From the NCBI RefSeq assembly GCF_014206815.1, contig NZ_JACHNP010000001.1:710456-774455 (forward strand): a stretch of DNA of 64,000 nucleotides, in the 5' to 3' direction. Source of the stretch: Xanthomonas sp. F10. Its GTDB lineage: Bacteria; Pseudomonadota; Gammaproteobacteria; Xanthomonadales; Xanthomonadaceae. Shown here one piece after another: positions 1 to 64,000 of the stretch. A program made the position numbers and the translations under genes. The notes under the pieces were generated by a model. It was given only the letters and a program-made list of their open reading frames with translations. It ran no database searches and was not told the DNA's origin. Numbering within the stretch: position 1 is the stretch's first letter; each line of letters starts with the position of its first letter.

Positions 1-2432
1 TCCCGGTCATCACCAATTGGAACGATCCGATCTCCTATCGGTGCCAGGTCAACGTGATCCTCGGGATCGGCGATACCAACACGCATTACGACAAGAATCT
101 GCCGGGCAACGGCAGCAATCTCGGTGGCGAGCCGAGCAAGCCGCAGGAAGTGACGAACGATACCTCGGTCGACGTACTTGCGCGCATGCGCCAGATCTGG
201 CGCAAGGAAGGCTTCAACGCGACCGATGCGGCGAATCGGGCGACCGCCAGTTCGTTCAACGGTAACGGCAATTCCGCATACATCGCGGCGCTCGCCTACG
301 ACGCGCATACCAAGGATCTGCGCCCCGACAATGCCAGCGACGGCTTGCCTGGTAAGCAGACGTTGTCCACGCATTGGGTCGACGTGGTGGAGTATGGCGA
401 TTACAAGTCGCCGAACACCAATCAGTACTGGTTGACCACGAAGTACGGCGGTTTCCGGGTGCCGGAAGGCTACGACCCGGAGACCAACATCAACGCCCTG
501 GCGGACTCCACTTGGTGGGACGGCAGTTCCTACGTCAACGGCAATACCGGCTACAAGAAGCCGGACAATTACTACCTTGCCGCCGACGCGGAAAAGATGG
601 TGGCCAGCCTGCGCCAGGCGTTCGAGCGCATTCTGGAGGAGATGAAGGGCTCTGCAGCGTCTCTGGCGAGCAACACCACCAAGCTCGAGGCCGGGGCGCG
701 GACGTACCAGTCGGTGTTCTATAGCGGTACCTGGCGTGGCGATGTGGTGGCGTACGACGTCAATCAGACCACCGGCGCACTGACGCAGGCGTGGAGCGCC
801 AGCGCACAGTTCCCGGCCTGGGATACCCGGACGATCAAGTTCGTCAACTCGAATGGGAATCTGGACAATTTTGCCTACGGCAGGCTCTCCGGAACGCCGT
901 TGTCGTCCGCGACGCAGAACCAGATCAATTACCTGCGCGGCGATCGCTCGCAGGAGAAGGCCAACGGTGGCGTCCTGCGTACCCGTACCGGCATCCTGGG
1001 CGACATCGTCAACTCGCAGCCGGTCTATGTGGGAGCACCCAACCCGCGGCTGTACACGACGGCGACGTTCAACGGCGCCAGCACTTATGCCTCCTTCGCC
1101 GCAGCCAAGTCCACGCGTACGCCGATGATCTATGTCGGCGCCAATGACGGCATGCTGCATGGGTTCGATGCCGGCACCGGTGCGGAGAAGTTCGCCTTCG
1201 TGCCGAGAGCAGCGATGACCGGACTGCTCAACTACACCGATCCGAATTACGAGCACCGCTATTACGTGGACGGCGAACTCACCGTGTCGGACGTCTACTC
1301 CGGGGGCAGCTGGCGCTCGGTACTGATCGGCACCATGGGGCGGGGCGGCAAGGGCATGTTCGCGCTGGATGTCACCGACCCCAACAACATCACGTTGCTG
1401 TGGGACAAGACCTCCACGACCACCGACCTGGTCGGACTGGGCAACAATCTCGGCAAGCCGATCATCGGGCAACTCGCCAACGGCCAGTGGTACGTCATGC
1501 TCGGCAACGGCCCCAACAGCAGCGGCGATTCGGCCGATCTCATCCTGGTGAACGCCATCACCGGTGCGTCCAGCCGTATCCAGACGGGGTCTAGCGGCAA
1601 CAATGGCCTGTCCGGTGTGCTGGCCTGGTCGTCCAACAACGATTTCATCGTCGATCGCCTGTATGCCGGCGATCTCAACGGGAATGTCTGGCGATTCAAC
1701 ATGACCGGCGCGAGCGGTACCGCGAGCAGGCTGTTCTCCGCCAGCTATGGAGCCAAGGCGCAGCCGATCACCGCCGCGCCCACGGCGGCGAAGGACCCGG
1801 CGACGGGCCTGACCTGGGTGTTCTTCGGGACCGGCAAGTACCTGTCCAGCGGCGATCTGGGCAACAAGGACGTGCAGAGCTGGTACGGGCTGATCGACCG
1901 CGGCAGCACCATTCCTTCCAGTCGCGCCACTCTGAACAAGGTCAACATCCTGCAGGAAGGCACCGTCAACGGCTTTGCCGTGCGGGTGATCGAGGACAAG
2001 CCCAGCGCCGGGCAGGATGGCTGGTACATGGACCTGCTATCGCCTCCCGGCACGCCGCAGGGCGAGCGCATGGTGGTCTCCAACTTCTTCCAGGGCACGG
2101 CGCTGATCGGCACCACGCGTATTCCGGATTCGGGCGATGTGTGCAGCCCCAGCGGCAAGGGCTTTGTGATGGCGATCAATCCGTTCACCGGCGGCCGGCT
2201 GTCGCAATCCTTCTTCGACCTGGACGGCAGCGGCGGATCCAGCACCGGCGATACACTCAATGGCACCCCTGTCTCCGGCATCGGCCTGGACAGCAGCCCC
2301 AATAGTCCGATCTTCATCGGCAACCAGATGCAGATCGCATTGGACAATGCGAGTACGACCACGCTCGGCACCAACAGCAGCGCGCTCAGCATGAAGCGCG
2401 TGTCCTGGCGCGAACTTCTGAGGAACAATTGA
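1..2432 (+). CDS. pilY1: PilY1-type pilus tip/biogenesis protein, 3' part
   Basis: The frame is open from the left edge, so the 5' end of the gene lies outside the window. The visible 810 or so residues are the C-terminal part of a PilY1 protein, a large secreted or surface protein that controls type IV pilus extension and adhesion. The region contains the PilY1 beta-propeller, with blade motifs such as [17 protein letters not shown] and [15 protein letters not shown]. It is rich in Asn, Gly, Ser and Thr, as expected for an exported protein. Its stop overlaps the start of pilE by one base (TGATG), so the two genes are probably co-transcribed and translationally coupled. This is the usual end of the minor-pilin operon (fimT/pilV/W/X/Y1/E). 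No frameshift is visible in the part seen. Identity is firm from the propeller and the pilE neighbour. Confidence 0.93.
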
Positions 2433-2854
2433 TGCGATCCCTGTCCTTCCCGGCCCGCCAGCAGCGCGGTTTCACCCTCATTGAACTGATGATCGTCGTG
2501 GCGATCGTGGGTGTTCTCGCGGCGATCGCGTTCGCCAGTTACGAGTCTCACGTCATCAAGGCGCGTCGCTCGGCTGCGTCGGTCTGCCTGCAGCAGGGCG
2601 TGCAGCTCATCGAGCGGTATTACACGACCAACATGTCGTATGCCAATGTGCCGCTGCCTACATGTTCGAGCGATGCGGTGCAGTTCTACGATCTTTCGTT
2701 CAGCGTCACTCCTACTGCGAACGCGTTCAAGTTGACGGCGACGCCTCGCACGGGCAGCCCGCAGGCCAAGGACACCCAGTGCGGCGCGCTCAGCATCGAC
2801 CAGAAGGGCGCGCGAACCACATCCACCGGCGCGGGCGAGGGCACGTGCTGGTGA
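2432..2854 (+). CDS. pilE: type IV minor pilin PilE
   Basis: A 140-residue prepilin. I start it at the ATG that overlaps the pilY1 stop; an upstream TTG would add only one codon. The N-terminus has a basic leader ending in RQQRG, followed by FTLIELMIVVAIVGVLAA. Prepilin peptidase PilD would cut after Gly13, leaving a methylated Phe and the conserved Glu at mature position 5. The hydrophobic helix anchors the subunit in the inner membrane before assembly. Cysteines near residues 51, 75, 116 and 139 could form the disulfides typical of minor pilins. It is the last gene of the pilY1 operon, followed by a tRNA promoter. PilE-type minor pilins prime pilus assembly together with PilV, W, X and Y1; that role comes from the family, not from this sequence. 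Confidence 0.93.
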   Translation: MRSLSFPARQQRGFTLIELMIVVAIVGVLAAIAFASYESHVIKARRSAASVCLQQGVQLIERYYTTNMSYANVPLPTCSSDAVQFYDLSFSVTPTANAFKLTATPRTGSPQAKDTQCGALSIDQKGARTTSTGAGEGTCW

Positions 2855-2904
2855 GGTCGGACGCGTGGGCGCAGCGGTAGTCGGAAAAGTGCACTCTTCA
2901 CCCC

Positions 2905-2933
2905 TTGCGATTGTCATGAGGCCTCTATACAAT
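2905..2933 (+). promoter_or_regulatory. sigma-70 promoter of tRNA-Asn
   Basis: TTGCGA (2905-2910), a 17-base spacer and TACAAT (2928-2933). The predicted start lies only a few bases before the tRNA at 2944. Confidence 0.7.
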
Positions 2934-2943
2934 GCGCCTCCCC

Positions 2944-3020
2944 GCCCGAATAGCTCAGCCGGTTAGAGCACTTGACTGTTAATCAGGGGGTCGTTGGTTC
3001 GAGTCCAACTTCGGGCGCCA
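2944..3020 (+). tRNA. tRNA-Asn (GTT)
   Basis: Full cloverleaf. The acceptor GCCCGAA pairs with TTCGGGC, and the T-arm GGTTCGAGTCC is present. The anticodon loop reads CTGTTAA (anticodon GTT), and the 3' CCA is encoded. A good promoter lies directly upstream and a rho-independent terminator 10 bases downstream. Confidence 0.97.
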
Positions 3021-3030
3021 AATCCGCATA

Positions 3031-3059
3031 GGCCGCGAGCAATCGCGGCCTTTGCTTTT
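3031..3059 (+). terminator. rho-independent terminator after tRNA-Asn
   Basis: A perfect 8-bp stem, GGCCGCGA / TCGCGGCC, with loop GCAA, followed by TTTGCTTTT. It lies just before the stop of the convergent fimT gene. Confidence 0.88.
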
Positions 3060-3064
3060 GCGCG

Positions 3065-3601
3065 TCAGTCAGGGATCCGGCAGGGCATGGGTTCGGTCGC
3101 CTTTCGTGCGCGGATGCGTCCGGTGTTGTTCACCACCACCGCCGCGCGCAGCCGGCCCCGCTCGCAGATGCTGACGGTCAGATTGCTGCCGGCGCTGCGT
3201 CCGTCGGGCAGGAAGCGGATCGAGGGCCGGCCGCGATTGGAGCGCAGCACCAGGGTGCCGGCCTTCGGTGCGCTGCCTTCGCTGAGGATGCTGTCCGGCG
3301 TGGTGGGTTGGCCTAGCCGTTCCGGGTCGCGGAACACCAGCCAGCCGTGGCTCCAGTCGCTGTCGCTGCGGCAACTGCCGTCGCCGTTGGACGGACAGGC
3401 GCTGACTGGGACGCCGGAACTGATGGCGCTGCTGCGCGCCAGGGCGAAGTGCGCGCTGAGCTGGTGGGTCGCCGCCGTCAGGCGCTGGTTCGCCAGCAGC
3501 TCCCGAAATGCCGGCAGGCCCAAGCCGGCGACCAGGCAGATCACCACCATCACGATCATTGCCTCGAGCAATGTGTAGCCTTTCGGCGCAGCGTTCCGCA
3601 T
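3065..3601 (-). CDS. fimT: GspH/FimT-family type IV pseudopilin
   Basis: A 178-residue prepilin, started at the ATG at 3601. Upstream in-frame codons would add a long non-leader extension that lacks pilin features. The leader MRNAAPKG is followed by YTLLEAMIVMVVICLVAGLG, so PilD cleavage after Gly8 leaves the Glu at mature position 5. The C-terminal half matches the GspH/FimT domain, with Arg- and Ser-rich strands and paired cysteines. It is transcribed towards tRNA-Asn and is separate from pilY1-pilE on the other strand, so it is probably a stand-alone gene. FimT proteins are minor pilins, and DNA binding during natural transformation is known for some members; whether this one binds DNA cannot be told here. 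Confidence 0.9.
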   Translation of the reverse strand: MRNAAPKGYTLLEAMIVMVVICLVAGLGLPAFRELLANQRLTAATHQLSAHFALARSSAISSGVPVSACPSNGDGSCRSDSDWSHGWLVFRDPERLGQPTTPDSILSEGSAPKAGTLVLRSNRGRPSIRFLPDGRSAGSNLTVSICERGRLRAAVVVNNTGRIRARKATEPMPCRIPD

Positions 3602-3748
3602 GTCCGTCGTCTCCCGGTGCGAGGTCGCCAGTCTCGCGGCGGGGCGGCAGGGCTTGAATGAGGGGGTTGTGCGTTCCCATGTAGGAAATCTCCCCGGCGC
3701 GGGGTCGGCCGACATTGTCGGCCTCGCTCTTCACCTTGAGGCTTGTGC

Positions 3749-5779
<2,031 letters not shown>

Positions 5780-5814
5780 GCAGGCCGCCGCGGCGGCCGA
5801 TAACGCGGTGGGTA

Positions 5815-5843
5815 TTGTTCTTGTCTGTCAGGTGGGCTAAGAT
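5815..5843 (+). promoter_or_regulatory. sigma-70 promoter of tRNA-Val
   Basis: TTGTTC (5815-5820), a 17-base spacer and TAAGAT (5838-5843). It lies about 35 bases before the tRNA, and no other gene is between. Confidence 0.55.
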
Positions 5844-5877
5844 TCGCGCCCCTGCAGCGGTGTGCCGCGGCAGAGAA

Positions 5878-5952
5878 GGGCGGTTAGCTCAGCGGTAGAG
5901 CACTACCTTGACATGGTAGGGGTCACAGGTTCGAACCCTGTACCGCCCACCA
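5878..5952 (+). tRNA. tRNA-Val (GAC)
   Basis: The acceptor GGGCGGT pairs with ACCGCCC. The anticodon arm CTACCTTGACATGGTAG gives anticodon GAC. The T-arm is CAGGTTCGAACCCTG, and CCA is encoded. Confidence 0.97.
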
Positions 5953-5982
5953 CGACGCGAAGAGGCGTGCGTGGAAACGACG

Positions 5983-6006
5983 AAGCCGGCGGAAGCCGGC
6001 TTTTTT
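5983..6006 (+). terminator. rho-independent terminator after tRNA-Val
   Basis: Stem AAGCCGGC / GCCGGCTT with loop GGAA; the T-run TTTTTT overlaps the last stem bases. Confidence 0.88.
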
Positions 6007-6111
6007 GTGTCTGCGCTGCGGCTGCCGACGGCGCCCCGCAGCACGTCGCTGGCCGCGCGGCCACGCTTGCTTTAGCATCCGAGCGGACGATCAGGCGAGG
6101 AGGCCAGGCGC

Positions 6112-6369
6112 ATGGTGGAATACCATCATACGGTGCAAGTCAAAGGACGCTACCAGCTCGTGGCGTTGACCCGGGAGCCGGAATACAGCCCGGCCAACGT
6201 GGTGGGCTATACGGTCACCACCGACGGCGGTGCGCGCGTTGATCCGCACGACATGTCCTGGGACGAGGCACGGGTCTTCCTGGATACCCTGGTCGAGCGC
6301 GATCGGGACGCGGTGAGCGCAGAAAAGAAGCCGTCGCGGCACAAGCCGAGCACGCGGCAGCGCCGCTAG
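6112..6369 (+). CDS. small hypothetical protein
   Basis: An 85-residue protein of unknown function. The ATG follows a clear ribosome binding site, GAGGAGG, about 10 bases upstream, which is the main reason to call it real. The protein is soluble and polar with no signal peptide or membrane segment. The first half looks like a short beta domain (YQLVALTREPEYSPANVVGY), the middle has an amphipathic helix (WDEARVFLDTLVERD), and the C-terminus is a basic tail ending in RQRR. I do not recognise the family. It stands alone between tRNA-Val and virD4, with no sign that it belongs to the secretion locus. Coding status is likely but not certain, given its size. Confidence 0.6.
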   Translation: MVEYHHTVQVKGRYQLVALTREPEYSPANVVGYTVTTDGGARVDPHDMSWDEARVFLDTLVERDRDAVSAEKKPSRHKPSTRQRR

Positions 6370-6611
6370 AACGCGTCATACGGGTCGAGGCAGGTGCGAG
6401 CCCGCCTGGACGACCGGGCGAGGCGGGCCGGTGCCATGGGGTTCGCCATCGGGTCATCGTGCTGGGGGTGTGCTGCGTGCCTGCCGTGCGCCGTCTTCGG
6501 CCGCCGCGGCTGCAGGCACCCATCTCGTCGCGCGGACCGCCGACGCGGCCCGTCGCAAAGCGCGGAACTCGCTCTAGAATATTCGCCAGGATGGATCAGG
6601 GAGGATAGGGC

Positions 6612-8285
6612 TTGTCGAATCGTAAACTCGTTGCGGCGGCGCTCGTCGTCGTGCTCACGGCCGTCTGCGGCTACTTCCTGTCCGGCTACCTGGTCCTGCT
6701 GCTGCTGAAGCTGGACACGCGCATGTTCGGGCTGGGCACCTACTACCAGTACGTGCACGCCATCGGCTTGCCGGAAGTGGCCCCCTACGTCGGCAAGATC
6801 AAGTGGGCCGGCTACCTCGGCTTTGGCTTGCCCGGCCTCGTGGCGCTGCTGATCCTGGTGCTGATGTTCAAGCCGGCCAAGCGCAGCCTGCATGGCGACG
6901 CGCGCTTCGCCGGCGCGGCCGACCTGTCCAAGCACGGGCTGTTCAAGACCAGCGGCGACGGCATCGTGGTCGGCAAGTTCCGCGGCAAGCTGGTGCGCCT
7001 CAGCGGCCAGCAGTTCGTGATCCTGGCGGCTCCGACCCGCTCGGGCAAGGGCGTCGGCGTGGTCATTCCGAACCTGCTCGAGTACCAGGAATCGGTGGTG
7101 GTCCTGGACATCAAGCAGGAGAACTTCGATCTGACCAGCGGCTGGCGCGCCAGCCAGGGCCAGGAGGTGTTCCTGTTCAATCCCTTCGCCGAGGACCGCC
7201 GCACGCATCGCTGGAATCCGCTCAGCTACGTCTCCGACGACCCGGCGTTCCGCGTCTCGGACCTGATGAGCATCGCCGCCATGCTGTACCCGGACGGTTC
7301 CGACGACCAGAAGTTCTGGGTCAGCCAGGCGCGCAACGCGTTCATGGCGTTCTCGCTGTACCTGTTCGAGAACTGGGACGACGAGCGCAACATCGGCTTC
7401 CCCGGCGGTCTCGGCACGCCGACGCTGGGCGCGATCTACCGCCTGTCTTCCGGCGACGGCACCGACCTGAAGAAGTACCTGAAGTCGCTATCGGAGCGGC
7501 GCTTCCTCAGCGGCAACGCCAAGTCGGCATTCTCCAACCTGCTGTCGCAGGCGGACGAGACCTTCGCCTCGATCATGGGCACGCTCAAGGAGCCGCTCAA
7601 TGCCTGGATCAACCCGGTGCTGGACGCGGCCACCAGCGACAACGACTTCCTGCTGAACGACCTGCGCAAGAAGAAGATGACCATCTACATCGGCATCCAG
7701 CCCAACAAGCTGGCCGAGAGCCGCCTGATCATCAACCTGTTCTTCAGCCAGATCATCAACCTCAACACCAAGGAGCTGCCCAAGAGCAATCCGGCATTGA
7801 AGTACCAGTGTCTGCTGTTGATGGACGAGTTCACCGCGATCGGCAAGGTCGACATCATCGCCTCGGCAGTGTCATATATGGCCGGCTACAATGTTCGCCT
7901 TCTGCCGATCATCCAGAGCATGGCGCAGCTCGATGCCACCTATGGCAAGGACATCTCGCGGACCATCATCACGAATCATGCACTGCAGATTCTCTACGCT
8001 CCGCGCGAGCAGCAGGATGCCAACGATTACTCCGAGATGCTCGGCTACACCACCTTCCGCAAGAAGAACGTCACGCGCGGCAAGGATGTGACCCGGAGCG
8101 TGTCGGAGGAGAAGCGAGCGCTGATGCTGCCGCAAGAGTTGAAGGCGATGGGGAACGATCAGGAAGTGTTCTTGTACGAGGGCATTCCGCATCCGGTGAA
8201 GTGCGACAAGATCAAGTACTACAAGGATCGCCACTTCACCGCGCGGCTGCGTCCGAAAGTCGACATTCCGACGCTGTCGGTCTAA
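6612..8285 (+). CDS. virD4: type IV secretion coupling protein VirD4
   Basis: VirD4/TraG-family coupling ATPase, 557 residues, which selects substrates and hands them to the VirB channel at the inner membrane. The start is TTG at 6612, preceded by GGGAGGA with about 6 bases spacing; no ATG nearby gives a better start. There are two N-terminal membrane helices, near residues 6-33 and 68-86. The Walker A motif APTRSGKGVG lies near residues 140-149 and the Walker B LLLMDEFTAIGK near residue 400. In the Xanthomonas antibacterial T4SS, VirD4 binds the XVIPCD domain of effectors (known for the family). The virB7-B6 run begins 385 bases downstream behind what looks like a separate promoter, so virD4 may be expressed independently. 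Confidence 0.95.
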   Translation: MSNRKLVAAALVVVLTAVCGYFLSGYLVLLLLKLDTRMFGLGTYYQYVHAIGLPEVAPYVGKIKWAGYLGFGLPGLVALLILVLMFKPAKRSLHGDARFAGAADLSKHGLFKTSGDGIVVGKFRGKLVRLSGQQFVILAAPTRSGKGVGVVIPNLLEYQESVVVLDIKQENFDLTSGWRASQGQEVFLFNPFAEDRRTHRWNPLSYVSDDPAFRVSDLMSIAAMLYPDGSDDQKFWVSQARNAFMAFSLYLFENWDDERNIGFPGGLGTPTLGAIYRLSSGDGTDLKKYLKSLSERRFLSGNAKSAFSNLLSQADETFASIMGTLKEPLNAWINPVLDAATSDNDFLLNDLRKKKMTIYIGIQPNKLAESRLIINLFFSQIINLNTKELPKSNPALKYQCLLLMDEFTAIGKVDIIASAVSYMAGYNVRLLPIIQSMAQLDATYGKDISRTIITNHALQILYAPREQQDANDYSEMLGYTTFRKKNVTRGKDVTRSVSEEKRALMLPQELKAMGNDQEVFLYEGIPHPVKCDKIKYYKDRHFTARLRPKVDIPTLSV

Positions 8286-8350
8286 AAATGTGACGAAAAA
8301 CACCTATTTTTTGGGCTTATTTATCAATTGAACGTTTTTTTGCCAAATGC

Positions 8351-8379
8351 TTGACGTGAGCATGCCCCTGCGGCACATT
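8351..8379 (+). promoter_or_regulatory. candidate promoter of the virB7-virB6 operon
   Basis: TTGACG (8351-8356), a 17-base spacer and CACATT (8374-8379). It is preceded by an A/T-rich stretch (8300-8348) that could act as an UP element. The -35 is good and the -10 is weak, as for a regulated promoter. A leader of about 280 bases would precede virB7. Confidence 0.4.
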
Positions 8380-8455
8380 CTCGCGAGTATGGCGGTGCGT
8401 TGGTAACAGAACAGGAACAGGGGCGTGGGTCGAACAGGCGCACGTAAGGGGTGAC

Positions 8456-8674
8456 ATGGAAGGTTTGCTGTCAAATTCCGTTTTCTTCGGCGCTGAGCGC
8501 GCGGCTTCGGACGTTTTCCGTCGCCTGCCGCGGATCCGCGCCCGCGCCGTTCCCGGTGCCTTTCTTCTCGCGACGCGCGTGTCGCGTCGTGGCGTCGAAC
8601 TTCGCCATCCAGCAGTGGGCCGCCTGCGCGCCGCCCGCTCTCAATACGTTTCCGCAATTCAGAGGCTCGCGTGA
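8456..8674 (+). CDS. possible 72-codon leader ORF overlapping virB7
   Basis: The ATG at 8456 follows an AAGGGG ribosome-binding-like sequence with 4 bases spacing. The frame ends in a TGA that overlaps the GTG start of virB7 (GTGA). The product would be 72 residues, Arg- and Ala-rich, without recognisable motifs, signal peptide or membrane segment. Base composition does not prove coding. If translated, it could couple ribosomes into virB7 or act as a leader peptide; otherwise it is a chance frame in the 5' leader. Low confidence. Confidence 0.25.
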   Translation: MEGLLSNSVFFGAERAASDVFRRLPRIRARAVPGAFLLATRVSRRGVELRHPAVGRLRAARSQYVSAIQRLA

Positions 8675-9108
8675 AAAGAACGCATATGTTTCGGCTGATC
8701 GCTACGTTGAGTGCCGTCGCGCTGTTGAGCGCCTGCGCAACCAGGCCGGCGCCCGACTTCCGTGGCAAGTGGAAGCCGGTCAATCGTTTCTCCGAGTCGA
8801 CCATGGAGATCCCGCTGTACTCGTCGTACGTGTACCAGGCGATCCCGATGGACGGCACGCTGAAGACGATGCTCGAGCGCTGGGCCAAGGACTCGAACAT
8901 GCAGTTGTCCTACGGCATCCAGTCCGACTACACGCTGTACGCTCCGGTCGCCAAGATCAACACCACCAGCATCCAGCAGGCGGTCGCCGAACTGAGCGTG
9001 GTCTATGCGCAGGAGGGGCTGAGCGTGACGGCCGCGGGCAATCGCATCCTGGTGCAGCCTTCGTCGTCGGTGAGTGGTGCGCCGGCGGCCAGCAGCAGCG
9101 CGAAGTGA
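8671..9108 (+). CDS. virB7: T4SS outer-membrane lipoprotein VirB7 (N0-domain type)
   Basis: A 145-residue lipoprotein of the outer-membrane core complex, with VirB9 and VirB10. The start is GTG at 8671 with AGAGG upstream; ATG at 8686 is an alternative. The signal sequence ends in the lipobox LLSAC, lipidated Cys22 with this start. Unlike the short VirB7 of Agrobacterium, it has a folded C-terminal domain of about 70 residues (from PMDGTLKTMLERWAKDSNM to NRILVQPSS). This resembles the N0 domain of secretins and is the hallmark of the Xanthomonas VirB7, whose N0 domain forms an outer ring in the core complex. It is the first gene of the virB run; virB8 starts 62 bases downstream. Confidence 0.9.
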   Translation: MKRTHMFRLIATLSAVALLSACATRPAPDFRGKWKPVNRFSESTMEIPLYSSYVYQAIPMDGTLKTMLERWAKDSNMQLSYGIQSDYTLYAPVAKINTTSIQQAVAELSVVYAQEGLSVTAAGNRILVQPSSSVSGAPAASSSAK

Positions 9109-9169
9109 CGTCACCGTCGGCGTGCACGCTGTACGCCGGCAGCCACATTACGAAACCTGGTGAAGTCTG

Positions 9170-10180
9170 ATGTTCGGTAAAAAGCCGGTCGAAAGCGAAA
9201 ACGTCAACAAAGCGGTAGCGAAGGCGGTCAATTACGAAATCAGCATTGCTGATCTGGCGCGCCGCAGCGAGCGCCGTGCGTGGTGGGTCGCGTTCGGCGC
9301 CATCATCATGTGCCTGCTGCTTGGCGGCGGGTATTACTACATGCTGCCGTTGAAGGAGAAAGTGCCGTATCTGGTGATGGCGGATGCGTACACCGGCAAT
9401 TCCACGATCTCGGTGCTGCGCAACAGCGGCGATGTGCAGAGTGTCACCAACAGCGAAGCCTTGGCCAGGAGCAATGTGGCGCGCTTCATCACCGCGCGTG
9501 AGTCCTACGACTCGGAGATGATGGGGCTCAATGATTGGAATACGGTGTTCTCGATGGCGCCGCGTAATACCTCGGTAGGGGCCGAGTATTTCAATCTGCA
9601 CGCGCCCAACAATCCGTCGGCGCCGTACTACACCTACGGCAAGGCACGCTCGATTCGGGTCAAGATCCTGAGCATCTCGCTGCTCGGTGGCGGCGGCAAG
9701 CCCTATAACGGTGCCAACGTGCGCTTCCAGCGCAGCATCTACGACAAGAAGACCGGGCAGTCCACGCTGCTCGACAACAAGTTCGCCATCATGGGCTTCC
9801 GTTACAACAGCAACCTGGCCATGGAAGACGAACTGCGGGTGCAGAATCCGCTCGGGTTCCAGGTGACCGATTACCGCGTCGACAACGACTACTCGGCCAT
9901 GCCGGTTCCGCCGTCGTCCGCCGTGCAGACGCCTGCCGTTGGCGCGGTTCAGCAGCCGGCAGCCGCGCAGACGCCGGGAGTTGCAGGACAAGTGCCGATG
10001 CAGCAGATGCAGGGCCAGCCGATGGCGCCGGGCGCTGGCGGCACGATGCCGGTTCCGCAGCAGGCGCCGATGGCCAACCCGGGCGGCGCCCCGGTCTATC
10101 CAGGAGCGCAGCCCGCTACTGCGCCTCCTGCACCCAACGTTGCACCTCAGCACAATGGTAATGGAGCGAACGTTCGATGA
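9170..10180 (+). CDS. virB8: T4SS inner-membrane protein VirB8
   Basis: VirB8, 336 residues, a bitopic inner-membrane protein that scaffolds assembly of the channel. A cytoplasmic N-terminus of about 37 residues precedes one membrane helix (residues 38-58) and a periplasmic NTF2-like domain (about 60-243). A tail of about 90 residues rich in Pro, Gln, Ala and Gly (244-336) follows; it is longer than in Agrobacterium VirB8 and is probably disordered in the periplasm. Its stop overlaps the virB9 start by 4 bases (ATGA). Family membership is clear from position and architecture. What the tail does is not known to me. Confidence 0.92.
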   Translation: MFGKKPVESENVNKAVAKAVNYEISIADLARRSERRAWWVAFGAIIMCLLLGGGYYYMLPLKEKVPYLVMADAYTGNSTISVLRNSGDVQSVTNSEALARSNVARFITARESYDSEMMGLNDWNTVFSMAPRNTSVGAEYFNLHAPNNPSAPYYTYGKARSIRVKILSISLLGGGGKPYNGANVRFQRSIYDKKTGQSTLLDNKFAIMGFRYNSNLAMEDELRVQNPLGFQVTDYRVDNDYSAMPVPPSSAVQTPAVGAVQQPAAAQTPGVAGQVPMQQMQGQPMAPGAGGTMPVPQQAPMANPGGAPVYPGAQPATAPPAPNVAPQHNGNGANVR

Positions 10181-10938
10181 GTTTCCTGACGAAAACCGGT
10201 GCGGCGCATACCGCGTTGCTGGCTCTGGGCCTGTTCGCGCCGATCGCGTCGGCCCAGGTGGTCCAGCAGTACGAGTACGAGCCTGACAAGATCTATCAGG
10301 TGCGTACCGGCCTGGGCATCACCACCCAGATCGAACTGAGCCCGAACGAGAAGATCCTCGATTACAGCACCGGTTTCACCAGTGGCTGGGAACTCAGCCG
10401 TCGCGAGAACGTCTTCTATCTGAAGCCGAAGAACGTCGACGTCGACACCAACATGATGATCCGCACCGCCACCCATTCCTACATCCTGGAATTGAAGGTG
10501 GTGGCTACGGATTGGCAGCGGCTGGAGCAGGCCAAGCAGGCCGGCGTCCAGTACAAGGTGACCTTCACCTATCCGAAGGACACCAGCTTTGCCGCCGCGA
10601 GCGATGAGGTGAAGGATCAGTCGCAGCTCGACACGCGCCTGACCAAAGATCGTCATTACTACTTCGACTACGACTATTCCACGCGCTCCAAGCAAATGTG
10701 GATCGTGCCGAGCAGCGTCTACGACGATGGCAAGTTCACCTATATCAAAATGGATCTGACGCGTTTCCCGACAGGCAATTTCCCGGCCGTGTTCGGCCGC
10801 GAGAAGGAAAGCGATGAGGATTTCCTGGTCAACACCACAGTCGAGGGCAACACCCTGATTGTCCACGGGACCTATCCCTTCCTGGTCATCCGCCACGGCA
10901 AGAATGTTGTCGGCTTGCGTAGGAACAAGCAAAAGTGA
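10177..10938 (+). CDS. virB9: T4SS core-complex protein VirB9
   Basis: VirB9, 253 residues, a periplasmic/outer-membrane component of the core complex. A signal peptide of 26 residues ends in IASA before QVV. The N-terminal beta domain includes the family pattern around KIYQVRTGLGITTQIELSP. The C-terminal beta-sandwich (about 160-253), which binds VirB7 and VirB10 in the outer layer, contains MWIVPSSVYDDGKFTYIKM and ends in RHGKNVVGLRR. Start and stop overlap virB8 and virB10 by 4 bases each, so translation is coupled across three genes, which suits components assembled in equal numbers. Confidence 0.94.
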   Translation: MSFLTKTGAAHTALLALGLFAPIASAQVVQQYEYEPDKIYQVRTGLGITTQIELSPNEKILDYSTGFTSGWELSRRENVFYLKPKNVDVDTNMMIRTATHSYILELKVVATDWQRLEQAKQAGVQYKVTFTYPKDTSFAAASDEVKDQSQLDTRLTKDRHYYFDYDYSTRSKQMWIVPSSVYDDGKFTYIKMDLTRFPTGNFPAVFGREKESDEDFLVNTTVEGNTLIVHGTYPFLVIRHGKNVVGLRRNKQK

Positions 10939-12116
10939 ACTCGAATCTACCTCCGTCTGACGAAAACTACGGCCGCGATAACGGTCAGCCGCGCAATCCG
11001 AATGCGGACGATGCGCAGCGCGAGAATCCCTATTTCGCGCGCCAGCAACAGACTGCCGATCCGGATCTGGACGCCAATGAGCCGGTGCTGCGTTCCAGCG
11101 ACCTGAAGAAGCTCAATCGCAAGGCGCTGGTGTTCCTGGCCGGTATCGCCGCGCTGCTGATCCTGGCGATCTTCTGGCTGGTGAGCGGCAGCAGCACGCC
11201 CGAGCCCGCGCCGAAGCCGCGTCAGGAAGCGGTGGTCGCGCCTGCGTTGCCGCAGACCGCGGCGCCGCCGCCGGTGCAGCCGGCCGAACCGGTGCCGCTG
11301 GCCGAGCAGCCGAGCCTGCCGCCGTTGCCGCCGATGCCGACCGATCCCGATGCGCAGCTGCAGTCGGCGCCGCGGCAGGAGCGTGGGCCGTCCTTGTTGG
11401 AGCGGCGCATGGCTGGCCTGCAGCAGGACGCCGGTGGCGGCCAGGGCTTTGGCGGCATGCTGCCGGGGCAGGAGCAGGGCGGTGCACCGCAGCAGCAGGA
11501 TCAGGAGACCTCGGCCAAGCCGATCGCCAACCCGGACGGTCTGCTGGTGCGTGGTACCTACATCCGCTGCGTGCTGGAAACCCGGATCATCACCGATTTC
11601 CCGGGCTTCACCTCCTGCATCATCACCGAGCCGGTCTACTCCATCAACGGCCGCCGCCTGCTGCTGCCCAAGGGATCGAAGATCCTCGGCCAGTACGGTT
11701 CCGCGGAGCCGACCGGCCCGCGCATGCAGGTGGTCTGGGATCGCATCACCACCCCGACCGGCATCGATGTCACCCTGGTCGGTCCTGGTGTCGACAACCT
11801 CGGCAGCGCCGGCCATCCGGGCCAGTACAACGCGCACTGGGCGAGCCGGATCTCGTCCGCGCTGATGATCAGCATGCTCAGCGATGCCTTCAAGTGGGCG
11901 GCGGCCGAGCACGGCCCGAAGACCACGACCACCGGCCTCAACTCCGGCATCGTCACCGAGCAGCCGTTCGAGAGCAACACGGCGCAGTCCATCCAGCGTC
12001 TGGCCGACCAGGCACTGGATCGCCGGCGTCCCGCCACCGTGACCATCAACCAGGGCACCATCGTGAACGTCTACGTGGCCAAGGACGTCGACTTCACGGC
12101 CGTGTTGCCGCGTTGA
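10935..12116 (+). CDS. virB10: T4SS core-complex protein VirB10
   Basis: VirB10/TrbI family, 393 residues, spanning from the inner membrane to the outer-membrane pore. The GTG start overlaps the virB9 stop (GTGA). A cytoplasmic N-terminus of about 63 residues is followed by one membrane helix (64-83), then a Pro-rich periplasmic arm (about 88-140) and a Gln/Gly-rich linker. The C-terminal beta-barrel TrbI domain runs from about residue 190 and includes VRGTYIRCVLETRIITDFPG and KGSKILGQYGSAEPTGPRM. Two cysteines in the TrbI domain (CVLET, SCIITE) may form a disulfide. The domain order is normal. Confidence 0.95.
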   Translation: MNSNLPPSDENYGRDNGQPRNPNADDAQRENPYFARQQQTADPDLDANEPVLRSSDLKKLNRKALVFLAGIAALLILAIFWLVSGSSTPEPAPKPRQEAVVAPALPQTAAPPPVQPAEPVPLAEQPSLPPLPPMPTDPDAQLQSAPRQERGPSLLERRMAGLQQDAGGGQGFGGMLPGQEQGGAPQQQDQETSAKPIANPDGLLVRGTYIRCVLETRIITDFPGFTSCIITEPVYSINGRRLLLPKGSKILGQYGSAEPTGPRMQVVWDRITTPTGIDVTLVGPGVDNLGSAGHPGQYNAHWASRISSALMISMLSDAFKWAAAEHGPKTTTTGLNSGIVTEQPFESNTAQSIQRLADQALDRRRPATVTINQGTIVNVYVAKDVDFTAVLPR

Positions 12117-12135
12117 CCGAGAACGAGACAGCGAC

Positions 12136-13179
12136 GTGACGTTCGACGACTCCCCGACCGCGCAGATCTCCACGGATTTCCTGGATTACCAGTACTCGGT
12201 GCTGGGCATCCTGGAATACCTGAACTCGCCGGAAGTGACGGAAATCTGCATCAACCGTCCCGGCGAGTTGTACCTGGAGACCCTGCGCGGCTGGCAGCGG
12301 ATGGACATTCCGTCGCTGACCTTCGACCGCGCGCGACAGTTCTGCACGGCGGTGGTCAACGAGAGCAATACCGGCCAGCGCATCACCGATGCCGATCCGG
12401 TGGTGTCGCTGACCTTTCCCACCGGGCAGCGCGCGCAGTTCGTGATCCCGCCGGCGTGCGACGCCGGCAAGGTGTCGATCACCATCCGACTGCCGTCCAA
12501 GCACACCAAGACACTGGAGCAGTACAAGGAAGACGGTTTCTTCCAGGAGATCCTGGAAGTGCAATCGGGACTCAGCGAGCAGGACCGCGAACTGCTCGAG
12601 CTGCGGCGGCAGCGGGATTACGCTGAATTCTTCAAGAAGGCGGTGCTGTTCAAGAAGAACATCGTCGTCGCCGGCGCCACCGGTAGCGGCAAGACCACCT
12701 TCATGAAGTCGCTGGTGAATCACATCCCGCACGAAGAGCGGCTGGTGACGATCGAGGACGCACGCGAACTCTTCATCAGTCAGCCCAATTCCGTGCATTT
12801 GCTCTATTCGAAAGGTGGACAAAGCACGAGCAACGTGACCGCGAAGAGTTGCATGGAAGCCTGCCTGCGCATGAAGCCCGACCGCATCATCCTGGCCGAG
12901 CTGCGCGGCGACGAATCGTTCTACTTCATTCGCAACTGCGCCTCCGGTCATCCGGGTTCCATCACCAGTTGCCATGCTGGCAGCATCGGGCAGACCTGGG
13001 ACCAGCTGGCGCTGATGGTCAAGGCCTCGGCCGAAGGCTCGGGCCTGGAGTTCGCCGTCATCAAGCGCTTGCTGATGATGACCATCGACATCGTTGTCCA
13101 TATCAAATCGCACGCGGGCCGGCGCTATATCACCGGTATCGATTTCGATCCGGAGCGCACGCATTCGGGTGGAGGGTGA
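12136..13179 (+). CDS. virB11: T4SS ATPase VirB11
   Basis: VirB11, 347 residues, the hexameric traffic ATPase at the cytoplasmic base of the channel. The GTG start lies 20 bases after the virB10 stop. Walker A GATGSGKTT begins at residue 180. The Asp box follows (VTIEDARELF), then a His box region (SGHPGSITSCHAGS), all as in the GspE/VirB11 superfamily. There are no membrane segments. VirB11 remodels interactions with VirD4 and VirB4 to switch between pilus assembly and substrate transfer (family knowledge). A 134-base non-coding gap with lower GC separates it from virB1. Confidence 0.95.
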   Translation: MTFDDSPTAQISTDFLDYQYSVLGILEYLNSPEVTEICINRPGELYLETLRGWQRMDIPSLTFDRARQFCTAVVNESNTGQRITDADPVVSLTFPTGQRAQFVIPPACDAGKVSITIRLPSKHTKTLEQYKEDGFFQEILEVQSGLSEQDRELLELRRQRDYAEFFKKAVLFKKNIVVAGATGSGKTTFMKSLVNHIPHEERLVTIEDARELFISQPNSVHLLYSKGGQSTSNVTAKSCMEACLRMKPDRIILAELRGDESFYFIRNCASGHPGSITSCHAGSIGQTWDQLALMVKASAEGSGLEFAVIKRLLMMTIDIVVHIKSHAGRRYITGIDFDPERTHSGGG

Positions 13180-13216
13180 ATATGTTCATTGAAGTGATAA
13201 GGCGAAAATCCGCCGA

Positions 13217-13245
13217 TTGACTTTGAATTTTTCTTCCAACACGAT
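13217..13245 (+). promoter_or_regulatory. weak candidate internal promoter before virB1
   Basis: TTGACT (13217-13222), 17 bases, CACGAT (13240-13245), in the A/T-richer virB11-virB1 gap. The -10 is poor. Confidence 0.25.
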
Positions 13246-13313
13246 TGATTTGCGACATCTGCGGCGTTCTGGGCGGTTGCCACGATGCCGATGCATAAAG
13301 GAGTAACCACGGC

Positions 13314-14198
13314 ATGTTGCCAGGCATGGAACTACTGAGCTGTCCCGAAATGGCGGTTCCGGCTGAAGTCATGCAGCACGTTGTGCGCGTTGAGTCGTCG
13401 CACAATCCGTTCGCGATCGGGGTGGTCGGTGGGCGCCTGGTGCGCCAGCCGCAGAACCTGTCCGAGGCCGTCGCCACGGCGCGGATGCTGGAGGAGAAGG
13501 GCTACAATTTTTCCCTCGGCCTGGGGCAGGTCAATCGCTACAACCTCATCAAGTACGGTCTGGATACCTACGAAAAGGCGTTCAAGACCTGTCCGAATCT
13601 GCAGGCCGCGTCCAAAATCCTGGCCGAGTGCTACAGCCGGTCCGGTGGCAACTGGGGCAAGTCGTTCAGTTGCTACTACTCCGGCAACTTCGAGACCGGG
13701 TATCGGCACGGCTACGTGCAGAAGGTCTATGCGTCGATCAACCAGGGCAGGGCGCTTGCCGTGTCCACCGCGGGTGCGATTCCGGTGATCCCGGCGGGCG
13801 GCGTGCGGCGCATGGTCACCGATTCGGCGAAGGCCGCGGCGGTGCGCGAAGTCGATTCGATCGTGTCGCGGCGTATCGACTCAGTGGCCGATCGACTTGC
13901 CAACGGGCTCGCTGCGCAAGGCCAGATGCCGGTGCGTCCCCAGGCTGCCGTTGCGGCGCCGGCGCCGCAGACAGCTGGCGCAGTGGCGGCCGCGGCGGCA
14001 CAGCCGATAGCGGCAGACGCTGATCTCTATGTGATACGACCTACAGGCGCCGGCAAAGGAGTGGCGGTTCCTGCAGGTGGCGGAGCGCCCCCAGCTCCGC
14101 ACGTTGCCGCACACGCGCCGCAGGCCGTGGCGGGAGCGGCCGTTCCTGGCACAAGTACGCCGCCGCCGACGTCTGGCGACGGGGCCTTCGTATTCTAG
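13314..14198 (+). CDS. virB1: T4SS lytic transglycosylase VirB1
   Basis: VirB1, 294 residues. An AAAGGAG ribosome binding site lies 10 bases before the ATG. The N-terminal half (about 13-145) is an SLT-fold lytic transglycosylase. The catalytic Glu is probably Glu27 in RVESSHNPFAIG, followed by the conserved LGLGQVNRYN and the Tyr-rich SCYYSGNFETGYRHGYVQKV. The enzyme opens peptidoglycan locally for channel assembly. The C-terminal half is Ala/Pro-rich and probably unstructured, and may contact the channel. No classical signal peptide is visible, so how it reaches the periplasm is unclear. Two cysteines in the catalytic domain could form a disulfide. Confidence 0.9.
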   Translation: MLPGMELLSCPEMAVPAEVMQHVVRVESSHNPFAIGVVGGRLVRQPQNLSEAVATARMLEEKGYNFSLGLGQVNRYNLIKYGLDTYEKAFKTCPNLQAASKILAECYSRSGGNWGKSFSCYYSGNFETGYRHGYVQKVYASINQGRALAVSTAGAIPVIPAGGVRRMVTDSAKAAAVREVDSIVSRRIDSVADRLANGLAAQGQMPVRPQAAVAAPAPQTAGAVAAAAAQPIAADADLYVIRPTGAGKGVAVPAGGGAPPAPHVAAHAPQAVAGAAVPGTSTPPPTSGDGAFVF

Positions 14199-14271
14199 CC
14201 AGATGCAGTAGCGCTGCCATGCAAGTGGCTTTTTGATCACCCCCTGTTTTCCAGTCAAGGAGATACTCACG

Positions 14272-14667
14272 ATGTTCAAGAACAATCAGTTGAAGTCGAA
14301 CGCCAAGGTCGTCGGTAAGGCGGCGCTGCAGGCGGCGTTGTTCACCGTGGCCCTGCTCGCGTCCAGCTTCGCGATGGCGCAGGACTATGCCGGTGCCGAC
14401 CAGAAGGTGTGCGGCTTCCTCGGCAAGACCAACAACATCCTGAACATGGCCTCGGTCGTCGTGGTGACCATTGCGGTCGTCTTCGCCGGCTACCAGATCG
14501 CGTTCGCACACAAGCGCGTTGCCGAAGTGGCGCCGGTGCTGCTGGGTGGCGTGCTGATCGGCGCGGCGGGTCAGCTGGCCAAGATGCTGATCGGCGACAC
14601 CGGTCAGGCCGAGTGCAAGGCCACCGCGGCGGCTCAGATGATCCAGCACGTCCTGCACTATGCATAA
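14272..14667 (+). CDS. virB2: T4SS major pilin VirB2
   Basis: Pilin subunit, 131 residues. I use the ATG at 14272, behind AAGGAG with about 9 bases spacing. A long signal peptide of 36 residues ends in SFAMA before QDYAG. The mature protein has two hydrophobic helices (INMASVVVVTIAVVFAGYQ region, and VLLGGVLIGAAGQLA) separated by a short basic turn (HKRV), the VirB2 topology. Two cysteines (KVCGF, AECKA) flank the helices. It overlaps virB3 by 8 bases. It forms the extracellular conjugative-type pilus or contact structure. Confidence 0.92.
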   Translation: MFKNNQLKSNAKVVGKAALQAALFTVALLASSFAMAQDYAGADQKVCGFLGKTNNILNMASVVVVTIAVVFAGYQIAFAHKRVAEVAPVLLGGVLIGAAGQLAKMLIGDTGQAECKATAAAQMIQHVLHYA

Positions 14668-14971
14668 GAACGTACTTTTCCGGGGCTGCACCCGACCGGC
14701 GATGTTTTTCGGGGTGCCGTACATCCCGTTCTTCATCGGCGCGGGCGGCGGCTTCCTGATGGGTATCTATTTCAATATGTGGCTGCTGGCGCTCATTCCG
14801 GTCATCGTCTTCGTCATGCAGCAGATGACCAAGCGGGACGAGATGATCTTCCGCATGCTCGGATTGCGCTGGATGATGAGGATGCGCGTGCGCAACCTGC
14901 AGCGTTATTCCGGCATGTGGGTGTTCTCGCCGAATGAGTACAGGAAAGAGGTGCCGGGCGCCAAGCGCTAG
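14660..14971 (+). CDS. virB3: T4SS inner-membrane protein VirB3
   Basis: VirB3, 103 residues. One or two hydrophobic segments near residues 15-55 (MFFGVPYIPFFIGAGGGFLM, then LLALIPVIVFVM) are followed by a cytoplasmic basic tail. The start ATG lies inside the end of virB2 (8-base overlap). VirB3 associates with the VirB4 ATPase and in some systems is fused to it; here they are separate. A strong stem-loop follows before virB4. Confidence 0.9.
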   Translation: MHKNVLFRGCTRPAMFFGVPYIPFFIGAGGGFLMGIYFNMWLLALIPVIVFVMQQMTKRDEMIFRMLGLRWMMRMRVRNLQRYSGMWVFSPNEYRKEVPGAKR

Positions 14972-14996
14972 CTTGGAACCGGGCACCGGGTCTCGG

Positions 14997-15043
14997 CCCC
15001 ATGCACGACGCTGATGTCGTGCATGGGGTTGTTCGGTTTTTCG
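14997..15043 (+). terminator. intra-operon stem-loop between virB3 and virB4
   Basis: A perfect 13-bp inverted repeat, CCCCATGCACGAC (14997-15009) / GTCGTGCATGGGG (15016-15028), with a 6-base loop and a T-rich tail ending in GGTTTTTCG. It has the form of a terminator or attenuator inside the virB operon and could lower expression of virB4-B6 relative to virB7-B3, or mark an mRNA processing end. Confidence 0.6.
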
Positions 15044-15137
15044 TGTCGGCGCGTTGCAGCTACGAGCGCGGTCGGCGGTTCCCGGTGCATGCGCACCGGG
15101 CCTTGGCAAGACGAAACGGATTCTGAGTTATTCCCTT

Positions 15138-17609
15138 ATGTTCATCCCGGATACTTCGATCAGCGAGTTCATCTCCATCTCCACGCACGTGGCGCCGTCC
15201 GTGCTGAAGACGACGGGAGGAGATTTCATGCTGGTCTGGCACTTGGGCGGGCTTCCGTTCGTGGGCCGCGAAGAGTGGGAGATCGAACACCGGCACAACA
15301 CCTTCAATCGCATGCTGCAGACGCTGCGCGCCCCCGATTTCGCCAACGTGGCGTTCTGGGTGCACGACGTGCGCCGCCGCCGCCGCATCAAGACCTCCGG
15401 CAAGTTCAAGCAGGCGTTCAACCAGGACCTGTCGGACCAGTACTACGGCACCTTGTCCTCGCAGAAGATCATGCAGAACGAGCTGTACATGACCATGATC
15501 TATCGCCCCGTGGTAACGGGTAAGCGTCTCATGGACAAGTCGTCTAGCATTCCGCAGCTGCAGTCCGAGCAGGATCAGGCGATCGCCAAGGTGCTCGAAC
15601 TCGCCGGCAACGTCGAAGCCGTGCTGAAGGACTATTCGCCCTACCGGTTGAGCATGTACGAGGCCAGCAATGGCGTGGTGTTCTCCGAGGCGCTGGAGTT
15701 CTTCGGCTATCTGATCAACCGCATCGACGAGCCCGTGCCTGTGCTGCAGGCGCCGGTGCCCGCCTATCTGCCGGTCAGCAAGCACATGTTCGCCAACAAG
15801 ACCGGCGACTTCGTGATCAAGACGCCCGAGGGCATCAATCACTTCGGTGCCATTCTGAACATCAAGGAATACACCGACGGAACCTATCCCGGCATTCTCA
15901 ATGGCTTGAAGTATCTCGACTTCGAGTACGTGGTGACCCACTCCTTCAGCCCGATGGGCCGGCACGATGCGCTGAAGGTGCTCGACCGCACCAAGGGCAT
16001 GATGGTGTCCTCCGGCGACAAGGCGGTGAGCCAGATCCACGAGCTGGACCTGGCGATGGACCAGCTGTCGTCGGGCAATTTCGTGCTGGGCGAGTACCAC
16101 TTCACCATCGCCGTCTACGCCGATACCCAGGAAAAGCTCGCGCAGCAGGTGGCCACCACGCGGGCGGAGCTGTCCAATGCCGGTTTCGTCTCGACCAAGG
16201 AGGATCTGGCGGTCGCGTCCTCCTTCTATGCCCAGTTGCCAGGCAACTGGCGCTACCGCACGCGGATCGCCAGTGTCAGCTCGCTGAACTTCCTTGGCCT
16301 GTCGCCGCTGCACAACTTCGCCCAGGGCAAGCGCGAGAACAATCCGTGGGGCGAGTGCGTCACCACCTTGCAGACCACCAACGGCCAGCCGTACTACTTC
16401 AATTTCCACGCTACGCATCCGGCGGAGAACTCGCTGGGCGAAAAGGCGATCGCCAACACCATGGTGATCGGCAAGTCGGGTACCGGTAAGACCGCGCTGA
16501 TCAATTTCCTGCTCAGCCAGGTGCAGAAGTTCGATCCGATCCCGACCATCTTCTTCTTCGACAAGGACCGAGGTGCCGAGATCTTCGTGCGTGCCTGTGG
16601 CGGCAACTACCTGGCGCTGGAGAACGGCAAGCCCACCGGCTTCAACCCGTTCCAGTGCGAGCGCACCGAAGCGAACGTGCAGTTCCTGGCCGACCTCATC
16701 AAGGTGCTGGCCGGCAAAGTCGAGTACACCTCGCGCGAGGAGGAGGACATCTTCCGCGGCGTGGAAGGCATGCTGGATACGCCGATGCATCTGCGCAGCA
16801 TGACCAATTTCCGCAAGAGCCTGCCCAACATGGGCGACGACGGCCTGTATGCGCGCATGCGCAAGTGGACCGCCGGCAACTCGCATGGCTGGGTGTTCGA
16901 CAATCCGGTCGATACGATCGACCTGGAAAAGGCCAGCATCATCGGCTTCGACTACACCGACGTCATCGACAACCCGGAAGTGCGCGTTCCGGTCATCAAC
17001 TACCTGCTGCACCGGCTGGAGGCCCTGATCGACGGCCGGCCGCTGATCTACGTGATGGACGAGTTCTGGAAGATCCTCGACGGCAAGGGTGGCCTGAAGG
17101 AGTTCGCCAAGAACAAGCAGAAGACCATCCGAAAGCAGAACGGCTTGGGCATCTTCGCCACCCAGAGCCCGGAAGATGCGCTTGCCAGCGACATCTCCGC
17201 GGCGCTGGTCGAACAGACCGCGACCATGATCCTGCTGCCCAATCCCAACGCCAGCAAGGAAGACTACATGGACGGCCTCAAGCTCACCGAGGCCGAGTAC
17301 CAAGTCGTTGTCAGCCTGGACGAGCGCTCGCGCTGCTTCCTGGTCAAGCAGGGCCACGGGTCGTCGGTGTGCCAGCTCAATCTGCGCGGCATGGACGATG
17401 CGCTGTCGGTGATCTCCGCGTCGACCGACAACATCGAGATCATGCACGAGGTGCTGGAGCGCAAGGCCAAGGAGCATGGCGTCGCGCCAGACGATCTGAC
17501 GCCCGAACAGTGGTTGAGCGAGTTCTATGCACGGCGCAAGGGTTCCGGAAAATCGGGCCCGGCGAGGTCGGTGTCTTCGGATAATCGGGGGGCGGCGGCG
17601 GTCAGCTGA
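15138..17609 (+). CDS. virB4: T4SS ATPase VirB4
   Basis: VirB4/CagE-type ATPase, 823 residues with the ATG at 15138 (MFIPDTSISEF). The open frame runs further upstream, but that part lies under the stem-loop and has no family resemblance. The N-terminal CagE_TrbE_VirB domain (about 150-360) precedes the RecA-like motor. Walker A GKSGTGKTALINF is near residue 444, Walker B IYVMDEFWKIL near residue 637, and QTIRKQNGLGIFATQSPED-type motifs follow (TIRKQNGLGIFATQSPEDAL). VirB4 is the largest motor of the system, powers pilus assembly and substrate transfer, and sits at the inner membrane with VirB3 and VirB8. The ribosome binding site is weak, which together with the upstream hairpin suggests reduced translation. 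Confidence 0.93.
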   Translation: MFIPDTSISEFISISTHVAPSVLKTTGGDFMLVWHLGGLPFVGREEWEIEHRHNTFNRMLQTLRAPDFANVAFWVHDVRRRRRIKTSGKFKQAFNQDLSDQYYGTLSSQKIMQNELYMTMIYRPVVTGKRLMDKSSSIPQLQSEQDQAIAKVLELAGNVEAVLKDYSPYRLSMYEASNGVVFSEALEFFGYLINRIDEPVPVLQAPVPAYLPVSKHMFANKTGDFVIKTPEGINHFGAILNIKEYTDGTYPGILNGLKYLDFEYVVTHSFSPMGRHDALKVLDRTKGMMVSSGDKAVSQIHELDLAMDQLSSGNFVLGEYHFTIAVYADTQEKLAQQVATTRAELSNAGFVSTKEDLAVASSFYAQLPGNWRYRTRIASVSSLNFLGLSPLHNFAQGKRENNPWGECVTTLQTTNGQPYYFNFHATHPAENSLGEKAIANTMVIGKSGTGKTALINFLLSQVQKFDPIPTIFFFDKDRGAEIFVRACGGNYLALENGKPTGFNPFQCERTEANVQFLADLIKVLAGKVEYTSREEEDIFRGVEGMLDTPMHLRSMTNFRKSLPNMGDDGLYARMRKWTAGNSHGWVFDNPVDTIDLEKASIIGFDYTDVIDNPEVRVPVINYLLHRLEALIDGRPLIYVMDEFWKILDGKGGLKEFAKNKQKTIRKQNGLGIFATQSPEDALASDISAALVEQTATMILLPNPNASKEDYMDGLKLTEAEYQVVVSLDERSRCFLVKQGHGSSVCQLNLRGMDDALSVISASTDNIEIMHEVLERKAKEHGVAPDDLTPEQWLSEFYARRKGSGKSGPARSVSSDNRGAAAVS

Positions 17610-17666
17610 CTGCCTCGCCCAAGTCACGCATGGCGATGTTTCTACAAGATCTGTGTTGAGGTGTTT

Positions 17667-18458
17667 ATGGACAAGACGATGAAATCCTCCAATCGCGTTC
17701 GCAACGCTGCCGCTGCAGTTGTTCTTTGCATGCTGCTGCCCGCCACTGCGTTTGCTCAGTGGAAGGTGATCGATAAAGATCAGATCAGAGAGAATGAAAG
17801 AAATACGAAGACCTTGGACGAGAAGCTCAACAAGATCCGCGGTGACAACGAGATCGGTAAGGCGGAGAAGCAAAGGTCCAGTGGCGAAGAGGTTGAAAAG
17901 CCCAAGGAGAAGCTGGTCAAGGTCGACGACAATTACGGCGTCTCTGATTGCGCGGCCAAGACTTCGGGGACGCCCGTCTCGCAGGAGCAGCAGCAGACCT
18001 GTGAATTGATCCAGCGCACGCGCAATTCGCAGTTCAACTACATGGTGGCGATGTACGACATCACCGAGAAGCGATTGCAGCGCCTGCGCGATTTGGAAGA
18101 CCAGCGCTCAAAAATCGCCTCGAACCAGATCGGCTTGCTGGAAGACAACACCAACAAGCTGATCGCGCTACGCGCGCTGATGGACATCGATCGCCAGCAG
18201 ACCGAGGCGGCGATGTTCGCCTACGAAAAGCGCCTGTCGTATCTGACGCAGGTGCAATCCGCCGGCGCCTGGGCTGCGATGAACGGCAAGAAGGCGCCTT
18301 CGGCCACGACGACGGGCGGCGGCGGTTTGTTCGAAGGGTTCTCGGGGTTGGGCGATTTCGCGAGCAAGTTGGTCGGTGGCGCAGTGATGGGCGGAGCCTT
18401 GCAACTCGCCAAGACAAAGCGGCCCGATGGCCTCAAGCAATTGAGTATCGAAGATTAA
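17667..18458 (+). CDS. virB5: T4SS minor pilus component VirB5
   Basis: VirB5-like protein, 263 residues. The ATG at 17667 lies behind TGAGG; a GTG two codons earlier is possible. The signal peptide ends in ATAFA before QWKVIDKDQI. The mature part is largely helical and highly charged, with a long central coiled region (about 100-215) that matches the three-helix VirB5 fold. A Gly-rich C-terminus contains GGGGLFEGFSGLGDF. Two cysteines (DCAAK, TCELI) could form a disulfide. VirB5 caps the pilus tip. Sequence similarity in this family is low, so the call rests on position between virB4 and virB6 as well as on architecture. Confidence 0.85.
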   Translation: MDKTMKSSNRVRNAAAAVVLCMLLPATAFAQWKVIDKDQIRENERNTKTLDEKLNKIRGDNEIGKAEKQRSSGEEVEKPKEKLVKVDDNYGVSDCAAKTSGTPVSQEQQQTCELIQRTRNSQFNYMVAMYDITEKRLQRLRDLEDQRSKIASNQIGLLEDNTNKLIALRALMDIDRQQTEAAMFAYEKRLSYLTQVQSAGAWAAMNGKKAPSATTTGGGGLFEGFSGLGDFASKLVGGAVMGGALQLAKTKRPDGLKQLSIED

Positions 18459-18536
18459 CCACGCTGCCCGATTCATAGAACGGAATCGATCAGCAAAAAG
18501 CAGCTCAGCGATGAGCGTCGGCGTTACGGAGCGGTC

Positions 18537-19628
18537 ATGGGATTTCTCGATAGTTTCAGCAACTACGCGTTTTTTACGCTCATCAACAACTTTCTGCGCG
18601 ATGAGATCGACTATTTCCAATGGTCGCTGCTGATCCGCATGTCATGGTGGGTCACCGTGACGGCGATGAGCGCGTTGACGCTGTGGATCCTGTTGAAGGG
18701 CTATCGAGTCGCAACCGGGCAGTCGCGCGAATCGGCCATGGAACTGGTGGTGACTTCGCTACGCGCCGCGTTGATCATCGGCGTGGCGATGAGCATGGTG
18801 TCCGCTGCCAGGCCGGGCGCGACAGCAGGTGATGCGGCGATGGACGGGCTCTACTGGAGGCTGACCGACGGGCTCAGCAGTGCGATCGTGAAGACCGTGA
18901 CTGGCAGCTCCGAGAGTCCCTACGCCGCGATCGATAAGAATCTCGCGCTGATGCAGGTGGCCATGACCAGCATCGACCAGATCAATACCGCTGGCGACGC
19001 CGAGCGTGAAAAGGAGAAGGATCGCGCGCGCCTCTTCACGGGTCTAGGCATGGCCGGGCCTGGCGTTGTGGGTGGATCGCTGTTGCTGCTGAACAAGCTG
19101 GCCATGGCGCTGTTCATCGGCTTTGGGCCCTTGTTCATCCTGTGCCTGCTATTTGATGTCACCAAGTCCCTGTTCCAGAAGTGGCTGATGTACGGGATCG
19201 GGACGGTCTTCTCGCTGGCGGTCCTGAGCTTCACCGTTGGTCTCGCAACGAAGGTGATTGCGGCAGTTGGTGCTGGCTTCCTCGCCACCTGGGCTGCGTC
19301 GAACGGGACGGGCGAAGGCGTCAGCAGTATGGCGTTGCAACAAGGAGGAATCGGCTTGGTGTTGAGCACGCTGATCATTACGGCACCGCCGATGGCGGCT
19401 GCATTCTTCCAGGGTACGCTGGGTCAGTTCTCGCCGTATTCGGGCTTGGGACAGGTTGGTAGGGATCCGGCTTCCGGGCGGCCTTATACGCCCCAGGCGC
19501 CTGCAACCAATAGTAACGTAAGTACTAACGCGACAACTTCTACAGTGAATACAATGAATAGAGGCGCTGAACCTGCAACTCAGGTGGCACAGCCTGGTAG
19601 TCGCGGTGCTTACGATAATAGAGTGTGA
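18537..19628 (+). CDS. virB6: T4SS polytopic inner-membrane protein VirB6
   Basis: VirB6/TrbL family, 363 residues, ATG behind GGAG. Several hydrophobic helices are visible near residues 40-60, 75-95, 175-200, 205-230, 235-255 and 270-295. A large loop lies between the second and third, as in Agrobacterium VirB6, where this loop contacts the substrate. The hydrophilic C-terminal tail (about 305-363) is rich in Thr, Asn, Ser, Pro and Gln and is encoded in DNA of clearly lower GC. Its stop lies just before the next gene, so they are co-transcribed. Confidence 0.92.
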   Translation: MGFLDSFSNYAFFTLINNFLRDEIDYFQWSLLIRMSWWVTVTAMSALTLWILLKGYRVATGQSRESAMELVVTSLRAALIIGVAMSMVSAARPGATAGDAAMDGLYWRLTDGLSSAIVKTVTGSSESPYAAIDKNLALMQVAMTSIDQINTAGDAEREKEKDRARLFTGLGMAGPGVVGGSLLLLNKLAMALFIGFGPLFILCLLFDVTKSLFQKWLMYGIGTVFSLAVLSFTVGLATKVIAAVGAGFLATWAASNGTGEGVSSMALQQGGIGLVLSTLIITAPPMAAAFFQGTLGQFSPYSGLGQVGRDPASGRPYTPQAPATNSNVSTNATTSTVNTMNRGAEPATQVAQPGSRGAYDNRV

Positions 19629-19636
19629 GGACTTTT

Positions 19637-20113
19637 ATGAGGCTCTTTTCTGCTGTTTTCTTATTTCTCCTGGCGTTATCTGGGAGCTGCTTTGCCCAGA
19701 CTCGATGTCCAGGTGGGGTTCAAGCAGGTAGTGCCCAATGTCTTCCTGATGAGGATTCTGCTCCAGCTCGTCCCACCGGTGAATGGATTAAAACCTGGGG
19801 TGCGATAGTGATGTCTGACGCAGGTCAGGAAGGATGGAGTTCTGTTGGGAAGTTTAGTAAAGATGATGCTGTCCAAGACGCTTTGGATAAATGTCATGCG
19901 GTGGGAGTGAGTGATTGCTCTGTCAAAATGACATATTTTAACCAGTGTGTCGCTATAGCGAATCCAGCTGAGGGCGTCGGAAGTAGTATCATTGCGGCGA
20001 AAGATGAAAAGGAAGCTGGTGAGCTGGCATCCGAGGCGTGTAGTAAGAGAGTTGGATCTAAATGTTTTGTTAAATTCACTGAGTGCACGAAACCTTTCTT
20101 TAAGAAGTATTGA
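19637..20113 (+). CDS. secreted DUF4189-family protein at the end of the T4SS operon
   Basis: A 158-residue exported protein. The ATG at 19637 follows GAGGA with about 6 bases spacing; a GTG at 19625 is also in frame. The signal peptide ends near GSCFA before QTRCPGG. The mature part fits the DUF4189 pattern: WGAIVMS, then AVQDALDKC, VSDCSVKM and YFNQCVAIA. Eight cysteines in the mature part allow four disulfides. The gene is visibly richer in A+T than the virB genes and starts 8 bases after virB6. In X. citri the end of this locus carries an effector/inhibitor gene pair; here this protein fills the place alone. Its function is unknown. An immunity or periplasmic accessory role is a guess from position only. 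Confidence 0.8.
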   Translation: MRLFSAVFLFLLALSGSCFAQTRCPGGVQAGSAQCLPDEDSAPARPTGEWIKTWGAIVMSDAGQEGWSSVGKFSKDDAVQDALDKCHAVGVSDCSVKMTYFNQCVAIANPAEGVGSSIIAAKDEKEAGELASEACSKRVGSKCFVKFTECTKPFFKKY

Positions 20114-20430
20114 ATTTTATCTTGCACCGCAGAGTGGCCATGTGTGGCGGTAGAAGCGCCTGCTGAACGTTTTACAGGCCGAGGATCGGCTGTCGTAAGT
20201 AGTCAAGGGTTACGACTGATGCTCCCGGGTGGCGCATAATTTCGGTACTGAATTTTCAATAATTGGAGTCGATTTGCTCAGGCTCTATTCCAGTGAGTGT
20301 GCTGAATGCATATAAAATTTTCTGGTGAGTGATGGGTGGTTTTATAATTTCAAGCGCTGTTGGATTTCTTGGTTGGATTTTAGTATGAGAGTCGGTGCAA
20401 GGTTTTAGCGTCATTTTTCTAGTGCTCTCC
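20114..20430. other. low-GC intergenic stretch after the T4SS operon
   Basis: No convincing gene. The stretch is A/T-rich compared with both sides, like the end of virB6 and the DUF4189 gene. A 7-bp inverted repeat, GTCGTAA (20192-20198) / TTACGAC (20210-20216), has no T-run. The xgtA control region follows. Confidence 0.6.
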
Positions 20431-20436
20431 TTGTGC

Positions 20437-20450
20437 TGAATACGTATGCA
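20437..20450 (+). promoter_or_regulatory. operator TGAATACGTATGCA upstream of xgtA
   Basis: TGAATACGTATGCA, near-palindromic around ACGT. The same 14 bases occur at 25885-25898 (minus) and 28426-28439. Here it lies 93 bases before the ATG, and TACTCT (20479-20484) begins 28 bases after it. It is probably the site of the linked LacI-family regulator. Confidence 0.75.
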
Positions 20451-20542
20451 GGCATGACTCACATTCCTGCATCAACGCTACTCTAACGCAGCGTTTCGCG
20501 TGCCCGTCGCACGCGCAATCTCTGCCCGAAGGGGGGCGTTGC

Positions 20543-22153
20543 ATGTCTCAGGCTCCATGGTGGCGCGGTGCCGTCATCTATCAGATCTATCCGCGTAGTT
20601 TCCTCGACGCCAACGGCGACGGTATCGGCGACCTGCCCGGCATCGTGCGCAAGCTGGACTACATCGCGGCATTGGGCGTCGATGCGATCTGGATCTCGCC
20701 GTTCTTCAAGTCGCCGATGGCCGATTTCGGCTACGACATCGCCGATTACCGCGAGGTCGATCCGCTGTTCGGCACCATGGCCGACTTCGATGCGCTGCTG
20801 GCCAAGGCGCATGCGCTGGGCCTGAAGGTGATGATCGACCAGGTGCTCAGCCATACCTCGGTGGAGCACGACTGGTTCAAGGAGAGCCGGCAGAGTTGCG
20901 ACAATCCCAAGGCCGACTGGTACGTGTGGGCCGATGCACGCGAGGATGGGACGCCGCCCAACAACTGGCTGTCGATCTTCGGCGGTGTGGCGTGGCAGTG
21001 GGAGCCGCGCCGCGGGCAGTACTACCTGCATAACTTCCTGGCCTCGCAGCCGGATCTGAACTTCCACAATCCGCAGGTGCAGCAGGCGACGCTGGACAAC
21101 GTGGAGTTCTGGCTGGCGCGCGGCGTGGACGGCTTCCGGCTGGATGCGATCAATTTCTGCTTCCACGATCCGCAGTTGCGCGACAACCCGCCCAAGCCGC
21201 CGGAAAAGCGCGTCGGTCGCGGCTTCAGCCCGGACAATCCGTATGCGTTCCAGTACCACTACTACAACAACACGCAGGCGGAGAATCTTCCGTTCCTGCA
21301 GAAGCTGCGCAGCTTGCTCGACCGCTATCCGGGGACGGTGAGCCTCGGCGAGATCTCGTCGGAAGATTCGTTGGCGACCACGGCCGAATACACGCGCGCC
21401 GGTCATCTGCACATGGGCTACAGCTTCGAACTGCTGACCGACGATTTCAGCGCTGCCTACATCCGCGAGACGGTCTCGCGCCTGGAAGCGGCGATGACCG
21501 AAGGCTGGCCGTGCTGGGCGATTTCCAATCACGACGTGCAACGCGCGGTGACGCGCTGGGGGCAGGGCGCCGAGACACCCGCCTTCGCGCGCCTGCTGAT
21601 CGCGATGCTGTGCTCGCTACGAGGCTCGGTCTGCCTCTACCAGGGCGAAGAACTGGGCCTGGGCGAGGCCGAGGTACCGTTCGAGGCCTTGCAGGATCCC
21701 TATGGCATCGCGTTCTGGCCGAACTTCAAGGGCCGCGATGGATGCCGGACGCCGCTGCCTTGGGACGCCGGCGAGCAGGCCGGCTTCAGCAGCGGTACGC
21801 CCTGGCTGCCGGTTGCACCGGCGCACCGCGCGCAATCGGTGGCGGCGCAGGAGGCCGATCCGCAGTCGGTCCTGCATGCGATCCGCCGGTTCCTGGCCTG
21901 GCGCAAGCGCCATCCGGCGCTGCGCGGGGGCGAGATCGTGTTCCACGAGACGGCCGAGCCCGTGCTGATGTTCGAGCGTCGCCACGCCGCGCAAACCTTG
22001 CTGCTGGCGTTCAACTTATCTGCCGAGGCCGTTGACGTGGCGGTGCCAGAGGGCGCTTGGCAAGCGCTCGAGGTACCGGGCGTGGAGCATGGGGCGATCG
22101 GCGATCGCCTGCGTTTGCCTGGCTACGCGATGGTGTGCCTGCAGGGCGCGTGA
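20543..22153 (+). CDS. xgtA: GH13 alpha-glucosidase/alpha-glucosyltransferase, XgtA type
   Basis: A GH13 enzyme of 536 residues without a signal peptide, so cytoplasmic. It starts MSQAPWWRGAVIYQIYPRSF. The catalytic residues fit the XgtA/alpha-glucosidase group: nucleophile Asp201 in GFRLDAINF, acid/base Glu270 in SLGEISSED and transition-state stabiliser Asp331 in ISNHDVQR. XgtA of Xanthomonas cleaves maltose and transfers glucose to small acceptors; whether hydrolysis or transfer dominates here cannot be read from the sequence. The GGGGGG-like ribosome binding site GAAGGGGGG lies about 6 bases upstream. The gene is alone on its transcript, behind the shared operator at 20437. It should act on maltose or short glucosides brought in by the MFS carrier of this locus. 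Confidence 0.88.
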   Translation: MSQAPWWRGAVIYQIYPRSFLDANGDGIGDLPGIVRKLDYIAALGVDAIWISPFFKSPMADFGYDIADYREVDPLFGTMADFDALLAKAHALGLKVMIDQVLSHTSVEHDWFKESRQSCDNPKADWYVWADAREDGTPPNNWLSIFGGVAWQWEPRRGQYYLHNFLASQPDLNFHNPQVQQATLDNVEFWLARGVDGFRLDAINFCFHDPQLRDNPPKPPEKRVGRGFSPDNPYAFQYHYYNNTQAENLPFLQKLRSLLDRYPGTVSLGEISSEDSLATTAEYTRAGHLHMGYSFELLTDDFSAAYIRETVSRLEAAMTEGWPCWAISNHDVQRAVTRWGQGAETPAFARLLIAMLCSLRGSVCLYQGEELGLGEAEVPFEALQDPYGIAFWPNFKGRDGCRTPLPWDAGEQAGFSSGTPWLPVAPAHRAQSVAAQEADPQSVLHAIRRFLAWRKRHPALRGGEIVFHETAEPVLMFERRHAAQTLLLAFNLSAEAVDVAVPEGAWQALEVPGVEHGAIGDRLRLPGYAMVCLQGA

Positions 22154-22930
22154 GCGCGCGCCGAGCGCTGTCGAGGGACATGCCGCATCGCGCGCGATGC
22201 GGTTGCCACATCGCAAGGAATGACGAGCGATCAACCGATGGCCTGCCGTGCCTCGCGCCGGATGAGGCCGTATGTGCGCGGAGATGATGCTGGCGTCCGA
22301 GTAAGCGGCACTGATCGATCCGCAGGGCCAGCACCCGGGAGTGGCACATCGCGGTGGCCGCGATCCTGGCAATTGCAGCGCCGGGGCACCAGTGCACGCG
22401 CCGTCGCCGATAGCAGCGACTTCCGGGAAACTGGAGCCCGTTCGGGAAACCGGCCTCGCTCGTCCCCACGACAGGCAGTTCCATTCCCCCGCGTTGCCCG
22501 GCGCCGGCAGTCAACGCGAATCCGTCATTATCGCTACGCCGGCGAGCCACGCAGCGCCGTCACGACGTTTGCGCGCCGCTCCGATCCGAGATGCCACCTT
22601 TCCTCACCGCGCGAACGGTTGCGCGCTCCTGTGGCCTTCTGGCTGCAAGCCTGCGTTGACGATGGCGGTGTCGACTTCGACCCGCCGGCCTAGCGCCGCC
22701 TCGTCACGGTCCCGCCTCTCGGGGTGATACCAGGCCGGTCGGTCCGCAGTGCCGAATCGGATCACTGGCATGGCGCTTCCCGGCACACGGGAAGGTCGAT
22801 ATGTGCCCTACGGGCCGCTCAGCTTTATCTCACTCGGCAAAAAGGCCCCACTCGGCTGCGCGATCCTCCGTTCAACCGAATGCATCTTGGCGTCGCGCTA
22901 GTCGACACCACCGCAGCCGGCACCCGCCCC
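22154..22930. other. long intergenic region without a convincing gene
   Basis: About 780 bases between the xgtA stop and the terminator of the convergent TonB receptor. Open frames of up to about 157 codons exist on both strands, but their products are Arg/Ser/Pro-rich, have no domains or good ribosome binding sites, and overlap each other. I see no RNA gene, insertion sequence or repeat. Confidence 0.55.
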
Positions 22931-22933
22931 AAG

Positions 22934-22963
22934 AAAAACGCCCGCCGGGTGCGCTGGCGGGCG
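22934..22963 (-). terminator. rho-independent terminator of the TonB receptor gene
   Basis: Read on the minus strand: CGCCCGCC, a 9-base loop, GGCGGGCG, then TTTTTCTT. It lies 25 bases after the receptor stop. Confidence 0.88.
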
Positions 22964-22987
22964 TCGGTTGCAGCCGCTACGCGGGCC

Positions 22988-25750
22988 TCAGAACTTGTAG
23001 TTCACGCCCAGCATGTAGGTGCGTCCCCATTCGACGTATTCCAGCGGGCGGTCCTTGGTGCCGGCGTACGTGCGGTAGGGCGAGTTGGTCAGGTTGCTCG
23101 CCTGCAGCAGCAGGCTCAACCCGGCCAGGGTGCTGCCGTCGGCGAAGGTGTAGCTGACCTGTGCATCGGTGACGTTTTCGCCGACCACGTAGCGCAGCGT
23201 GCGGTTGCCGTTGAAGTTGCCAATCTCGCCGATGAAGTCCGAACGCCGCCGCTGGCTGACCCGGGCCTCGAAGCCATTGCGCTCGTAGTAGGCCGTGAAG
23301 TTGTACACGTGCTTGGACAGGCCGGGCAGGCTGATCGGATCCGAGCCGACGCTGGAGGCGCTTTCGGGATCGAGGATCTTGATGTCGCTGTCGTTGAAGG
23401 TCGCGCTGGCCTGCACGCCGAAGCCGCGCAGGCTGTCGGTGAACATGTCCAGCGGCAGCGAGGCGGTCAGCTCCAGGCCGCGCAGGGTGCCGCCCTTGCC
23501 GTTCTGTGGCGAGGAGAAGGTGCCGGTGGTCTGCACCGGTACGCTCATGCCCGGCGGGCGCACATAGCTGGCGAGCAGGGCGGAAAAGTCGTAGTCGTCG
23601 CGCGACTGCGTATAGATGTAGCTCTTCAGGTCCTTGTAGAACACCGCGGCCGCCACGTAGGCCTTTTCGCCGAAGTATTTTTCGTACGACAGGTCCAGCG
23701 CGTTGGCGCGCCACGGGTCGAGCAGGGGATTGCCGCCGCTGCCGCCGGGCTTGCCGGTGGAGGTGTCGACGCCGAAGTCCAGGCCCGCGCGCATCTGGTC
23801 CACGCGTGGCCGCGCCACCTGCTTGGCTGCGGCGAAGCGCAGGGTCTGCTGGTGCGGGAACAGGAAGGCCAGGTTGAGACTCGGCAACCAGTCGTTGTAG
23901 GTCTTGCCCGCGTCGATCGGCAGCACGTTCTGGCCTGCCGGCCGGGACTGGTCGAAGTAGCTGGACTGCGAGCTCTGGTCCGCATGCTGCAGTTGCACGC
24001 CGATGTTGCCGCGCACCCCGACCTCGCCGATGTCGGTATTGATGTTGGCGCGGACCCAGGCCGTGGTGATCTTCTCCTGCACGGTCCACGACTTCGGGAT
24101 CAGATAGTCCAGGTTGGTGACCGGATTGAAGGTCATGTAGCGCGCGACCGCCGCCGGCACGTTCCAGGCGGGGATGTTGCCGATGCCGGCGAAGCCCAGG
24201 TTGACGGGGTCGTACTGCAGGTCGCTGGCGATGCTGGTGTCGCCCTGCGCGCCGAGCAGGATGTTGCCCTCGGCCTGGGTCTTCTGCTTGCGCCGGTCGG
24301 CGTAGTTCACGCCCACGTCGATGTCCGAGAACCAGGTCAGCGCTTGCGGCGCCGGCAGAGTCGCCGCCAGGCGGCCGCCCTTCAGACGGTCCTCGACCTC
24401 CGGCACCTTGCCGTAGCCGGAACCGTAGATGGTGTTGGTCAGGAACAGGTCGTTCGGATTGGAGTAGTCGCGGCCGGGCGTGATCTGCGAGAAGCCGTTT
24501 GGATGGACGGTGATACCGATCGAATCGAACTGCGGTCGTGGGATCAGCTGCAGATTATTTTCGAGGTTTAGTTCGTCCCGGGTGGCCTTGGAATAGTTCA
24601 GGTCTGCCACCAGCCTGACGCTCCCCAGATTGAACTCGTTGTTCCAGCCGAACGCGTCGATCTTGTCCTTGCGCTTGTTGTACATGCCGCGGACAAGTGG
24701 ATAGGCATTGTTGATGGTGCCACCGGTGAATGTACCGTCCGCGTTACGGCTGACATTCGTGAATATTGGGAGAATGGCAGCAGGATTGTTTGGATCCTCG
24801 CCATTGCCGCTCAGACTGAGTTCGAACTGATTGGCGGTGTCGATCTGCTCGGCTTCGGTATGGAACGCGTCGAAGGTGCTGGTCCAACTGCTGGATGGGC
24901 GGAACTGCACGGTCGCCATCACGCCGTCGCGTTTGTTATTGCCCGTCCGGCGCAATGCTTTGATGCCGTCTGAGAAGAAGGTGCCTTGCGGAACACCTCG
25001 GCGCGCGCCCTTGTCTGTATTTTCGGTGCTCCACGGCTCATACAGGCCGACCTGGTTCTCCTGGATCGGCATGTCGCTGTGGGCATAGCCGATCGAGAAG
25101 CCCAGGGTGTTGTCCAGGAACTGGTCGATGTAGCTGGCGCTGAAGCGGTTGCCGAAGGCGTCGACATCGGCGGCCTTGCCGAGCGAGCTCTTCTGCAGGC
25201 GGCCGCTGATCGCGATCACCCGGTCCGGGAAGCTCAGCGGGCGCACGGTCTGCATGTCGATGGTGCCGGACAGGCCCTGGCCGACCAGGCCGGCATCGGG
25301 CGTCTTGTACACGGTCACGCCGTTGACCAGCTCCGAGGGGTACTGGTCGAACTCGACGCTGCGGTTGTCGCCGGTGCTGACCACTTCGCGGCCGTTGAGC
25401 AGGGTGGTGGCGAAATCGGGCGACAGGCCGCGCACGCTGATCACCTGGGCACGGCCGGCGACGCGCTGCGCGGCCAGGCCGGGCAGGCGGCCGAGGGATT
25501 CGGCAATGCTTACGTCCGGCAGCTTGCCGATGTCTTCGGCCGAGATCGCCTCGACGATGGACGTCGAGTCCTGCTTGATCGCGATGGCGTTCTCGATGCC
25601 GCGGCGAATGCCGGTCACCTGGACCTTGTCCAGTTCGGTGACCGGATTGGCGGACGTGGTGGCGGTGGTATCGGACTGTGCAGCCGCCAGCATTGGCGTC
25701 ATCGCGACGGCCAGCGCCAGCGTCAGCGCGTTGCGCTTGTGGTTCAACAT
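22988..25750 (-). CDS. TonB-dependent receptor for maltodextrin-type sugars
   Basis: A TonB-dependent outer-membrane transporter of 920 residues. I choose the ATG at 25750, behind GGGAGGGG with 4-5 bases spacing; the open frame continues upstream but has no signal features there. The signal peptide ends near PMLAAAQ. The plug domain follows, with TELDKVQVTGIRRGIENAIA, DIGKLPDVSIAESLGRLPG and VISVRGLSPDFATTLLNGRE; this is the pattern of the Xanthomonas/Caulobacter carbohydrate receptor group. The barrel ends with the terminal aromatic residue in LGVNYKF. Its place among alpha-glucan enzymes suggests maltose/maltodextrin uptake, as for MalA of Caulobacter. The exact substrate is inferred from context only. 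The shared operator lies 135 bases upstream. Confidence 0.9.
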   Translation of the reverse strand: MLNHKRNALTLALAVAMTPMLAAAQSDTTATTSANPVTELDKVQVTGIRRGIENAIAIKQDSTSIVEAISAEDIGKLPDVSIAESLGRLPGLAAQRVAGRAQVISVRGLSPDFATTLLNGREVVSTGDNRSVEFDQYPSELVNGVTVYKTPDAGLVGQGLSGTIDMQTVRPLSFPDRVIAISGRLQKSSLGKAADVDAFGNRFSASYIDQFLDNTLGFSIGYAHSDMPIQENQVGLYEPWSTENTDKGARRGVPQGTFFSDGIKALRRTGNNKRDGVMATVQFRPSSSWTSTFDAFHTEAEQIDTANQFELSLSGNGEDPNNPAAILPIFTNVSRNADGTFTGGTINNAYPLVRGMYNKRKDKIDAFGWNNEFNLGSVRLVADLNYSKATRDELNLENNLQLIPRPQFDSIGITVHPNGFSQITPGRDYSNPNDLFLTNTIYGSGYGKVPEVEDRLKGGRLAATLPAPQALTWFSDIDVGVNYADRRKQKTQAEGNILLGAQGDTSIASDLQYDPVNLGFAGIGNIPAWNVPAAVARYMTFNPVTNLDYLIPKSWTVQEKITTAWVRANINTDIGEVGVRGNIGVQLQHADQSSQSSYFDQSRPAGQNVLPIDAGKTYNDWLPSLNLAFLFPHQQTLRFAAAKQVARPRVDQMRAGLDFGVDTSTGKPGGSGGNPLLDPWRANALDLSYEKYFGEKAYVAAAVFYKDLKSYIYTQSRDDYDFSALLASYVRPPGMSVPVQTTGTFSSPQNGKGGTLRGLELTASLPLDMFTDSLRGFGVQASATFNDSDIKILDPESASSVGSDPISLPGLSKHVYNFTAYYERNGFEARVSQRRRSDFIGEIGNFNGNRTLRYVVGENVTDAQVSYTFADGSTLAGLSLLLQASNLTNSPYRTYAGTKDRPLEYVEWGRTYMLGVNYKF

Positions 25751-25848
25751 TTTCCCCTCCCAGGCAATGTTGTCTTGCGAATGTCTGAACCGGCGAGGCG
25801 GCCGGATGTGCGTGTCGCGCAGCCGCAGGGCGGTGTCGCGGTTGCGCT

Positions 25849-25877
25849 GTATGGTAGACACGCGGCTTGGTTGCGAA
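25849..25877 (-). promoter_or_regulatory. candidate promoter of the TonB receptor gene
   Basis: On the minus strand: TTCGCA, a 17-base spacer and CCATAC, overlapping TACCAT (25856-25851), which begins 28 bases after the operator at 25885-25898. Weak -35, as for an activator-dependent promoter. Confidence 0.4.
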
Positions 25878-25884
25878 CGCCCGC

Positions 25885-25898
25885 TGCATACGTATTCA
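25885..25898 (-). promoter_or_regulatory. operator TGAATACGTATGCA upstream of the TonB receptor
   Basis: The identical 14-mer, on the minus strand, 135 bases before the receptor start. The distance to the following TACCAT is 28 bases, almost the same as at the 28426 site. Confidence 0.75.
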
Positions 25899-26239
25899 CT
25901 GGCGTGCATCGCATTGGAAGCGCTTTCAGGATCGCAATGTCGTGCGCCGGGCGCTATGCCGGTGCCGACCGGCACGTGCATGCGTTGTGCAGCCGATGTC
26001 GCCATCGCACACGCGCGAATGCCGTGCGGCAGGCGATGCCGCGATGCATGCAGGCGTAAGCCTGGCCCGGTGTGACCGAGCGGGACGATAACGCCTGGCC
26101 GACGCCAATGCCGATGTCGCGCGCTCCGACGCTGCCGGTTCGTGTGCGATGGGCCGGTGCCGGGTGCAGCAGGAGGTGACCAGGCATCGGGCGCCGCCGC
26201 CGGTGTGTTGCCGGCGGCAGCTTGTGCAAAGGGAGTGCG
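25899..26239. other. intergenic region between the TonB receptor and the GH97 gene
   Basis: About 340 bases holding no convincing gene; short frames on both strands lack ribosome binding sites. No clear terminator with a T-run was found after the GH97 stop. Confidence 0.5.
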
Positions 26240-28351
26240 CTAGCGTGACGTGGCCGTCCCGGCGGAGGAGGCCGGCGCCGGATCCAGCGGGACGAAACGG
26301 ATCGCCTGGCCGCCGCCGGGCGCCAGCTTCACCTGCAGTTGATCGGCGCTGGTGACGACGCGCTGCTCGCGCACGAAGTCGAACGGGTTGCGCTGGTAGT
26401 CGGCGGCGTCGCCGTCGCGGTAGATCTCGGCACGGTAGCGCACGCCCGGCTCGAGGAAGCCCAGCGCGATCGGCAGCACGCGGCCGTGTTCGTCGGTGAT
26501 GCTGCCCAGGAACCAGTCGCGGCTATGGCGATCCTTGCGCACGATGGTGACGTAATCGCCGATCTCGCCGTCGAGCACGTGGCTGTCGTCCCAGTCCACC
26601 GCCACGTCCTCGATGAAGCGGAAGGCGTCGCGGTGCTGCAGATAGTGCTCGGGCAGGTCGGCGGCCATCTGGATCGGGCTGTACAGGGTCACGTACAGCG
26701 CCAGTTGCCGCGCCAGCGTGCTCGGAATCGCGCGTCCGCCGCGGCCCTTCAGGCTGAGGATGCCGGGCGTGTAGTCCATCGGACCGGCCAGCATCCGCGT
26801 GAACACCAGATCGACTTCGTGTTCCGGCGGGTTCGGCGGCTCGCCCCAGGCGTTGTACTCCATCCCGCGCGCGCCTTCACGCGAAAGCCAGTTCGGATAG
26901 GTGCGGCGCAGGCCGGTGTCCTTGATCGGCTCGTGGGCATTGACCGAGAGGTGGCGCTTGGCCGCCTCCTGCACCACCTTCAGATGATGCCGGGCCATGA
27001 ACTGGCCGTCGTGCCATTCGCGCCACCGCGGGCCGCCGGCCGGATTGCGCCGGTCGACCTGGCCGTCGTCGCAGACGTAGCCGGTCTTGAACGTGTCCAC
27101 ACCCAGCCGCGCATAGAGGTCCAGCGCCGCATCGAGCTGGTCTTCGTAGTGCTCCACCGCGCAGCCGGTCTCGTGGTGGCCGATCAGATGCACGCCCTTC
27201 TTTGCCGCGTAGGCGCTGAGGGCTTCGATGTCGAAGTCCGCGGTGGGGCGGGTGAAGTCGAAGTCGTATCCGTTGCCGACCCAGTTGCCGTCCCAGCCGG
27301 GGTTCCAGCCTTCCACCAGGACGCCGCGGAAGCCATGCGCCGCGGCGAAATCGATGTAGCGGCGGGCATTGGCGGTGGTGGCGGCATGCCTGGGGCCGCG
27401 CGCCCAGGTTTCCTGGTTCAGATGCATCGACCACCACACGCCCAGGTACTTGGCCGGGTGCACCCAGTTCACGTCGCCCAGCGCGTTGGGTTCGTTGAGG
27501 TTGAGGATGAGGTTGGAGTCGACCAGGCCGCCGGCGGTGTCGCTGATCTGCAGCGTCCGCCACGGCGTGTCGAAGGGCAGGGTGCGGCGGACCTTCCAGC
27601 CTTCCGCCGACGGCGACAGCTGCGCATGCAGGCGCTGGCCCTCGCCGCGGCGCAGCCACATGCCGGCGTAGTCGACCAGGGCGGCTTCGTGGATGGCCAG
27701 GTGCAGGCCATCCTGGCTGCGCAGGGTGAACGGCGTGTGCGCCAGCGGCACCTCGCGCAGCGGCGTGCGCCGGTGCAGGTACTCGTAGTGGATGGGCGCG
27801 CCGGCGGGAATCCACCAGGCGGTGGCCTCTGGGACGATGTCGAACTCGGTCAGTTCCTCGTCGACGATGGCTTCCTGCATGCCGGCCTGTCGCGGGAAGC
27901 TGTAGCGGAAGCCGAGCCCGTCGTCGTAGACGCGGAACACCACCGCGAAGCGGCGCTGGCGGCCGCCGCGCTCGCCCAGCTCCACGCGCAACTCGTTGTA
28001 GTGATTGCGCACGTAGCGACGCTCGCCCCAGGGCTGTTCCCAGGTCTCTTCGACGCTGCGGCTGCGCTGGTCCAGCACGGCCAGGTCGCGGTCCAGGCCG
28101 CCGTCGCGCAACTGGAAGCCCAGCCGCGAGTCGCCGATCACGGGTTCGCCCAGGCGCAGCACGCGGTAGCTGGGGCGGCCGTCGTCCAGTTGCAGCGAGA
28201 CCTGCAGGACCTTGTCCGGCGAATCGACGCTGGCCACGGTCTGCGGCGCGGCGTGCAGCTGTGGTGCGGCGCACAACAGTACGCCCGCCAGCAGCGAAGC
28301 CACGCGCAGCGTCGGACGCAGTTGCGACAAAACGTGAAGCGGCAGCGGCAT
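26240..28351 (-). CDS. GH97 alpha-glucosidase (SusB-like)
   Basis: A GH97 family glycoside hydrolase of 703 residues. The ATG at 28351 follows a GGGAGGGGAG ribosome binding site; an in-frame TTG four codons upstream overlaps that site and is unlikely. A signal peptide is present (RVASLLAGVLLCAAPQLHAA), placing the enzyme in the periplasm. The N-terminal beta-sandwich precedes the TIM-barrel, whose family signatures are visible: HHETGCAVEHYEDQ, FKTGYVCDDGQVDR, NAHEPIKDTGLRRTYPN with Glu474, and REGARGMEYNAW. The Glu pattern suits the inverting alpha-glucosidase branch rather than the retaining galactosidase branch. It should release glucose from maltodextrins imported by the adjacent receptor. 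It is read divergently from the (alpha/alpha)6 glycosidase, with which it shares an operator. Confidence 0.9.
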   Translation of the reverse strand: MPLPLHVLSQLRPTLRVASLLAGVLLCAAPQLHAAPQTVASVDSPDKVLQVSLQLDDGRPSYRVLRLGEPVIGDSRLGFQLRDGGLDRDLAVLDQRSRSVEETWEQPWGERRYVRNHYNELRVELGERGGRQRRFAVVFRVYDDGLGFRYSFPRQAGMQEAIVDEELTEFDIVPEATAWWIPAGAPIHYEYLHRRTPLREVPLAHTPFTLRSQDGLHLAIHEAALVDYAGMWLRRGEGQRLHAQLSPSAEGWKVRRTLPFDTPWRTLQISDTAGGLVDSNLILNLNEPNALGDVNWVHPAKYLGVWWSMHLNQETWARGPRHAATTANARRYIDFAAAHGFRGVLVEGWNPGWDGNWVGNGYDFDFTRPTADFDIEALSAYAAKKGVHLIGHHETGCAVEHYEDQLDAALDLYARLGVDTFKTGYVCDDGQVDRRNPAGGPRWREWHDGQFMARHHLKVVQEAAKRHLSVNAHEPIKDTGLRRTYPNWLSREGARGMEYNAWGEPPNPPEHEVDLVFTRMLAGPMDYTPGILSLKGRGGRAIPSTLARQLALYVTLYSPIQMAADLPEHYLQHRDAFRFIEDVAVDWDDSHVLDGEIGDYVTIVRKDRHSRDWFLGSITDEHGRVLPIALGFLEPGVRYRAEIYRDGDAADYQRNPFDFVREQRVVTSADQLQVKLAPGGGQAIRFVPLDPAPASSAGTATSR

Positions 28352-28384
28352 CTCCCCTCCCAAGGCGACCGTGGCACCACCACG

Positions 28385-28390
28385 ACTATA
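28385..28390 (-). promoter_or_regulatory. candidate -10 box of the GH97 gene
   Basis: TATAGT on the minus strand, 35 bases from the shared operator and about 35 bases before the GH97 start. No good -35 is visible at 17 bases. Confidence 0.35.
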
Positions 28391-28425
28391 GCCAGGCGTT
28401 CCCTTGCAGCCCGCGGCCTGCGCGA

Positions 28426-28439
28426 TGAATACGTATGCA
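28426..28439 (+). promoter_or_regulatory. operator TGAATACGTATGCA in the GH97/glycosidase divergent region
   Basis: The identical 14-mer between the divergent GH97 and (alpha/alpha)6 glycosidase genes. On the plus strand TACCAT (28467-28472) begins 27 bases after it, as for the TonB receptor. One site could control both directions. Confidence 0.75.
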
Positions 28440-28591
28440 ACTGCACGCGCTGCGGTGCCGCCCGTCTACCATGTCCGCAGCGCCCCGCGATGCGGAGGCG
28501 GCGACCGTAGCGCCGGCATGCCGGCCTGCGCTTCCACCATGCAGGCAAAGAGGGAGGGAGGTCGATCGGTGCGAGCCGGTCTGCCGCTTCG

Positions 28592-30793
28592 ATGCTGAAG
28601 ATGATCTGCTTGGCCGCCACCTTGGGTGCTGCGGCGTCGGCGTCTGCTGGACAGACGTCATTGCAATGGCGTGGCCAGACCGCGCAGGCCGAGGCCAGGG
28701 CCGACGGCGGGTTCGTGCTGCACGCGGCGCAGAGCACGCGCACGGTGCCGGCACAGCCACTGCGCAGCGAGACCGACAGTCCGCTGTTCGACGCGCTGTT
28801 CGCGCTGGCGCAGCAGGAGTTGCGCGACGATCAGGTGCAGGCAATCCGCGACCCGGCGTTCGATCACGGCAAGCCGTTGTCGTGCGATTGCTACCAGACC
28901 GGCGAGCGCTGGCCCTACGTGTGGACCCGCGACGTCAGCTATGCCGCGGACCTGGCCCTGGCGCGGCTGGATCCGGAGCGCACGCGGCGCTCGCTGCGCT
29001 TCAAGCTGTCGCCGATGCGTGGCGCCGATGCGCTGCCGGGGCTGTTCGTGGCGCAGGACACCGGCTCCGGCGGCAGTTGGCCGGTGAGCAGCGATCGCGT
29101 GGTGTGGTTCCTGGCCGCGCGGCACCTGCTGGACGAACCGGGCTTCGCCGCCGACACCCGCGCCGCGCTTGCCGCCACGCTGGCGCAGGACCGCGCGTTC
29201 GCATTCGACCCGCGCATCGGGCTGTACCGTGGCGAAACCTCGTTCCTGGACTGGCGCGAGCAGACCTATCCGGCCTGGACCCGCGAGGACGTCGGCTTCA
29301 TCGCCAGCTCCTTCGCGCTGTCGACCAACGTGCTGCACTACCAGGCGCTGCGCCTGGGCGAGCGCCTGGCCCGGGAGCAGGGCGACACGCAGGCGGCCAC
29401 GCGTTACGCCGGTTGGGCCGATGCGCTGCGCCAGGCGATCGCGCAGCGCTTCTGGCGCGAGGACCGCGGCACCTACGTCAGCTACATCGGCACGGCCGAG
29501 CACCCGGTGCGCTACGAACGCTACGATCTGCTGGGCCTGTCGCTGGCGGTGCTGGCCGACGTGCTGCCGCCCGAGCGCGCGCGCCAGGCGCTGGCGCGCT
29601 ATCCCGCGGTGGAGGCGGGCAGCCCGGTGGTGTGGCCGCAGCAGCGCGAGGTGCCGATCTACCACAACCGGGCGATCTGGCCGTTCGTCAGCGCCTATGC
29701 GCTACGCGCGGCGCGGCACGCCGACGACAGTGCGCGCATCGACCTGGAAGTGCGCTCGCTGCTGCGCGGTGCCGCGCTGGCCGGCTCGAACATGGAGAAC
29801 TACGAGTTCCTGAGCCAGGCCGCGCATGTCGACGACGGTCCGCGCAGCGGCCCGGTGGTCAATTCGCCCCGGCAACTCTGGTCGGTGGCCGGCTACCTGG
29901 CGATGGTGATCGAGGGTGTGTTCGGCGTGGAGGACGACGGCCGCGTGCTGCCCAAGCTGCCCACCAGCCTGGTGCCGCTGCTGTTCGGCGAGCGCCAGGA
30001 AATCGCGCTGCAGTTGCAGGACCGGCGCATCGTGTTGCGGCGGCCGGCGCAGCTGCAGGGCGATCTGCTGATTGCCGGCAAGACCCGGCGTCAGGACGGC
30101 GTGACCACCGTCAACCTGGTGCCGCGCCACAGCGGCAGCGCACCCCTGCACATGCTGACGGCCGCCGATGCCTTCGCGCCGCTGGCGCCGCCGGCGCCGC
30201 AGCTGCGGCGCGAGGCGCAGGGCTGGCGCGTGCAGGCGGCCGCAGACACGGTGCTGTATGTCGATGGGCAGCCGCGCGCGGGCAGCGCCGACGGCGCGTT
30301 GCTGCCGCTGGTCGCGCACGTGCAATGCCTGAGCCTGACCCGGCGCGGGACGCGCTGGGAGTCGCTGCACAGTCCCACCGTCTGCGTCGGCGACGTCGCG
30401 CGCGTGGAAGGTGCCGACGCCTGGACGTGGACGGCGCCGCGCGATGGCGCGTACCGGTTGAGCCTGCGCTACGTCAATGCGCATGGCCCGATCAACACCG
30501 GTGTCACCGCGGCGGTCAAGCGCCTGCAGGTGCAGTGCGGCGCGGCGCCACCGCAGACGCAGCCGCTGGTGATGCCGCACAGCGTGGGCGAGCAGACCTC
30601 CACCGCCGCCGTGTTCACGCTGCAGGCCGGGCAGCGCTGCCACGCACGGCTGGTGCCGGCGGCGAACATGAGTGCGCTGCAGCATTTCGCGCGCTACACC
30701 GGAGGGCAGGGCGGCGCCGATGGCGTGGTCAATGCCGCCGACGTCGCCGCATTGTTGATCGCGCCGATCGGCGCTGCCGGAGGTCGCCCATGA
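28592..30793 (+). CDS. exported (alpha/alpha)6-barrel glycosidase, family not assigned
   Basis: A 733-residue protein with a short signal peptide (MLKMICLAATLGAAASASAG). The body, about residues 55-500, looks like a six-hairpin (alpha/alpha)6 glycosidase: GERWPYVWTRDVSYAADLAL, SGGSWPVSSDRVVWFLAARH, FLDWREQTYPAWTREDVGF and YEFLSQAAH. Acidic residues in these blocks (WTRD, DWRE) are candidate catalytic groups. The C-terminal 230 residues look like beta-sandwich or accessory modules. I cannot assign a GH family with confidence; GH15-like glucan-active enzymes share this fold. No ribosome binding site is near the ATG; the GGGAGGGAGG sequence lies about 33 bases upstream and is not in a position to serve it. 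The stop overlaps the MFS gene by 4 bases (ATGA). Confidence 0.72.
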   Translation: MLKMICLAATLGAAASASAGQTSLQWRGQTAQAEARADGGFVLHAAQSTRTVPAQPLRSETDSPLFDALFALAQQELRDDQVQAIRDPAFDHGKPLSCDCYQTGERWPYVWTRDVSYAADLALARLDPERTRRSLRFKLSPMRGADALPGLFVAQDTGSGGSWPVSSDRVVWFLAARHLLDEPGFAADTRAALAATLAQDRAFAFDPRIGLYRGETSFLDWREQTYPAWTREDVGFIASSFALSTNVLHYQALRLGERLAREQGDTQAATRYAGWADALRQAIAQRFWREDRGTYVSYIGTAEHPVRYERYDLLGLSLAVLADVLPPERARQALARYPAVEAGSPVVWPQQREVPIYHNRAIWPFVSAYALRAARHADDSARIDLEVRSLLRGAALAGSNMENYEFLSQAAHVDDGPRSGPVVNSPRQLWSVAGYLAMVIEGVFGVEDDGRVLPKLPTSLVPLLFGERQEIALQLQDRRIVLRRPAQLQGDLLIAGKTRRQDGVTTVNLVPRHSGSAPLHMLTAADAFAPLAPPAPQLRREAQGWRVQAAADTVLYVDGQPRAGSADGALLPLVAHVQCLSLTRRGTRWESLHSPTVCVGDVARVEGADAWTWTAPRDGAYRLSLRYVNAHGPINTGVTAAVKRLQVQCGAAPPQTQPLVMPHSVGEQTSTAAVFTLQAGQRCHARLVPAANMSALQHFARYTGGQGGADGVVNAADVAALLIAPIGAAGGRP

Positions 30794-32274
30794 GGGACGT
30801 GGCCCGCGCCAAGCCGGCGCTGTCGTTCTGGCAGATCTGGAACATGTGCTTCGGCTTCCTGGGCATCCAGTTCGGCTTCGCGCTGCAGAACGCCAACGCC
30901 AGCCGCATCTTTCAGACCCTGGGCGCCGACATGGATCAGGTGCCGGGGCTGTGGATCGCCGCACCGCTGACCGGCCTGATCGTTCAGCCCATCGTCGGCT
31001 ACCTGTCCGACCGCACCTGGAACCGCTTCGGCCGGCGTCGGCCGTACTTCATGGTCGGCGCGCTGTTCACCACGCTCGCCTTGCTGGTGATGCCGAACTC
31101 GCCGGCGCTGTGGGTGGCGGCCGGGACGCTGTGGGTGCTGGACGCCTCGATCAACATCTCGATGGAGCCGTTCCGCGCGTTCGTCGGCGACCAGCTGCCG
31201 CCGCGCCAGCGCGCCAGCGGCTATGCGATGCAGAGCTTTTTCATCGGCGTCGGCGCGGTGGTGGCGAGCATGCTGCCGTGGCTGCTGGCGCATTGGGGCG
31301 TGAGCAACACCGCCGCCCCCGGCGAGGTGCCGGCGACGGTGCGCTACGCGTTCTATCTCGGCGGCGCGGTGTTGTTCCTGTCCATCGGCTGGACCGTGCT
31401 GCGCACCCGCGAGTATCCGCCCGAGGACCTGCACGGCTTCGACGACGCCGCCGCGGCGGCCACCGCGACGCAGCCGTGCCGTGCCGATGGCGCCGCGGCG
31501 CTGTGGTGCGCGGTGGGCATCGCCGGGGCGGCGGCCATCGCCTTCAGCGACGGCGATCGCATGCTGTACGTGCTGGCCGGGCTGTGTCTCGGCTACGGCG
31601 TGCTGCAGGGCATGGCACCGCGCCTGCGCCGTGGGCACATGCTGGCGTCCATCGTCTGCGATCTGCAGACCATGCCGCAGGCGATGCGGCGCCTGGCCTG
31701 GGTGCAGTTCTTCTCCTGGTTCGCCCTGTTCGCGATGTGGATCTACACCACCGCCGCGGTCACCCAGACCCACTACGGCACCCACGACGCGACCTCGGCC
31801 GCGTACAACGACGGGGCAAATTGGGTCGGCGTGCTGTTCGCCGCCTACAACGGCTTCGCCGCACTGGCCGCGATCGCCATTCCGCTGCTGGTGCGCGCCT
31901 GCGGGCTGCGCATGAGCCATCTGCTCAACCTGTGCCTGGGGGCGGCCGGCCTGCTGTCGTTCCTGTGGATCCGCGATCCGCAGTGGCTGCTGTTGTCCAT
32001 GGTCGGCGTGGGCTTCGCCTGGGCCTCGATCCTGTCGCTGCCCTACGCCTTGCTATCGGACAGCGTGCCGGCGGCGAAGATGGGCGTGTACATGGGCATC
32101 TTCAATTTCTTCATCGTGATCCCGCAGTTGGTCGCGGTCAGCGTGCTGGGCTTCGTGCTCACGCACTGGCTTGGCGGCCGGCCGCTGTACGCGCTGGCGA
32201 TCGGCGGCGGCAGCCTGCTGGTGGCGGCGCTGTGCGTGCTGTGGGTGCCGTCGGATTCGGGAGCGAATGCATGA
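30790..32274 (+). CDS. MFS sugar (maltose/alpha-glucoside) transporter
   Basis: A major-facilitator permease of 494 residues, ATG overlapping the upstream stop. About 12 membrane helices are visible. The family loop signature is GYLSDRTWNRFGRRRPYF, between helices 2 and 3, resembling the sucrose/maltose carrier group (MalY of Caulobacter, plant-type SUC carriers). The N-terminus SFWQIWNMCFGFLGIQFGFA is typical of this group in Xanthomonadaceae TonB-linked loci. It should carry glucose, maltose or short dextrins from the periplasm to the cytoplasm by proton symport. The exact sugar is inferred from the neighbouring alpha-glucan enzymes. Its stop overlaps the amylase start (ATGA), so the three genes form one coupled operon. 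Confidence 0.88.
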   Translation: MRDVARAKPALSFWQIWNMCFGFLGIQFGFALQNANASRIFQTLGADMDQVPGLWIAAPLTGLIVQPIVGYLSDRTWNRFGRRRPYFMVGALFTTLALLVMPNSPALWVAAGTLWVLDASINISMEPFRAFVGDQLPPRQRASGYAMQSFFIGVGAVVASMLPWLLAHWGVSNTAAPGEVPATVRYAFYLGGAVLFLSIGWTVLRTREYPPEDLHGFDDAAAAATATQPCRADGAAALWCAVGIAGAAAIAFSDGDRMLYVLAGLCLGYGVLQGMAPRLRRGHMLASIVCDLQTMPQAMRRLAWVQFFSWFALFAMWIYTTAAVTQTHYGTHDATSAAYNDGANWVGVLFAAYNGFAALAAIAIPLLVRACGLRMSHLLNLCLGAAGLLSFLWIRDPQWLLLSMVGVGFAWASILSLPYALLSDSVPAAKMGVYMGIFNFFIVIPQLVAVSVLGFVLTHWLGGRPLYALAIGGGSLLVAALCVLWVPSDSGANA

Positions 32275-33962
32275 TTGATCGGATGTCGCTGTTGGCGCTG
32301 GCCCTGCTGGGTGCTTGCGCTGCGTCGGTGCAGGCCCAGGCCCAGGCGCCGGCGCAGGAGGAGTTCTACGGCACGCTGGAACCGTTCGCCAGCGAGGCGG
32401 TGTACTTCGTGGTCACAGATCGCTTCGTCAACGGCGACCCGGGCAACGATCATCGCGACCAGGGCGGCGCGCATCGCACCTTCGACATCCCGATCCCGGC
32501 GCCGCCCGGCGAGAGCGACAACATCGGCTACCTCGGCGGCGACTTCAAGGGCGTGGTCGACAACGCCGGCTACATCCGCGACCTGGGGTTCGGCGCGGTG
32601 TGGATCACCCCGATCGTCGACAACCCGGACGAGGCCTTCACCGGCGGCAAGCCGATCACCTGGGGCAGCTCGCTGAGCGACCGCGGCAAGACCGGCTACC
32701 ACGGCTACTGGGGCGTCAACTTCTACAAGCTCGACGAGCATCTGCCGAGCCCGGGCCTGGATTTCGCCGGCTTCACTCAGGCGATGCACGCGCAGCAGCT
32801 GAAGGTGGTGCTGGACATCGTCGGCAACCACGGCTCGCCGGCCTGGACCATGCCCAAGCGCCAGCCGATGTTCGGTCAGGTGTTCGACCGCAACGGCAAG
32901 CTCATCGCCGATCACCAGAACCTGCCGCCGTCCAGGCTCGACCCGGCGCACAACCCGCTGCACGCGTTCTACAACACCGGCGGCAACCTGGCGCAGTTAT
33001 CCGATTTCAACGAGCGCAACCCGGCGGTGATGGAGTATCTGGTCGGTGCCTACTCGCAATGGCTGGGGCAGGGCGCCGACGCGTTCCGCATCGACACCAT
33101 CGGCTGGATGCCGGACAGTTTCTGGCACGAGTTCGTGCGCCGCATCCGCGCGCAGCGCCCGGGCATGTTCATGTTCGGCGAGGACTTTGACTACAACGCG
33201 CACAAGATCGCCGGCCACACCTGGGCCGGCAACGCCGGCGTCAGCGTGCTGGATTTCCCGCTCAAGCAGGCGCTGGCGGCAACGTTCGGCCACGCCCAGC
33301 GCGGCTACGAGACGCTGCAGCCGGCGCTGTACCTGGAGCGCGGCCCGTACGCCAATCCGTACGAACTGATGACCTTCTACGACAACCACGACATGGCGCG
33401 GCTGGACGCCAGCGACGCCGGTTTCATCGACGCGCACAACTGGCTGTTCACCGCGCGCGGCATCCCGGTGATCTACTACGGCTCGGAGACCGGCTTCATG
33501 CGCGGCCGCGCCGAGCATGCCGGCAACCGCAACTACTTCGGCCAGGAGCGGGTGGATGCCGCCCCGTCCAGTCCGATCTTTGCGCCGCTGCGGCGCATCG
33601 CCACGCTGCGCCAGCGCAGCCCGGCGCTGCAGCGCGGCCTGCAGCTCAACCTGCAGTTGTCCGGTGACCAAGCGGTGTTCTACCGGGTGTTCCAGCACGC
33701 GGGCAGCACCCAGACCGCGCTGGTGCTGCTGAACAAGAGCGACACGCCACGCACGCTGGAGGTGCGCCGCTACCTGCAGCCCGGCACCTGGCACGACGGC
33801 TGCGACGGCAGCGCCACCGAGGTGACCGATGCGTTGCGCGCCGAGGTGCCGGCACACGGCGTGCGCGTGTTCCTGTCCGATGCGCCGATCGTGCGCCCGG
33901 ACCTGCGCGCGCGGCTGCGCTGGTTGATGGCGGCCAAGGACGGCGTCGCGCCGACGCCCTGA
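32271..33962 (+). CDS. exported GH13 alpha-amylase
   Basis: A GH13 enzyme of 563 residues. The ATG overlaps the MFS stop; a second ATG four codons later would also give a signal peptide. The export signal (LLALALLGACAASVQAQAQA) could be cut as an ordinary signal or lipidated at Cys16 (GAC); the lipobox is not ideal. The barrel motifs are complete: VVTDRFVNGD, DIVGNHGSP, nucleophile Asp275 in AFRIDTIGWM, acid/base Glu304 in MFGEDFDYN and the third Asp in YDNHDMAR (Asp374). The inserted B domain contains WGSSLSDRGKTGYHGYWGVN, as in periplasmic or surface amylases. It should cut starch-like glucan to maltodextrins for the TonB receptor. It is the last gene of the three-gene operon. Confidence 0.9.
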   Translation: MIDRMSLLALALLGACAASVQAQAQAPAQEEFYGTLEPFASEAVYFVVTDRFVNGDPGNDHRDQGGAHRTFDIPIPAPPGESDNIGYLGGDFKGVVDNAGYIRDLGFGAVWITPIVDNPDEAFTGGKPITWGSSLSDRGKTGYHGYWGVNFYKLDEHLPSPGLDFAGFTQAMHAQQLKVVLDIVGNHGSPAWTMPKRQPMFGQVFDRNGKLIADHQNLPPSRLDPAHNPLHAFYNTGGNLAQLSDFNERNPAVMEYLVGAYSQWLGQGADAFRIDTIGWMPDSFWHEFVRRIRAQRPGMFMFGEDFDYNAHKIAGHTWAGNAGVSVLDFPLKQALAATFGHAQRGYETLQPALYLERGPYANPYELMTFYDNHDMARLDASDAGFIDAHNWLFTARGIPVIYYGSETGFMRGRAEHAGNRNYFGQERVDAAPSSPIFAPLRRIATLRQRSPALQRGLQLNLQLSGDQAVFYRVFQHAGSTQTALVLLNKSDTPRTLEVRRYLQPGTWHDGCDGSATEVTDALRAEVPAHGVRVFLSDAPIVRPDLRARLRWLMAAKDGVAPTP

Positions 33963-34050
33963 GCGCAGCGGAAGGCGCTGTGTCGCCGCGCGGGCCTGTG
34001 GGGGGGCGCGAGGTGCGGTGAGCGCGGCTGCGTCAGGTCGCCGGTGTCCT

Positions 34051-34094
34051 GGGCCGATCCCGGGCGGATGCGTTGCCGCGACCCGGATCGGCCC
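34051..34094. terminator. stem-loop between convergent amylase and lacI-type genes
   Basis: GGGCCGATCC-c-GGG pairs with CCCGGATCGGCCC (13 bp, one bulge, 17-base loop). There is no T-run on either side. It lies next to the LacI-family stop and could end transcripts from both directions. Confidence 0.5.
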
Positions 34095-34095
34095 G

Positions 34096-35160
34096 TCAGC
34101 TGCGCAGCGAGGAGCCGCGCAGCGCCAGCGTGACCGGCAGGGTGCGGCTGCTCACCGGCTGCCCGGCGATCTGCGCCAGCAGCGTGTCGACCAACACCGC
34201 ACCGGCCAGCTTGGTGTCCTGCTGCACCGTCGACAGCGCCGGATCGACGCTGGCGGCCACCGGGATATCGTCGAAGCCGGCCAGGGCCACGTCCTCGGGC
34301 ACGCGCAGGCCGTGCTCGCGCAAGGCCTTCAACGCGCCGATCGCGATCAGGTCGCTGGCGGCGAACAGCGCATCGAAGCGCTCGCCGCGGCCGAGCAGGG
34401 CCAGGGCCGCCTCGTAGCCGGACTGCTCGGTGGTGATCGCATCGACCTGGAGTGCCGGCGTGGCGTCGGCGCCGGCCGCGCGCAGCGCCTGCAGATGGCC
34501 GCGGTAGCGTTCCAGGAATTCGGGGTAATGGTTGGAGGCGTCGCCGAGAAAGGCGATGCGGCGGCGGCCCTGCGCCAGCAGATGCGCGGTGATGTCGTGG
34601 CCGCCCTGGAAGTTGTCGCTGCCGATCGACACTCCCGGCTGCCCGGGCAGCACCGCGCCCCAGCGCACGAAATGGGTGCCCTGGTCGACCAGGTGCTGCA
34701 GCCGCTGCTGCGCCTGCAGGTAGTCGCCGTAGCCGAGCAGGATCAGCCCGTCGGCCTTCTGGCTGTCGCCGTAGTCGGCGCGCCAGTTGTCCGACAGTTG
34801 CTGGAACGACACCAGCAGGTCGTAGCCGTGACGGGCGCAGGCGCGGGTGATCGACCCCAGCATCGAGTGGAAGAACGGGTTGATCAGCGAGTCGTCGGTG
34901 GTCGGGTCTTCGAAGAACAGCAGCGCCAGGGTGCCGGCATTGCGCAGGCGCAGGCTGGAGGCGTGCTTGTCGACCTTGTAGTTCAGCTCGCGCGCGATCG
35001 CCAGGATCTTGCGCCGGGTCTGCTCGTTGACGGCCGGGCTGCCGCGCAGGGCGCGCGAGACGGTGGGTTGCGACACGCCTGCCAGGTAGGCGATGTCCAG
35101 CGATGTGGCCTTGCCTTTGATGACGGCGCGTCCGATGCGGAGAAAGCGAACGCCCAGCAT
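34096..35160 (-). CDS. LacI-family transcriptional regulator of the alpha-glucan locus
   Basis: A LacI/GalR repressor of 354 residues, taking the ATG at 35160; the open frame extends further but that part has no family features. The N-terminal helix-turn-helix and hinge read TSLDIAYLAGVSQPTVSRAL, then NEQTRRKILAIARELNY. The periplasmic-binding-like effector domain follows, with the usual FDALFAASDLIAIGALKAL and VALAGFDDIPVA. No ribosome binding site is obvious before the ATG. It is convergent to the amylase operon and divergent to thrS, so it is probably transcribed alone. The shared 14-mer upstream of all sugar genes of this locus is the best candidate binding site; none is seen before its own gene. 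The ligand is likely maltose or a related sugar (inference). Confidence 0.9.
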   Translation of the reverse strand: MLGVRFLRIGRAVIKGKATSLDIAYLAGVSQPTVSRALRGSPAVNEQTRRKILAIARELNYKVDKHASSLRLRNAGTLALLFFEDPTTDDSLINPFFHSMLGSITRACARHGYDLLVSFQQLSDNWRADYGDSQKADGLILLGYGDYLQAQQRLQHLVDQGTHFVRWGAVLPGQPGVSIGSDNFQGGHDITAHLLAQGRRRIAFLGDASNHYPEFLERYRGHLQALRAAGADATPALQVDAITTEQSGYEAALALLGRGERFDALFAASDLIAIGALKALREHGLRVPEDVALAGFDDIPVAASVDPALSTVQQDTKLAGAVLVDTLLAQIAGQPVSSRTLPVTLALRGSSLRS

Positions 35161-35272
35161 GCCACGGCGGCCGCTGCAGCTCTTGCTGCGGCGCAGCGAG
35201 ATTGCAGGCGCGCCAACGACGCCGGCGGTGTCCGGGAACGGCCCGTCACAGGCTGCGCGCCAGCCTTGCCCG

Positions 35273-35301
35273 TGACCAATCGGTCGCTTTTGGTTTACTA
35301 T
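35273..35301 (+). promoter_or_regulatory. candidate promoter of thrS
   Basis: TGACCA (35273-35278), 17 bases, TACTAT (35296-35301), in the divergent lacI-thrS region. A leader of about 200 bases would follow. Confidence 0.35.
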
Positions 35302-35410
35302 CTGCCCACTATCTAAGCCGGACATGGTGGCCCGCGGCGACGCCGGCCGAGCGTGCGACATGAGCACTACCACCGCCCTCGCGTGAGTTCCCGCCCAAGG
35401 CTGTCCGAGC

Positions 35411-35435
35411 AGGCGCCCTTGTGGCGCCTTCTTTC
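35411..35435 (+). terminator. small hairpin in the thrS leader
   Basis: AGGCGCC / GGCGCCT with loop CTTGT, followed by TCTTTCT. It is terminator-like and lies 76 bases before the thrS start, so it could attenuate thrS. Beyond the candidate promoter, the rest of the 350-base lacI-thrS gap holds nothing I recognise. Confidence 0.4.
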
Positions 35436-35510
35436 TGTCCCGCGCTCAGTCGCGACTGCCACCACGGTGGCGTGGACGCCGTCCTCCCGTTTCCCTTTCC
35501 GCCGACTCCC

Positions 35511-37415
35511 ATGATCACGATCACGCTCCCCGACGGCAGCCGCCGCGAATTCGAACATCCCGTCAGCCCCATGGACGTGGCCCAGTCCATCGGTCCCGGC
35601 CTGGCCAAGGCCACCATCGCCGGCCAGGTCGACGGCCGCCTGGTCGACGCCTGCGACGTCATCGACCACGACGCCAGCCTGCGCCTGATCACCGCCAAGG
35701 ACGCCGAGGGCGTGGAGATCATCCGCCACTCCTGCGCGCACCTGGTCGGCCACGCGGTCAAGCAGCTGTATCCCGAGGTCAAGATGGTGATCGGCCCGGT
35801 CATCGCCGAGGGCTTCTACTACGACATCTACAGCGAGCGCCCGTTCACCCCCGAGGACCTGGCGGCGATCGAGAAGCGCATGCAGGAACTGATCGCGCAG
35901 GACTACGACGTGATCAAGAAGGTCACCCCGCGCGCCGAGGTGATCGAACTGTTCAAGCAGCGCGGCGAGGACTACAAGCTGCGCCTGATCGAGGACATGC
36001 CCGACGACGTCACCGCGATGGGCCTGTACTACCACCAGGAATACGTGGACATGTGCCGCGGTCCGCACGTGCCCAACACGCGCTTCCTCAAGGCCTTCAA
36101 GCTGACCCGCATCTCCGGCGCCTACTGGCGCGGCGACGCCAAGAACGAGCAGCTGCAGCGCATCTACGGCACCGCCTGGGCCGACAAGAAGCAGCTCGAG
36201 GCCTACATCCTGCGCATGGAGGAGGCCGACAAGCGCGACCACCGCAAGATCGGCAAGCAGCAGGACCTGTTCCACCTGCAGGAAGAGGGCCCGGGCCTGG
36301 TGTTCTGGCACCCCAAGGGCTGGTCGATCTGGCAGGTGGTCGAGCAGTACATGCGCAAGGTCTACCGCGACAGCGGCTACGGCGAGGTGCGCTGCCCGCA
36401 GATCCTGGACGTGTCGCTGTGGCAGAAGTCCGGCCACTGGGACAACTACCAGGACAACATGTTCTTCACCGAGTCGGAGAAGCGCACCTACGCGGTCAGG
36501 CCGATGAACTGCCCGGGCCACGTGCAGGTGTTCAACCAGGGCCTGCACAGCTACCGCGACCTGCCGATCCGCTACGGCGAGTTCGGCGCCTGCCACCGCA
36601 ACGAGCCGTCCGGCGCGCTGCACGGCATCCTGCGCGTGCGCGGCTTCACCCAGGACGACGGCCACATCTTCTGCACCGAGCAGCAGATCGAGGCCGAGGT
36701 CACCGCCTTCCACCAGCAGGCGCTGAAGGTGTACGGCGACTTCGGCTTCGACGACATCCAGATCAAGATCGCCTTGCGCCCGGAAAAGCGCCTCGGCGAC
36801 GACGCCACCTGGGACAAGGCCGAGGCCGCGCTGCGCGCCGCGCTCGGCGCCTGCGGGGTGGAGTGGCAGGAACTGCCGGGCGAGGGCGCCTTCTACGGCC
36901 CGAAGATCGAGTACCACCTGAAGGACGCGATCGGCCGCACCTGGCAGCTCGGCACCATGCAGGTGGACTTCATGATGCCCGGCCGCCTCGGCGCCGAGTA
37001 CGTGGACGAGCACAGCCAGAAGAAGCATCCGGTGATGCTGCACCGGGCCATCGTCGGCTCGATGGAGCGCTTCATCGGCATCCTGATCGAGCACCATGCC
37101 GGCATGTTCCCGGCCTGGCTGGCGCCGGTGCAGGCCGTGGTCATGAACATCACCGATGCTCAGGCAGACTATGTAGACAACGTGCGGAAACTCCTTGCAA
37201 ATCAAGGCTTCCGCATCGAGGCCGATTTGCGGAACGAAAAAATCGGCTATAAGATTCGCGAACACACGCTGCAGCGGGTGCCGTACCTGTTGGTGGCGGG
37301 CGACCGCGAGACGGAAAACGGCGCGATTGCGGTCCGCACGCGATCGGGGGAGGATCTGGGCACCATGTCGGTCGCCGCCTTCGCCGAACGGCTGCGCGCC
37401 GAGCAGTTGGCGTGA
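35511..37415 (+). CDS. thrS: threonyl-tRNA synthetase
   Basis: Class II synthetase that charges tRNA-Thr, 634 residues, the normal length with the ATG at 35511 ([17 protein letters not shown]). The N-terminal TGS domain (1-60) is followed by the editing domain with [19 protein letters not shown]. The catalytic core contains the zinc Cys in [12 protein letters not shown], motif 2 [15 protein letters not shown] and motif 3 within [20 protein letters not shown]. The C-terminal anticodon domain ends in LRAEQLA. It heads the conserved thrS-infC-rpmI-rplT-pheS-pheT-ihfA cluster. Confidence 0.98.
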
Positions 37416-37478
37416 CACCACCCTGGCGCGGACGGAGCCTCCGTCCGCGCCAGTCCGATTCCCCTGGGAGATTGCAAC

Positions 37479-38003
37479 ATCAGTACCCCTGACAACAAAC
37501 AGAACCGCAAGAACCAAGAGATCCGCGTGCCGCGCGTGCGCGTGATCGGCGCAGACGGCGAGATGGTCGGCGTGTTGAGCCGCGACGAAGCGCTGGCGAT
37601 GGCCGAGGAAGACGGTCTGGATCTGGTCGAGATCCAGCCGCAGGCCGACCCGCCGGTCTGCAAGATCATGGACTTCGGCAAGTTCAAGTTCGAGCAGCAG
37701 AAGAAGGCCAACGAAGCCAAGAAGAAGACCAAGCAAGTCGAGATCAAGGAAATCAAGTTCCGTCCGGTCACGGACGAGGGCGATTACCAGATCAAGCTGC
37801 GCAACATGCGTCGCTTCCTCGAAGAGGGCGACAAGGTCAAGGTCAACATCCGTTTCCGCGGTCGCGAGATGAGCCATCAGGAGCTCGGTCGCGAAATGGC
37901 CGCGCGGATCGAGGCCGATCTGGGCGAGGACATCGTCATTGAATCGCGCCCGCGCCTGGAAGGCCGGCAGATGGTGATGATGATCGCGCCGAAGAAGCGC
38001 TGA
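37479..38003 (+). CDS. infC: translation initiation factor IF-3, ATC start
   Basis: IF-3 binds the 30S subunit and controls start-codon choice. The family N-terminus requires translation from the ATC at 37479 ([20 protein letters not shown], first residue Met), behind GGGAG with 8 bases spacing; no ATG, GTG or TTG fits. Rare start codons in infC allow autoregulation, because IF-3 discriminates against them. The product has 174 residues: N-domain with [20 protein letters not shown], the basic linker ([20 protein letters not shown]) and the C-domain with [13 protein letters not shown]. It follows thrS by 63 bases. Confidence 0.96.
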
Positions 38004-38026
38004 TCCGCGGAGCGCAGCCCAGGATC

Positions 38027-38056
38027 GCGCCCCGCCGCTGGTGGGGGCGCGGTTTC
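38027..38056 (+). terminator. weak stem-loop after infC
   Basis: GCGCCCC / GGGGCGC with a 10-base loop, followed by GGTTTCCC. The T-run is poor, so termination may be partial. Confidence 0.4.
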
Positions 38057-38180
38057 CCGGCACCTGTGCCCCAGTCCCTTCTGACCTCCGAGCGCAGCGC
38101 TGCTGCGCCGTCGCGGCGTGGCCACGCGTTGCGCAGCCTTGCCGACTCCCGGCGCGCAATCGCCAGTCGAACTGCATGAT

Positions 38181-38209
38181 TTGCAAGGCATTCCAAGCCC
38201 TGGCATAAT
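38181..38209 (+). promoter_or_regulatory. promoter of rpmI-rplT
   Basis: TTGCAA (38181-38186), 17 bases, CATAAT (38204-38209). A leader of about 150 bases follows, long enough for autoregulation by L20, as known for rpmI-rplT in other bacteria; short hairpins (GATCC..GGATC near 38260-38275) are present, but I cannot assign the L20 site. The rest of the 362-base infC-rpmI gap shows nothing else. Confidence 0.65.
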
Positions 38210-38365
38210 GCGCGGCCCAGTTCATCGGGTTTGCCGCTCCCGCGGCAACAGGACCCGCCCGGATCCTCATCGGATCAAGGGCTTACAAGCCGGTAAGGGC
38301 ACGGACGGAAAGTGTGGCGCAGCCACCGCCCTGACCAGTGACAAAACACCATCAAGGACATTGCA

Positions 38366-38563
38366 ATGCCCAAGATCAAGACCAACCGGGCGGCGGCCAA
38401 GCGTTTCCGCAAGACCGCCTCCGGCAAGTACAAGGCCGGCCACGCCAACCGTAGCCACATCCTCACCAAGAAAGCGACCAAGCGGAAGCGCAACCTGCGG
38501 CAGACGAACCACGTCCGTGCCGAGGACGCAGGCCGTCTGGACCGTATGCTTCCCTACCTCTGA
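38366..38563 (+). CDS. rpmI: 50S ribosomal protein L35
   Basis: L35, 65 residues, highly basic, beginning [20 protein letters not shown] and ending in RLDRMLPYL, the standard length and ends. It follows CAAGGAC before the ATG. rplT begins 10 bases after its stop. Confidence 0.98.
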
Positions 38564-38573
38564 GGACTGAACC

Positions 38574-38933
38574 ATGGCTCGAGTCAAGCGTGGCGTCCAG
38601 GCGCGCCGTCGTCACAAGAAAGTTCTGAACCTCGCCAAGGGTTACTACAACGCCCGTCGCAAGGTCTTCCGCGTCGCCAAGCAGGCGGTGATCAAGGCGC
38701 AGCAGTACGCCTACATCGGCCGCAAGCAGAAGAAGCGCAATTTCCGTTCGCTGTGGATCACCCGCATCAACGCGGCGGCCCGCATCAACGGCATGAGCTA
38801 CAGCCGCTTCATGAACGGCCTGCTCAAGGCCGGCATCACCCTCGACCGCAAGGTGCTGGCGGACATCGCCGTGCACGACGCGCAGGGCTTTGCCGCCCTG
38901 GCGGAGAAGGCGAAGGGCGCGCTGGCGGCATAA
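38574..38933 (+). CDS. rplT: 50S ribosomal protein L20
   Basis: L20, 119 residues, beginning [20 protein letters not shown]. The basic N-terminal helix enters 23S rRNA, and the globular C-domain contains RLWITRIN-type sequence ([20 protein letters not shown]). L20 is needed early in 50S assembly and often represses its own operon by binding the mRNA leader. The usual rpmI-rplT pair, closed by a strong terminator. Confidence 0.98.
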
Positions 38934-39002
38934 GTGCGAGTCCCCGCAGAAACCCGCACGTCCATGTGCGGGGTTTCGGTGGGAGCAATCGCAGGCATGC
39001 AG

Positions 39003-39038
39003 GGGGAAGGGCGCAAGTCCTTCCCCTTTTGCGTTTTT
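39003..39038 (+). terminator. rho-independent terminator after rplT
   Basis: GGGGAAGG / CCTTCCCC with an 8-base loop, then TTTTGCGTTTTT. An earlier hairpin at about 38954-38982 lacks a T-run. Confidence 0.85.
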
Positions 39039-39125
39039 GGGCGTCCCGATGCGGGATGCCTGCCGGGTAGGTGTGAGGTCCCGCATCGGCGGGACACGGT
39101 GGCCGCGGTTCGGCCGGAGCAGTGA

Positions 39126-40133
<1,008 letters not shown>

Positions 40134-40136
40134 GGG

Positions 40137-40236
40137 CGGGGATTCGGGATTGGCGATTCGCGAAAGCGGGTCCACGCTGCTCCCGGATCTCGCTTGACCC
40201 GCTCTTACGAATCCCCAATCCCGAATTCCCAATCCC
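40137..40236. repeat. extragenic inverted repeat between pheS and pheT
   Basis: The left arm GGGATTCGGGATTGGCGATTCG plus GCGGGTC is matched by the right arm GACCCGC plus CGAATCCCCAATCCCGAA. The two arms could fold into a long imperfect stem of about 30 bp. Further GATT/AATC-rich copies (ATTCCCAATCCCGGCTCCCC) follow directly. This GGGATT/AATCCC wording resembles intergenic repeats known from Xanthomonadaceae genomes. A transcript across pheS-pheT would carry the stem. Confidence 0.7.
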
Positions 40237-40245
40237 GGCTCCCCA

Positions 40246-42624
40246 ATGAAATTCAGCGAAAACTGGCTGCGCAGCCACGTTCCGACCCAGGCCTCGCGTG
40301 AGCAGCTCACCGCGACCCTGACTGCCATCGGCCTGGAGGTCGAAGACGTCGTGCCGCTCGGCGACGGCCTGCAGCAGGTGGTGGTGGCGCGGATCCTCGA
40401 GGCGGCGCCGCATCCCGAGGCCGACCGGCTGCAGGTGTGCCGGGTCGATGCCGGGCAGGGCGAGCTGCTGCAGATCGTCTGCGGCGCGCCCAACGCGCGC
40501 GCTGGACTGGTCGCGCCGCTGGCGCTGGTCGGTGCCCAGGTCGGCGGCATCGCGATCAAGCCGGCCAAGCTGCGTGGGGTCGAGTCCAACGGCATGCTGT
40601 GCTCGGCCAAGGAACTGGGCCTGGACAGCGACGCGTCCGGCCTGTTCGAACTGCCCGACGATGCGCCGATCGGCCAGGCGCTGACCGAATACCTGGGCCT
40701 GCCCGATGCCAGCATCGAGATCAAGCTCACCCCCAACCGCGCCGATTGCTTCGGCGTGCGCGGCATCGCCTACGACGTGGCCGCGGCCTGCGGCAGCGAC
40801 GTGCTGCCGCTGGTAGTGACGCCGGCCGCGGTGGGCAGCGAGCGCACGCTGCCGGTGACGCTGGAGGCGGGCGCCGATGCGCCGCGTTACTGCGGCCGCG
40901 TGGTCGAGGACCTGGATCCGGCGGCGAAGACGCCGCTGTGGATGGCCGAGCGCCTGCGCCGCAGCGGGGTGCGTCCGGTGTCGCTGCTGGTGGACATCAC
41001 CCAGTACGTGATGCTGGAACTGGGCCAGCCGATGCATGCCTTCGACCTGGAGACGTTGCAGGGGCCGGTCGGCGTGCGCCACGCACGCGCCGGCGAGACC
41101 CTGACCCTGCTCGATGGCCGCGAGGCGGCGCTGGATCCGGGCTTCCTGCTGGTCACCGACGCCGATCGGCCGGTGGCGCTGGCCGGGCTGATGGGCGGCC
41201 ACGCCACCCGCGTCACCGAAACCACCCGCCACGTATTCCTGGAGGCCGCGCATTTCGCGCCGGCGGCGATCATGGGCCGCGGGCGCAAGCTCGGCCTGCA
41301 CACCGATGCCGGCCACCGCTTCGAGCGCGGCGTGGACCCGGCGCTGCCGCGGCACGCGCTGGAACTGGCGACGCGACTGGTGCTGGAACTGGCCGGCGGA
41401 CGTGCCGGTCCGGTGGTCGAGGCCGAGTTGCCGGCGTTCCTGCCGACGCCGGCGCCGATCGCGCTGCGCCGCGCCCGCATCCTGCGCGTGCTCGGCATCG
41501 AGATCGCCGATGCCGGCGTGGAGCGCATCCTGCGCGCGCTGGGCATGGAGGTGGTCGCCTCGGCCGATGGCTGGCAGGTCACCGCGCCGAGCCGCCGCTT
41601 CGATATCGCCATCGAAGAGGACCTGATCGAGGAACTGGCGCGCATCCACGGCTACGACCGCCTGCCGACCACCTTGCCCGGCGGCACCACGCGCATCGCC
41701 ATGGACAGCGAGACCCAGCTGGACGAGCGCAGCGTGCGCCGGCAGCTGCTGGCCCGCGACCTGCTGGAAACCATCAACTACGCCTTCGTCGATGTCGCGC
41801 TGCTGGACCAGTGGGGCTTGCACGACGGACGCGTGGCGCTGGCCAATCCGCTCAGCGCCGAACTGGCGGTGATGCGTCCGTCGCTGTTGCCGGGACTGGT
41901 GGCCGCGCTGGGCCGCAACGCCGCGCGCCAGGCCGGGCGCGTGCGCCTGTTCGAGTTGGGCAAGGTGTTCGCCGCGGCGGCGGACGCCGGCGCCGCGCCG
42001 ATCGAGACCCAGCGGGTGGCGGCCGCGGTGTGCGGTGATGCCGATGCCCTGCAGTGGGGCCTGCCGGCGCGCAAGGTCGATTTCCACGACCTCAAGGGCG
42101 ACCTGGAGGCCCTGGCGGCCGCTTCCGGCGCGCGTCTGGACTACCGTGCGTCGACGCATCCGTTCGCGCATCCGACCCGGTCGGCCGACGTCTACCGCGA
42201 CGACGTGCGAATCGGCTGGATCGGCCAGCTGCACCCGCGGCTGCTGCAGGCGATGCAGATCGACGTCGACGTGCTGGCCTTCGAGCTGGACCTGGCGCCG
42301 CTGGCCGCGCGCGCCCTGCCGCGTGCCGCCGAACTGTCGCGGTTCCCGTCGGTGCGCCGCGACCTGGCCTTCGTGGTGCCGGAAGCAGTGAGCTGGGCGG
42401 CGCTGGCGCGCAGCGTGCGCGCGACGGTGGGGCCCTTGCTGCGCGAGGTGGTGCTGTTCGACCGCTACGTCGGCGCGGGGGTCGAGGCTGGTTGCAAGAG
42501 TCTCGCTATGGGCTTGATTTTGCAGGACAACACGCGCACTCTGACAGACCGCGACGTGGAGGCGGTGGTCGCCGATGCGGTGGCCGCGCTGGCGCGGGAA
42601 CACGACGCGCGGATGCGTGGTTGA
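40246..42624 (+). CDS. pheT: phenylalanyl-tRNA synthetase beta subunit
   Basis: PheT, 792 residues, the normal length. The OB-fold tRNA-binding domain (about 39-150, with [15 protein letters not shown] and [20 protein letters not shown]) is followed by the B3/B4 editing domain, B5 domain (about 400-475), the catalytic-like core (ENYAF-type [13 protein letters not shown]) and the C-terminal FDX-ACB anticodon-binding domain ([16 protein letters not shown]). It works with PheS. ihfA starts 23 bases after the stop, the classic pheST-ihfA arrangement. Confidence 0.98.
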
Positions 42625-42647
42625 GAAGGACAGGGGATAGCAGGGCA

Positions 42648-42947
42648 ATGGCGTTGACCAAAGCGGAAATGGCCGAGCGGTTGTTCGACGAAGTCGGGCT
42701 GAACAAGCGCGAGGCCAAGGAGTTCGTCGATGCGTTCTTCGACGTGCTGCGCGATGCGCTCGAGCAGGGGCGGCAGGTGAAGCTGTCAGGTTTCGGCAAC
42801 TTCGACCTGCGCCGCAAGAACCAACGGCCCGGCCGCAATCCCAAGACCGGCGAAGAGATCCCCATTTCCGCGCGGACGGTGGTGACCTTCCGCCCCGGAC
42901 AGAAGCTCAAGGAGCGAGTGGAGGCATATGCTGGACCCGGGCAGTAA
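42648..42947 (+). CDS. ihfA: integration host factor alpha subunit
   Basis: IHF alpha, 99 residues, [20 protein letters not shown]. The DNA-bending arm is intact: [20 protein letters not shown], with the intercalating Pro in GRNPKTG. It pairs with IhfB and bends DNA at specific sites in recombination and transcription. It belongs to the pheST operon by position. Its last 20 bases overlap the MerR-like gene, so these two are translationally coupled. Confidence 0.97.
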
Positions 42948-43284
42948 CCGCGAACTTCCGCCGATTCCGGCCAAGCGCTACTTCACCATCGGTGAGGTCA
43001 GCGAGTTGTGCGACGTCAAGCCGCACGTGCTGCGCTATTGGGAGACCGAATTCCCCAGCCTGGAACCGGTCAAGCGCCGCGGCAACCGACGCTACTACCA
43101 ACGCCACGACGTGCTGATGGTGCGGCAGATCCGCAGCCTGCTGTACGAACAGGGCTATACGATCGGCGGCGCGCGACTGCGCCTGGAAGGCGAGGGCGCC
43201 CGCCAGGAATCGGCGCTGAGCAACCAGATCATCAAGCAGGTGCGGCAGGAGCTGGAAGAAGTCCTGCAGTTGCTGCGGCGCTGA
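42928..43284 (+). CDS. MerR-family regulator next to ihfA
   Basis: A 118-residue MerR-type protein. The winged helix is clear: [20 protein letters not shown], then [21 protein letters not shown] dimerisation helix follows, ending in [12 protein letters not shown]. There are no effector-binding cysteines or ligand domain, as in the short MerR-like proteins found after ihfA in many gammaproteobacteria. Its start lies within ihfA (20-base overlap). The target genes are not known; a function tied to the gum genes just downstream is not supported by anything visible. Confidence 0.92.
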
Positions 43285-43327
43285 GTGGCGGCGTCGCTGC
43301 CGCTAGGAATGGCCGCCGCAAACCCGC

Positions 43328-43333
43328 TATAAT
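43328..43333 (+). promoter_or_regulatory. -10 box of tRNA-Pro promoter
   Basis: A perfect TATAAT about 50 bases before tRNA-Pro. At 17 bases upstream only AGGAAT is found as a -35. Confidence 0.5.
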
Positions 43334-43384
43334 CGCCAGCTCGCTGCAAGGCGAGACCGCCATGACGGCGGAGACGCAACACAC

Positions 43385-43461
43385 CGGGGTATAGCGCAGC
43401 CTGGTAGCGCACTAGTCTGGGGGACTAGTGGTCGTCGGTTCGAATCCGGCTACCCCGACCA
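43385..43461 (+). tRNA. tRNA-Pro (GGG)
   Basis: The acceptor CGGGGTA pairs with TACCCCG. The anticodon arm CTAGTCTGGGGGACTAG gives anticodon GGG. The T-arm CGGTTCGAATCCG and an encoded CCA are present. Confidence 0.96.
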
Positions 43462-43468
43462 TCTTTCG

Positions 43469-43505
43469 AAGGCCCATGTCCGCGACATGGGCCTTTTTGT
43501 TTTTG
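43469..43505 (+). terminator. rho-independent terminator after tRNA-Pro
   Basis: AAGGCCCATGTC / GACATGGGCCTT, a 12-bp perfect stem with loop CGC, then TTTGTTTTT. Confidence 0.92.
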
Positions 43506-43856
43506 GGCCGCGCTGGATGGCCGGCGGCCGCGCGGCCGGTGAACGGGCAGGCGGATTAGGCGCGAATGCCTGATTCGTGCCGGCGTCGCCACACAGGGCG
43601 ATCTGTAACATCCGGTCGGCGGCCGAGCGCGTCGCCGTAGACAAAATCCGCGGCAGTGCGCCATTCCGGCGCGCGGGTATCGGCTTGCCGGAGCGCAAAG
43701 CCGCGCCAGAACTGGGAGCGACGCAGCGTCAATGCATTGACATTGATCACGTTAACATCACGTCGATGGAACGTTCACGGATGCTTGCTAGGCTGAATCA
43801 CTGGACATGTAGTTGAACCCTGCTGTTACTGCGTCAAAAAAATGTCGGGTAACGCC
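43506..43856. other. upstream region of the gum operon
   Basis: No gene. It contains an A/T-richer part at 43730-43850 with TTGACATTGATCACGTTAAC (43738-43757), which has no matching -10 at the right distance, and an A-run near 43836-43842. It may hold regulator sites for gum expression; none can be named with confidence. Confidence 0.5.
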
Positions 43857-43885
43857 TTGGTGACGGCAGATGGCTGTGCCATAGT
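43857..43885 (+). promoter_or_regulatory. candidate gum operon promoter
   Basis: TTGGTG (43857-43862), 17 bases, CATAGT (43880-43885), giving a leader of about 145 bases before gumB. Confidence 0.45.
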
Positions 43886-44037
43886 GCGTTGCAACACGAA
43901 GCTTCGCTGTTGGCCAGGGCCATTCGTCCCGGGCAGGAATTGACACCGTGATCATCCTCCGGCCGGGACGGAACCCTGGCCGGCTGGGCGAGTGCGGCGC
44001 TTCGAAAACCAATCGACAGAGGGCATCAGCATCGCGC

Positions 44038-44730
44038 ATGGGTAAACTCTCCGTGACCTTCCATTGGGCGCTGGCCCTTTTCTGCCTGGCGCTGCTGTCG
44101 GCATGCAACAGCGGGCCGGCAATGCGGTCGGATCTGCCGCCAGGCGATCCGCTTGCCGCGTCCATGGGCAAGCCGGAATACCTGCTTGGCCCGGGCGACC
44201 TGCTCACGGTCAAGGTGTTCCAGGTCGACGACCTGGAGCGCCAGGTGCGGGTGGACAATGAGGGCCGCATCTCGCTGCCGCTGATCGGCGACGTCAAGGC
44301 GGCCGGCTCCAGCGTCAACGCCCTGCAGAAGGAGATCGCCGATCGCTACCGCAACGGCTATCTGCAGAACCCGCAGGTGTCGGTGCTGGTCGACGAGTTC
44401 ACCGGCAACCGGGTCACGGTCACCGGCGCGGTCAGCGAGCCGGGCATCTATCCCATCCAGGGCTCGGCGCTGACCCTGCAGCAGGCGCTGGCGCTGGGCA
44501 AGGGCGTCAGCGATGTGGCCAGCCGCGGCAACGTGGTGGTGTTCCGCACCGTCGGCGGACAGAAGATGCTGGCGCGTTTCGATCTGCGCGATATCCAGAA
44601 GGGCGCCGCGCCCGACCCGGCGATCTACGGCGGCGACATCGTGGTGGTGTACCGCTCCGATGCGCTAGTGCTGCTGCGTACCGTGGTGCAACTGACCCCG
44701 TTCGTGATGGTCTGGAGGGCCTACCGATGA
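44038..44730 (+). CDS. gumB: xanthan export lipoprotein GumB
   Basis: GumB, 230 residues with the ATG at 44038; a GTG at 43948 is in frame but would put 30 unrelated residues before the signal sequence. The lipobox LLSAC gives lipidated Cys23. The Poly_export (Wza-like) domain begins EYLLGPGDLLTVKVFQVDDL, followed by SLBB-type sequence (VTVTGAVSEPGIYPIQGSAL). The C-terminus ends in TPFVMVWRAYR as in X. campestris GumB. It forms the outer-membrane exit for xanthan together with GumC. The stop overlaps gumC (ATGA). Confidence 0.96.
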   Translation: MGKLSVTFHWALALFCLALLSACNSGPAMRSDLPPGDPLAASMGKPEYLLGPGDLLTVKVFQVDDLERQVRVDNEGRISLPLIGDVKAAGSSVNALQKEIADRYRNGYLQNPQVSVLVDEFTGNRVTVTGAVSEPGIYPIQGSALTLQQALALGKGVSDVASRGNVVVFRTVGGQKMLARFDLRDIQKGAAPDPAIYGGDIVVVYRSDALVLLRTVVQLTPFVMVWRAYR

Positions 44731-46163
44731 GCGCCTCCACCTTGCCTCCCGCCTCCGCGCCGCATGCGCGTCCCGTGGGTGCCCCGCTGAGCCCGGCCGA
44801 CATCGGCCTGCTGGATTACTGGAATGCGCTGTACCGGCAGCGTTGGCTGATCGTCGGCATCACCGGCGCCGTGGTGCTGCTGGCGCTGCTGGTGATCCTG
44901 CTGATGACGCCCAAGTACCGCGCCACCAGCGTGCTGCAGATCGAGCGCGAATCGCTCAACGTCGCCAACGTCGCCAACCTGATGCCGGTGGAATCGCCGC
45001 AGGATCGCGATTTCTACCAGACCCAGTACGAACTGCTCGGCAGCCGTTCGCTGGCGCGGCAGGTGATCCGCGAGGCCAAGCTGACCGAGGCCCCGGCGTT
45101 CAAGCCGCTGGTCGACGAAGCCCTGGAGAAGCTGCAGGACAACGGCGACGGGCGTGCGCCGACGCCGCAGGCACGTGCCGCGGCGGCCGAGAATGCGCTG
45201 GTCGGCCCGGTGCTGGATGCCTTGACCATCGAGCCGGTCCGCGACTCGCGCCTGGTGCGGATCAACTTCGATTCGCCCGACCGCGTGCTGGCCACGCGCG
45301 TGGCCAACACCTACGCCAAGATGTTCATCGCCTCGACCCAGGAACGCCGCCTGCAGGCGTCCTCGTTCGCCGCGCGCTACCTGTCCGAACGCCTGGCGCA
45401 GCTGCGCGACAAGGTCGAGGAGTCGGAGAAGAACGCGGTCGACTATTCCAGCCAGGAACAGATCGTGTCGATGGGCGAGGACAAGCCGTCGCTGCCGACG
45501 CAGAACATGAGCGAACTGAATGTGCGCCTGGCCGCGGCGCAGGACGCGCGGATCAAGGCCGAGGCGGCCTGGCGCCAGGCCGGCATCGGCGACGGCATGG
45601 GCCTGCCGCAGGTGGTCAGCAGTCCGCTGATCCAGAGCCTGCGCACCGAACAGGCCAAGCTGACCGCCGACTACCAGCAGAAGCTGGCCACGTTCCAGCC
45701 CGGCTACCCGGAAATGCAGCGCCTGCAGAACCAGATCGCCGAGACCAAGCGGCAGATCGCCAACGAGATCGCCAATATCCGCAGCGCGCTGAAGAACGAC
45801 TACGAGGCGGCGCGGCAGCAGGAGACGCTGCTCAGCGACCGCATCGCGGCCCTGAAGAACGACGAACTGGACCTGCAGACCCGCAGCATCCGCTACACCA
45901 TGCTGCGCCGCGAGGCCGATACCAACCGCCAGCTCTACGACGCGCTGCTGCAGCGCTACAAGGAGATCGGCGTGGTCGGCAACGTGGGCACCAACAACAT
46001 TTCGATCGTCGACCGCGCCGATGTGCCGGGCAAGCCGAGTTCGCCGAAGAAGCTGCTCGGCCTGGCGCTGGCCTTCGTGTTCGGCCTGTTCCTGGCGGTG
46101 GCGGTGGCGCTGGTGCGCTACTTCATCCGCGAAGCCGAAGCCGCGGCGGCGGCCTCGGCATGA
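44727..46163 (+). CDS. gumC: xanthan chain-length/export protein GumC
   Basis: GumC, 478 residues, a polysaccharide co-polymerase with Wzz-type topology: one membrane helix near residues 38-60, a long periplasmic domain with coiled-coils (about 180-390, rich in Gln, Ala, Glu) and a second helix near 444-465. The GNVR-like C-terminal region reads RREADTNRQLYDALLQRYKE, then ISIVDRADVPGKPSSPKK. It lacks the cytoplasmic tyrosine-kinase domain of Wzc, as usual for xanthan systems. It controls chain length with GumE and joins the export channel GumB. Confidence 0.96.
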   Translation: MSASTLPPASAPHARPVGAPLSPADIGLLDYWNALYRQRWLIVGITGAVVLLALLVILLMTPKYRATSVLQIERESLNVANVANLMPVESPQDRDFYQTQYELLGSRSLARQVIREAKLTEAPAFKPLVDEALEKLQDNGDGRAPTPQARAAAAENALVGPVLDALTIEPVRDSRLVRINFDSPDRVLATRVANTYAKMFIASTQERRLQASSFAARYLSERLAQLRDKVEESEKNAVDYSSQEQIVSMGEDKPSLPTQNMSELNVRLAAAQDARIKAEAAWRQAGIGDGMGLPQVVSSPLIQSLRTEQAKLTADYQQKLATFQPGYPEMQRLQNQIAETKRQIANEIANIRSALKNDYEAARQQETLLSDRIAALKNDELDLQTRSIRYTMLRREADTNRQLYDALLQRYKEIGVVGNVGTNNISIVDRADVPGKPSSPKKLLGLALAFVFGLFLAVAVALVRYFIREAEAAAAASA

Positions 46164-46474
46164 GATGCCGCAGCGCCATGGCGCGCCGCACCGCGCAATG
46201 CGCGAGCGCGTGCCGCAACGCACACGCCGGCATCGGTTCGACGCACAGTCTTCAGTGAGGTGATCCGTGGTTCAGCTAGGCAATGAGGTGCTCCATTATT
46301 TTCCAGCGCGGTTGTACGAAGACGTTCTTCTGTTGAAGTAGTCACGGGCTGCCGTGGACCTGGGGTCGGCGAGGGAGGCGCCGCAGCGGTCCACAGGCAG
46401 GCGAAATCGAGGCCCGGCGGCGTCGCATGTTCCCCCGCATGCCGATCGACCGGGTTTGGATAGGAATCCCGATC
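46164..46474. other. gumC-gumD intergenic region
   Basis: 311 bases without a recognised gene. A 24-codon frame (46267-46341) starts with GTG behind GAGGTGATCC, a fair ribosome binding site, and would encode a peptide ending in YEDVLLLK. The small hairpin GAAGA-CGT-TCTTC lies in it. No convincing promoter for gumD was found; TTGTAC (46312-46317) has no good -10. Confidence 0.5.
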
Positions 46475-47935
46475 ATGCTTTTGGCAGACCTGAGTAGCGC
46501 CACCTATACGACCTCCTCGCCGCGCATGCTGTCCAAGTACGCGGCCGCGGCAGACATCCTGTTGCGCGTGTCCGACCTGACCGTCATGGTCGGCGGCGCC
46601 TTGCTGACCCACCGGTTGCTGTTCGGCACCTGGATGCCGGAACCGGCGTACCGGGTGGCGATCGGCACCACGCTGCTGTACGCGGTGATCTGCTTCGCGC
46701 TGTTCCCGCTGTACCGCAGCTGGCGCGGGCGTGGCCTGCTGCGCGAGATGGTGGTGCTGAGCCTGGCCTGCGGCGGCGTGTTCGCGCTGTTCGCGGTGCA
46801 CGCCTTCGTGGTGCAGTTCGGCCAGCAGGTCTCGCGGCTGTGGATCGGCACCTGGTTCGTCACCAGCCTGGCCACGCTGCTGCTCTCGCGCACGGTGGTG
46901 CGCGGCGTACTCAACCGGCTGCGCTCCGAAGGCGTGGACGTGCAGCGGGTGGTGGTGGTGGGCCTGCGCCATCCGGTGGTGAAGATCCACAACTACCTGA
47001 GCCGCAACCCCTGGGTGGGCATGCAGGTGGTGGGCTATTTCAGCAGCGACTACGACCTGTCGGTGGCCGACCATCCGCAGAGGCTGCAGTGCCTGGGCGA
47101 GGGCACCGCGGACGCGCTGATCGACTACCTCGACCACCACCAGGTCGAGCAGGTTTGGATCTCGCTGCCGCTGGGCGAGCGCGACCACATCAAGCAGCTG
47201 CTGCAGCGCATGGACCGCTATCCGATCCAGGTCCGGCTGATCCCGGATCTGTTCGACTTCGGCATGCTCAACCAGTCCGGCGACCAGATCGGCAACGTGC
47301 CGGTGATCAACCTGCGCCAGGGCGGGGTGGACCGAAACACCTACTTCGTGGTCGCCAAGGCGTTGCAGGACAAGCTGGTGGCCCTGGCCGCGCTGGCCGT
47401 GCTGTGGCCGCTGATGCTGGCGATCGCGGTGGGCGTGAAGCTGAGCTCGCCGGGCCCGGTGTTCTTCCGCCAGCGCCGTCACGGCCTGGGCGGGCGCGAG
47501 TTCTACATGTACAAGTTCCGCTCCATGCGCGTGCAGCAGGAGCCCAGTGATGTGGTGGTGCAGGCCACGCGCGGCGACAGCCGGGTGACCCGCTTCGGCG
47601 CGTTCCTGCGCCGCACCAGCCTGGACGAGTTGCCGCAGCTGTTCAACGTGCTCGGCGGCAGCATGTCGGTGGTGGGGCCGCGTCCGCACGCGGCGCAGCA
47701 CAACACCCACTACGAGAAGCTGATCAACCACTACATGCAGCGGCATTACGTCAAGCCGGGCATCACCGGCTGGGCGCAGGTCAACGGCTTCCGCGGCGAG
47801 ACGCCGGAGCTGCGCACGATGAAGAAGCGCATCCAGTACGACCTGGACTACATCCGTCGCTGGTCGTTGTGGCTGGACACGCGGATCATCGTGCTGACCG
47901 CGTTCAAGGTGCTCGGGCAGAAGACCGCTTACTGA
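46475..47935 (+). CDS. gumD: undecaprenyl-phosphate glucose phosphotransferase GumD
   Basis: GumD starts xanthan assembly by moving glucose-1-phosphate onto undecaprenyl phosphate at the inner membrane. 486 residues with the ATG at 46475 ([16 protein letters not shown]), behind AGGAA; in-frame starts up to 16 codons upstream have no family match. Membrane helices lie in the first 150 residues. The central domain contains [20 protein letters not shown]. The C-terminal sugar transferase domain has [40 protein letters not shown] and [17 protein letters not shown]. Close to X. campestris GumD throughout. Confidence 0.97.
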
Positions 47936-48113
47936 TGCGCCCGATGCGTCTTCCTCCCGCCGACCGTGAGCAGCGCCGGCGTCGCCCCCGCGTCGCCGTC
48001 GTTCCTGCCCTGCCTGCGCCGAATGGCGTCGCGTGCCGCACGCCGGCGCCACGCCTGGCGCCGGTCCACCGCAGGGGCGGCGCGCACTGCGCCGCCATCG
48101 CAGCGAGGTATGC

Positions 48114-49394
48114 ATGCTGAGTGCGCCGGCCATGCCGCTGCGTGAGCAGCGCCGCAACCTGCTGATCGAGCTGGTGCTGCTGTTCGCCATCGGCTACAAC
48201 TTCGTGCTGGCGGTGATCAACGCCAAGGTGTTCCGGGTCAGCCCGGCGATGACCTATGCAGTGGAACTGGCGGTCTACGCCGCCTGCTTCCTGCTCGGCC
48301 TGCGCGCGCTGGACCGCAAGCGCATGGCGATGGTGTTCACCGGGATCGCCTTGCTGGCGCTGCTGATGCTGGTGCGCCTGTTCATGGCCTGGTCGCTGGA
48401 TCCGAAGTTCTTCCGCGATGCCTTGATTCCGTTCGCCTTCCTGTTGCTCGGCGCGGCCTATACCGGCTCGTTGCCGCGCATGTTCGTGCGCATGGCGCTG
48501 CTGGTGTCGCTGGTGGCGGTGTTCGAACTGGCCCTGCCCAAGGTCTACGGCGACGTGGTCAACCCCAAGAGCTATTTCGTCAATGCGCGCGGCGCCAGCG
48601 CGTCGAGCTTCTGGAACCAGGACAGCAATCTGTTCGTCAGCGCGACACGCCCGGGCGCACGCAACTTCCTGCCGTCGTCGAACCTGCCACGCGCCTCCTC
48701 GGTGTTCATCGAGCCGGTGACGATGGGCAACTTCATCATCTTCTTCACCGCCATCCTGCTGACCTTCTGGCGCTGGATGCGGCCGTGGGCGATCGTCGCG
48801 TCGGTGGCGATGATCGGCTTCCTGATCGTGGCCTCGGACGGACGCCTGGCCGCCGGCACCTGCGTGATGATGGCGCTGCTGAGCCCGTTGCTGTTGCGCA
48901 TGGACCAGCGCCTGGGCTTTTTGATCTTCTTCGCGGTGATGGGCGGTGCGTGGCTGCTGGTGTGGGCCTCGGGCATCCAGAGCTACGAGGACACCACGCT
49001 GGGGCGGGTGTTCTTCACCGTCGATTCGATCCGCAGGATGAGCGCCGATGCGTGGATGGGGCTGGACATGGACCAGCCGTACCGCTACTTCGACAGCGGC
49101 ATCGCCTACTTCATCTCCTCGCAGTCGGTGTTGCTGGTGCTGGCGTTCCTGCTGGCCTATTCGTTCGCGATGCTGATGCGCACCATCGAAGGGCAGTTGT
49201 TCAAGAACCTGCTGATCTTTGCGTTCTCGCTGAGCCTGCTGGTCTCCAACGGCTACTTCTCGATCAAGACCGCGGCGCTGTGGTGGTTCGTGTGCGGTTG
49301 CCTGTGGCAGATGACACCGCGCCTGCGCGATGCGCCGGCGCTGCCCGCGGCACCGACGGCGCCGGCCGCACGCATGCCGGCGGTGCCGGCATGA
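48114..49394 (+). CDS. gumE: xanthan polymerase GumE (Wzy-type)
   Basis: GumE, 426 residues, ATG at 48114 behind GCGAGGT. About 12 membrane helices, with periplasmic loops including ATRPGARNFLPSSNLPRASS and IASDGRLAAG-like sequence (IVASDGRLAAGTCVMM), both conserved in GumE. It polymerises the lipid-linked pentasaccharide units on the periplasmic side. The C-terminal tail is Ala/Pro-rich and cytoplasmic. Its stop overlaps the acetyltransferase start by 4 bases, beginning a run of five genes joined by ATGA overlaps. Confidence 0.94.
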   Translation: MLSAPAMPLREQRRNLLIELVLLFAIGYNFVLAVINAKVFRVSPAMTYAVELAVYAACFLLGLRALDRKRMAMVFTGIALLALLMLVRLFMAWSLDPKFFRDALIPFAFLLLGAAYTGSLPRMFVRMALLVSLVAVFELALPKVYGDVVNPKSYFVNARGASASSFWNQDSNLFVSATRPGARNFLPSSNLPRASSVFIEPVTMGNFIIFFTAILLTFWRWMRPWAIVASVAMIGFLIVASDGRLAAGTCVMMALLSPLLLRMDQRLGFLIFFAVMGGAWLLVWASGIQSYEDTTLGRVFFTVDSIRRMSADAWMGLDMDQPYRYFDSGIAYFISSQSVLLVLAFLLAYSFAMLMRTIEGQLFKNLLIFAFSLSLLVSNGYFSIKTAALWWFVCGCLWQMTPRLRDAPALPAAPTAPAARMPAVPA

Positions 49395-50488
49395 GCGCGC
49401 CCGCCACGGCTGTTTCCGCGTCCGTGCCGGCGCAGGCGCGCAGCGCACGCACGGGGGCGCCGCGCGATGCACGCATCGATGCGGCCAAGGCGCTGGCGAT
49501 CCTGCTGGTGGTGTTCGGCCATGCCAAGGGCATTCCGCATGCCTACGTGATCCTCGCCTACAGCTTCCACGTGCCGATGTTCTTCCTGTTGTCGGGCTGG
49601 GTCGGCGAGGCCTTCGGCAATCGCCCACTGACACTGGCCACGGTCGGCAAGCTGGCGCGCAGCCTGCTGCTGCCTTACGTGGCGTTCTTCTTCGTCGCCT
49701 ACGCGTACTGGATGCTGACCCGGCATATCGGCAGCAAGGCGCAACTGTGGGGCGACCGACCCTGGTGGGAGCCGCTGCTGGGCCTGGTCAGCGGCATCGG
49801 CCCCAAGCTCTACGTCATGCCGGCGCTGTGGTTCCTGCCGGCGCTGTTCGTGACCACGCTGGCGTACCTGGCCCTGCGCCGGACGCTGTCGGTGCCGGCC
49901 CTGGCCGGGCTGTCGCTGCCGCTGGCCTGGGGCTGGGCCTGCTGGTTTCCGGGGCAGGACATGCGCCTGCCGTTCTCGCTGGACGTGTTGCCGGTGGCGC
50001 TGTGCTTCTTCGCGATCGGCGCGCTGGCGGCGACGCGGGCGTACTGGTGGCCGGCGCGGCCGGGCGGCAATGCGCTGGCGGCGGTGCTGCTGGGTGCGGC
50101 CTGGTTCGCGATCGCCTGGCACAACGGCCGCGTCGACGTGAACATGCTCAAGTTCGGCGATTCCCCGCTGGGCTTCCTCGCCGCCAGCCTGCTCGGCAGC
50201 GCCATGGCACTGTGCGTCGCCGGGCTGGTGCAGCACTGGGCCTGGCTGCAGTGGATCGGACGCAACACCTTGCTGATTCTGTGCACGCACACCTTGCTGT
50301 TCTCGGTGATGGCCGGCGTGGCCGCCCGCACCGGCCTGGTCCGCGGCGATGCCTGGGGACCGGCCTGGGCGGTGTCGGTGAGCGTGCTGGCGGTGCTGGC
50401 CAGCGTCCCGATACGCGCGGTGCTGGTGCGGATCGCGCCGTGGATGATCGGTGTGCGCCGCAGCGCGGCCGCAGGAGCGACGGCATGA
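49391..50488 (+). CDS. gumF: xanthan acetyltransferase GumF (only one present)
   Basis: A membrane acyltransferase (acyltransferase-3 family), 365 residues. The conserved start of the family is visible: RDARIDAAKALAILLVVFGH, then FHVPMFFLLSGW. About ten helices follow. It should transfer acetyl groups to mannose of the xanthan side chain from the periplasmic side. X. campestris has two such genes, gumF (internal mannose) and gumG (external mannose); here only one lies between gumE and gumH. Position and length favour gumF, but sequence alone does not exclude gumG specificity. Confidence 0.83.
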   Translation: MSAPATAVSASVPAQARSARTGAPRDARIDAAKALAILLVVFGHAKGIPHAYVILAYSFHVPMFFLLSGWVGEAFGNRPLTLATVGKLARSLLLPYVAFFFVAYAYWMLTRHIGSKAQLWGDRPWWEPLLGLVSGIGPKLYVMPALWFLPALFVTTLAYLALRRTLSVPALAGLSLPLAWGWACWFPGQDMRLPFSLDVLPVALCFFAIGALAATRAYWWPARPGGNALAAVLLGAAWFAIAWHNGRVDVNMLKFGDSPLGFLAASLLGSAMALCVAGLVQHWAWLQWIGRNTLLILCTHTLLFSVMAGVAARTGLVRGDAWGPAWAVSVSVLAVLASVPIRAVLVRIAPWMIGVRRSAAAGATA

Positions 50489-51618
50489 AGGTGGTGCATG
50501 TGGTGCGCCAGTTCCATCCATCGGTGGGCGGCATGGAGGAGGTGGTGCTGAATATCGCGCGTCGCCATCTGCAGCAGGGCCAGGACCAGGTCGAGGTGGT
50601 GAGCCTGGAGCGGGTGTTCACCGATCCGCAGCAGCGCCTGGCTCCGCGCGACACGCACCAGGGCGTGCCGATCGTGCGCTTGCCGTATCGCGGCTCCTCG
50701 CGCTATCCGCTGGCGCCGTCGGTGCTGGCGGCGGTGCGCGGCGCCGATCTGCTGCACGTGCACGGCATCGATTTCTTCTACGACTTCCTGGCCCTGACCC
50801 GGCCGCTGCACCGTGTGCCGATGATCGTGTCCACCCATGGCGGTTTCTTCCACACCACCTACGCCTCGCGCCTGAAGATGCTCTGGTTCAAGACCCTCAC
50901 CCGCGCCTCGGCGCTCGCCTACGCACGGGTGGTGGCGACCAGCGAGAACGATGGCCGGCTGTTCTCGCAGGTGGTCGCGCCGCAGCGGCTGCGGGTGATC
51001 GAGAACGGGGTGGACGTGGACAAGTTCGCCGGGCAGGGCAGCGCCACGCCCGGGCGCACGCTGATCTACTTCGGGCGCTGGTCCGTCAACAAGGGCCTGC
51101 TGGAGACCCTGGATTTGGTACGCGTGCTGGCCGCGCAGGACCCGGCCTGGCAACTCATTGTGGCCGGGCGCGAATACGACTTCAGCGTGGCCGACCTGCA
51201 GCAGGCGATCGCCGAGCGCGGCCTGCAGCAGCGGGTACGCCTGCAGGTGGCGCCGACCCAGGCGCAACTGGCGCAGTTGCTCGGCAGTGCGCAGTACTTC
51301 GTGTGCCTGTCGCGGCACGAGGGCTTCGGCCTGGCCGCGGTGGAAGCGATGAGTGCCGGGCTGCTGCCGATTCTCAGCGACATCCCGCCGTTCGCGCGCC
51401 TGCACCGCGAGTCGGGGCAGGGCGTGCTGGTCGACCCGGTCGACCCGCAGGCGGCCGCGGCCACGGTGCGCGCCTTTGCCGCCGGCACCGACGCGGATTT
51501 CGCCGCGCAGCGCGACGCGGCGATGGCCTATGCGCATCGCTACGACTGGGACCGCGTGGTCGGCGCCTATCTGGACGAGTACGACTTGGCGCTGGCCGGC
51601 GCGGGGGGCGGCCGATGA
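50485..51618 (+). CDS. gumH: GDP-mannose alpha-1,3-mannosyltransferase GumH
   Basis: GumH, 377 residues, GT4 family, adds the internal alpha-mannose to lipid-linked cellobiose. The N-terminus VHVVRQFHPSVGGMEEVVLN is the typical donor-fold start. The GT4 EX7E motif is intact in SRHEGFGLAAVE near residue 280. No membrane segment; it works at the inner face of the inner membrane. ATG overlaps the upstream stop (ATGA), and a GCAGGAG ribosome binding site precedes it. Confidence 0.96.
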   Translation: MKVVHVVRQFHPSVGGMEEVVLNIARRHLQQGQDQVEVVSLERVFTDPQQRLAPRDTHQGVPIVRLPYRGSSRYPLAPSVLAAVRGADLLHVHGIDFFYDFLALTRPLHRVPMIVSTHGGFFHTTYASRLKMLWFKTLTRASALAYARVVATSENDGRLFSQVVAPQRLRVIENGVDVDKFAGQGSATPGRTLIYFGRWSVNKGLLETLDLVRVLAAQDPAWQLIVAGREYDFSVADLQQAIAERGLQQRVRLQVAPTQAQLAQLLGSAQYFVCLSRHEGFGLAAVEAMSAGLLPILSDIPPFARLHRESGQGVLVDPVDPQAAAATVRAFAAGTDADFAAQRDAAMAYAHRYDWDRVVGAYLDEYDLALAGAGGGR

Positions 51619-52664
51619 GCGGCGAGCGCCAGCGCCACGGCGCGGTGCAGCAGGCCGCGTCGACAGTCACCGTGCTGCTGTCCACCGAGCGCCCGACCGC
51701 GACCACCAATCCCTACCTCACCCAGCTCTACGCGGCGCTGCCGCCGCAGGTGCAACTGCGCTTCTTCTCCATGCGCGCGGCGCTGCTGTCGCGCTACGAC
51801 GTGCTGCACCTGCATTGGCCGGAGTACCTGCTGCGGCATCGCACCGCGCTCGGCACGCTGGCCAAGCAGGTCTGCATCGCCCTGTTGCTGTTGCGCCTGC
51901 GCCTGGCCGGGGTGCCGCTGGTGCGCACCCTGCACAACGTGGCGCCGCACGAGGACAAGGGCTGGCGCGAACGCCTGCTGCTGCGCTGGATCGACCGCCA
52001 GACCGCGCGCTGGATCCGCATCAACGCGACCACGCCCGCGCGCGCGCCGGCCACCGACACCATCCTGCACGGCCACTACCGCGACTGGTACGCGCCGCTG
52101 CCGCAACCGCCGCGCGTGCCCGGGCGCCTGCTGCATTTCGGGCTGTTGCGCCCGTACAAGGGCGTGGAGACGCTGATCGCGACCCTGCAGGCGCTGCCCG
52201 ATCCGCAGCTCAGCCTGCGCATCGCCGGCAATCCGATCGACGCGCAGATCCGCGGCGTGGTCGAGCGCGCCTGTGCCGAGGATCCGCGTATCAGCGCACG
52301 GCTGCAGTATGTGGAGGACGCGGTGCTGGCGCAGGAGATCGGCGAGGCCGAACTGGTGGTGCTGCCGTACCGGCAGATGCACAACTCCGGCACCCTGCTG
52401 CTGGCGCTGTCGCTGGCGCGTCCGGTGCTGGCGCCGTGGAGCGAGGCCAATGCCGCCATCGCCGACGAAGTCGGCGCGCAGTGGGTGCAGCTGTACCGCG
52501 GCGAGCTGGATGCGGCGCAACTGGCGCAGGCCCTGGCGCAGGCGCAGCAGTTGCCGGCCGATGCCGTGCCGGATCTGTCGCGGCGCGACTGGAACGGCAT
52601 CGGCCTGCAACACTACCGCAGCTATCTGCAGGCCCTGACCGCAGGCGGCGGGGAGGGCGCATGA
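51615..52664 (+). CDS. gumI: GDP-mannose beta-mannosyltransferase GumI
   Basis: GumI, 349 residues, the same length as in X. campestris, GT94 family. It adds the terminal beta-mannose to the side chain, completing the pentasaccharide. Family marks include PTATTNPYLTQLYAALP, VLHLHWPEYLLR, RTLHNVAPHEDKGW and PYRQMHNSGTLLLALSLARP. Monotopic, without clear helices. Linked by 4-base overlaps to gumH and gumJ. Confidence 0.95.
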   Translation: MSGERQRHGAVQQAASTVTVLLSTERPTATTNPYLTQLYAALPPQVQLRFFSMRAALLSRYDVLHLHWPEYLLRHRTALGTLAKQVCIALLLLRLRLAGVPLVRTLHNVAPHEDKGWRERLLLRWIDRQTARWIRINATTPARAPATDTILHGHYRDWYAPLPQPPRVPGRLLHFGLLRPYKGVETLIATLQALPDPQLSLRIAGNPIDAQIRGVVERACAEDPRISARLQYVEDAVLAQEIGEAELVVLPYRQMHNSGTLLLALSLARPVLAPWSEANAAIADEVGAQWVQLYRGELDAAQLAQALAQAQQLPADAVPDLSRRDWNGIGLQHYRSYLQALTAGGGEGA

Positions 52665-54163
52665 GCAGCGCCGAGACCCCGCGGCCAGCGGCGCCGCAAC
52701 CCGGGCTGGGCGCGCGCGCGGCCGGCGGTGCGGCGGTGACCATGGCCGGGCAACTGGCCAAGATGGTGGTGCAGTTCGGCGGCATCGTGCTGCTGGCGCG
52801 GCTGCTGACGCCCTACGACTATGGCCTGATGGCGATGGTGACGGCGATCGTCGGCATGGCCGAGATCCTGCGCGACTTCGGCCTGTCCTCGGCGGCGATC
52901 CAGGCCAAGCACGTCAGCCGCGAGCAGCGCGACAACCTGTTCTGGATCAACAGCGGCATCGGCCTGCTGTTGGCGATCGTGGTGTTCCTGTCTTCGTCGT
53001 GGATCGCGCACTTCTACCGCGAGCCGGCCTTGCTCGGCATTTCCCAGGCGCTGGCGGTGACCTTCCTGCTCAACGGCATGACCACGCAGTACCGCGCACA
53101 CCTCAGCCGCGGGCTGCGTTTCGGCCAGGTCTCGCTGAGCGACGTCGGCGCGCAGGTGCTGGGCCTGCTGGCCGGCGTCGGCGTGGCCCTGGCCGGTTAC
53201 GGTTACTGGGCGCTGGTCTGGCAACAGGTGGTGCAGGCGCTGGTCAACCTGCTGATCGCCGGCGCCTGCGCGCGCTGGCTGCCGCGCGGCTACCGGCGCG
53301 ACGCGCCGATGCGCACCTTCCTGAGCTTCGGCTGGAACCTGATGGCGGCGCAGTTGCTCGGCTACGCCAGCCGCAATGTCGGCCAGGTGATCATCGGCCA
53401 TCGCATCGGCGCCGAAGCGCTGGGCCTGTACAACCGCGCGTTCCAGCTGCTGATGATGCCGCTGAACCAGATCAACGCACCGGCCACCTCGGTGGCGCTG
53501 CCCGTGCTGTCGCAGTTGCAGGACGACCCGCCGCGCTTCGGCAACTTCCTGCTGCACGGGCAGACGGTGATGGTGCACCTGATCGTGGCGCTGTTTTCCT
53601 TCGCCTGCGCGCTGGCGATGCCGCTGATCGTGCTGGTGCTGGGCGAACAGTGGCGGCCGGCCGTGCCGCTGTTCCAGGTGCTGACCCTCGGCGGCATCTT
53701 CCAGACCGCGTCCTACGCCACCTACTGGGTGTTCCTGGCGCTGGGCCTGATGCGCCAGCAGCTGGTGTATTCGGTGGTGGGGCGGGTGATGCTGATCGCC
53801 TGCATCTTCGCCGGCTCGCTGTGGGGCGTGATGGGCGTGACCGTGGGCTATACGTTGGGCCTGCTGGTGATGTGGCCGCTGTCGGTGATCTGGATCGCGC
53901 GCATCGCGCCGCAGATTCCCGCCTGGGAGCTGTTCAACAACGCCTTGCGCGCGGTGCTCGGCTACGGCGTCTGCGGCGTTGTCGCCTATTTCGCCGCGCA
54001 GTACTGGGGCGGTGCGTCGTTGTGGCTGCAGCTGATCGTCGGCGCGGCGGCGATGGCGCTGTCCTGCCTGCTGGTGTTCGCGCTGTGGCCGGCGTTCCGC
54101 CGCGACGTGCTGGCGATCCTGCAGATGCGCACGCTGCTGCGCCAGGCACGGAGCAAGCGATGA
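52661..54163 (+). CDS. gumJ: xanthan repeat-unit flippase GumJ (Wzx-type)
   Basis: GumJ, 500 residues, a MOP/Wzx-family transporter with about 12-14 membrane helices. The start of the domain reads [35 protein letters not shown], followed by [20 protein letters not shown], typical of the MviN/RfbX branch of GumJ. It turns the finished lipid-linked pentasaccharide to the periplasmic side for GumE. The stop is followed by a 52-base gap before gumK. Confidence 0.95.
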
Positions 54164-54215
54164 GCGAGGTGCGCCAGCGTGTTCTTCTTCTTCCATCCCG
54201 CATAGGAGCGACGGC

Positions 54216-55403
54216 ATGAGCGACTCTTCCGCAGCGACGCTGTCCGCGTCTGCGCCGGCCGCGGCCGCCAGCGGCCGTGCACCCTGCTACCTGGTGCTGT
54301 CGGCGCACGATTACCGCACGCCACGCCGCGCCAACATCCACTTCATCGCCGACGAGCTGGCCAAGCGCGGTCCCACGCGCTTCTTCTCGTTGCGCTACAG
54401 CCTGCTGTCGCGACTCAAGGGCGACCTGCGCCTGCCGCTGGACGCCAGCGCCAACCAGGTGGTCCGCCACAACGGCGTGGACTGCTATCTGTGGCGCGCG
54501 CCGCTGCATCCGTTCAACACCCGTCGACGCTGGCTGCGGCCGCTGGAAGACCTGATGTTCAAACTGTATGCGGCCTGGGCGCCGGCCACGCTGATCCGCT
54601 GGATCCGCGAGGCCGACGTGATCGTGTTCGAGAGCGGCATCGCGGTGGCGTTCATCGCGCTGGCGGCGCGGATCAATCCGACCGCGCGCAAGGTGTATCG
54701 CGCCTCCGATGGCTTGAGCACGATCAACGTCGCCGACTACATCGAACGCGAGTTCGACCGCGTGGCGCCGAGCCTGGACGTGATCGCACTGGTGTCGCCG
54801 GCGATGGCCGAGGAGGTCGCCAGCCGCCACAACGTGTACCACGTCGGCCACGGCGTGGACCACGACCTGCACACGCTCGGCGACCCGTCGCCGTACGGCG
54901 AGGGCATCCATGCGGTGGCGGTGGGCTCGATGCTGTTCGATCCCGCGTTCTTCGTCGCCGCCAGCCGCGCCTTCCCGCAGGTCACTTTCCACGTGATCGG
55001 TTCGGGCATGGGCCGCGCGCCGGGCTATGGCGACAACGTGGTGGTGTACGGCGAGATGAAGCACGCCGAGACCATCCGCTACATCAAGCACGCCCGCTTC
55101 GGCATCGCGCCGTACGCGTCCGAGCAGGTGCCGGCCTACCTGGCCGACAGCTCGATGAAGCTGCTGCAGTACGACTTCTTCGGCCTGCCGGCGGTGTGCC
55201 CGAATGCCGTGGTCGGCCGCTATCCGTCGCGCTTCGGCTACACCCCGGGCGACGAGGCGTCCATCGTCGCCGCCATCGGGCAGGCGCTGCAGGCGCCGCA
55301 CGTGCGCCATCGCCAGTGCCTGAGCTGGTCCGACACCACCGACCGGGTCCTGGACCCGGCCGCCTATCCGGAGACACGTCTGTTCGCCGACGGCGCGGTC
55401 TGA
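54216..55403 (+). CDS. gumK: glucuronosyltransferase GumK
   Basis: GumK, 395 residues, GT70 family, transfers glucuronic acid from UDP-GlcA onto the mannose of the lipid-linked trisaccharide. TAGGAG ribosome binding site before the ATG. Conserved stretches include [53 protein letters not shown] and [20 protein letters not shown]. The enzyme is a membrane-associated GT-B fold with a basic, hydrophobic N-lobe surface. The N-terminal 20 residues are a Ser/Ala-rich extension. Confidence 0.95.
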
Positions 55404-55455
55404 GCACACGCCGTCGGCGTGTTCGCCGTACCCCCCGCGCAACCAAGGAGGACCG

Positions 55456-56247
55456 ATGTCCACTCTGCAAAAATGGATCGATTACGAAGAGCGCCGGGCG
55501 CTGTTCTGGTGGAAGCCGAAGAATGGCGAGATCAACGTCGGCGATCATCTTTCCAAGATCATCGTCTCCAACGTGCTCGGCCAGCGCGACCGCACCCTGC
55601 TGGACAAACGCGACAAGCGTCGGCGGCTGATCGCGATCGGCTCGGTGCTGCACTTCGCCCGCGATGGCGACACGGTCTGGGGCAGCGGCGTCAACGGCAA
55701 GATCCCCGCCGAGCGCCACAGCTTCCGCCAGCTCGACGTGCGCGCTGTGCGCGGACCCAAGACCCGCGCCTTCCTGCGCGAGCGCGGCCTGCAGGTGCCG
55801 GAGGTGTACGGCGACCCGGGCCTGCTGATGCCGCTGTTCTTCCCGCGCGAGGCGCTGGCGCCGGCGCCGGCGCGGCGGCCGTTCCTGGTGGTGCCGCATT
55901 TCAACGAACCGGTGGAGAAATACGCCGGCTACAAGGATCATCTGGTGCTGCCGAACCGGCAGCCCGCCACCTTCGTGCGGCAACTGCTCGGCGCCGACTT
56001 GATCGTGTCCAGTTCCCTGCACGGGCTGATCCTGGCCGAAGCCTACGGCGTGCCCTCGGTGTACCTGGACTGGGGCAACGGCGAGGACCGCTTCAAGTAC
56101 GACGATTACTATCACGGCACCGGCCGCAGCCGCTGGCATGCCGGGCACACGGTGGAGGAATGCGTGGCCCTGGGCGGCAACACGGTGTTCGACCTGGCCG
56201 CGGTGCAGCGCGGCCTGCTGGAGAGTTTTCCGCATGACCTCTGGTGA
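55456..56247 (+). CDS. gumL: xanthan ketal pyruvate transferase GumL
   Basis: GumL, 263 residues, polysaccharide pyruvyl transferase family. It puts a 4,6-ketal pyruvate from PEP on the terminal mannose. A perfect AAGGAGGA ribosome binding site precedes the ATG. Family motifs include WWKPKNGEINVGDHLSKIIV, VWGSGVNGKIP, DVRAVRGPKTRAFL, VYGDPGLLMP and the conserved SSSLHGLILAEAYGVPSV. Its end overlaps gumM by 14 bases. Confidence 0.95.
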   Translation: MSTLQKWIDYEERRALFWWKPKNGEINVGDHLSKIIVSNVLGQRDRTLLDKRDKRRRLIAIGSVLHFARDGDTVWGSGVNGKIPAERHSFRQLDVRAVRGPKTRAFLRERGLQVPEVYGDPGLLMPLFFPREALAPAPARRPFLVVPHFNEPVEKYAGYKDHLVLPNRQPATFVRQLLGADLIVSSSLHGLILAEAYGVPSVYLDWGNGEDRFKYDDYYHGTGRSRWHAGHTVEECVALGGNTVFDLAAVQRGLLESFPHDLW

Positions 56248-57025
56248 GCGCGCGCCGGGCGAGGTGCTGGCACTGGGCGGCTATCCGATCCTGCGCAGCA
56301 CCGAAGCCGATTTCGTCGCCAGCTTGCTGCAGGCGCTGGCGCGCGGCGAGCGCCGCCAGGTGTTCTTCGCCAACACCAACTTCGTGGTGCAGTGCCAGGC
56401 CCTGCGCGAGCGTCTGGCCGCGCCGGGCGTGTGCGTCGTCAACGACGGCATCGGCATGGACCTGGGTGCGCTGCTGGTGCACGGCCGCCGCTTCGCCGGC
56501 AATCTCAATGGCACCGACCTGATTCCGGCGCTCTGCCAGCAGAGTCCGCGTCCGCTGCGGTTCTTCCTGCTCGGCGGCCGCCCTGGCGTGGCCGAGGCCG
56601 CGGCGCAGACCTTGCGGCAGACGCTGGGGCAGCAGGTGGTCGGCACCTGCGACGGCTATGCCGAGTTCGCCGCGGCCGGCACGGGCCTGGCCGCACGCAT
56701 CAACGCCAGCGGCGCCGACGTGCTGCTGGTGGCGTTCGGCAATCCGCTGCAGGAGCGCTGGCTGCTGCAGCAGGCGGGGCAGCTGCAGGTGCCTTTGGCA
56801 TTCGGTGTGGGTGCGCTGCTGGACTTCCTGTCCGGCACCGCCAAGCGCGCGCCGGCCTGGGTGCGTCGGCTGCGCCTGGAATGGATCTACCGCCTGCTGC
56901 GCGAGCCGCGGCGCCTGCTCAAGCGCTACAGCTGGGACCTGCTGGTGTTCTTCGCCCTGTGCCTGCGCCACGGCCGGCGCCTGGCTCCTGCGGCGACCGC
57001 ACGCGACTCGCTGCCGTTGGCCTGA
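56234..57025 (+). CDS. gumM: cellobiosyl-lipid glucosyltransferase GumM
   Basis: GumM, 263 residues, GT26 (WecG/TagA/CpsF) family, adds the second glucose to glucose-PP-undecaprenol by a beta-1,4 bond. The ATG lies within gumL, behind GGAGAG. The family pattern is clear: FFANTNFVVQCQALRERL, VVNDGIGMDLGALLVHGRRF, NLNGTDLIPALC, LLVAFGNPLQERWL and VGALLDFLSGTAKRAPAWVR. Membrane-associated through its C-terminal basic helices (RLRLEWIYRLLREPRRLLKR). Confidence 0.95.
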   Translation: MTSGERAPGEVLALGGYPILRSTEADFVASLLQALARGERRQVFFANTNFVVQCQALRERLAAPGVCVVNDGIGMDLGALLVHGRRFAGNLNGTDLIPALCQQSPRPLRFFLLGGRPGVAEAAAQTLRQTLGQQVVGTCDGYAEFAAAGTGLAARINASGADVLLVAFGNPLQERWLLQQAGQLQVPLAFGVGALLDFLSGTAKRAPAWVRRLRLEWIYRLLREPRRLLKRYSWDLLVFFALCLRHGRRLAPAATARDSLPLA

Positions 57026-57100
57026 CCGCGGCCGGCGCCGGCCGCGCGGATTGCAGTGCCTGACATGCGCGCGGCCACACCGCGGGATTAGACTGGGCGC

Positions 57101-57571
57101 ATGTCCAGCGCCGCCGCCTTCCGAATTGCCGCCCTGGTGCGCGACCTGTCGCTGCTGCCGCACCCGGAAGGCGGGCGCTATGCGCGCGTGCATACCTCGG
57201 CCCTGATGGTGCAGCACGAACAGACGCTGCGCCCGGCCTGCACCGCGATCCGCTTCCTGCTGGAGCGCGGCGAGATCAGCCGCTGGCACCGCATCGATGC
57301 CGACGAGACCTGGCAGTGGGAAGAGGGCGGTGCGCTGGAACTGCTCGGCTTCGATCCGCACCACGGCCTGCAGCGCTACCGGCTCGATGCCAGCGAGCGC
57401 GGCGGCATGCCCTCGGTGGTGATTGCGGCCGGCACCTGGCAGGCGGCGCGGCCGCTGGCCGACTATTGCCTGGTGCGCTGCATGGTGGCGCCGGGCTTCC
57501 TGTGGGAGCGCTTCGAGTTGCTGGCCGACAGCGATCCGCTGGCCGCGCATCTGCCCAGACTGGACGGCTAA
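57101..57571 (+). CDS. cupin-fold DUF985 protein
   Basis: A 156-residue cupin_5 (DUF985) protein. Typical family blocks: LLPHPEGGRYARVHTS, AIRFLLERGEISRWHRIDAD, TWQWEEGGALELLGFDP, and VAPGFLWERFELL. The His and Glu of the cupin core are present. Family function is poorly known (sugar-binding or metal-binding cupins, similar in fold to dTDP-sugar epimerases). It sits between gumM and gumN; the TAATG overlap with gumN suggests co-expression. No evidence that it modifies xanthan. Confidence 0.88.
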   Translation: MSSAAAFRIAALVRDLSLLPHPEGGRYARVHTSALMVQHEQTLRPACTAIRFLLERGEISRWHRIDADETWQWEEGGALELLGFDPHHGLQRYRLDASERGGMPSVVIAAGTWQAARPLADYCLVRCMVAPGFLWERFELLADSDPLAAHLPRLDG

Positions 57572-58680
57572 TGCCGCCGCGATCGGCGGGGGGCAGGGCA
57601 GACACGCTGCCCGCGAAAACCAGACGGCGATGCGTCGCGCACCGGTTGCGGACGCTGTTGTGCCTGGCGGCCACGTTGCTGGCGGTCGTGGTGCCGGCGG
57701 CGCAGGCGCAGACCGCAATGCCGGCCGCGCCGCCACCACCGCGCGCGACCGCGCCAACCAGCCCACCGGTGGTCGACCTGGAGGCGGTGCTGGTGAGCGG
57801 GCGCCAGCCCGGCCCGGGGCTGTGGCAGGTCCGCCGCGGCGACCATGTGCTGTGGATCCTCGGCACGGTGTCGCCGCTGCCCAGGCGCATGCAGTGGGAA
57901 TCGGCCGAGGTGGAGCGGGTGATCGCCCAATCCCAGCAGGTGATCGCGGCGCCGACCGTCACCCTGGACTCCGGCCTGGGCATGTTCCGCAGCCTGATGC
58001 TGCTGCCGTCCCTGCTGAAGGCGCGGCGCAACCCGGACGACCGCACGCTGCAGCAGGTGCTGCCGCCGAACCTTTATGCGCGCTGGTTGCCGCTGAAGGC
58101 GCGCTACCTGGGCCGCGACGGCAGCGTGGAGCGCTGGCGACCGGTGTTCGCCGCGCAGGAACTGTATGAAGCGGCGATACGCAGATCCGGCCTGAGCCTG
58201 GGCAGCGTCGTGCAGCCGGTGATCGAACGTGCGGCCAAGCGCGCCAAGGTGCCGGTCGTGCCGGTGGTGGTGGAGGTCCAGGTGCCCGATGCCAAGCGCG
58301 CGCTGCAGGAATTCCGGGCGACCGCGTTGAACGACAGCGCGTGCTTCGCGCGCACTTTGCAGGTCATCGATCGCGACCTGGAGACGATGCGCCAGCGCGC
58401 CAACGCCTGGTCCGAAGGTGATCTGGACACGCTGGCCACGTTGCCCGCCAACGATCAGTACCGGATCTGTCTGGACGCGGTCAGCGAAGCGGCGATCGCA
58501 CGCAAGTTGGGGCTGGGCGATGTGCGCGAGCGGGCCATGGCGGCGTGGTTGCAGGCGGCCGAGCGGGCGTTGGTGCAGAACCGCTCCAGTTTCGCGGTAT
58601 TGCCGATGCAGACTCTGCAGGCGCCTGGCGGCCCCTTGGATCGGTTGCGTGCCCGCGGTGACGAGGTGATCGCACCCTAG
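57571..58680 (+). CDS. gumN: GumN/TraB-family protein
   Basis: A 369-residue TraB/PrgY/GumN family protein. The ATG overlaps the cupin stop (TAATG). About 24 basic residues come before the hydrophobic export signal (RTLLCLAATLLAVVVPAAQA), so an internal start may be used, but no other good in-frame codon is visible. The exported part starts with a Pro-rich stretch and the family motif LWQVRRGDHVLWILGTVSPL. The family is possibly a gluzincin-like hydrolase; GumN is not required for xanthan synthesis in X. campestris as far as is known. gumO and gumP homologues are not present downstream. Confidence 0.88.
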   Translation: MPPRSAGGRADTLPAKTRRRCVAHRLRTLLCLAATLLAVVVPAAQAQTAMPAAPPPPRATAPTSPPVVDLEAVLVSGRQPGPGLWQVRRGDHVLWILGTVSPLPRRMQWESAEVERVIAQSQQVIAAPTVTLDSGLGMFRSLMLLPSLLKARRNPDDRTLQQVLPPNLYARWLPLKARYLGRDGSVERWRPVFAAQELYEAAIRRSGLSLGSVVQPVIERAAKRAKVPVVPVVVEVQVPDAKRALQEFRATALNDSACFARTLQVIDRDLETMRQRANAWSEGDLDTLATLPANDQYRICLDAVSEAAIARKLGLGDVRERAMAAWLQAAERALVQNRSSFAVLPMQTLQAPGGPLDRLRARGDEVIAP

Positions 58681-58754
58681 CCGGTGCGCGGCTGTCGTGA
58701 CCGGACCATGCGGCCGCTGGCGCGTCCGGATCCGCGCAGCGGCGCAAGCAGGCA

Positions 58755-58782
58755 GGCACGGCACGCAGCGGCGTGCGGTGCC
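58755..58782. terminator. stem-loop between convergent gumN and dxs
   Basis: GGCACGGCACGC / GCGTGCGGTGCC: 12 bp with one mismatch, loop AGCG, no T-run. It may terminate both convergent genes. Confidence 0.45.
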
Positions 58783-58796
58783 GGTGACCGCGGCGC

Positions 58797-60710
58797 TCAG
58801 CCCGCCGCGGTGCGCGGTGTGCTGGCGTTCGTGCCCAGCTGCGGCCAGCGCTTGAGCACCGCGGCGCGGATGCCGGCGGCGTCGATGCCGGCTTCGGCCA
58901 GCAGCTGCTCGCGGCTGGCGTGGTGCTGGAACGCGTCGGGCAGGCCCAGGTGCAGCACCGGGCGCAGCACGCCTTCGGCGTTGAGCAGTTCGGCCACGCC
59001 GGAGCCGGCACCGCCGGCCACCACGTTGTCCTCGACCGTCACGAAACCCTCGTGGCTCTGCGCAAGCTCCAGCAGCAAGGCGCGGTCCAGCGGCTTGACG
59101 AAGCGCATGTTGACCACGCTCAGGCCGAGCTCGCGGCCGACCTGTTCGGCCGCCGCCAGGGTCGCGCCGAACGCCAGCAGCGCCACGGTGCGGCCCTGCG
59201 CGCGCAGCTGGGCCTTGCCGATCGGCAAGGGCTCCAGCGTGGTGCCCGGGGCGACCCCGGGGCCGGTGCCGCGCGGGTAGCGCACCGCGGCCGGACCGGG
59301 ATGGCGCAGGCCGGTGCTGAGCAGTTGCCGGCACTCGGCTTCGTCGGCCGGCGCCATCACCACCAGGTGCGGCACGCAGCGCAGGAAGCTCAGGTCCAGG
59401 TTGCCGGCGTGGGTGGCGCCGTCCGGGCCGACCACGCCGCCGCGGTCGATCGCGAACAGCACGTCGAGCTGCTGCACCGCCACGTCGTGGACCAACTGGT
59501 CGTAGCCGCGCTGCAGGAACGTCGAATAGATCGCCACCACCGGCTTGGCGCCGTGCACGGCCATGCCCGCGGCCAGGGTCACCGCATGCTGCTCGGCGAT
59601 GGCCACGTCGAAGTAGCGCTGCGGGTACTCCTTGCTGAAGCGCACCAGGCCCGAACCTTCGCGCATCGCCGGGGTGATCGCCAGCAGCGCCGGCTCGGCC
59701 GCGGCCATGTCGCAGATCCAGTCGCCGAACACGTCGGTGTACGTCGGGGCCTTGGCGCCCGGCTTGGCCACCAGGCCCTTGCTCGGGTCGAACGGGCCCA
59801 CCGCGTGGTAGCCGATCTGGTCGCCTTCGGCCAGTTCGTAGCCCTTGCCCTTGGTGGTGATGACGTGCAGCAACTGCGGACCCTTCAGGGTCTTGAGCGT
59901 CTTCAGCGCGCCCAGCAGCGCCGGCAGGTCGTGGCCGTCGATCGGGCCGGTGTAGTGGAAGCCCATTTCCTCGAACAGCGTGGACGGCACGAACATGCCC
60001 TTCCAGTGCTCTTCCCAGCGCCGCACGAAGCGCGCGGTGGGGTTGCTCTTCTTGTCGCCGAGGATCTTCTTGCCGCCCTCGCGGATGGCGTTGAGGGTCT
60101 TGCTGCCGCTCATCCGCCCCAGCATCTTGGTGACCCCGCCGACCGCTTCGGAAATCGACATGCGGTTGTCGTTGAGGATCACCAGCAGGTTCGGTTCCGG
60201 GTCCATGCCGCCGGCGTGGTTCAGCGCCTCGTAGGCCATGCCGGCGGTCATCGCGCCGTCGCCGATCACCGCCACCACCTTGCGCTCGTCGCCCATGCGC
60301 TGCAGCGCCACCGCCATGCCCAGCGCCGCCGAGATCGAGGTGGAGGAGTGGCCGACGCCGAAGGTGTCGTACTCGCTTTCCTCGCGCTTGGGGAATGGCG
60401 CCACGCCGTCGGCCTGCTTGACCGTGTGGATGCGGTCGCGGCGCCCGGTGAGGATCTTGTGCGGATAGGTCTGGTGGCCCACGTCCCACACCAGTTGGTC
60501 GACCGGCGTGTCGTACAGGTAGTGCAGGGCCACGGTGAGTTCGATCACGCCCAGCCCGGCGCCGAAATGGCCGCCGCTCTTGCCGACGCACTCGATCAGA
60601 AAGGCGCGCAGTTCCTCGGCGATGGCCGGCAGCTCCGATTCATCGAAGCGACGCAGTTCTTCGGGGACCTGGATGCGCGAGAGGCGCGGATAGCGGGTGG
60701 GGTCGATCAT
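58797..60710 (-). CDS. dxs: 1-deoxy-D-xylulose-5-phosphate synthase
   Basis: DXS, 637 residues, condenses pyruvate and glyceraldehyde-3-phosphate in the first step of the MEP isoprenoid pathway, which also supplies the undecaprenyl lipid used by the gum enzymes. TPP motif [19 protein letters not shown]. Other landmarks are [36 protein letters not shown] and, in the transketolase part, [15 protein letters not shown] with the catalytic Glu. Full length and normal domain order. The start ATG at 60710 has only a poor ribosome binding site. Confidence 0.97.
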
Positions 60711-60859
60711 CGGAATGGAGGTTCAGCGGACCTGTCATTTTCCTCTCCATTCCGGGCACGCGCAATCAACCCGTTCAGTCGCGGGCGCAGGGATGGCCTG
60801 TTTCCGCCGGGGTGCGGCAATCCGTCGCAGCGGGTGTGACGGCGGCGTGAGGCCGCGCG

Positions 60860-61519
60860 CTACAACGACAGCTTCGAGCGCTTGGGCAACTGCGCCTTCA
60901 GGAACGACATCTGGTCGGCCAGGATGTTGCGGTTGGACAGGATCAGGTGCTCGATCCAGCTCGGCCGATACGGCACCGCCAGCAGCGGCATCGACGCCTG
61001 CTGCGGGGTGCGGTTGCCCTTGCGCGAATTGCAGTGGAAGCACGCGGTGACCACGTTCTCCCAGATGTCGCGGCCGCCCTTGGACACCGGCAGCACGTGG
61101 TCGCGGGTCAGTTGCGGGCGGCTGAACTGCTGGCCGCAGTACAGGCACAGCTGCGCGTCGCGGGCGAACAGCGCGGTATTGGTCAGGGTCGGGGTGGGAT
61201 CGAGCGCACGCGCATGCGCGTGGCCGCGCGCGGCGATGATCGGATGCAGTTCCAGCACGCTGCGCTCGCCGCTGGCGCGACAGATGCCGCCATGGATGTG
61301 CAGGCACGGCTCGCCGAGGGTCCAGGCGACCGCGCCGCGCGCGTATAGGCAAGCGGCGTCCTGCCAGTTGATCCAGTCCAGCACGCGGCCGTGCGCGTCC
61401 AGCGACAGCAGCCGGACCGAAGGCAGGTGGGAAGGGGACGCCGCGGGCGACGGGACCGCGGCCGAGGCGCCGCAGGCCCCGGTATCGATCAGACCAAGCG
61501 TTGTTGTGTCTGTCTCCAT
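60860..61519 (-). CDS. HNH endonuclease-family protein
   Basis: A 219-residue protein with a C-terminal HNH domain: CLYCGQQFSRPQ, then RDHVLPVSKGGRDIWENVV and ACFHCNSRKGNRTP. The four cysteines form the zinc site and Asp-His the active site. The N-terminal half (about 35-110) has no assigned function. Chromosomal HNH genes of this type are common and conserved in Proteobacteria; their role (DNA repair or defence) is unclear. Nothing mobile is adjacent. The ATG lies only about 12 bases after a TATAAG box and has no ribosome binding site, so the mRNA may be nearly leaderless. Confidence 0.87.
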   Translation of the reverse strand: METDTTTLGLIDTGACGASAAVPSPAASPSHLPSVRLLSLDAHGRVLDWINWQDAACLYARGAVAWTLGEPCLHIHGGICRASGERSVLELHPIIAARGHAHARALDPTPTLTNTALFARDAQLCLYCGQQFSRPQLTRDHVLPVSKGGRDIWENVVTACFHCNSRKGNRTPQQASMPLLAVPYRPSWIEHLILSNRNILADQMSFLKAQLPKRSKLSL

Positions 61520-61530
61520 CGGGAAAACAG

Positions 61531-61536
61531 CTTATA
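61531..61536 (-). promoter_or_regulatory. -10 box of the HNH gene
   Basis: TATAAG on the minus strand, 11 bases before the HNH start codon. No good -35 is seen at 17 bases. Confidence 0.35.
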
Positions 61537-61577
61537 CCCGATTGGTGACGGTTTGTGTATCGGCCGCCACCGGCGGT

Positions 61578-61610
61578 GCCGCCCCGGCACGGCGCGCGTG
61601 CCGGGGCGGC
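61578..61610 (-). terminator. stem-loop after the acyl-CoA dehydrogenase gene
   Basis: A perfect 13-bp stem, GCCGCCCCGGCAC / GTGCCGGGGCGGC, with a 7-base loop, 25 bases after the dehydrogenase stop. No T-run follows on the minus strand. Confidence 0.55.
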
Positions 61611-61634
61611 CTGCGCGGACGCAGGCGTGCGGAC

Positions 61635-63419
61635 TCAGAACTGCGCGTCGGCCAGCGCCATCAGCGGCTCGGCGCCGCTGTCGATGGCCGCGGCGTGGGT
61701 CAGCGTGCGCGGCAGCAGGCGGGCGTAGTAGAAGCGCGCGGTCTCGCGCTTGGACTGCTTGAACGCCTCGCCGTGCGCCGAGGCCTCGGCCGCGGCGACG
61801 CTGCGCGCCCACCAGTAGGCCAGCACCACGTAGCCGGAATAGAACACGTAGTCGTAGCTGGCCGCGCCCAGTTCCTCGGGATTGCCGGCGGCGCGCTGCA
61901 GGATGCGCTTGGTCAGCGCCGCCCACTCGGCGGCCTTCTCGCGCAGCGGGGCGATGAACTCGGCCACGGCCGGGTTGTCGGCGTGCTCGGTCAGGAACGC
62001 CTCGATCTGCGCCAGGAACAGCTTCAGCCCGGCGCCCTGGCTGGACGCGGTCTTGCGCCCGATCAGGTCCAGCGCCTGGATGCCGGTGGTGCCTTCGTAG
62101 AGGGTGGTGATGCGCGCGTCGCGGGCCAACTGCTCCATGCCGTGTTCGTGGATGTAGCCGTGGCCGCCGAAGCACTGCAGCGCGTGGTAGGTGTTCTCCA
62201 CCGCCCACTCGGTCTGGCAGGCCTTGGAGATCGGGGTGAGGAAGCTGACCAGCACGTCGGCCTGCTCGCGCTCGGCCGGGTCCTGCGCGCTGTGCGCGAT
62301 GTCGATCAGGGTCGCGGCGTGCAGCGCCAGCAGGCGGCTGCCTTCGGTCAGCGCCTTCACCGTCAGCAGCATGCGGCGCACGTCCGGATGCACCAGGATC
62401 GGATCGGCCGGCTTCTCCGGCAGCTTGGCACCGCTGAGCGAACGCGACTGCAGGCGCTCGCGGGCGTAGCGCAGCGCGTTCTGGTAGGCGCGCTCGGACA
62501 GGCCGATGCCCTGCAGGCCGACGCCCAGGCGCGCGGTGTTCATCATGGTGAACATGGCCTGCAGGCCCTTGTGCGGCTGCCCGACCAAGTAACCCTGCGC
62601 GCCGTCGAAGTTCATCACGCAGGTGGACGAGCCGTGGATGCCCATCTTGTGCTCCAGCGAGCCGCAGCGCAGTGCGTTGCGCGCGCCGACGCTGCCGTCG
62701 CGGGCGACCTTGAACTTCGGCACCACCAGCAGCGAGATGCCCTTGGCGCCGGCCGGCGCGTCCGGCAGCCGCGCCAGCACCAGGTGCACGATGTTGTCGG
62801 TGAAGTCGTGCTCGCCTGCGGTGATGAAGATCTTGGTGCCGCTGACCGACCAGCTGCCGTCGGCGTTGGGTTCGGCGCGGGTCTTGAGCAGGCCCAGGTC
62901 GGTGCCGCAATGCGGCTCGGTCAGGCACATGGTGCCGGTCCAGCGGCCGTCCACCAGCGGCTTCAGGAACACCTCCTGCTGCCACGCCTCGCCGTGCTGC
63001 TTGAGCGCCTCGACCGCGCCGTGCGACAGCAGCGGGAAGTTGCCCCAGGCCAGGTTGGCGGCATTGACCATCTCGTTGAGCGGCACGCCCAGGGTGTGCG
63101 GCAGACCCTGGCCGCCGAACTCGGTAGCGGCGGTCAGGCCGGTCCAGCCGCCCTCGGCGAACTGCTGGTAGGCCTCGCGGAAGCCGGGGGCGGTGGTGAC
63201 CGCGCCGGTGGCCTTGTCCAGGGTGCAGCCGTGCTCGTCGCCGACCCGGTTCAGCGGCGCCAGCACCGTGCCGGTGAAGCGCGCGGCTTCCTCCAGCACC
63301 GCGTCGATCAGTTCGGCGTTGGCGTCGGCGTGGCCCAGACGGGCGAACAGCGCCTCCACCTGCAGCACGTCGTGCAGCGCGAAGCGGAGATCGGTCAACG
63401 GGGCTTGATAGGTGCTCAT
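61635..63419 (-). CDS. acyl-CoA dehydrogenase, long (594-residue) type
   Basis: An FAD-dependent acyl-CoA dehydrogenase that oxidises acyl-CoA to the enoyl-CoA in fatty acid beta-oxidation. Domain order: N-terminal helical domain (about 80-155), middle beta domain with MCLTEPHCGTDLGLLKTRAE and GTKIFITAGEHDF, C-terminal domain with QCFGGHGYIHEHGMEQLARD and the catalytic Glu near 442 in TLYEGTTGIQA. An extra C-terminal domain of about 120 residues is typical of this bacterial subgroup. The chain length preference cannot be read. It appears monocistronic. Confidence 0.95.
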   Translation of the reverse strand: MSTYQAPLTDLRFALHDVLQVEALFARLGHADANAELIDAVLEEAARFTGTVLAPLNRVGDEHGCTLDKATGAVTTAPGFREAYQQFAEGGWTGLTAATEFGGQGLPHTLGVPLNEMVNAANLAWGNFPLLSHGAVEALKQHGEAWQQEVFLKPLVDGRWTGTMCLTEPHCGTDLGLLKTRAEPNADGSWSVSGTKIFITAGEHDFTDNIVHLVLARLPDAPAGAKGISLLVVPKFKVARDGSVGARNALRCGSLEHKMGIHGSSTCVMNFDGAQGYLVGQPHKGLQAMFTMMNTARLGVGLQGIGLSERAYQNALRYARERLQSRSLSGAKLPEKPADPILVHPDVRRMLLTVKALTEGSRLLALHAATLIDIAHSAQDPAEREQADVLVSFLTPISKACQTEWAVENTYHALQCFGGHGYIHEHGMEQLARDARITTLYEGTTGIQALDLIGRKTASSQGAGLKLFLAQIEAFLTEHADNPAVAEFIAPLREKAAEWAALTKRILQRAAGNPEELGAASYDYVFYSGYVVLAYWWARSVAAAEASAHGEAFKQSKRETARFYYARLLPRTLTHAAAIDSGAEPLMALADAQF

Positions 63420-63522
63420 GCGATCGCTCGTGGCTAGGGCCGCGGCGCGGCCGAGGGCGCCAGGATACTATGGCGTATGGAGTGTGCGCAGCCGCGGCGA
63501 CGGCGCGGGCGCGCGGCGCCGT

Positions 63523-64000
63523 TCAGTCGAGCAGGCCGTGGCGCACCGCGTAGCGCACCAGTTCGGCGGTATTGCGCATGCCCAGCTTGTTGAGCACGCG
63601 GAACCGGTGGTTCTCGGCGGTCTTGACGCTGATCTGCAGCACCCGCGCGATCTCCTTGGTGGTGCGGCCCTCCACGATCAGGTGGAACACCTCGCGCTCG
63701 CGCGCGGTCAGGCCGCGGTAGGGGTCGGGCGGCAGCGCCTGCGGCTGCTGCATCTGCGTCACCAGCGCCTGCGCCGCCTGCGGCGAGAAGTGGCCGCGGC
63801 CGGCGTGCAGGTTGCGCACCGCGGCGATCAGGTCGGCGCTGGCGCTGTCCTTGAGCAGGTAGCCGGAGGCGCCGGCGCGCACCGCGTGCAGCACGTACTC
63901 GTGTTCCTCGTGCATGGTCAGCACCAGGATCCGCGCCAGCGGCACGGTCTCGCACAGCCGCCGCACCACGTCGATGCCGTTGAGCCGCGGCATGGAGATG
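63523..64000 (-). CDS. LuxR-type (NarL/FixJ) response regulator, 5' end outside window
   Basis: About 159 C-terminal residues of a two-component response regulator; the frame is open to the right edge, reading IS before MPRLNG. The phospho-accepting Asp would lie just outside. The receiver remainder has LARILVLTMHEEHEYVL and the switch Lys in GASGYLLKDS. The output domain is LuxR-type: LTAREREVFHLIVEGRTTKE, then IARVLQISVKTAENHRFRVL. It probably binds DNA as a dimer when phosphorylated. The partner kinase is not in the window. Confidence 0.92.
   Translation of the reverse strand, partial: ISMPRLNGIDVVRRLCETVPLARILVLTMHEEHEYVLHAVRAGASGYLLKDSASADLIAAVRNLHAGRGHFSPQAAQALVTQMQQPQALPPDPYRGLTAREREVFHLIVEGRTTKEIARVLQISVKTAENHRFRVLNKLGMRNTAELVRYAVRHGLLD

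Follow-up and report, generated by a model that had tools for sequence, protein, structure and literature searches.

A polar 14-mer, very probably the operator of a LacI-family regulator, precedes starch genes in Xanthomonas and its relatives

Introduction

LacI-linked use of starch and maltose has been described in several bacteria, and we draw here on excerpts of the papers concerned. The closest systems are XAC2595-XAC2602 of X. citri 306 together with amy, XAC0798 (PMC10714752), and the XCC2469 maltose CUT locus of X. campestris (PMC1790865), which have the same kinds of genes as the locus studied here and are induced by starch or maltose. The X. citri orthologues are up on starch in RNA-seq (PMC10714752), and XCC2469 and its locus are maltose-induced (PMC1790865). 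A LacI regulator has already been proposed for the X. citri system, with amy among its targets and repression as the supposed sign of control (PMC10714752). No operator is given in the excerpts of these two papers (PMC10714752, PMC1790865). In Shewanella, the LacI-type regulator MalR has predicted sites before a TonB receptor and the susB, malZ and malT-cga operons (excerpts of PMC2996990). The LacI-controlled starch system of X. citri was published in 2023 and the MalR regulon of Shewanella in 2010.

LacI-family proteins that activate are also known. According to excerpts of PMC3463425, CcpA generally activates from cre sites upstream of -35, in a helix-face-dependent manner. Its strongest repression in Lactococcus comes from sites centred at -39 and downstream, and the lev operon is an exception in which it represses from an upstream site. 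Unlike the sites described below, those of CcpA occupy widely differing positions and for the most part mediate repression, and the partner of CcpA is HPr-Ser-P, not the pathway sugar (PMC3463425). A LacI-family protein of Enterococcus faecium activates maltodextrin genes, although in a Firmicute (excerpts of PMC3737153).

We did not find the operator described here, or its polar geometry, in print, although RegPrecise may contain a motif prediction. The full word is absent from the matches listed in a text search of the literature for the 14-mer and its parts, and the main text of a LacI-family survey (PMC4052901) has no word starting 'Xanthomonad'.

Results and Discussion

The alpha-glucan locus and its operators

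The window, by which we mean the whole 64,000-nucleotide stretch of Xanthomonas sp. F10 DNA that was analysed, has a TonB receptor, CAZymes, an inner-membrane transporter and a regulator side by side (NCBIfam, Pfam), the composition of a CUT locus (Table 1). PF00356 and PF13377 both match the regulator above cut-off, placing it in the LacI family, and the solved relatives listed for it are mostly LacI-family proteins. The protein at 28592..30793 has no NCBIfam match, and its Pfam matches are marginal only. Up to the starch locus, at about 13300-20113, lie genes that read as VirB-type secretion-like (lytic transglycosylase, VirB4-like ATPase, VirB5/VirB6-like).

Table 1. Positions of the genes, candidate operators and predicted promoter boxes
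Feature	Position	Strand	Evidence
Operator 1, TGAATACGTATGCA, before xgtA	20437..20450	+	Identical in 16/16 locus-bearing genomes of the genus
-10-like box TACTCT of xgtA, 28 nt past operator 1	20479..20484	+	Predicted; offset 28 in 16/16 genomes
xgtA-like GH13 alpha-glucosidase/glucosyltransferase	20543..22153	+	Pfam Alpha-amylase; name from the earlier note and excerpts of PMC10714752
TonB-dependent receptor, XCC2469/XAC2600-like	22988..25750, likely start 25750	-	NCBIfam TIGR01782; Pfam plug and barrel
-10-like box TACCAT of the receptor gene, 28 nt past operator 2	25851..25856	-	Predicted; offset 28 in 16/16
Operator 2, TGAATACGTATGCA, before the TonB receptor gene	25885..25898	-	Exact match, kept in the genus
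Second LacI-type palindrome, TGAAAGCGCTTCCA, 16 nt upstream of operator 2	25915..25928	-	Sequence reading
GH97 glycosidase	26240..28351, likely start 28351	-	Pfam GH97 N, catalytic and C domains
-10-like box TATAGT of GH97, 35 nt from operator 3, opposite side	28385..28390	-	Predicted; offset 34 or 35 in 15/16
Operator 3, TGAATACGTATGCA, between divergent GH97 and glycosidase-MFS-amylase operon	28426..28439	+	Exact match, kept in the genus
-10-like box TACCAT of the operon, 27 nt past operator 3	28467..28472	+	Predicted; offset 27 in 16/16
Glycosidase-like protein, XAC2598-like, without clear family	28592..30793	+	Marginal Pfam GDE_C, MGH1-like, rhamnosidase
MFS sugar transporter; start overlaps preceding stop (by reading)	30790..32274	+	Pfam MFS_1, MFS_2
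GH13 enzyme, XAC2596-like	32271..33962	+	Pfam Alpha-amylase; start from translation
LacI-family regulator, XAC2595-like	34096..35160, start uncertain, ATG 35160 likely	-	Pfam LacI helix-turn-helix and Peripla_BP_3
Apparently inverted operators	L288-L290, L292-L295, L304, L305, L325; L102, L163, L232

An earlier note on this DNA had reported a 14-mer, TGAATACGTATGCA, at three places and nowhere else in the window. Searching both strands, we find exactly these three copies, and the whole genome (4,776,209 bases) holds no further exact one. Allowing up to three mismatches, the window gives six matches, namely each copy on both strands; none of 100 dinucleotide shuffles reached six (mean 1.6, largest 5). 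The word is palindromic at 12 of its 14 positions and has CG at its centre, like the even, CG-centred palindromes that serve as LacI-family operators. No copy stands in front of the LacI gene of the window.

The note had placed the operator upstream of every transcription unit of the locus. Four units are indeed covered, but by three sites, site 3 being common to GH97 and the operon that diverges from it. Nor is the operator confined to the locus: 578 kb off on the same contig (G000:C1:152980-152993) there is a one-mismatch copy, TGAATACGTATGTA, 123 nt ahead of a gene for a secreted GH13 alpha-amylase.

Conservation within the genus

We compared 20 genomes of the genus; 16 have the motif, and one of these (G006) belongs to the same species as the window. 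When the locus was compared in the window genome and the 15 other motif-bearing genomes, all 48 sites (three in each of 16 genomes) proved letter-identical. Their flanks drift, above all before xgtA, where none of the 20 columns upstream of the site is invariant. The amylase gene occurs in 15 of the 16 genomes and has the operator before it in all 15, as TGAATACGTATGTA in 13, as the exact 14-mer in one and as TGAATACGTATGTG in one; G005 lacks both gene and site.

Sites 2 and 3 lie just 263-655 bp apart in G014, G015 and G017 (L035, L036, L038), so GH97 has been lost or broken there. Both operators remain nevertheless, and site 3 still precedes the operon. The four motif-free genomes have only a 41-43% paralogue of the regulator and also lack xgtA and the orthologous receptor, with a 43% receptor and a partial amylase match in one of them (G019). 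Because the tested locus genes are gone from these genomes, their co-loss does not single out the regulator.

Co-occurrence of motif and regulator in the family and beyond

We surveyed 149 genomes from 54 genera of the family, calling the regulator at E <=1e-90 and scoring up to 14 candidates per genome. The motif TGNATACGTATNCA was found in 104 genomes and the regulator in 111. Both occurred in 102 genomes, the motif alone in two, the regulator alone in nine and neither in 36 (Fisher 1e-23, uncorrected for kinship). Eight of the nine genomes with the regulator alone have a one-mismatch site near it, followed by TAnnnT at 27-29 nt, and seven of these eight sites read TGAATACGTTTGCA. In the ninth, the contig is just 8 kb long.

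This variant goes with the recognition helix of the protein. TGAATACGTTTGCA makes up 18 of 31 sites (22 loci) with the helix SRV and none of 66 with SRA, in a table of 95 loci with a readable helix that covers the words TGAATACGTNNGCA only and keeps between-collection duplicates. As a sequence-level association, this links the protein to the site, and it may reflect a single event in one clade.

More distant relatives were sought among named genomes, using 19 aligned regulators as the query and taking the best 80 of 556 loci. These come from Xanthomonas, Stenotrophomonas, Pseudoxanthomonas, Luteimonas, Lysobacter, Rhodanobacter, Dyella, Colwellia and others, and 65 of the 80 have a site with at most one mismatch. 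In Stenotrophomonas rhizophila, locus L265 has both the regulator and the site. The 101 such sites include 74 exact ones, and 70 have TAnnnT at 26-31 nt. No Shewanella locus is among the best 80 of 556; Colwellia, a marine relative, has both the orthologous regulator and the motif.

The 14-mer thus follows the orthologous genes in genus and family, which was the check that the earlier note had proposed, and it is very probably the operator of the linked LacI-family regulator. The note's idea of one regulon under this protein is well supported by conservation, by co-occurrence and by the association between helix and operator, but the regulon is wider than it had supposed, as the distant amylase shows. 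We take the 14-mer to be the cis element that descriptions of the Xanthomonas starch system have lacked, and one that predicts its members genome-wide.

Genes downstream of the sites

For a broader view of the targets, we assembled 182 unique exact sites, of which 113 come from other family genera (from 116 loci chosen among the matches listed), the others being drawn from the named loci; two of the 182 (L260) repeat G015. The gene downstream in the orientation of the site is receptor-like in 64 cases and MFS transporter-like in 30. It resembles the glycosidase-like protein at 28592 in 22 cases, XgtA in 21, the amylase in nine, GH97 in four and the regulator in one. From their translations, the remaining 31 read as pullulanase-like, starch-binding, GH31, further receptor and halogenase-like genes, among others, besides some meaningless frames. 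Most targets are starch genes. As in the Shewanella MalR regulon, LacI-type sites precede receptor, GH97 and transporter/glycosidase operons, both at sites 1-3 of the window and among the 182; this likeness (excerpts of PMC2996990) is one of target genes.

Polarity and spacing to the -10 box

In the genus of the window, the word reads TGAATA-CG-TATGCA toward xgtA, the receptor, the operon and the amylase alike. A TAnnnT hexamer, resembling a -10 box, follows at 27, 28 or 30 nt after all 63 sites of the genus, the offset before the amylase being 30 nt in 15 of 15 genomes. The spacers between operator and box contain no indel; their bases vary before xgtA, vary less at the other promoters and are for the most part conserved before the amylase. 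On the opposite side of the xgtA, receptor and amylase sites, TAnnnT at 26-31 nt was found in 0 of 47 cases. We considered whether TACCAT might be a start codon rather than a -10 box and rejected this, as likely starts are found further downstream.

The same arrangement recurs in the other family genera, where TAnnnT stands at 26-31 nt in 92 of 113 exact sites versus three on the opposite side (200 shuffles: mean 3.3, maximum 9). Across all 182 sites the counts are 141 versus 6, and after removal of similar sequences 90 of 129 versus 5. In Colwelliaceae, which belong to another order, six of nine sites with at most one mismatch have TAnnnT at 26-31 nt, five of them at 28 nt, in DNA of 35-39% G+C where this pattern is common. 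Three exact sites before XgtA-like genes of Colwelliaceae lack TAnnnT at that spacing.

These promoters have hardly any -35 element. Only 10% of the 141 match at least 4 of 6 bases at spacers of 16-18, where the best match averages 2.3 of 6 versus 2.15 in shuffled sequences; spacers of 15-19 give a slight excess (2.86 versus 2.51 matches, again compared with shuffles). An extended -10 was rejected, there being no excess of TGn ahead of the hexamer. With the -10 box set at -12 to -7, the operator spans about -54 to -41 relative to the predicted start. A fixed distance from site to -10 together with a missing -35 is the layout of an activator-dependent promoter, here with the exceptions given below.

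The operator also has a direction. Among 176 sites with at most two mismatches that are anchored by a -10 box, 137 have the exact asymmetric form, four its inverse and three a symmetric form, and 32 are other variants. Sites built from interchangeable half-sites should be symmetric in at least half of cases; with 137 asymmetric versus 3 symmetric, the half-sites depart from the interchangeability of LacI-family operators. Mismatches fall in the promoter-proximal half 34 times and in the distal half 15 times (p 0.009, uncorrected for kinship). In short, the site is polar, with a single asymmetric form that mostly points one way.

Exceptions

TAnnnT is missing at 26-31 nt from 41 of the 182 sites. 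Thirteen of these appear, by eye, to be inverted: their opposite side has a CAGAAT-like box 25-26 nt away; nine of the thirteen are from Rhodanobacter, and a sugar-porter gene lies behind all nine that were checked. Ten others sit between divergent MFS and XgtA-like genes and have no clear box. In three (L124, L126, L180), CACCAT at 28 nt looks like a weaker box in the right place. A weak match with two mismatches (L005) has no TAnnnT at 20-35 nt. Since GH97 uses site 3 from the opposite side at 34-35 nt, one geometry is not compulsory.

Activation or repression

By calling the word an operator, the earlier note had implied ordinary control. Polarity and the fixed spacing of 27-30 nt to the -10 box suggest contact with RNA polymerase instead. 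We favour, with some reserve, a maltodextrin-responsive regulator that binds the predicted operator beside RNA polymerase and probably activates. The regulator at 34096-35160, of MalR type, would sit as a dimer on the nearly palindromic, CG-centred 14-mer, mostly in one orientation, just upstream of the TAnnnT promoters. The likely signal would be maltodextrin or maltose. On one fixed face, the protein would touch RNA polymerase and recruit it, so that an extracellular amylase, the outer-membrane receptor, periplasmic glycosidases and, further in, the MFS transporter and GH13 enzymes would be switched on jointly.

The predicted position favours activation, because LacI-family proteins usually activate from near there. 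A fixed distance and prevailing polarity over unrelated genes in many genera also fit contact with RNA polymerase, whereas a blocker upstream needs neither. On present evidence, activation seems the likelier sign of control. The fuller claim is evenly balanced in our judgement: that this LacI-family protein is a dedicated, position-locked activator throughout the family and beyond, whose polar operator, centred near -47.5 and mostly in one orientation, substitutes for the -35 element, with the promoter-distal half-site stricter than the proximal one.

Ordinary LacI-type repression is the main competitor, and we hold it to be possible but doubtful. Seated where the promoter begins on its upstream side, the regulator would get in the way of RNA polymerase or of the polymerase alpha subunit, and would leave on binding maltose. 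Most members of the LacI family are repressors, and induction by the sugar fits equally well. In X. citri, XAC2595 has been put forward as a possible repressor of XAC0798 and XAC2596-XAC2602 (excerpts of PMC10714752), and the X. campestris pv. campestris locus is said to contain a maltose transport gene repressor (excerpts of PMC1790865). Yet repression demands neither that a site keep one polarity nor that it lie a set distance upstream of the core promoter, and where a -35 is nearly absent, a promoter seems too weak for a repressor to be needed. As a contrast we used the xyl-box, an operator-like motif with a presumed LacI-family binder. This word occurs in 10 of 16 genomes; of 17 sites examined (18 listed), 11 are symmetric and none has TAnnnT at 26-31 nt on either side, which argues against a repressor reading of the 14-mer, in a small set with few independent promoters. 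A NagR motif, tried as a second control, was found in 0 of 30 genomes.

It is improbable that another protein, such as an asymmetric binder, acts on the 14-mer and that the linkage to the LacI gene is incidental. The strict asymmetry of the anchored sites is odd for a symmetric homodimer and would suit such a protein, but the 14-bp near-palindrome with its central CG, the co-occurrence with the LacI gene over 149 genomes and the association between helix and operator speak against it. That the copies arose by recent duplication or chance and have no regulatory meaning, as their exact identity within one locus might suggest, is already refuted by conservation and has a negligible probability, given that their flanks are unlike one another, that the word is conserved through 16 genomes of the genus and recurs both in other genera and in another order, and that shuffles yield far fewer matches.

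The 14-mer makes the sign of control by this MalR-type LacI protein a simple test. If activation is true, LacI operators of fixed polarity and spacing would be a sequence signature separating activators from repressors. This is of some consequence, as 'repressor' is often the default annotation for LacI-type proteins in genomes.

A second palindrome before the receptor gene

The receptor gene has a second LacI-type palindrome, its centre 30 bp from that of operator 2. The window has it as TGAAAGCGCTTCCA and other genomes of the genus as TGGAATCGATTCCA, with matching changes of the inner bases in the two halves. A further LacI-family protein may act on the receptor gene through this element. 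Its degenerate pattern has one other match in this genome, where the neighbouring genes show no evident connection. The word TGAAATCGTTTCCA lies at G000:C2:380725-380738 and is present as a single copy in each of the eight genomes of the genus that were searched; in this genome it stands, by reading, between genes for a DUF481-like outer membrane protein and a WYL-type regulator.
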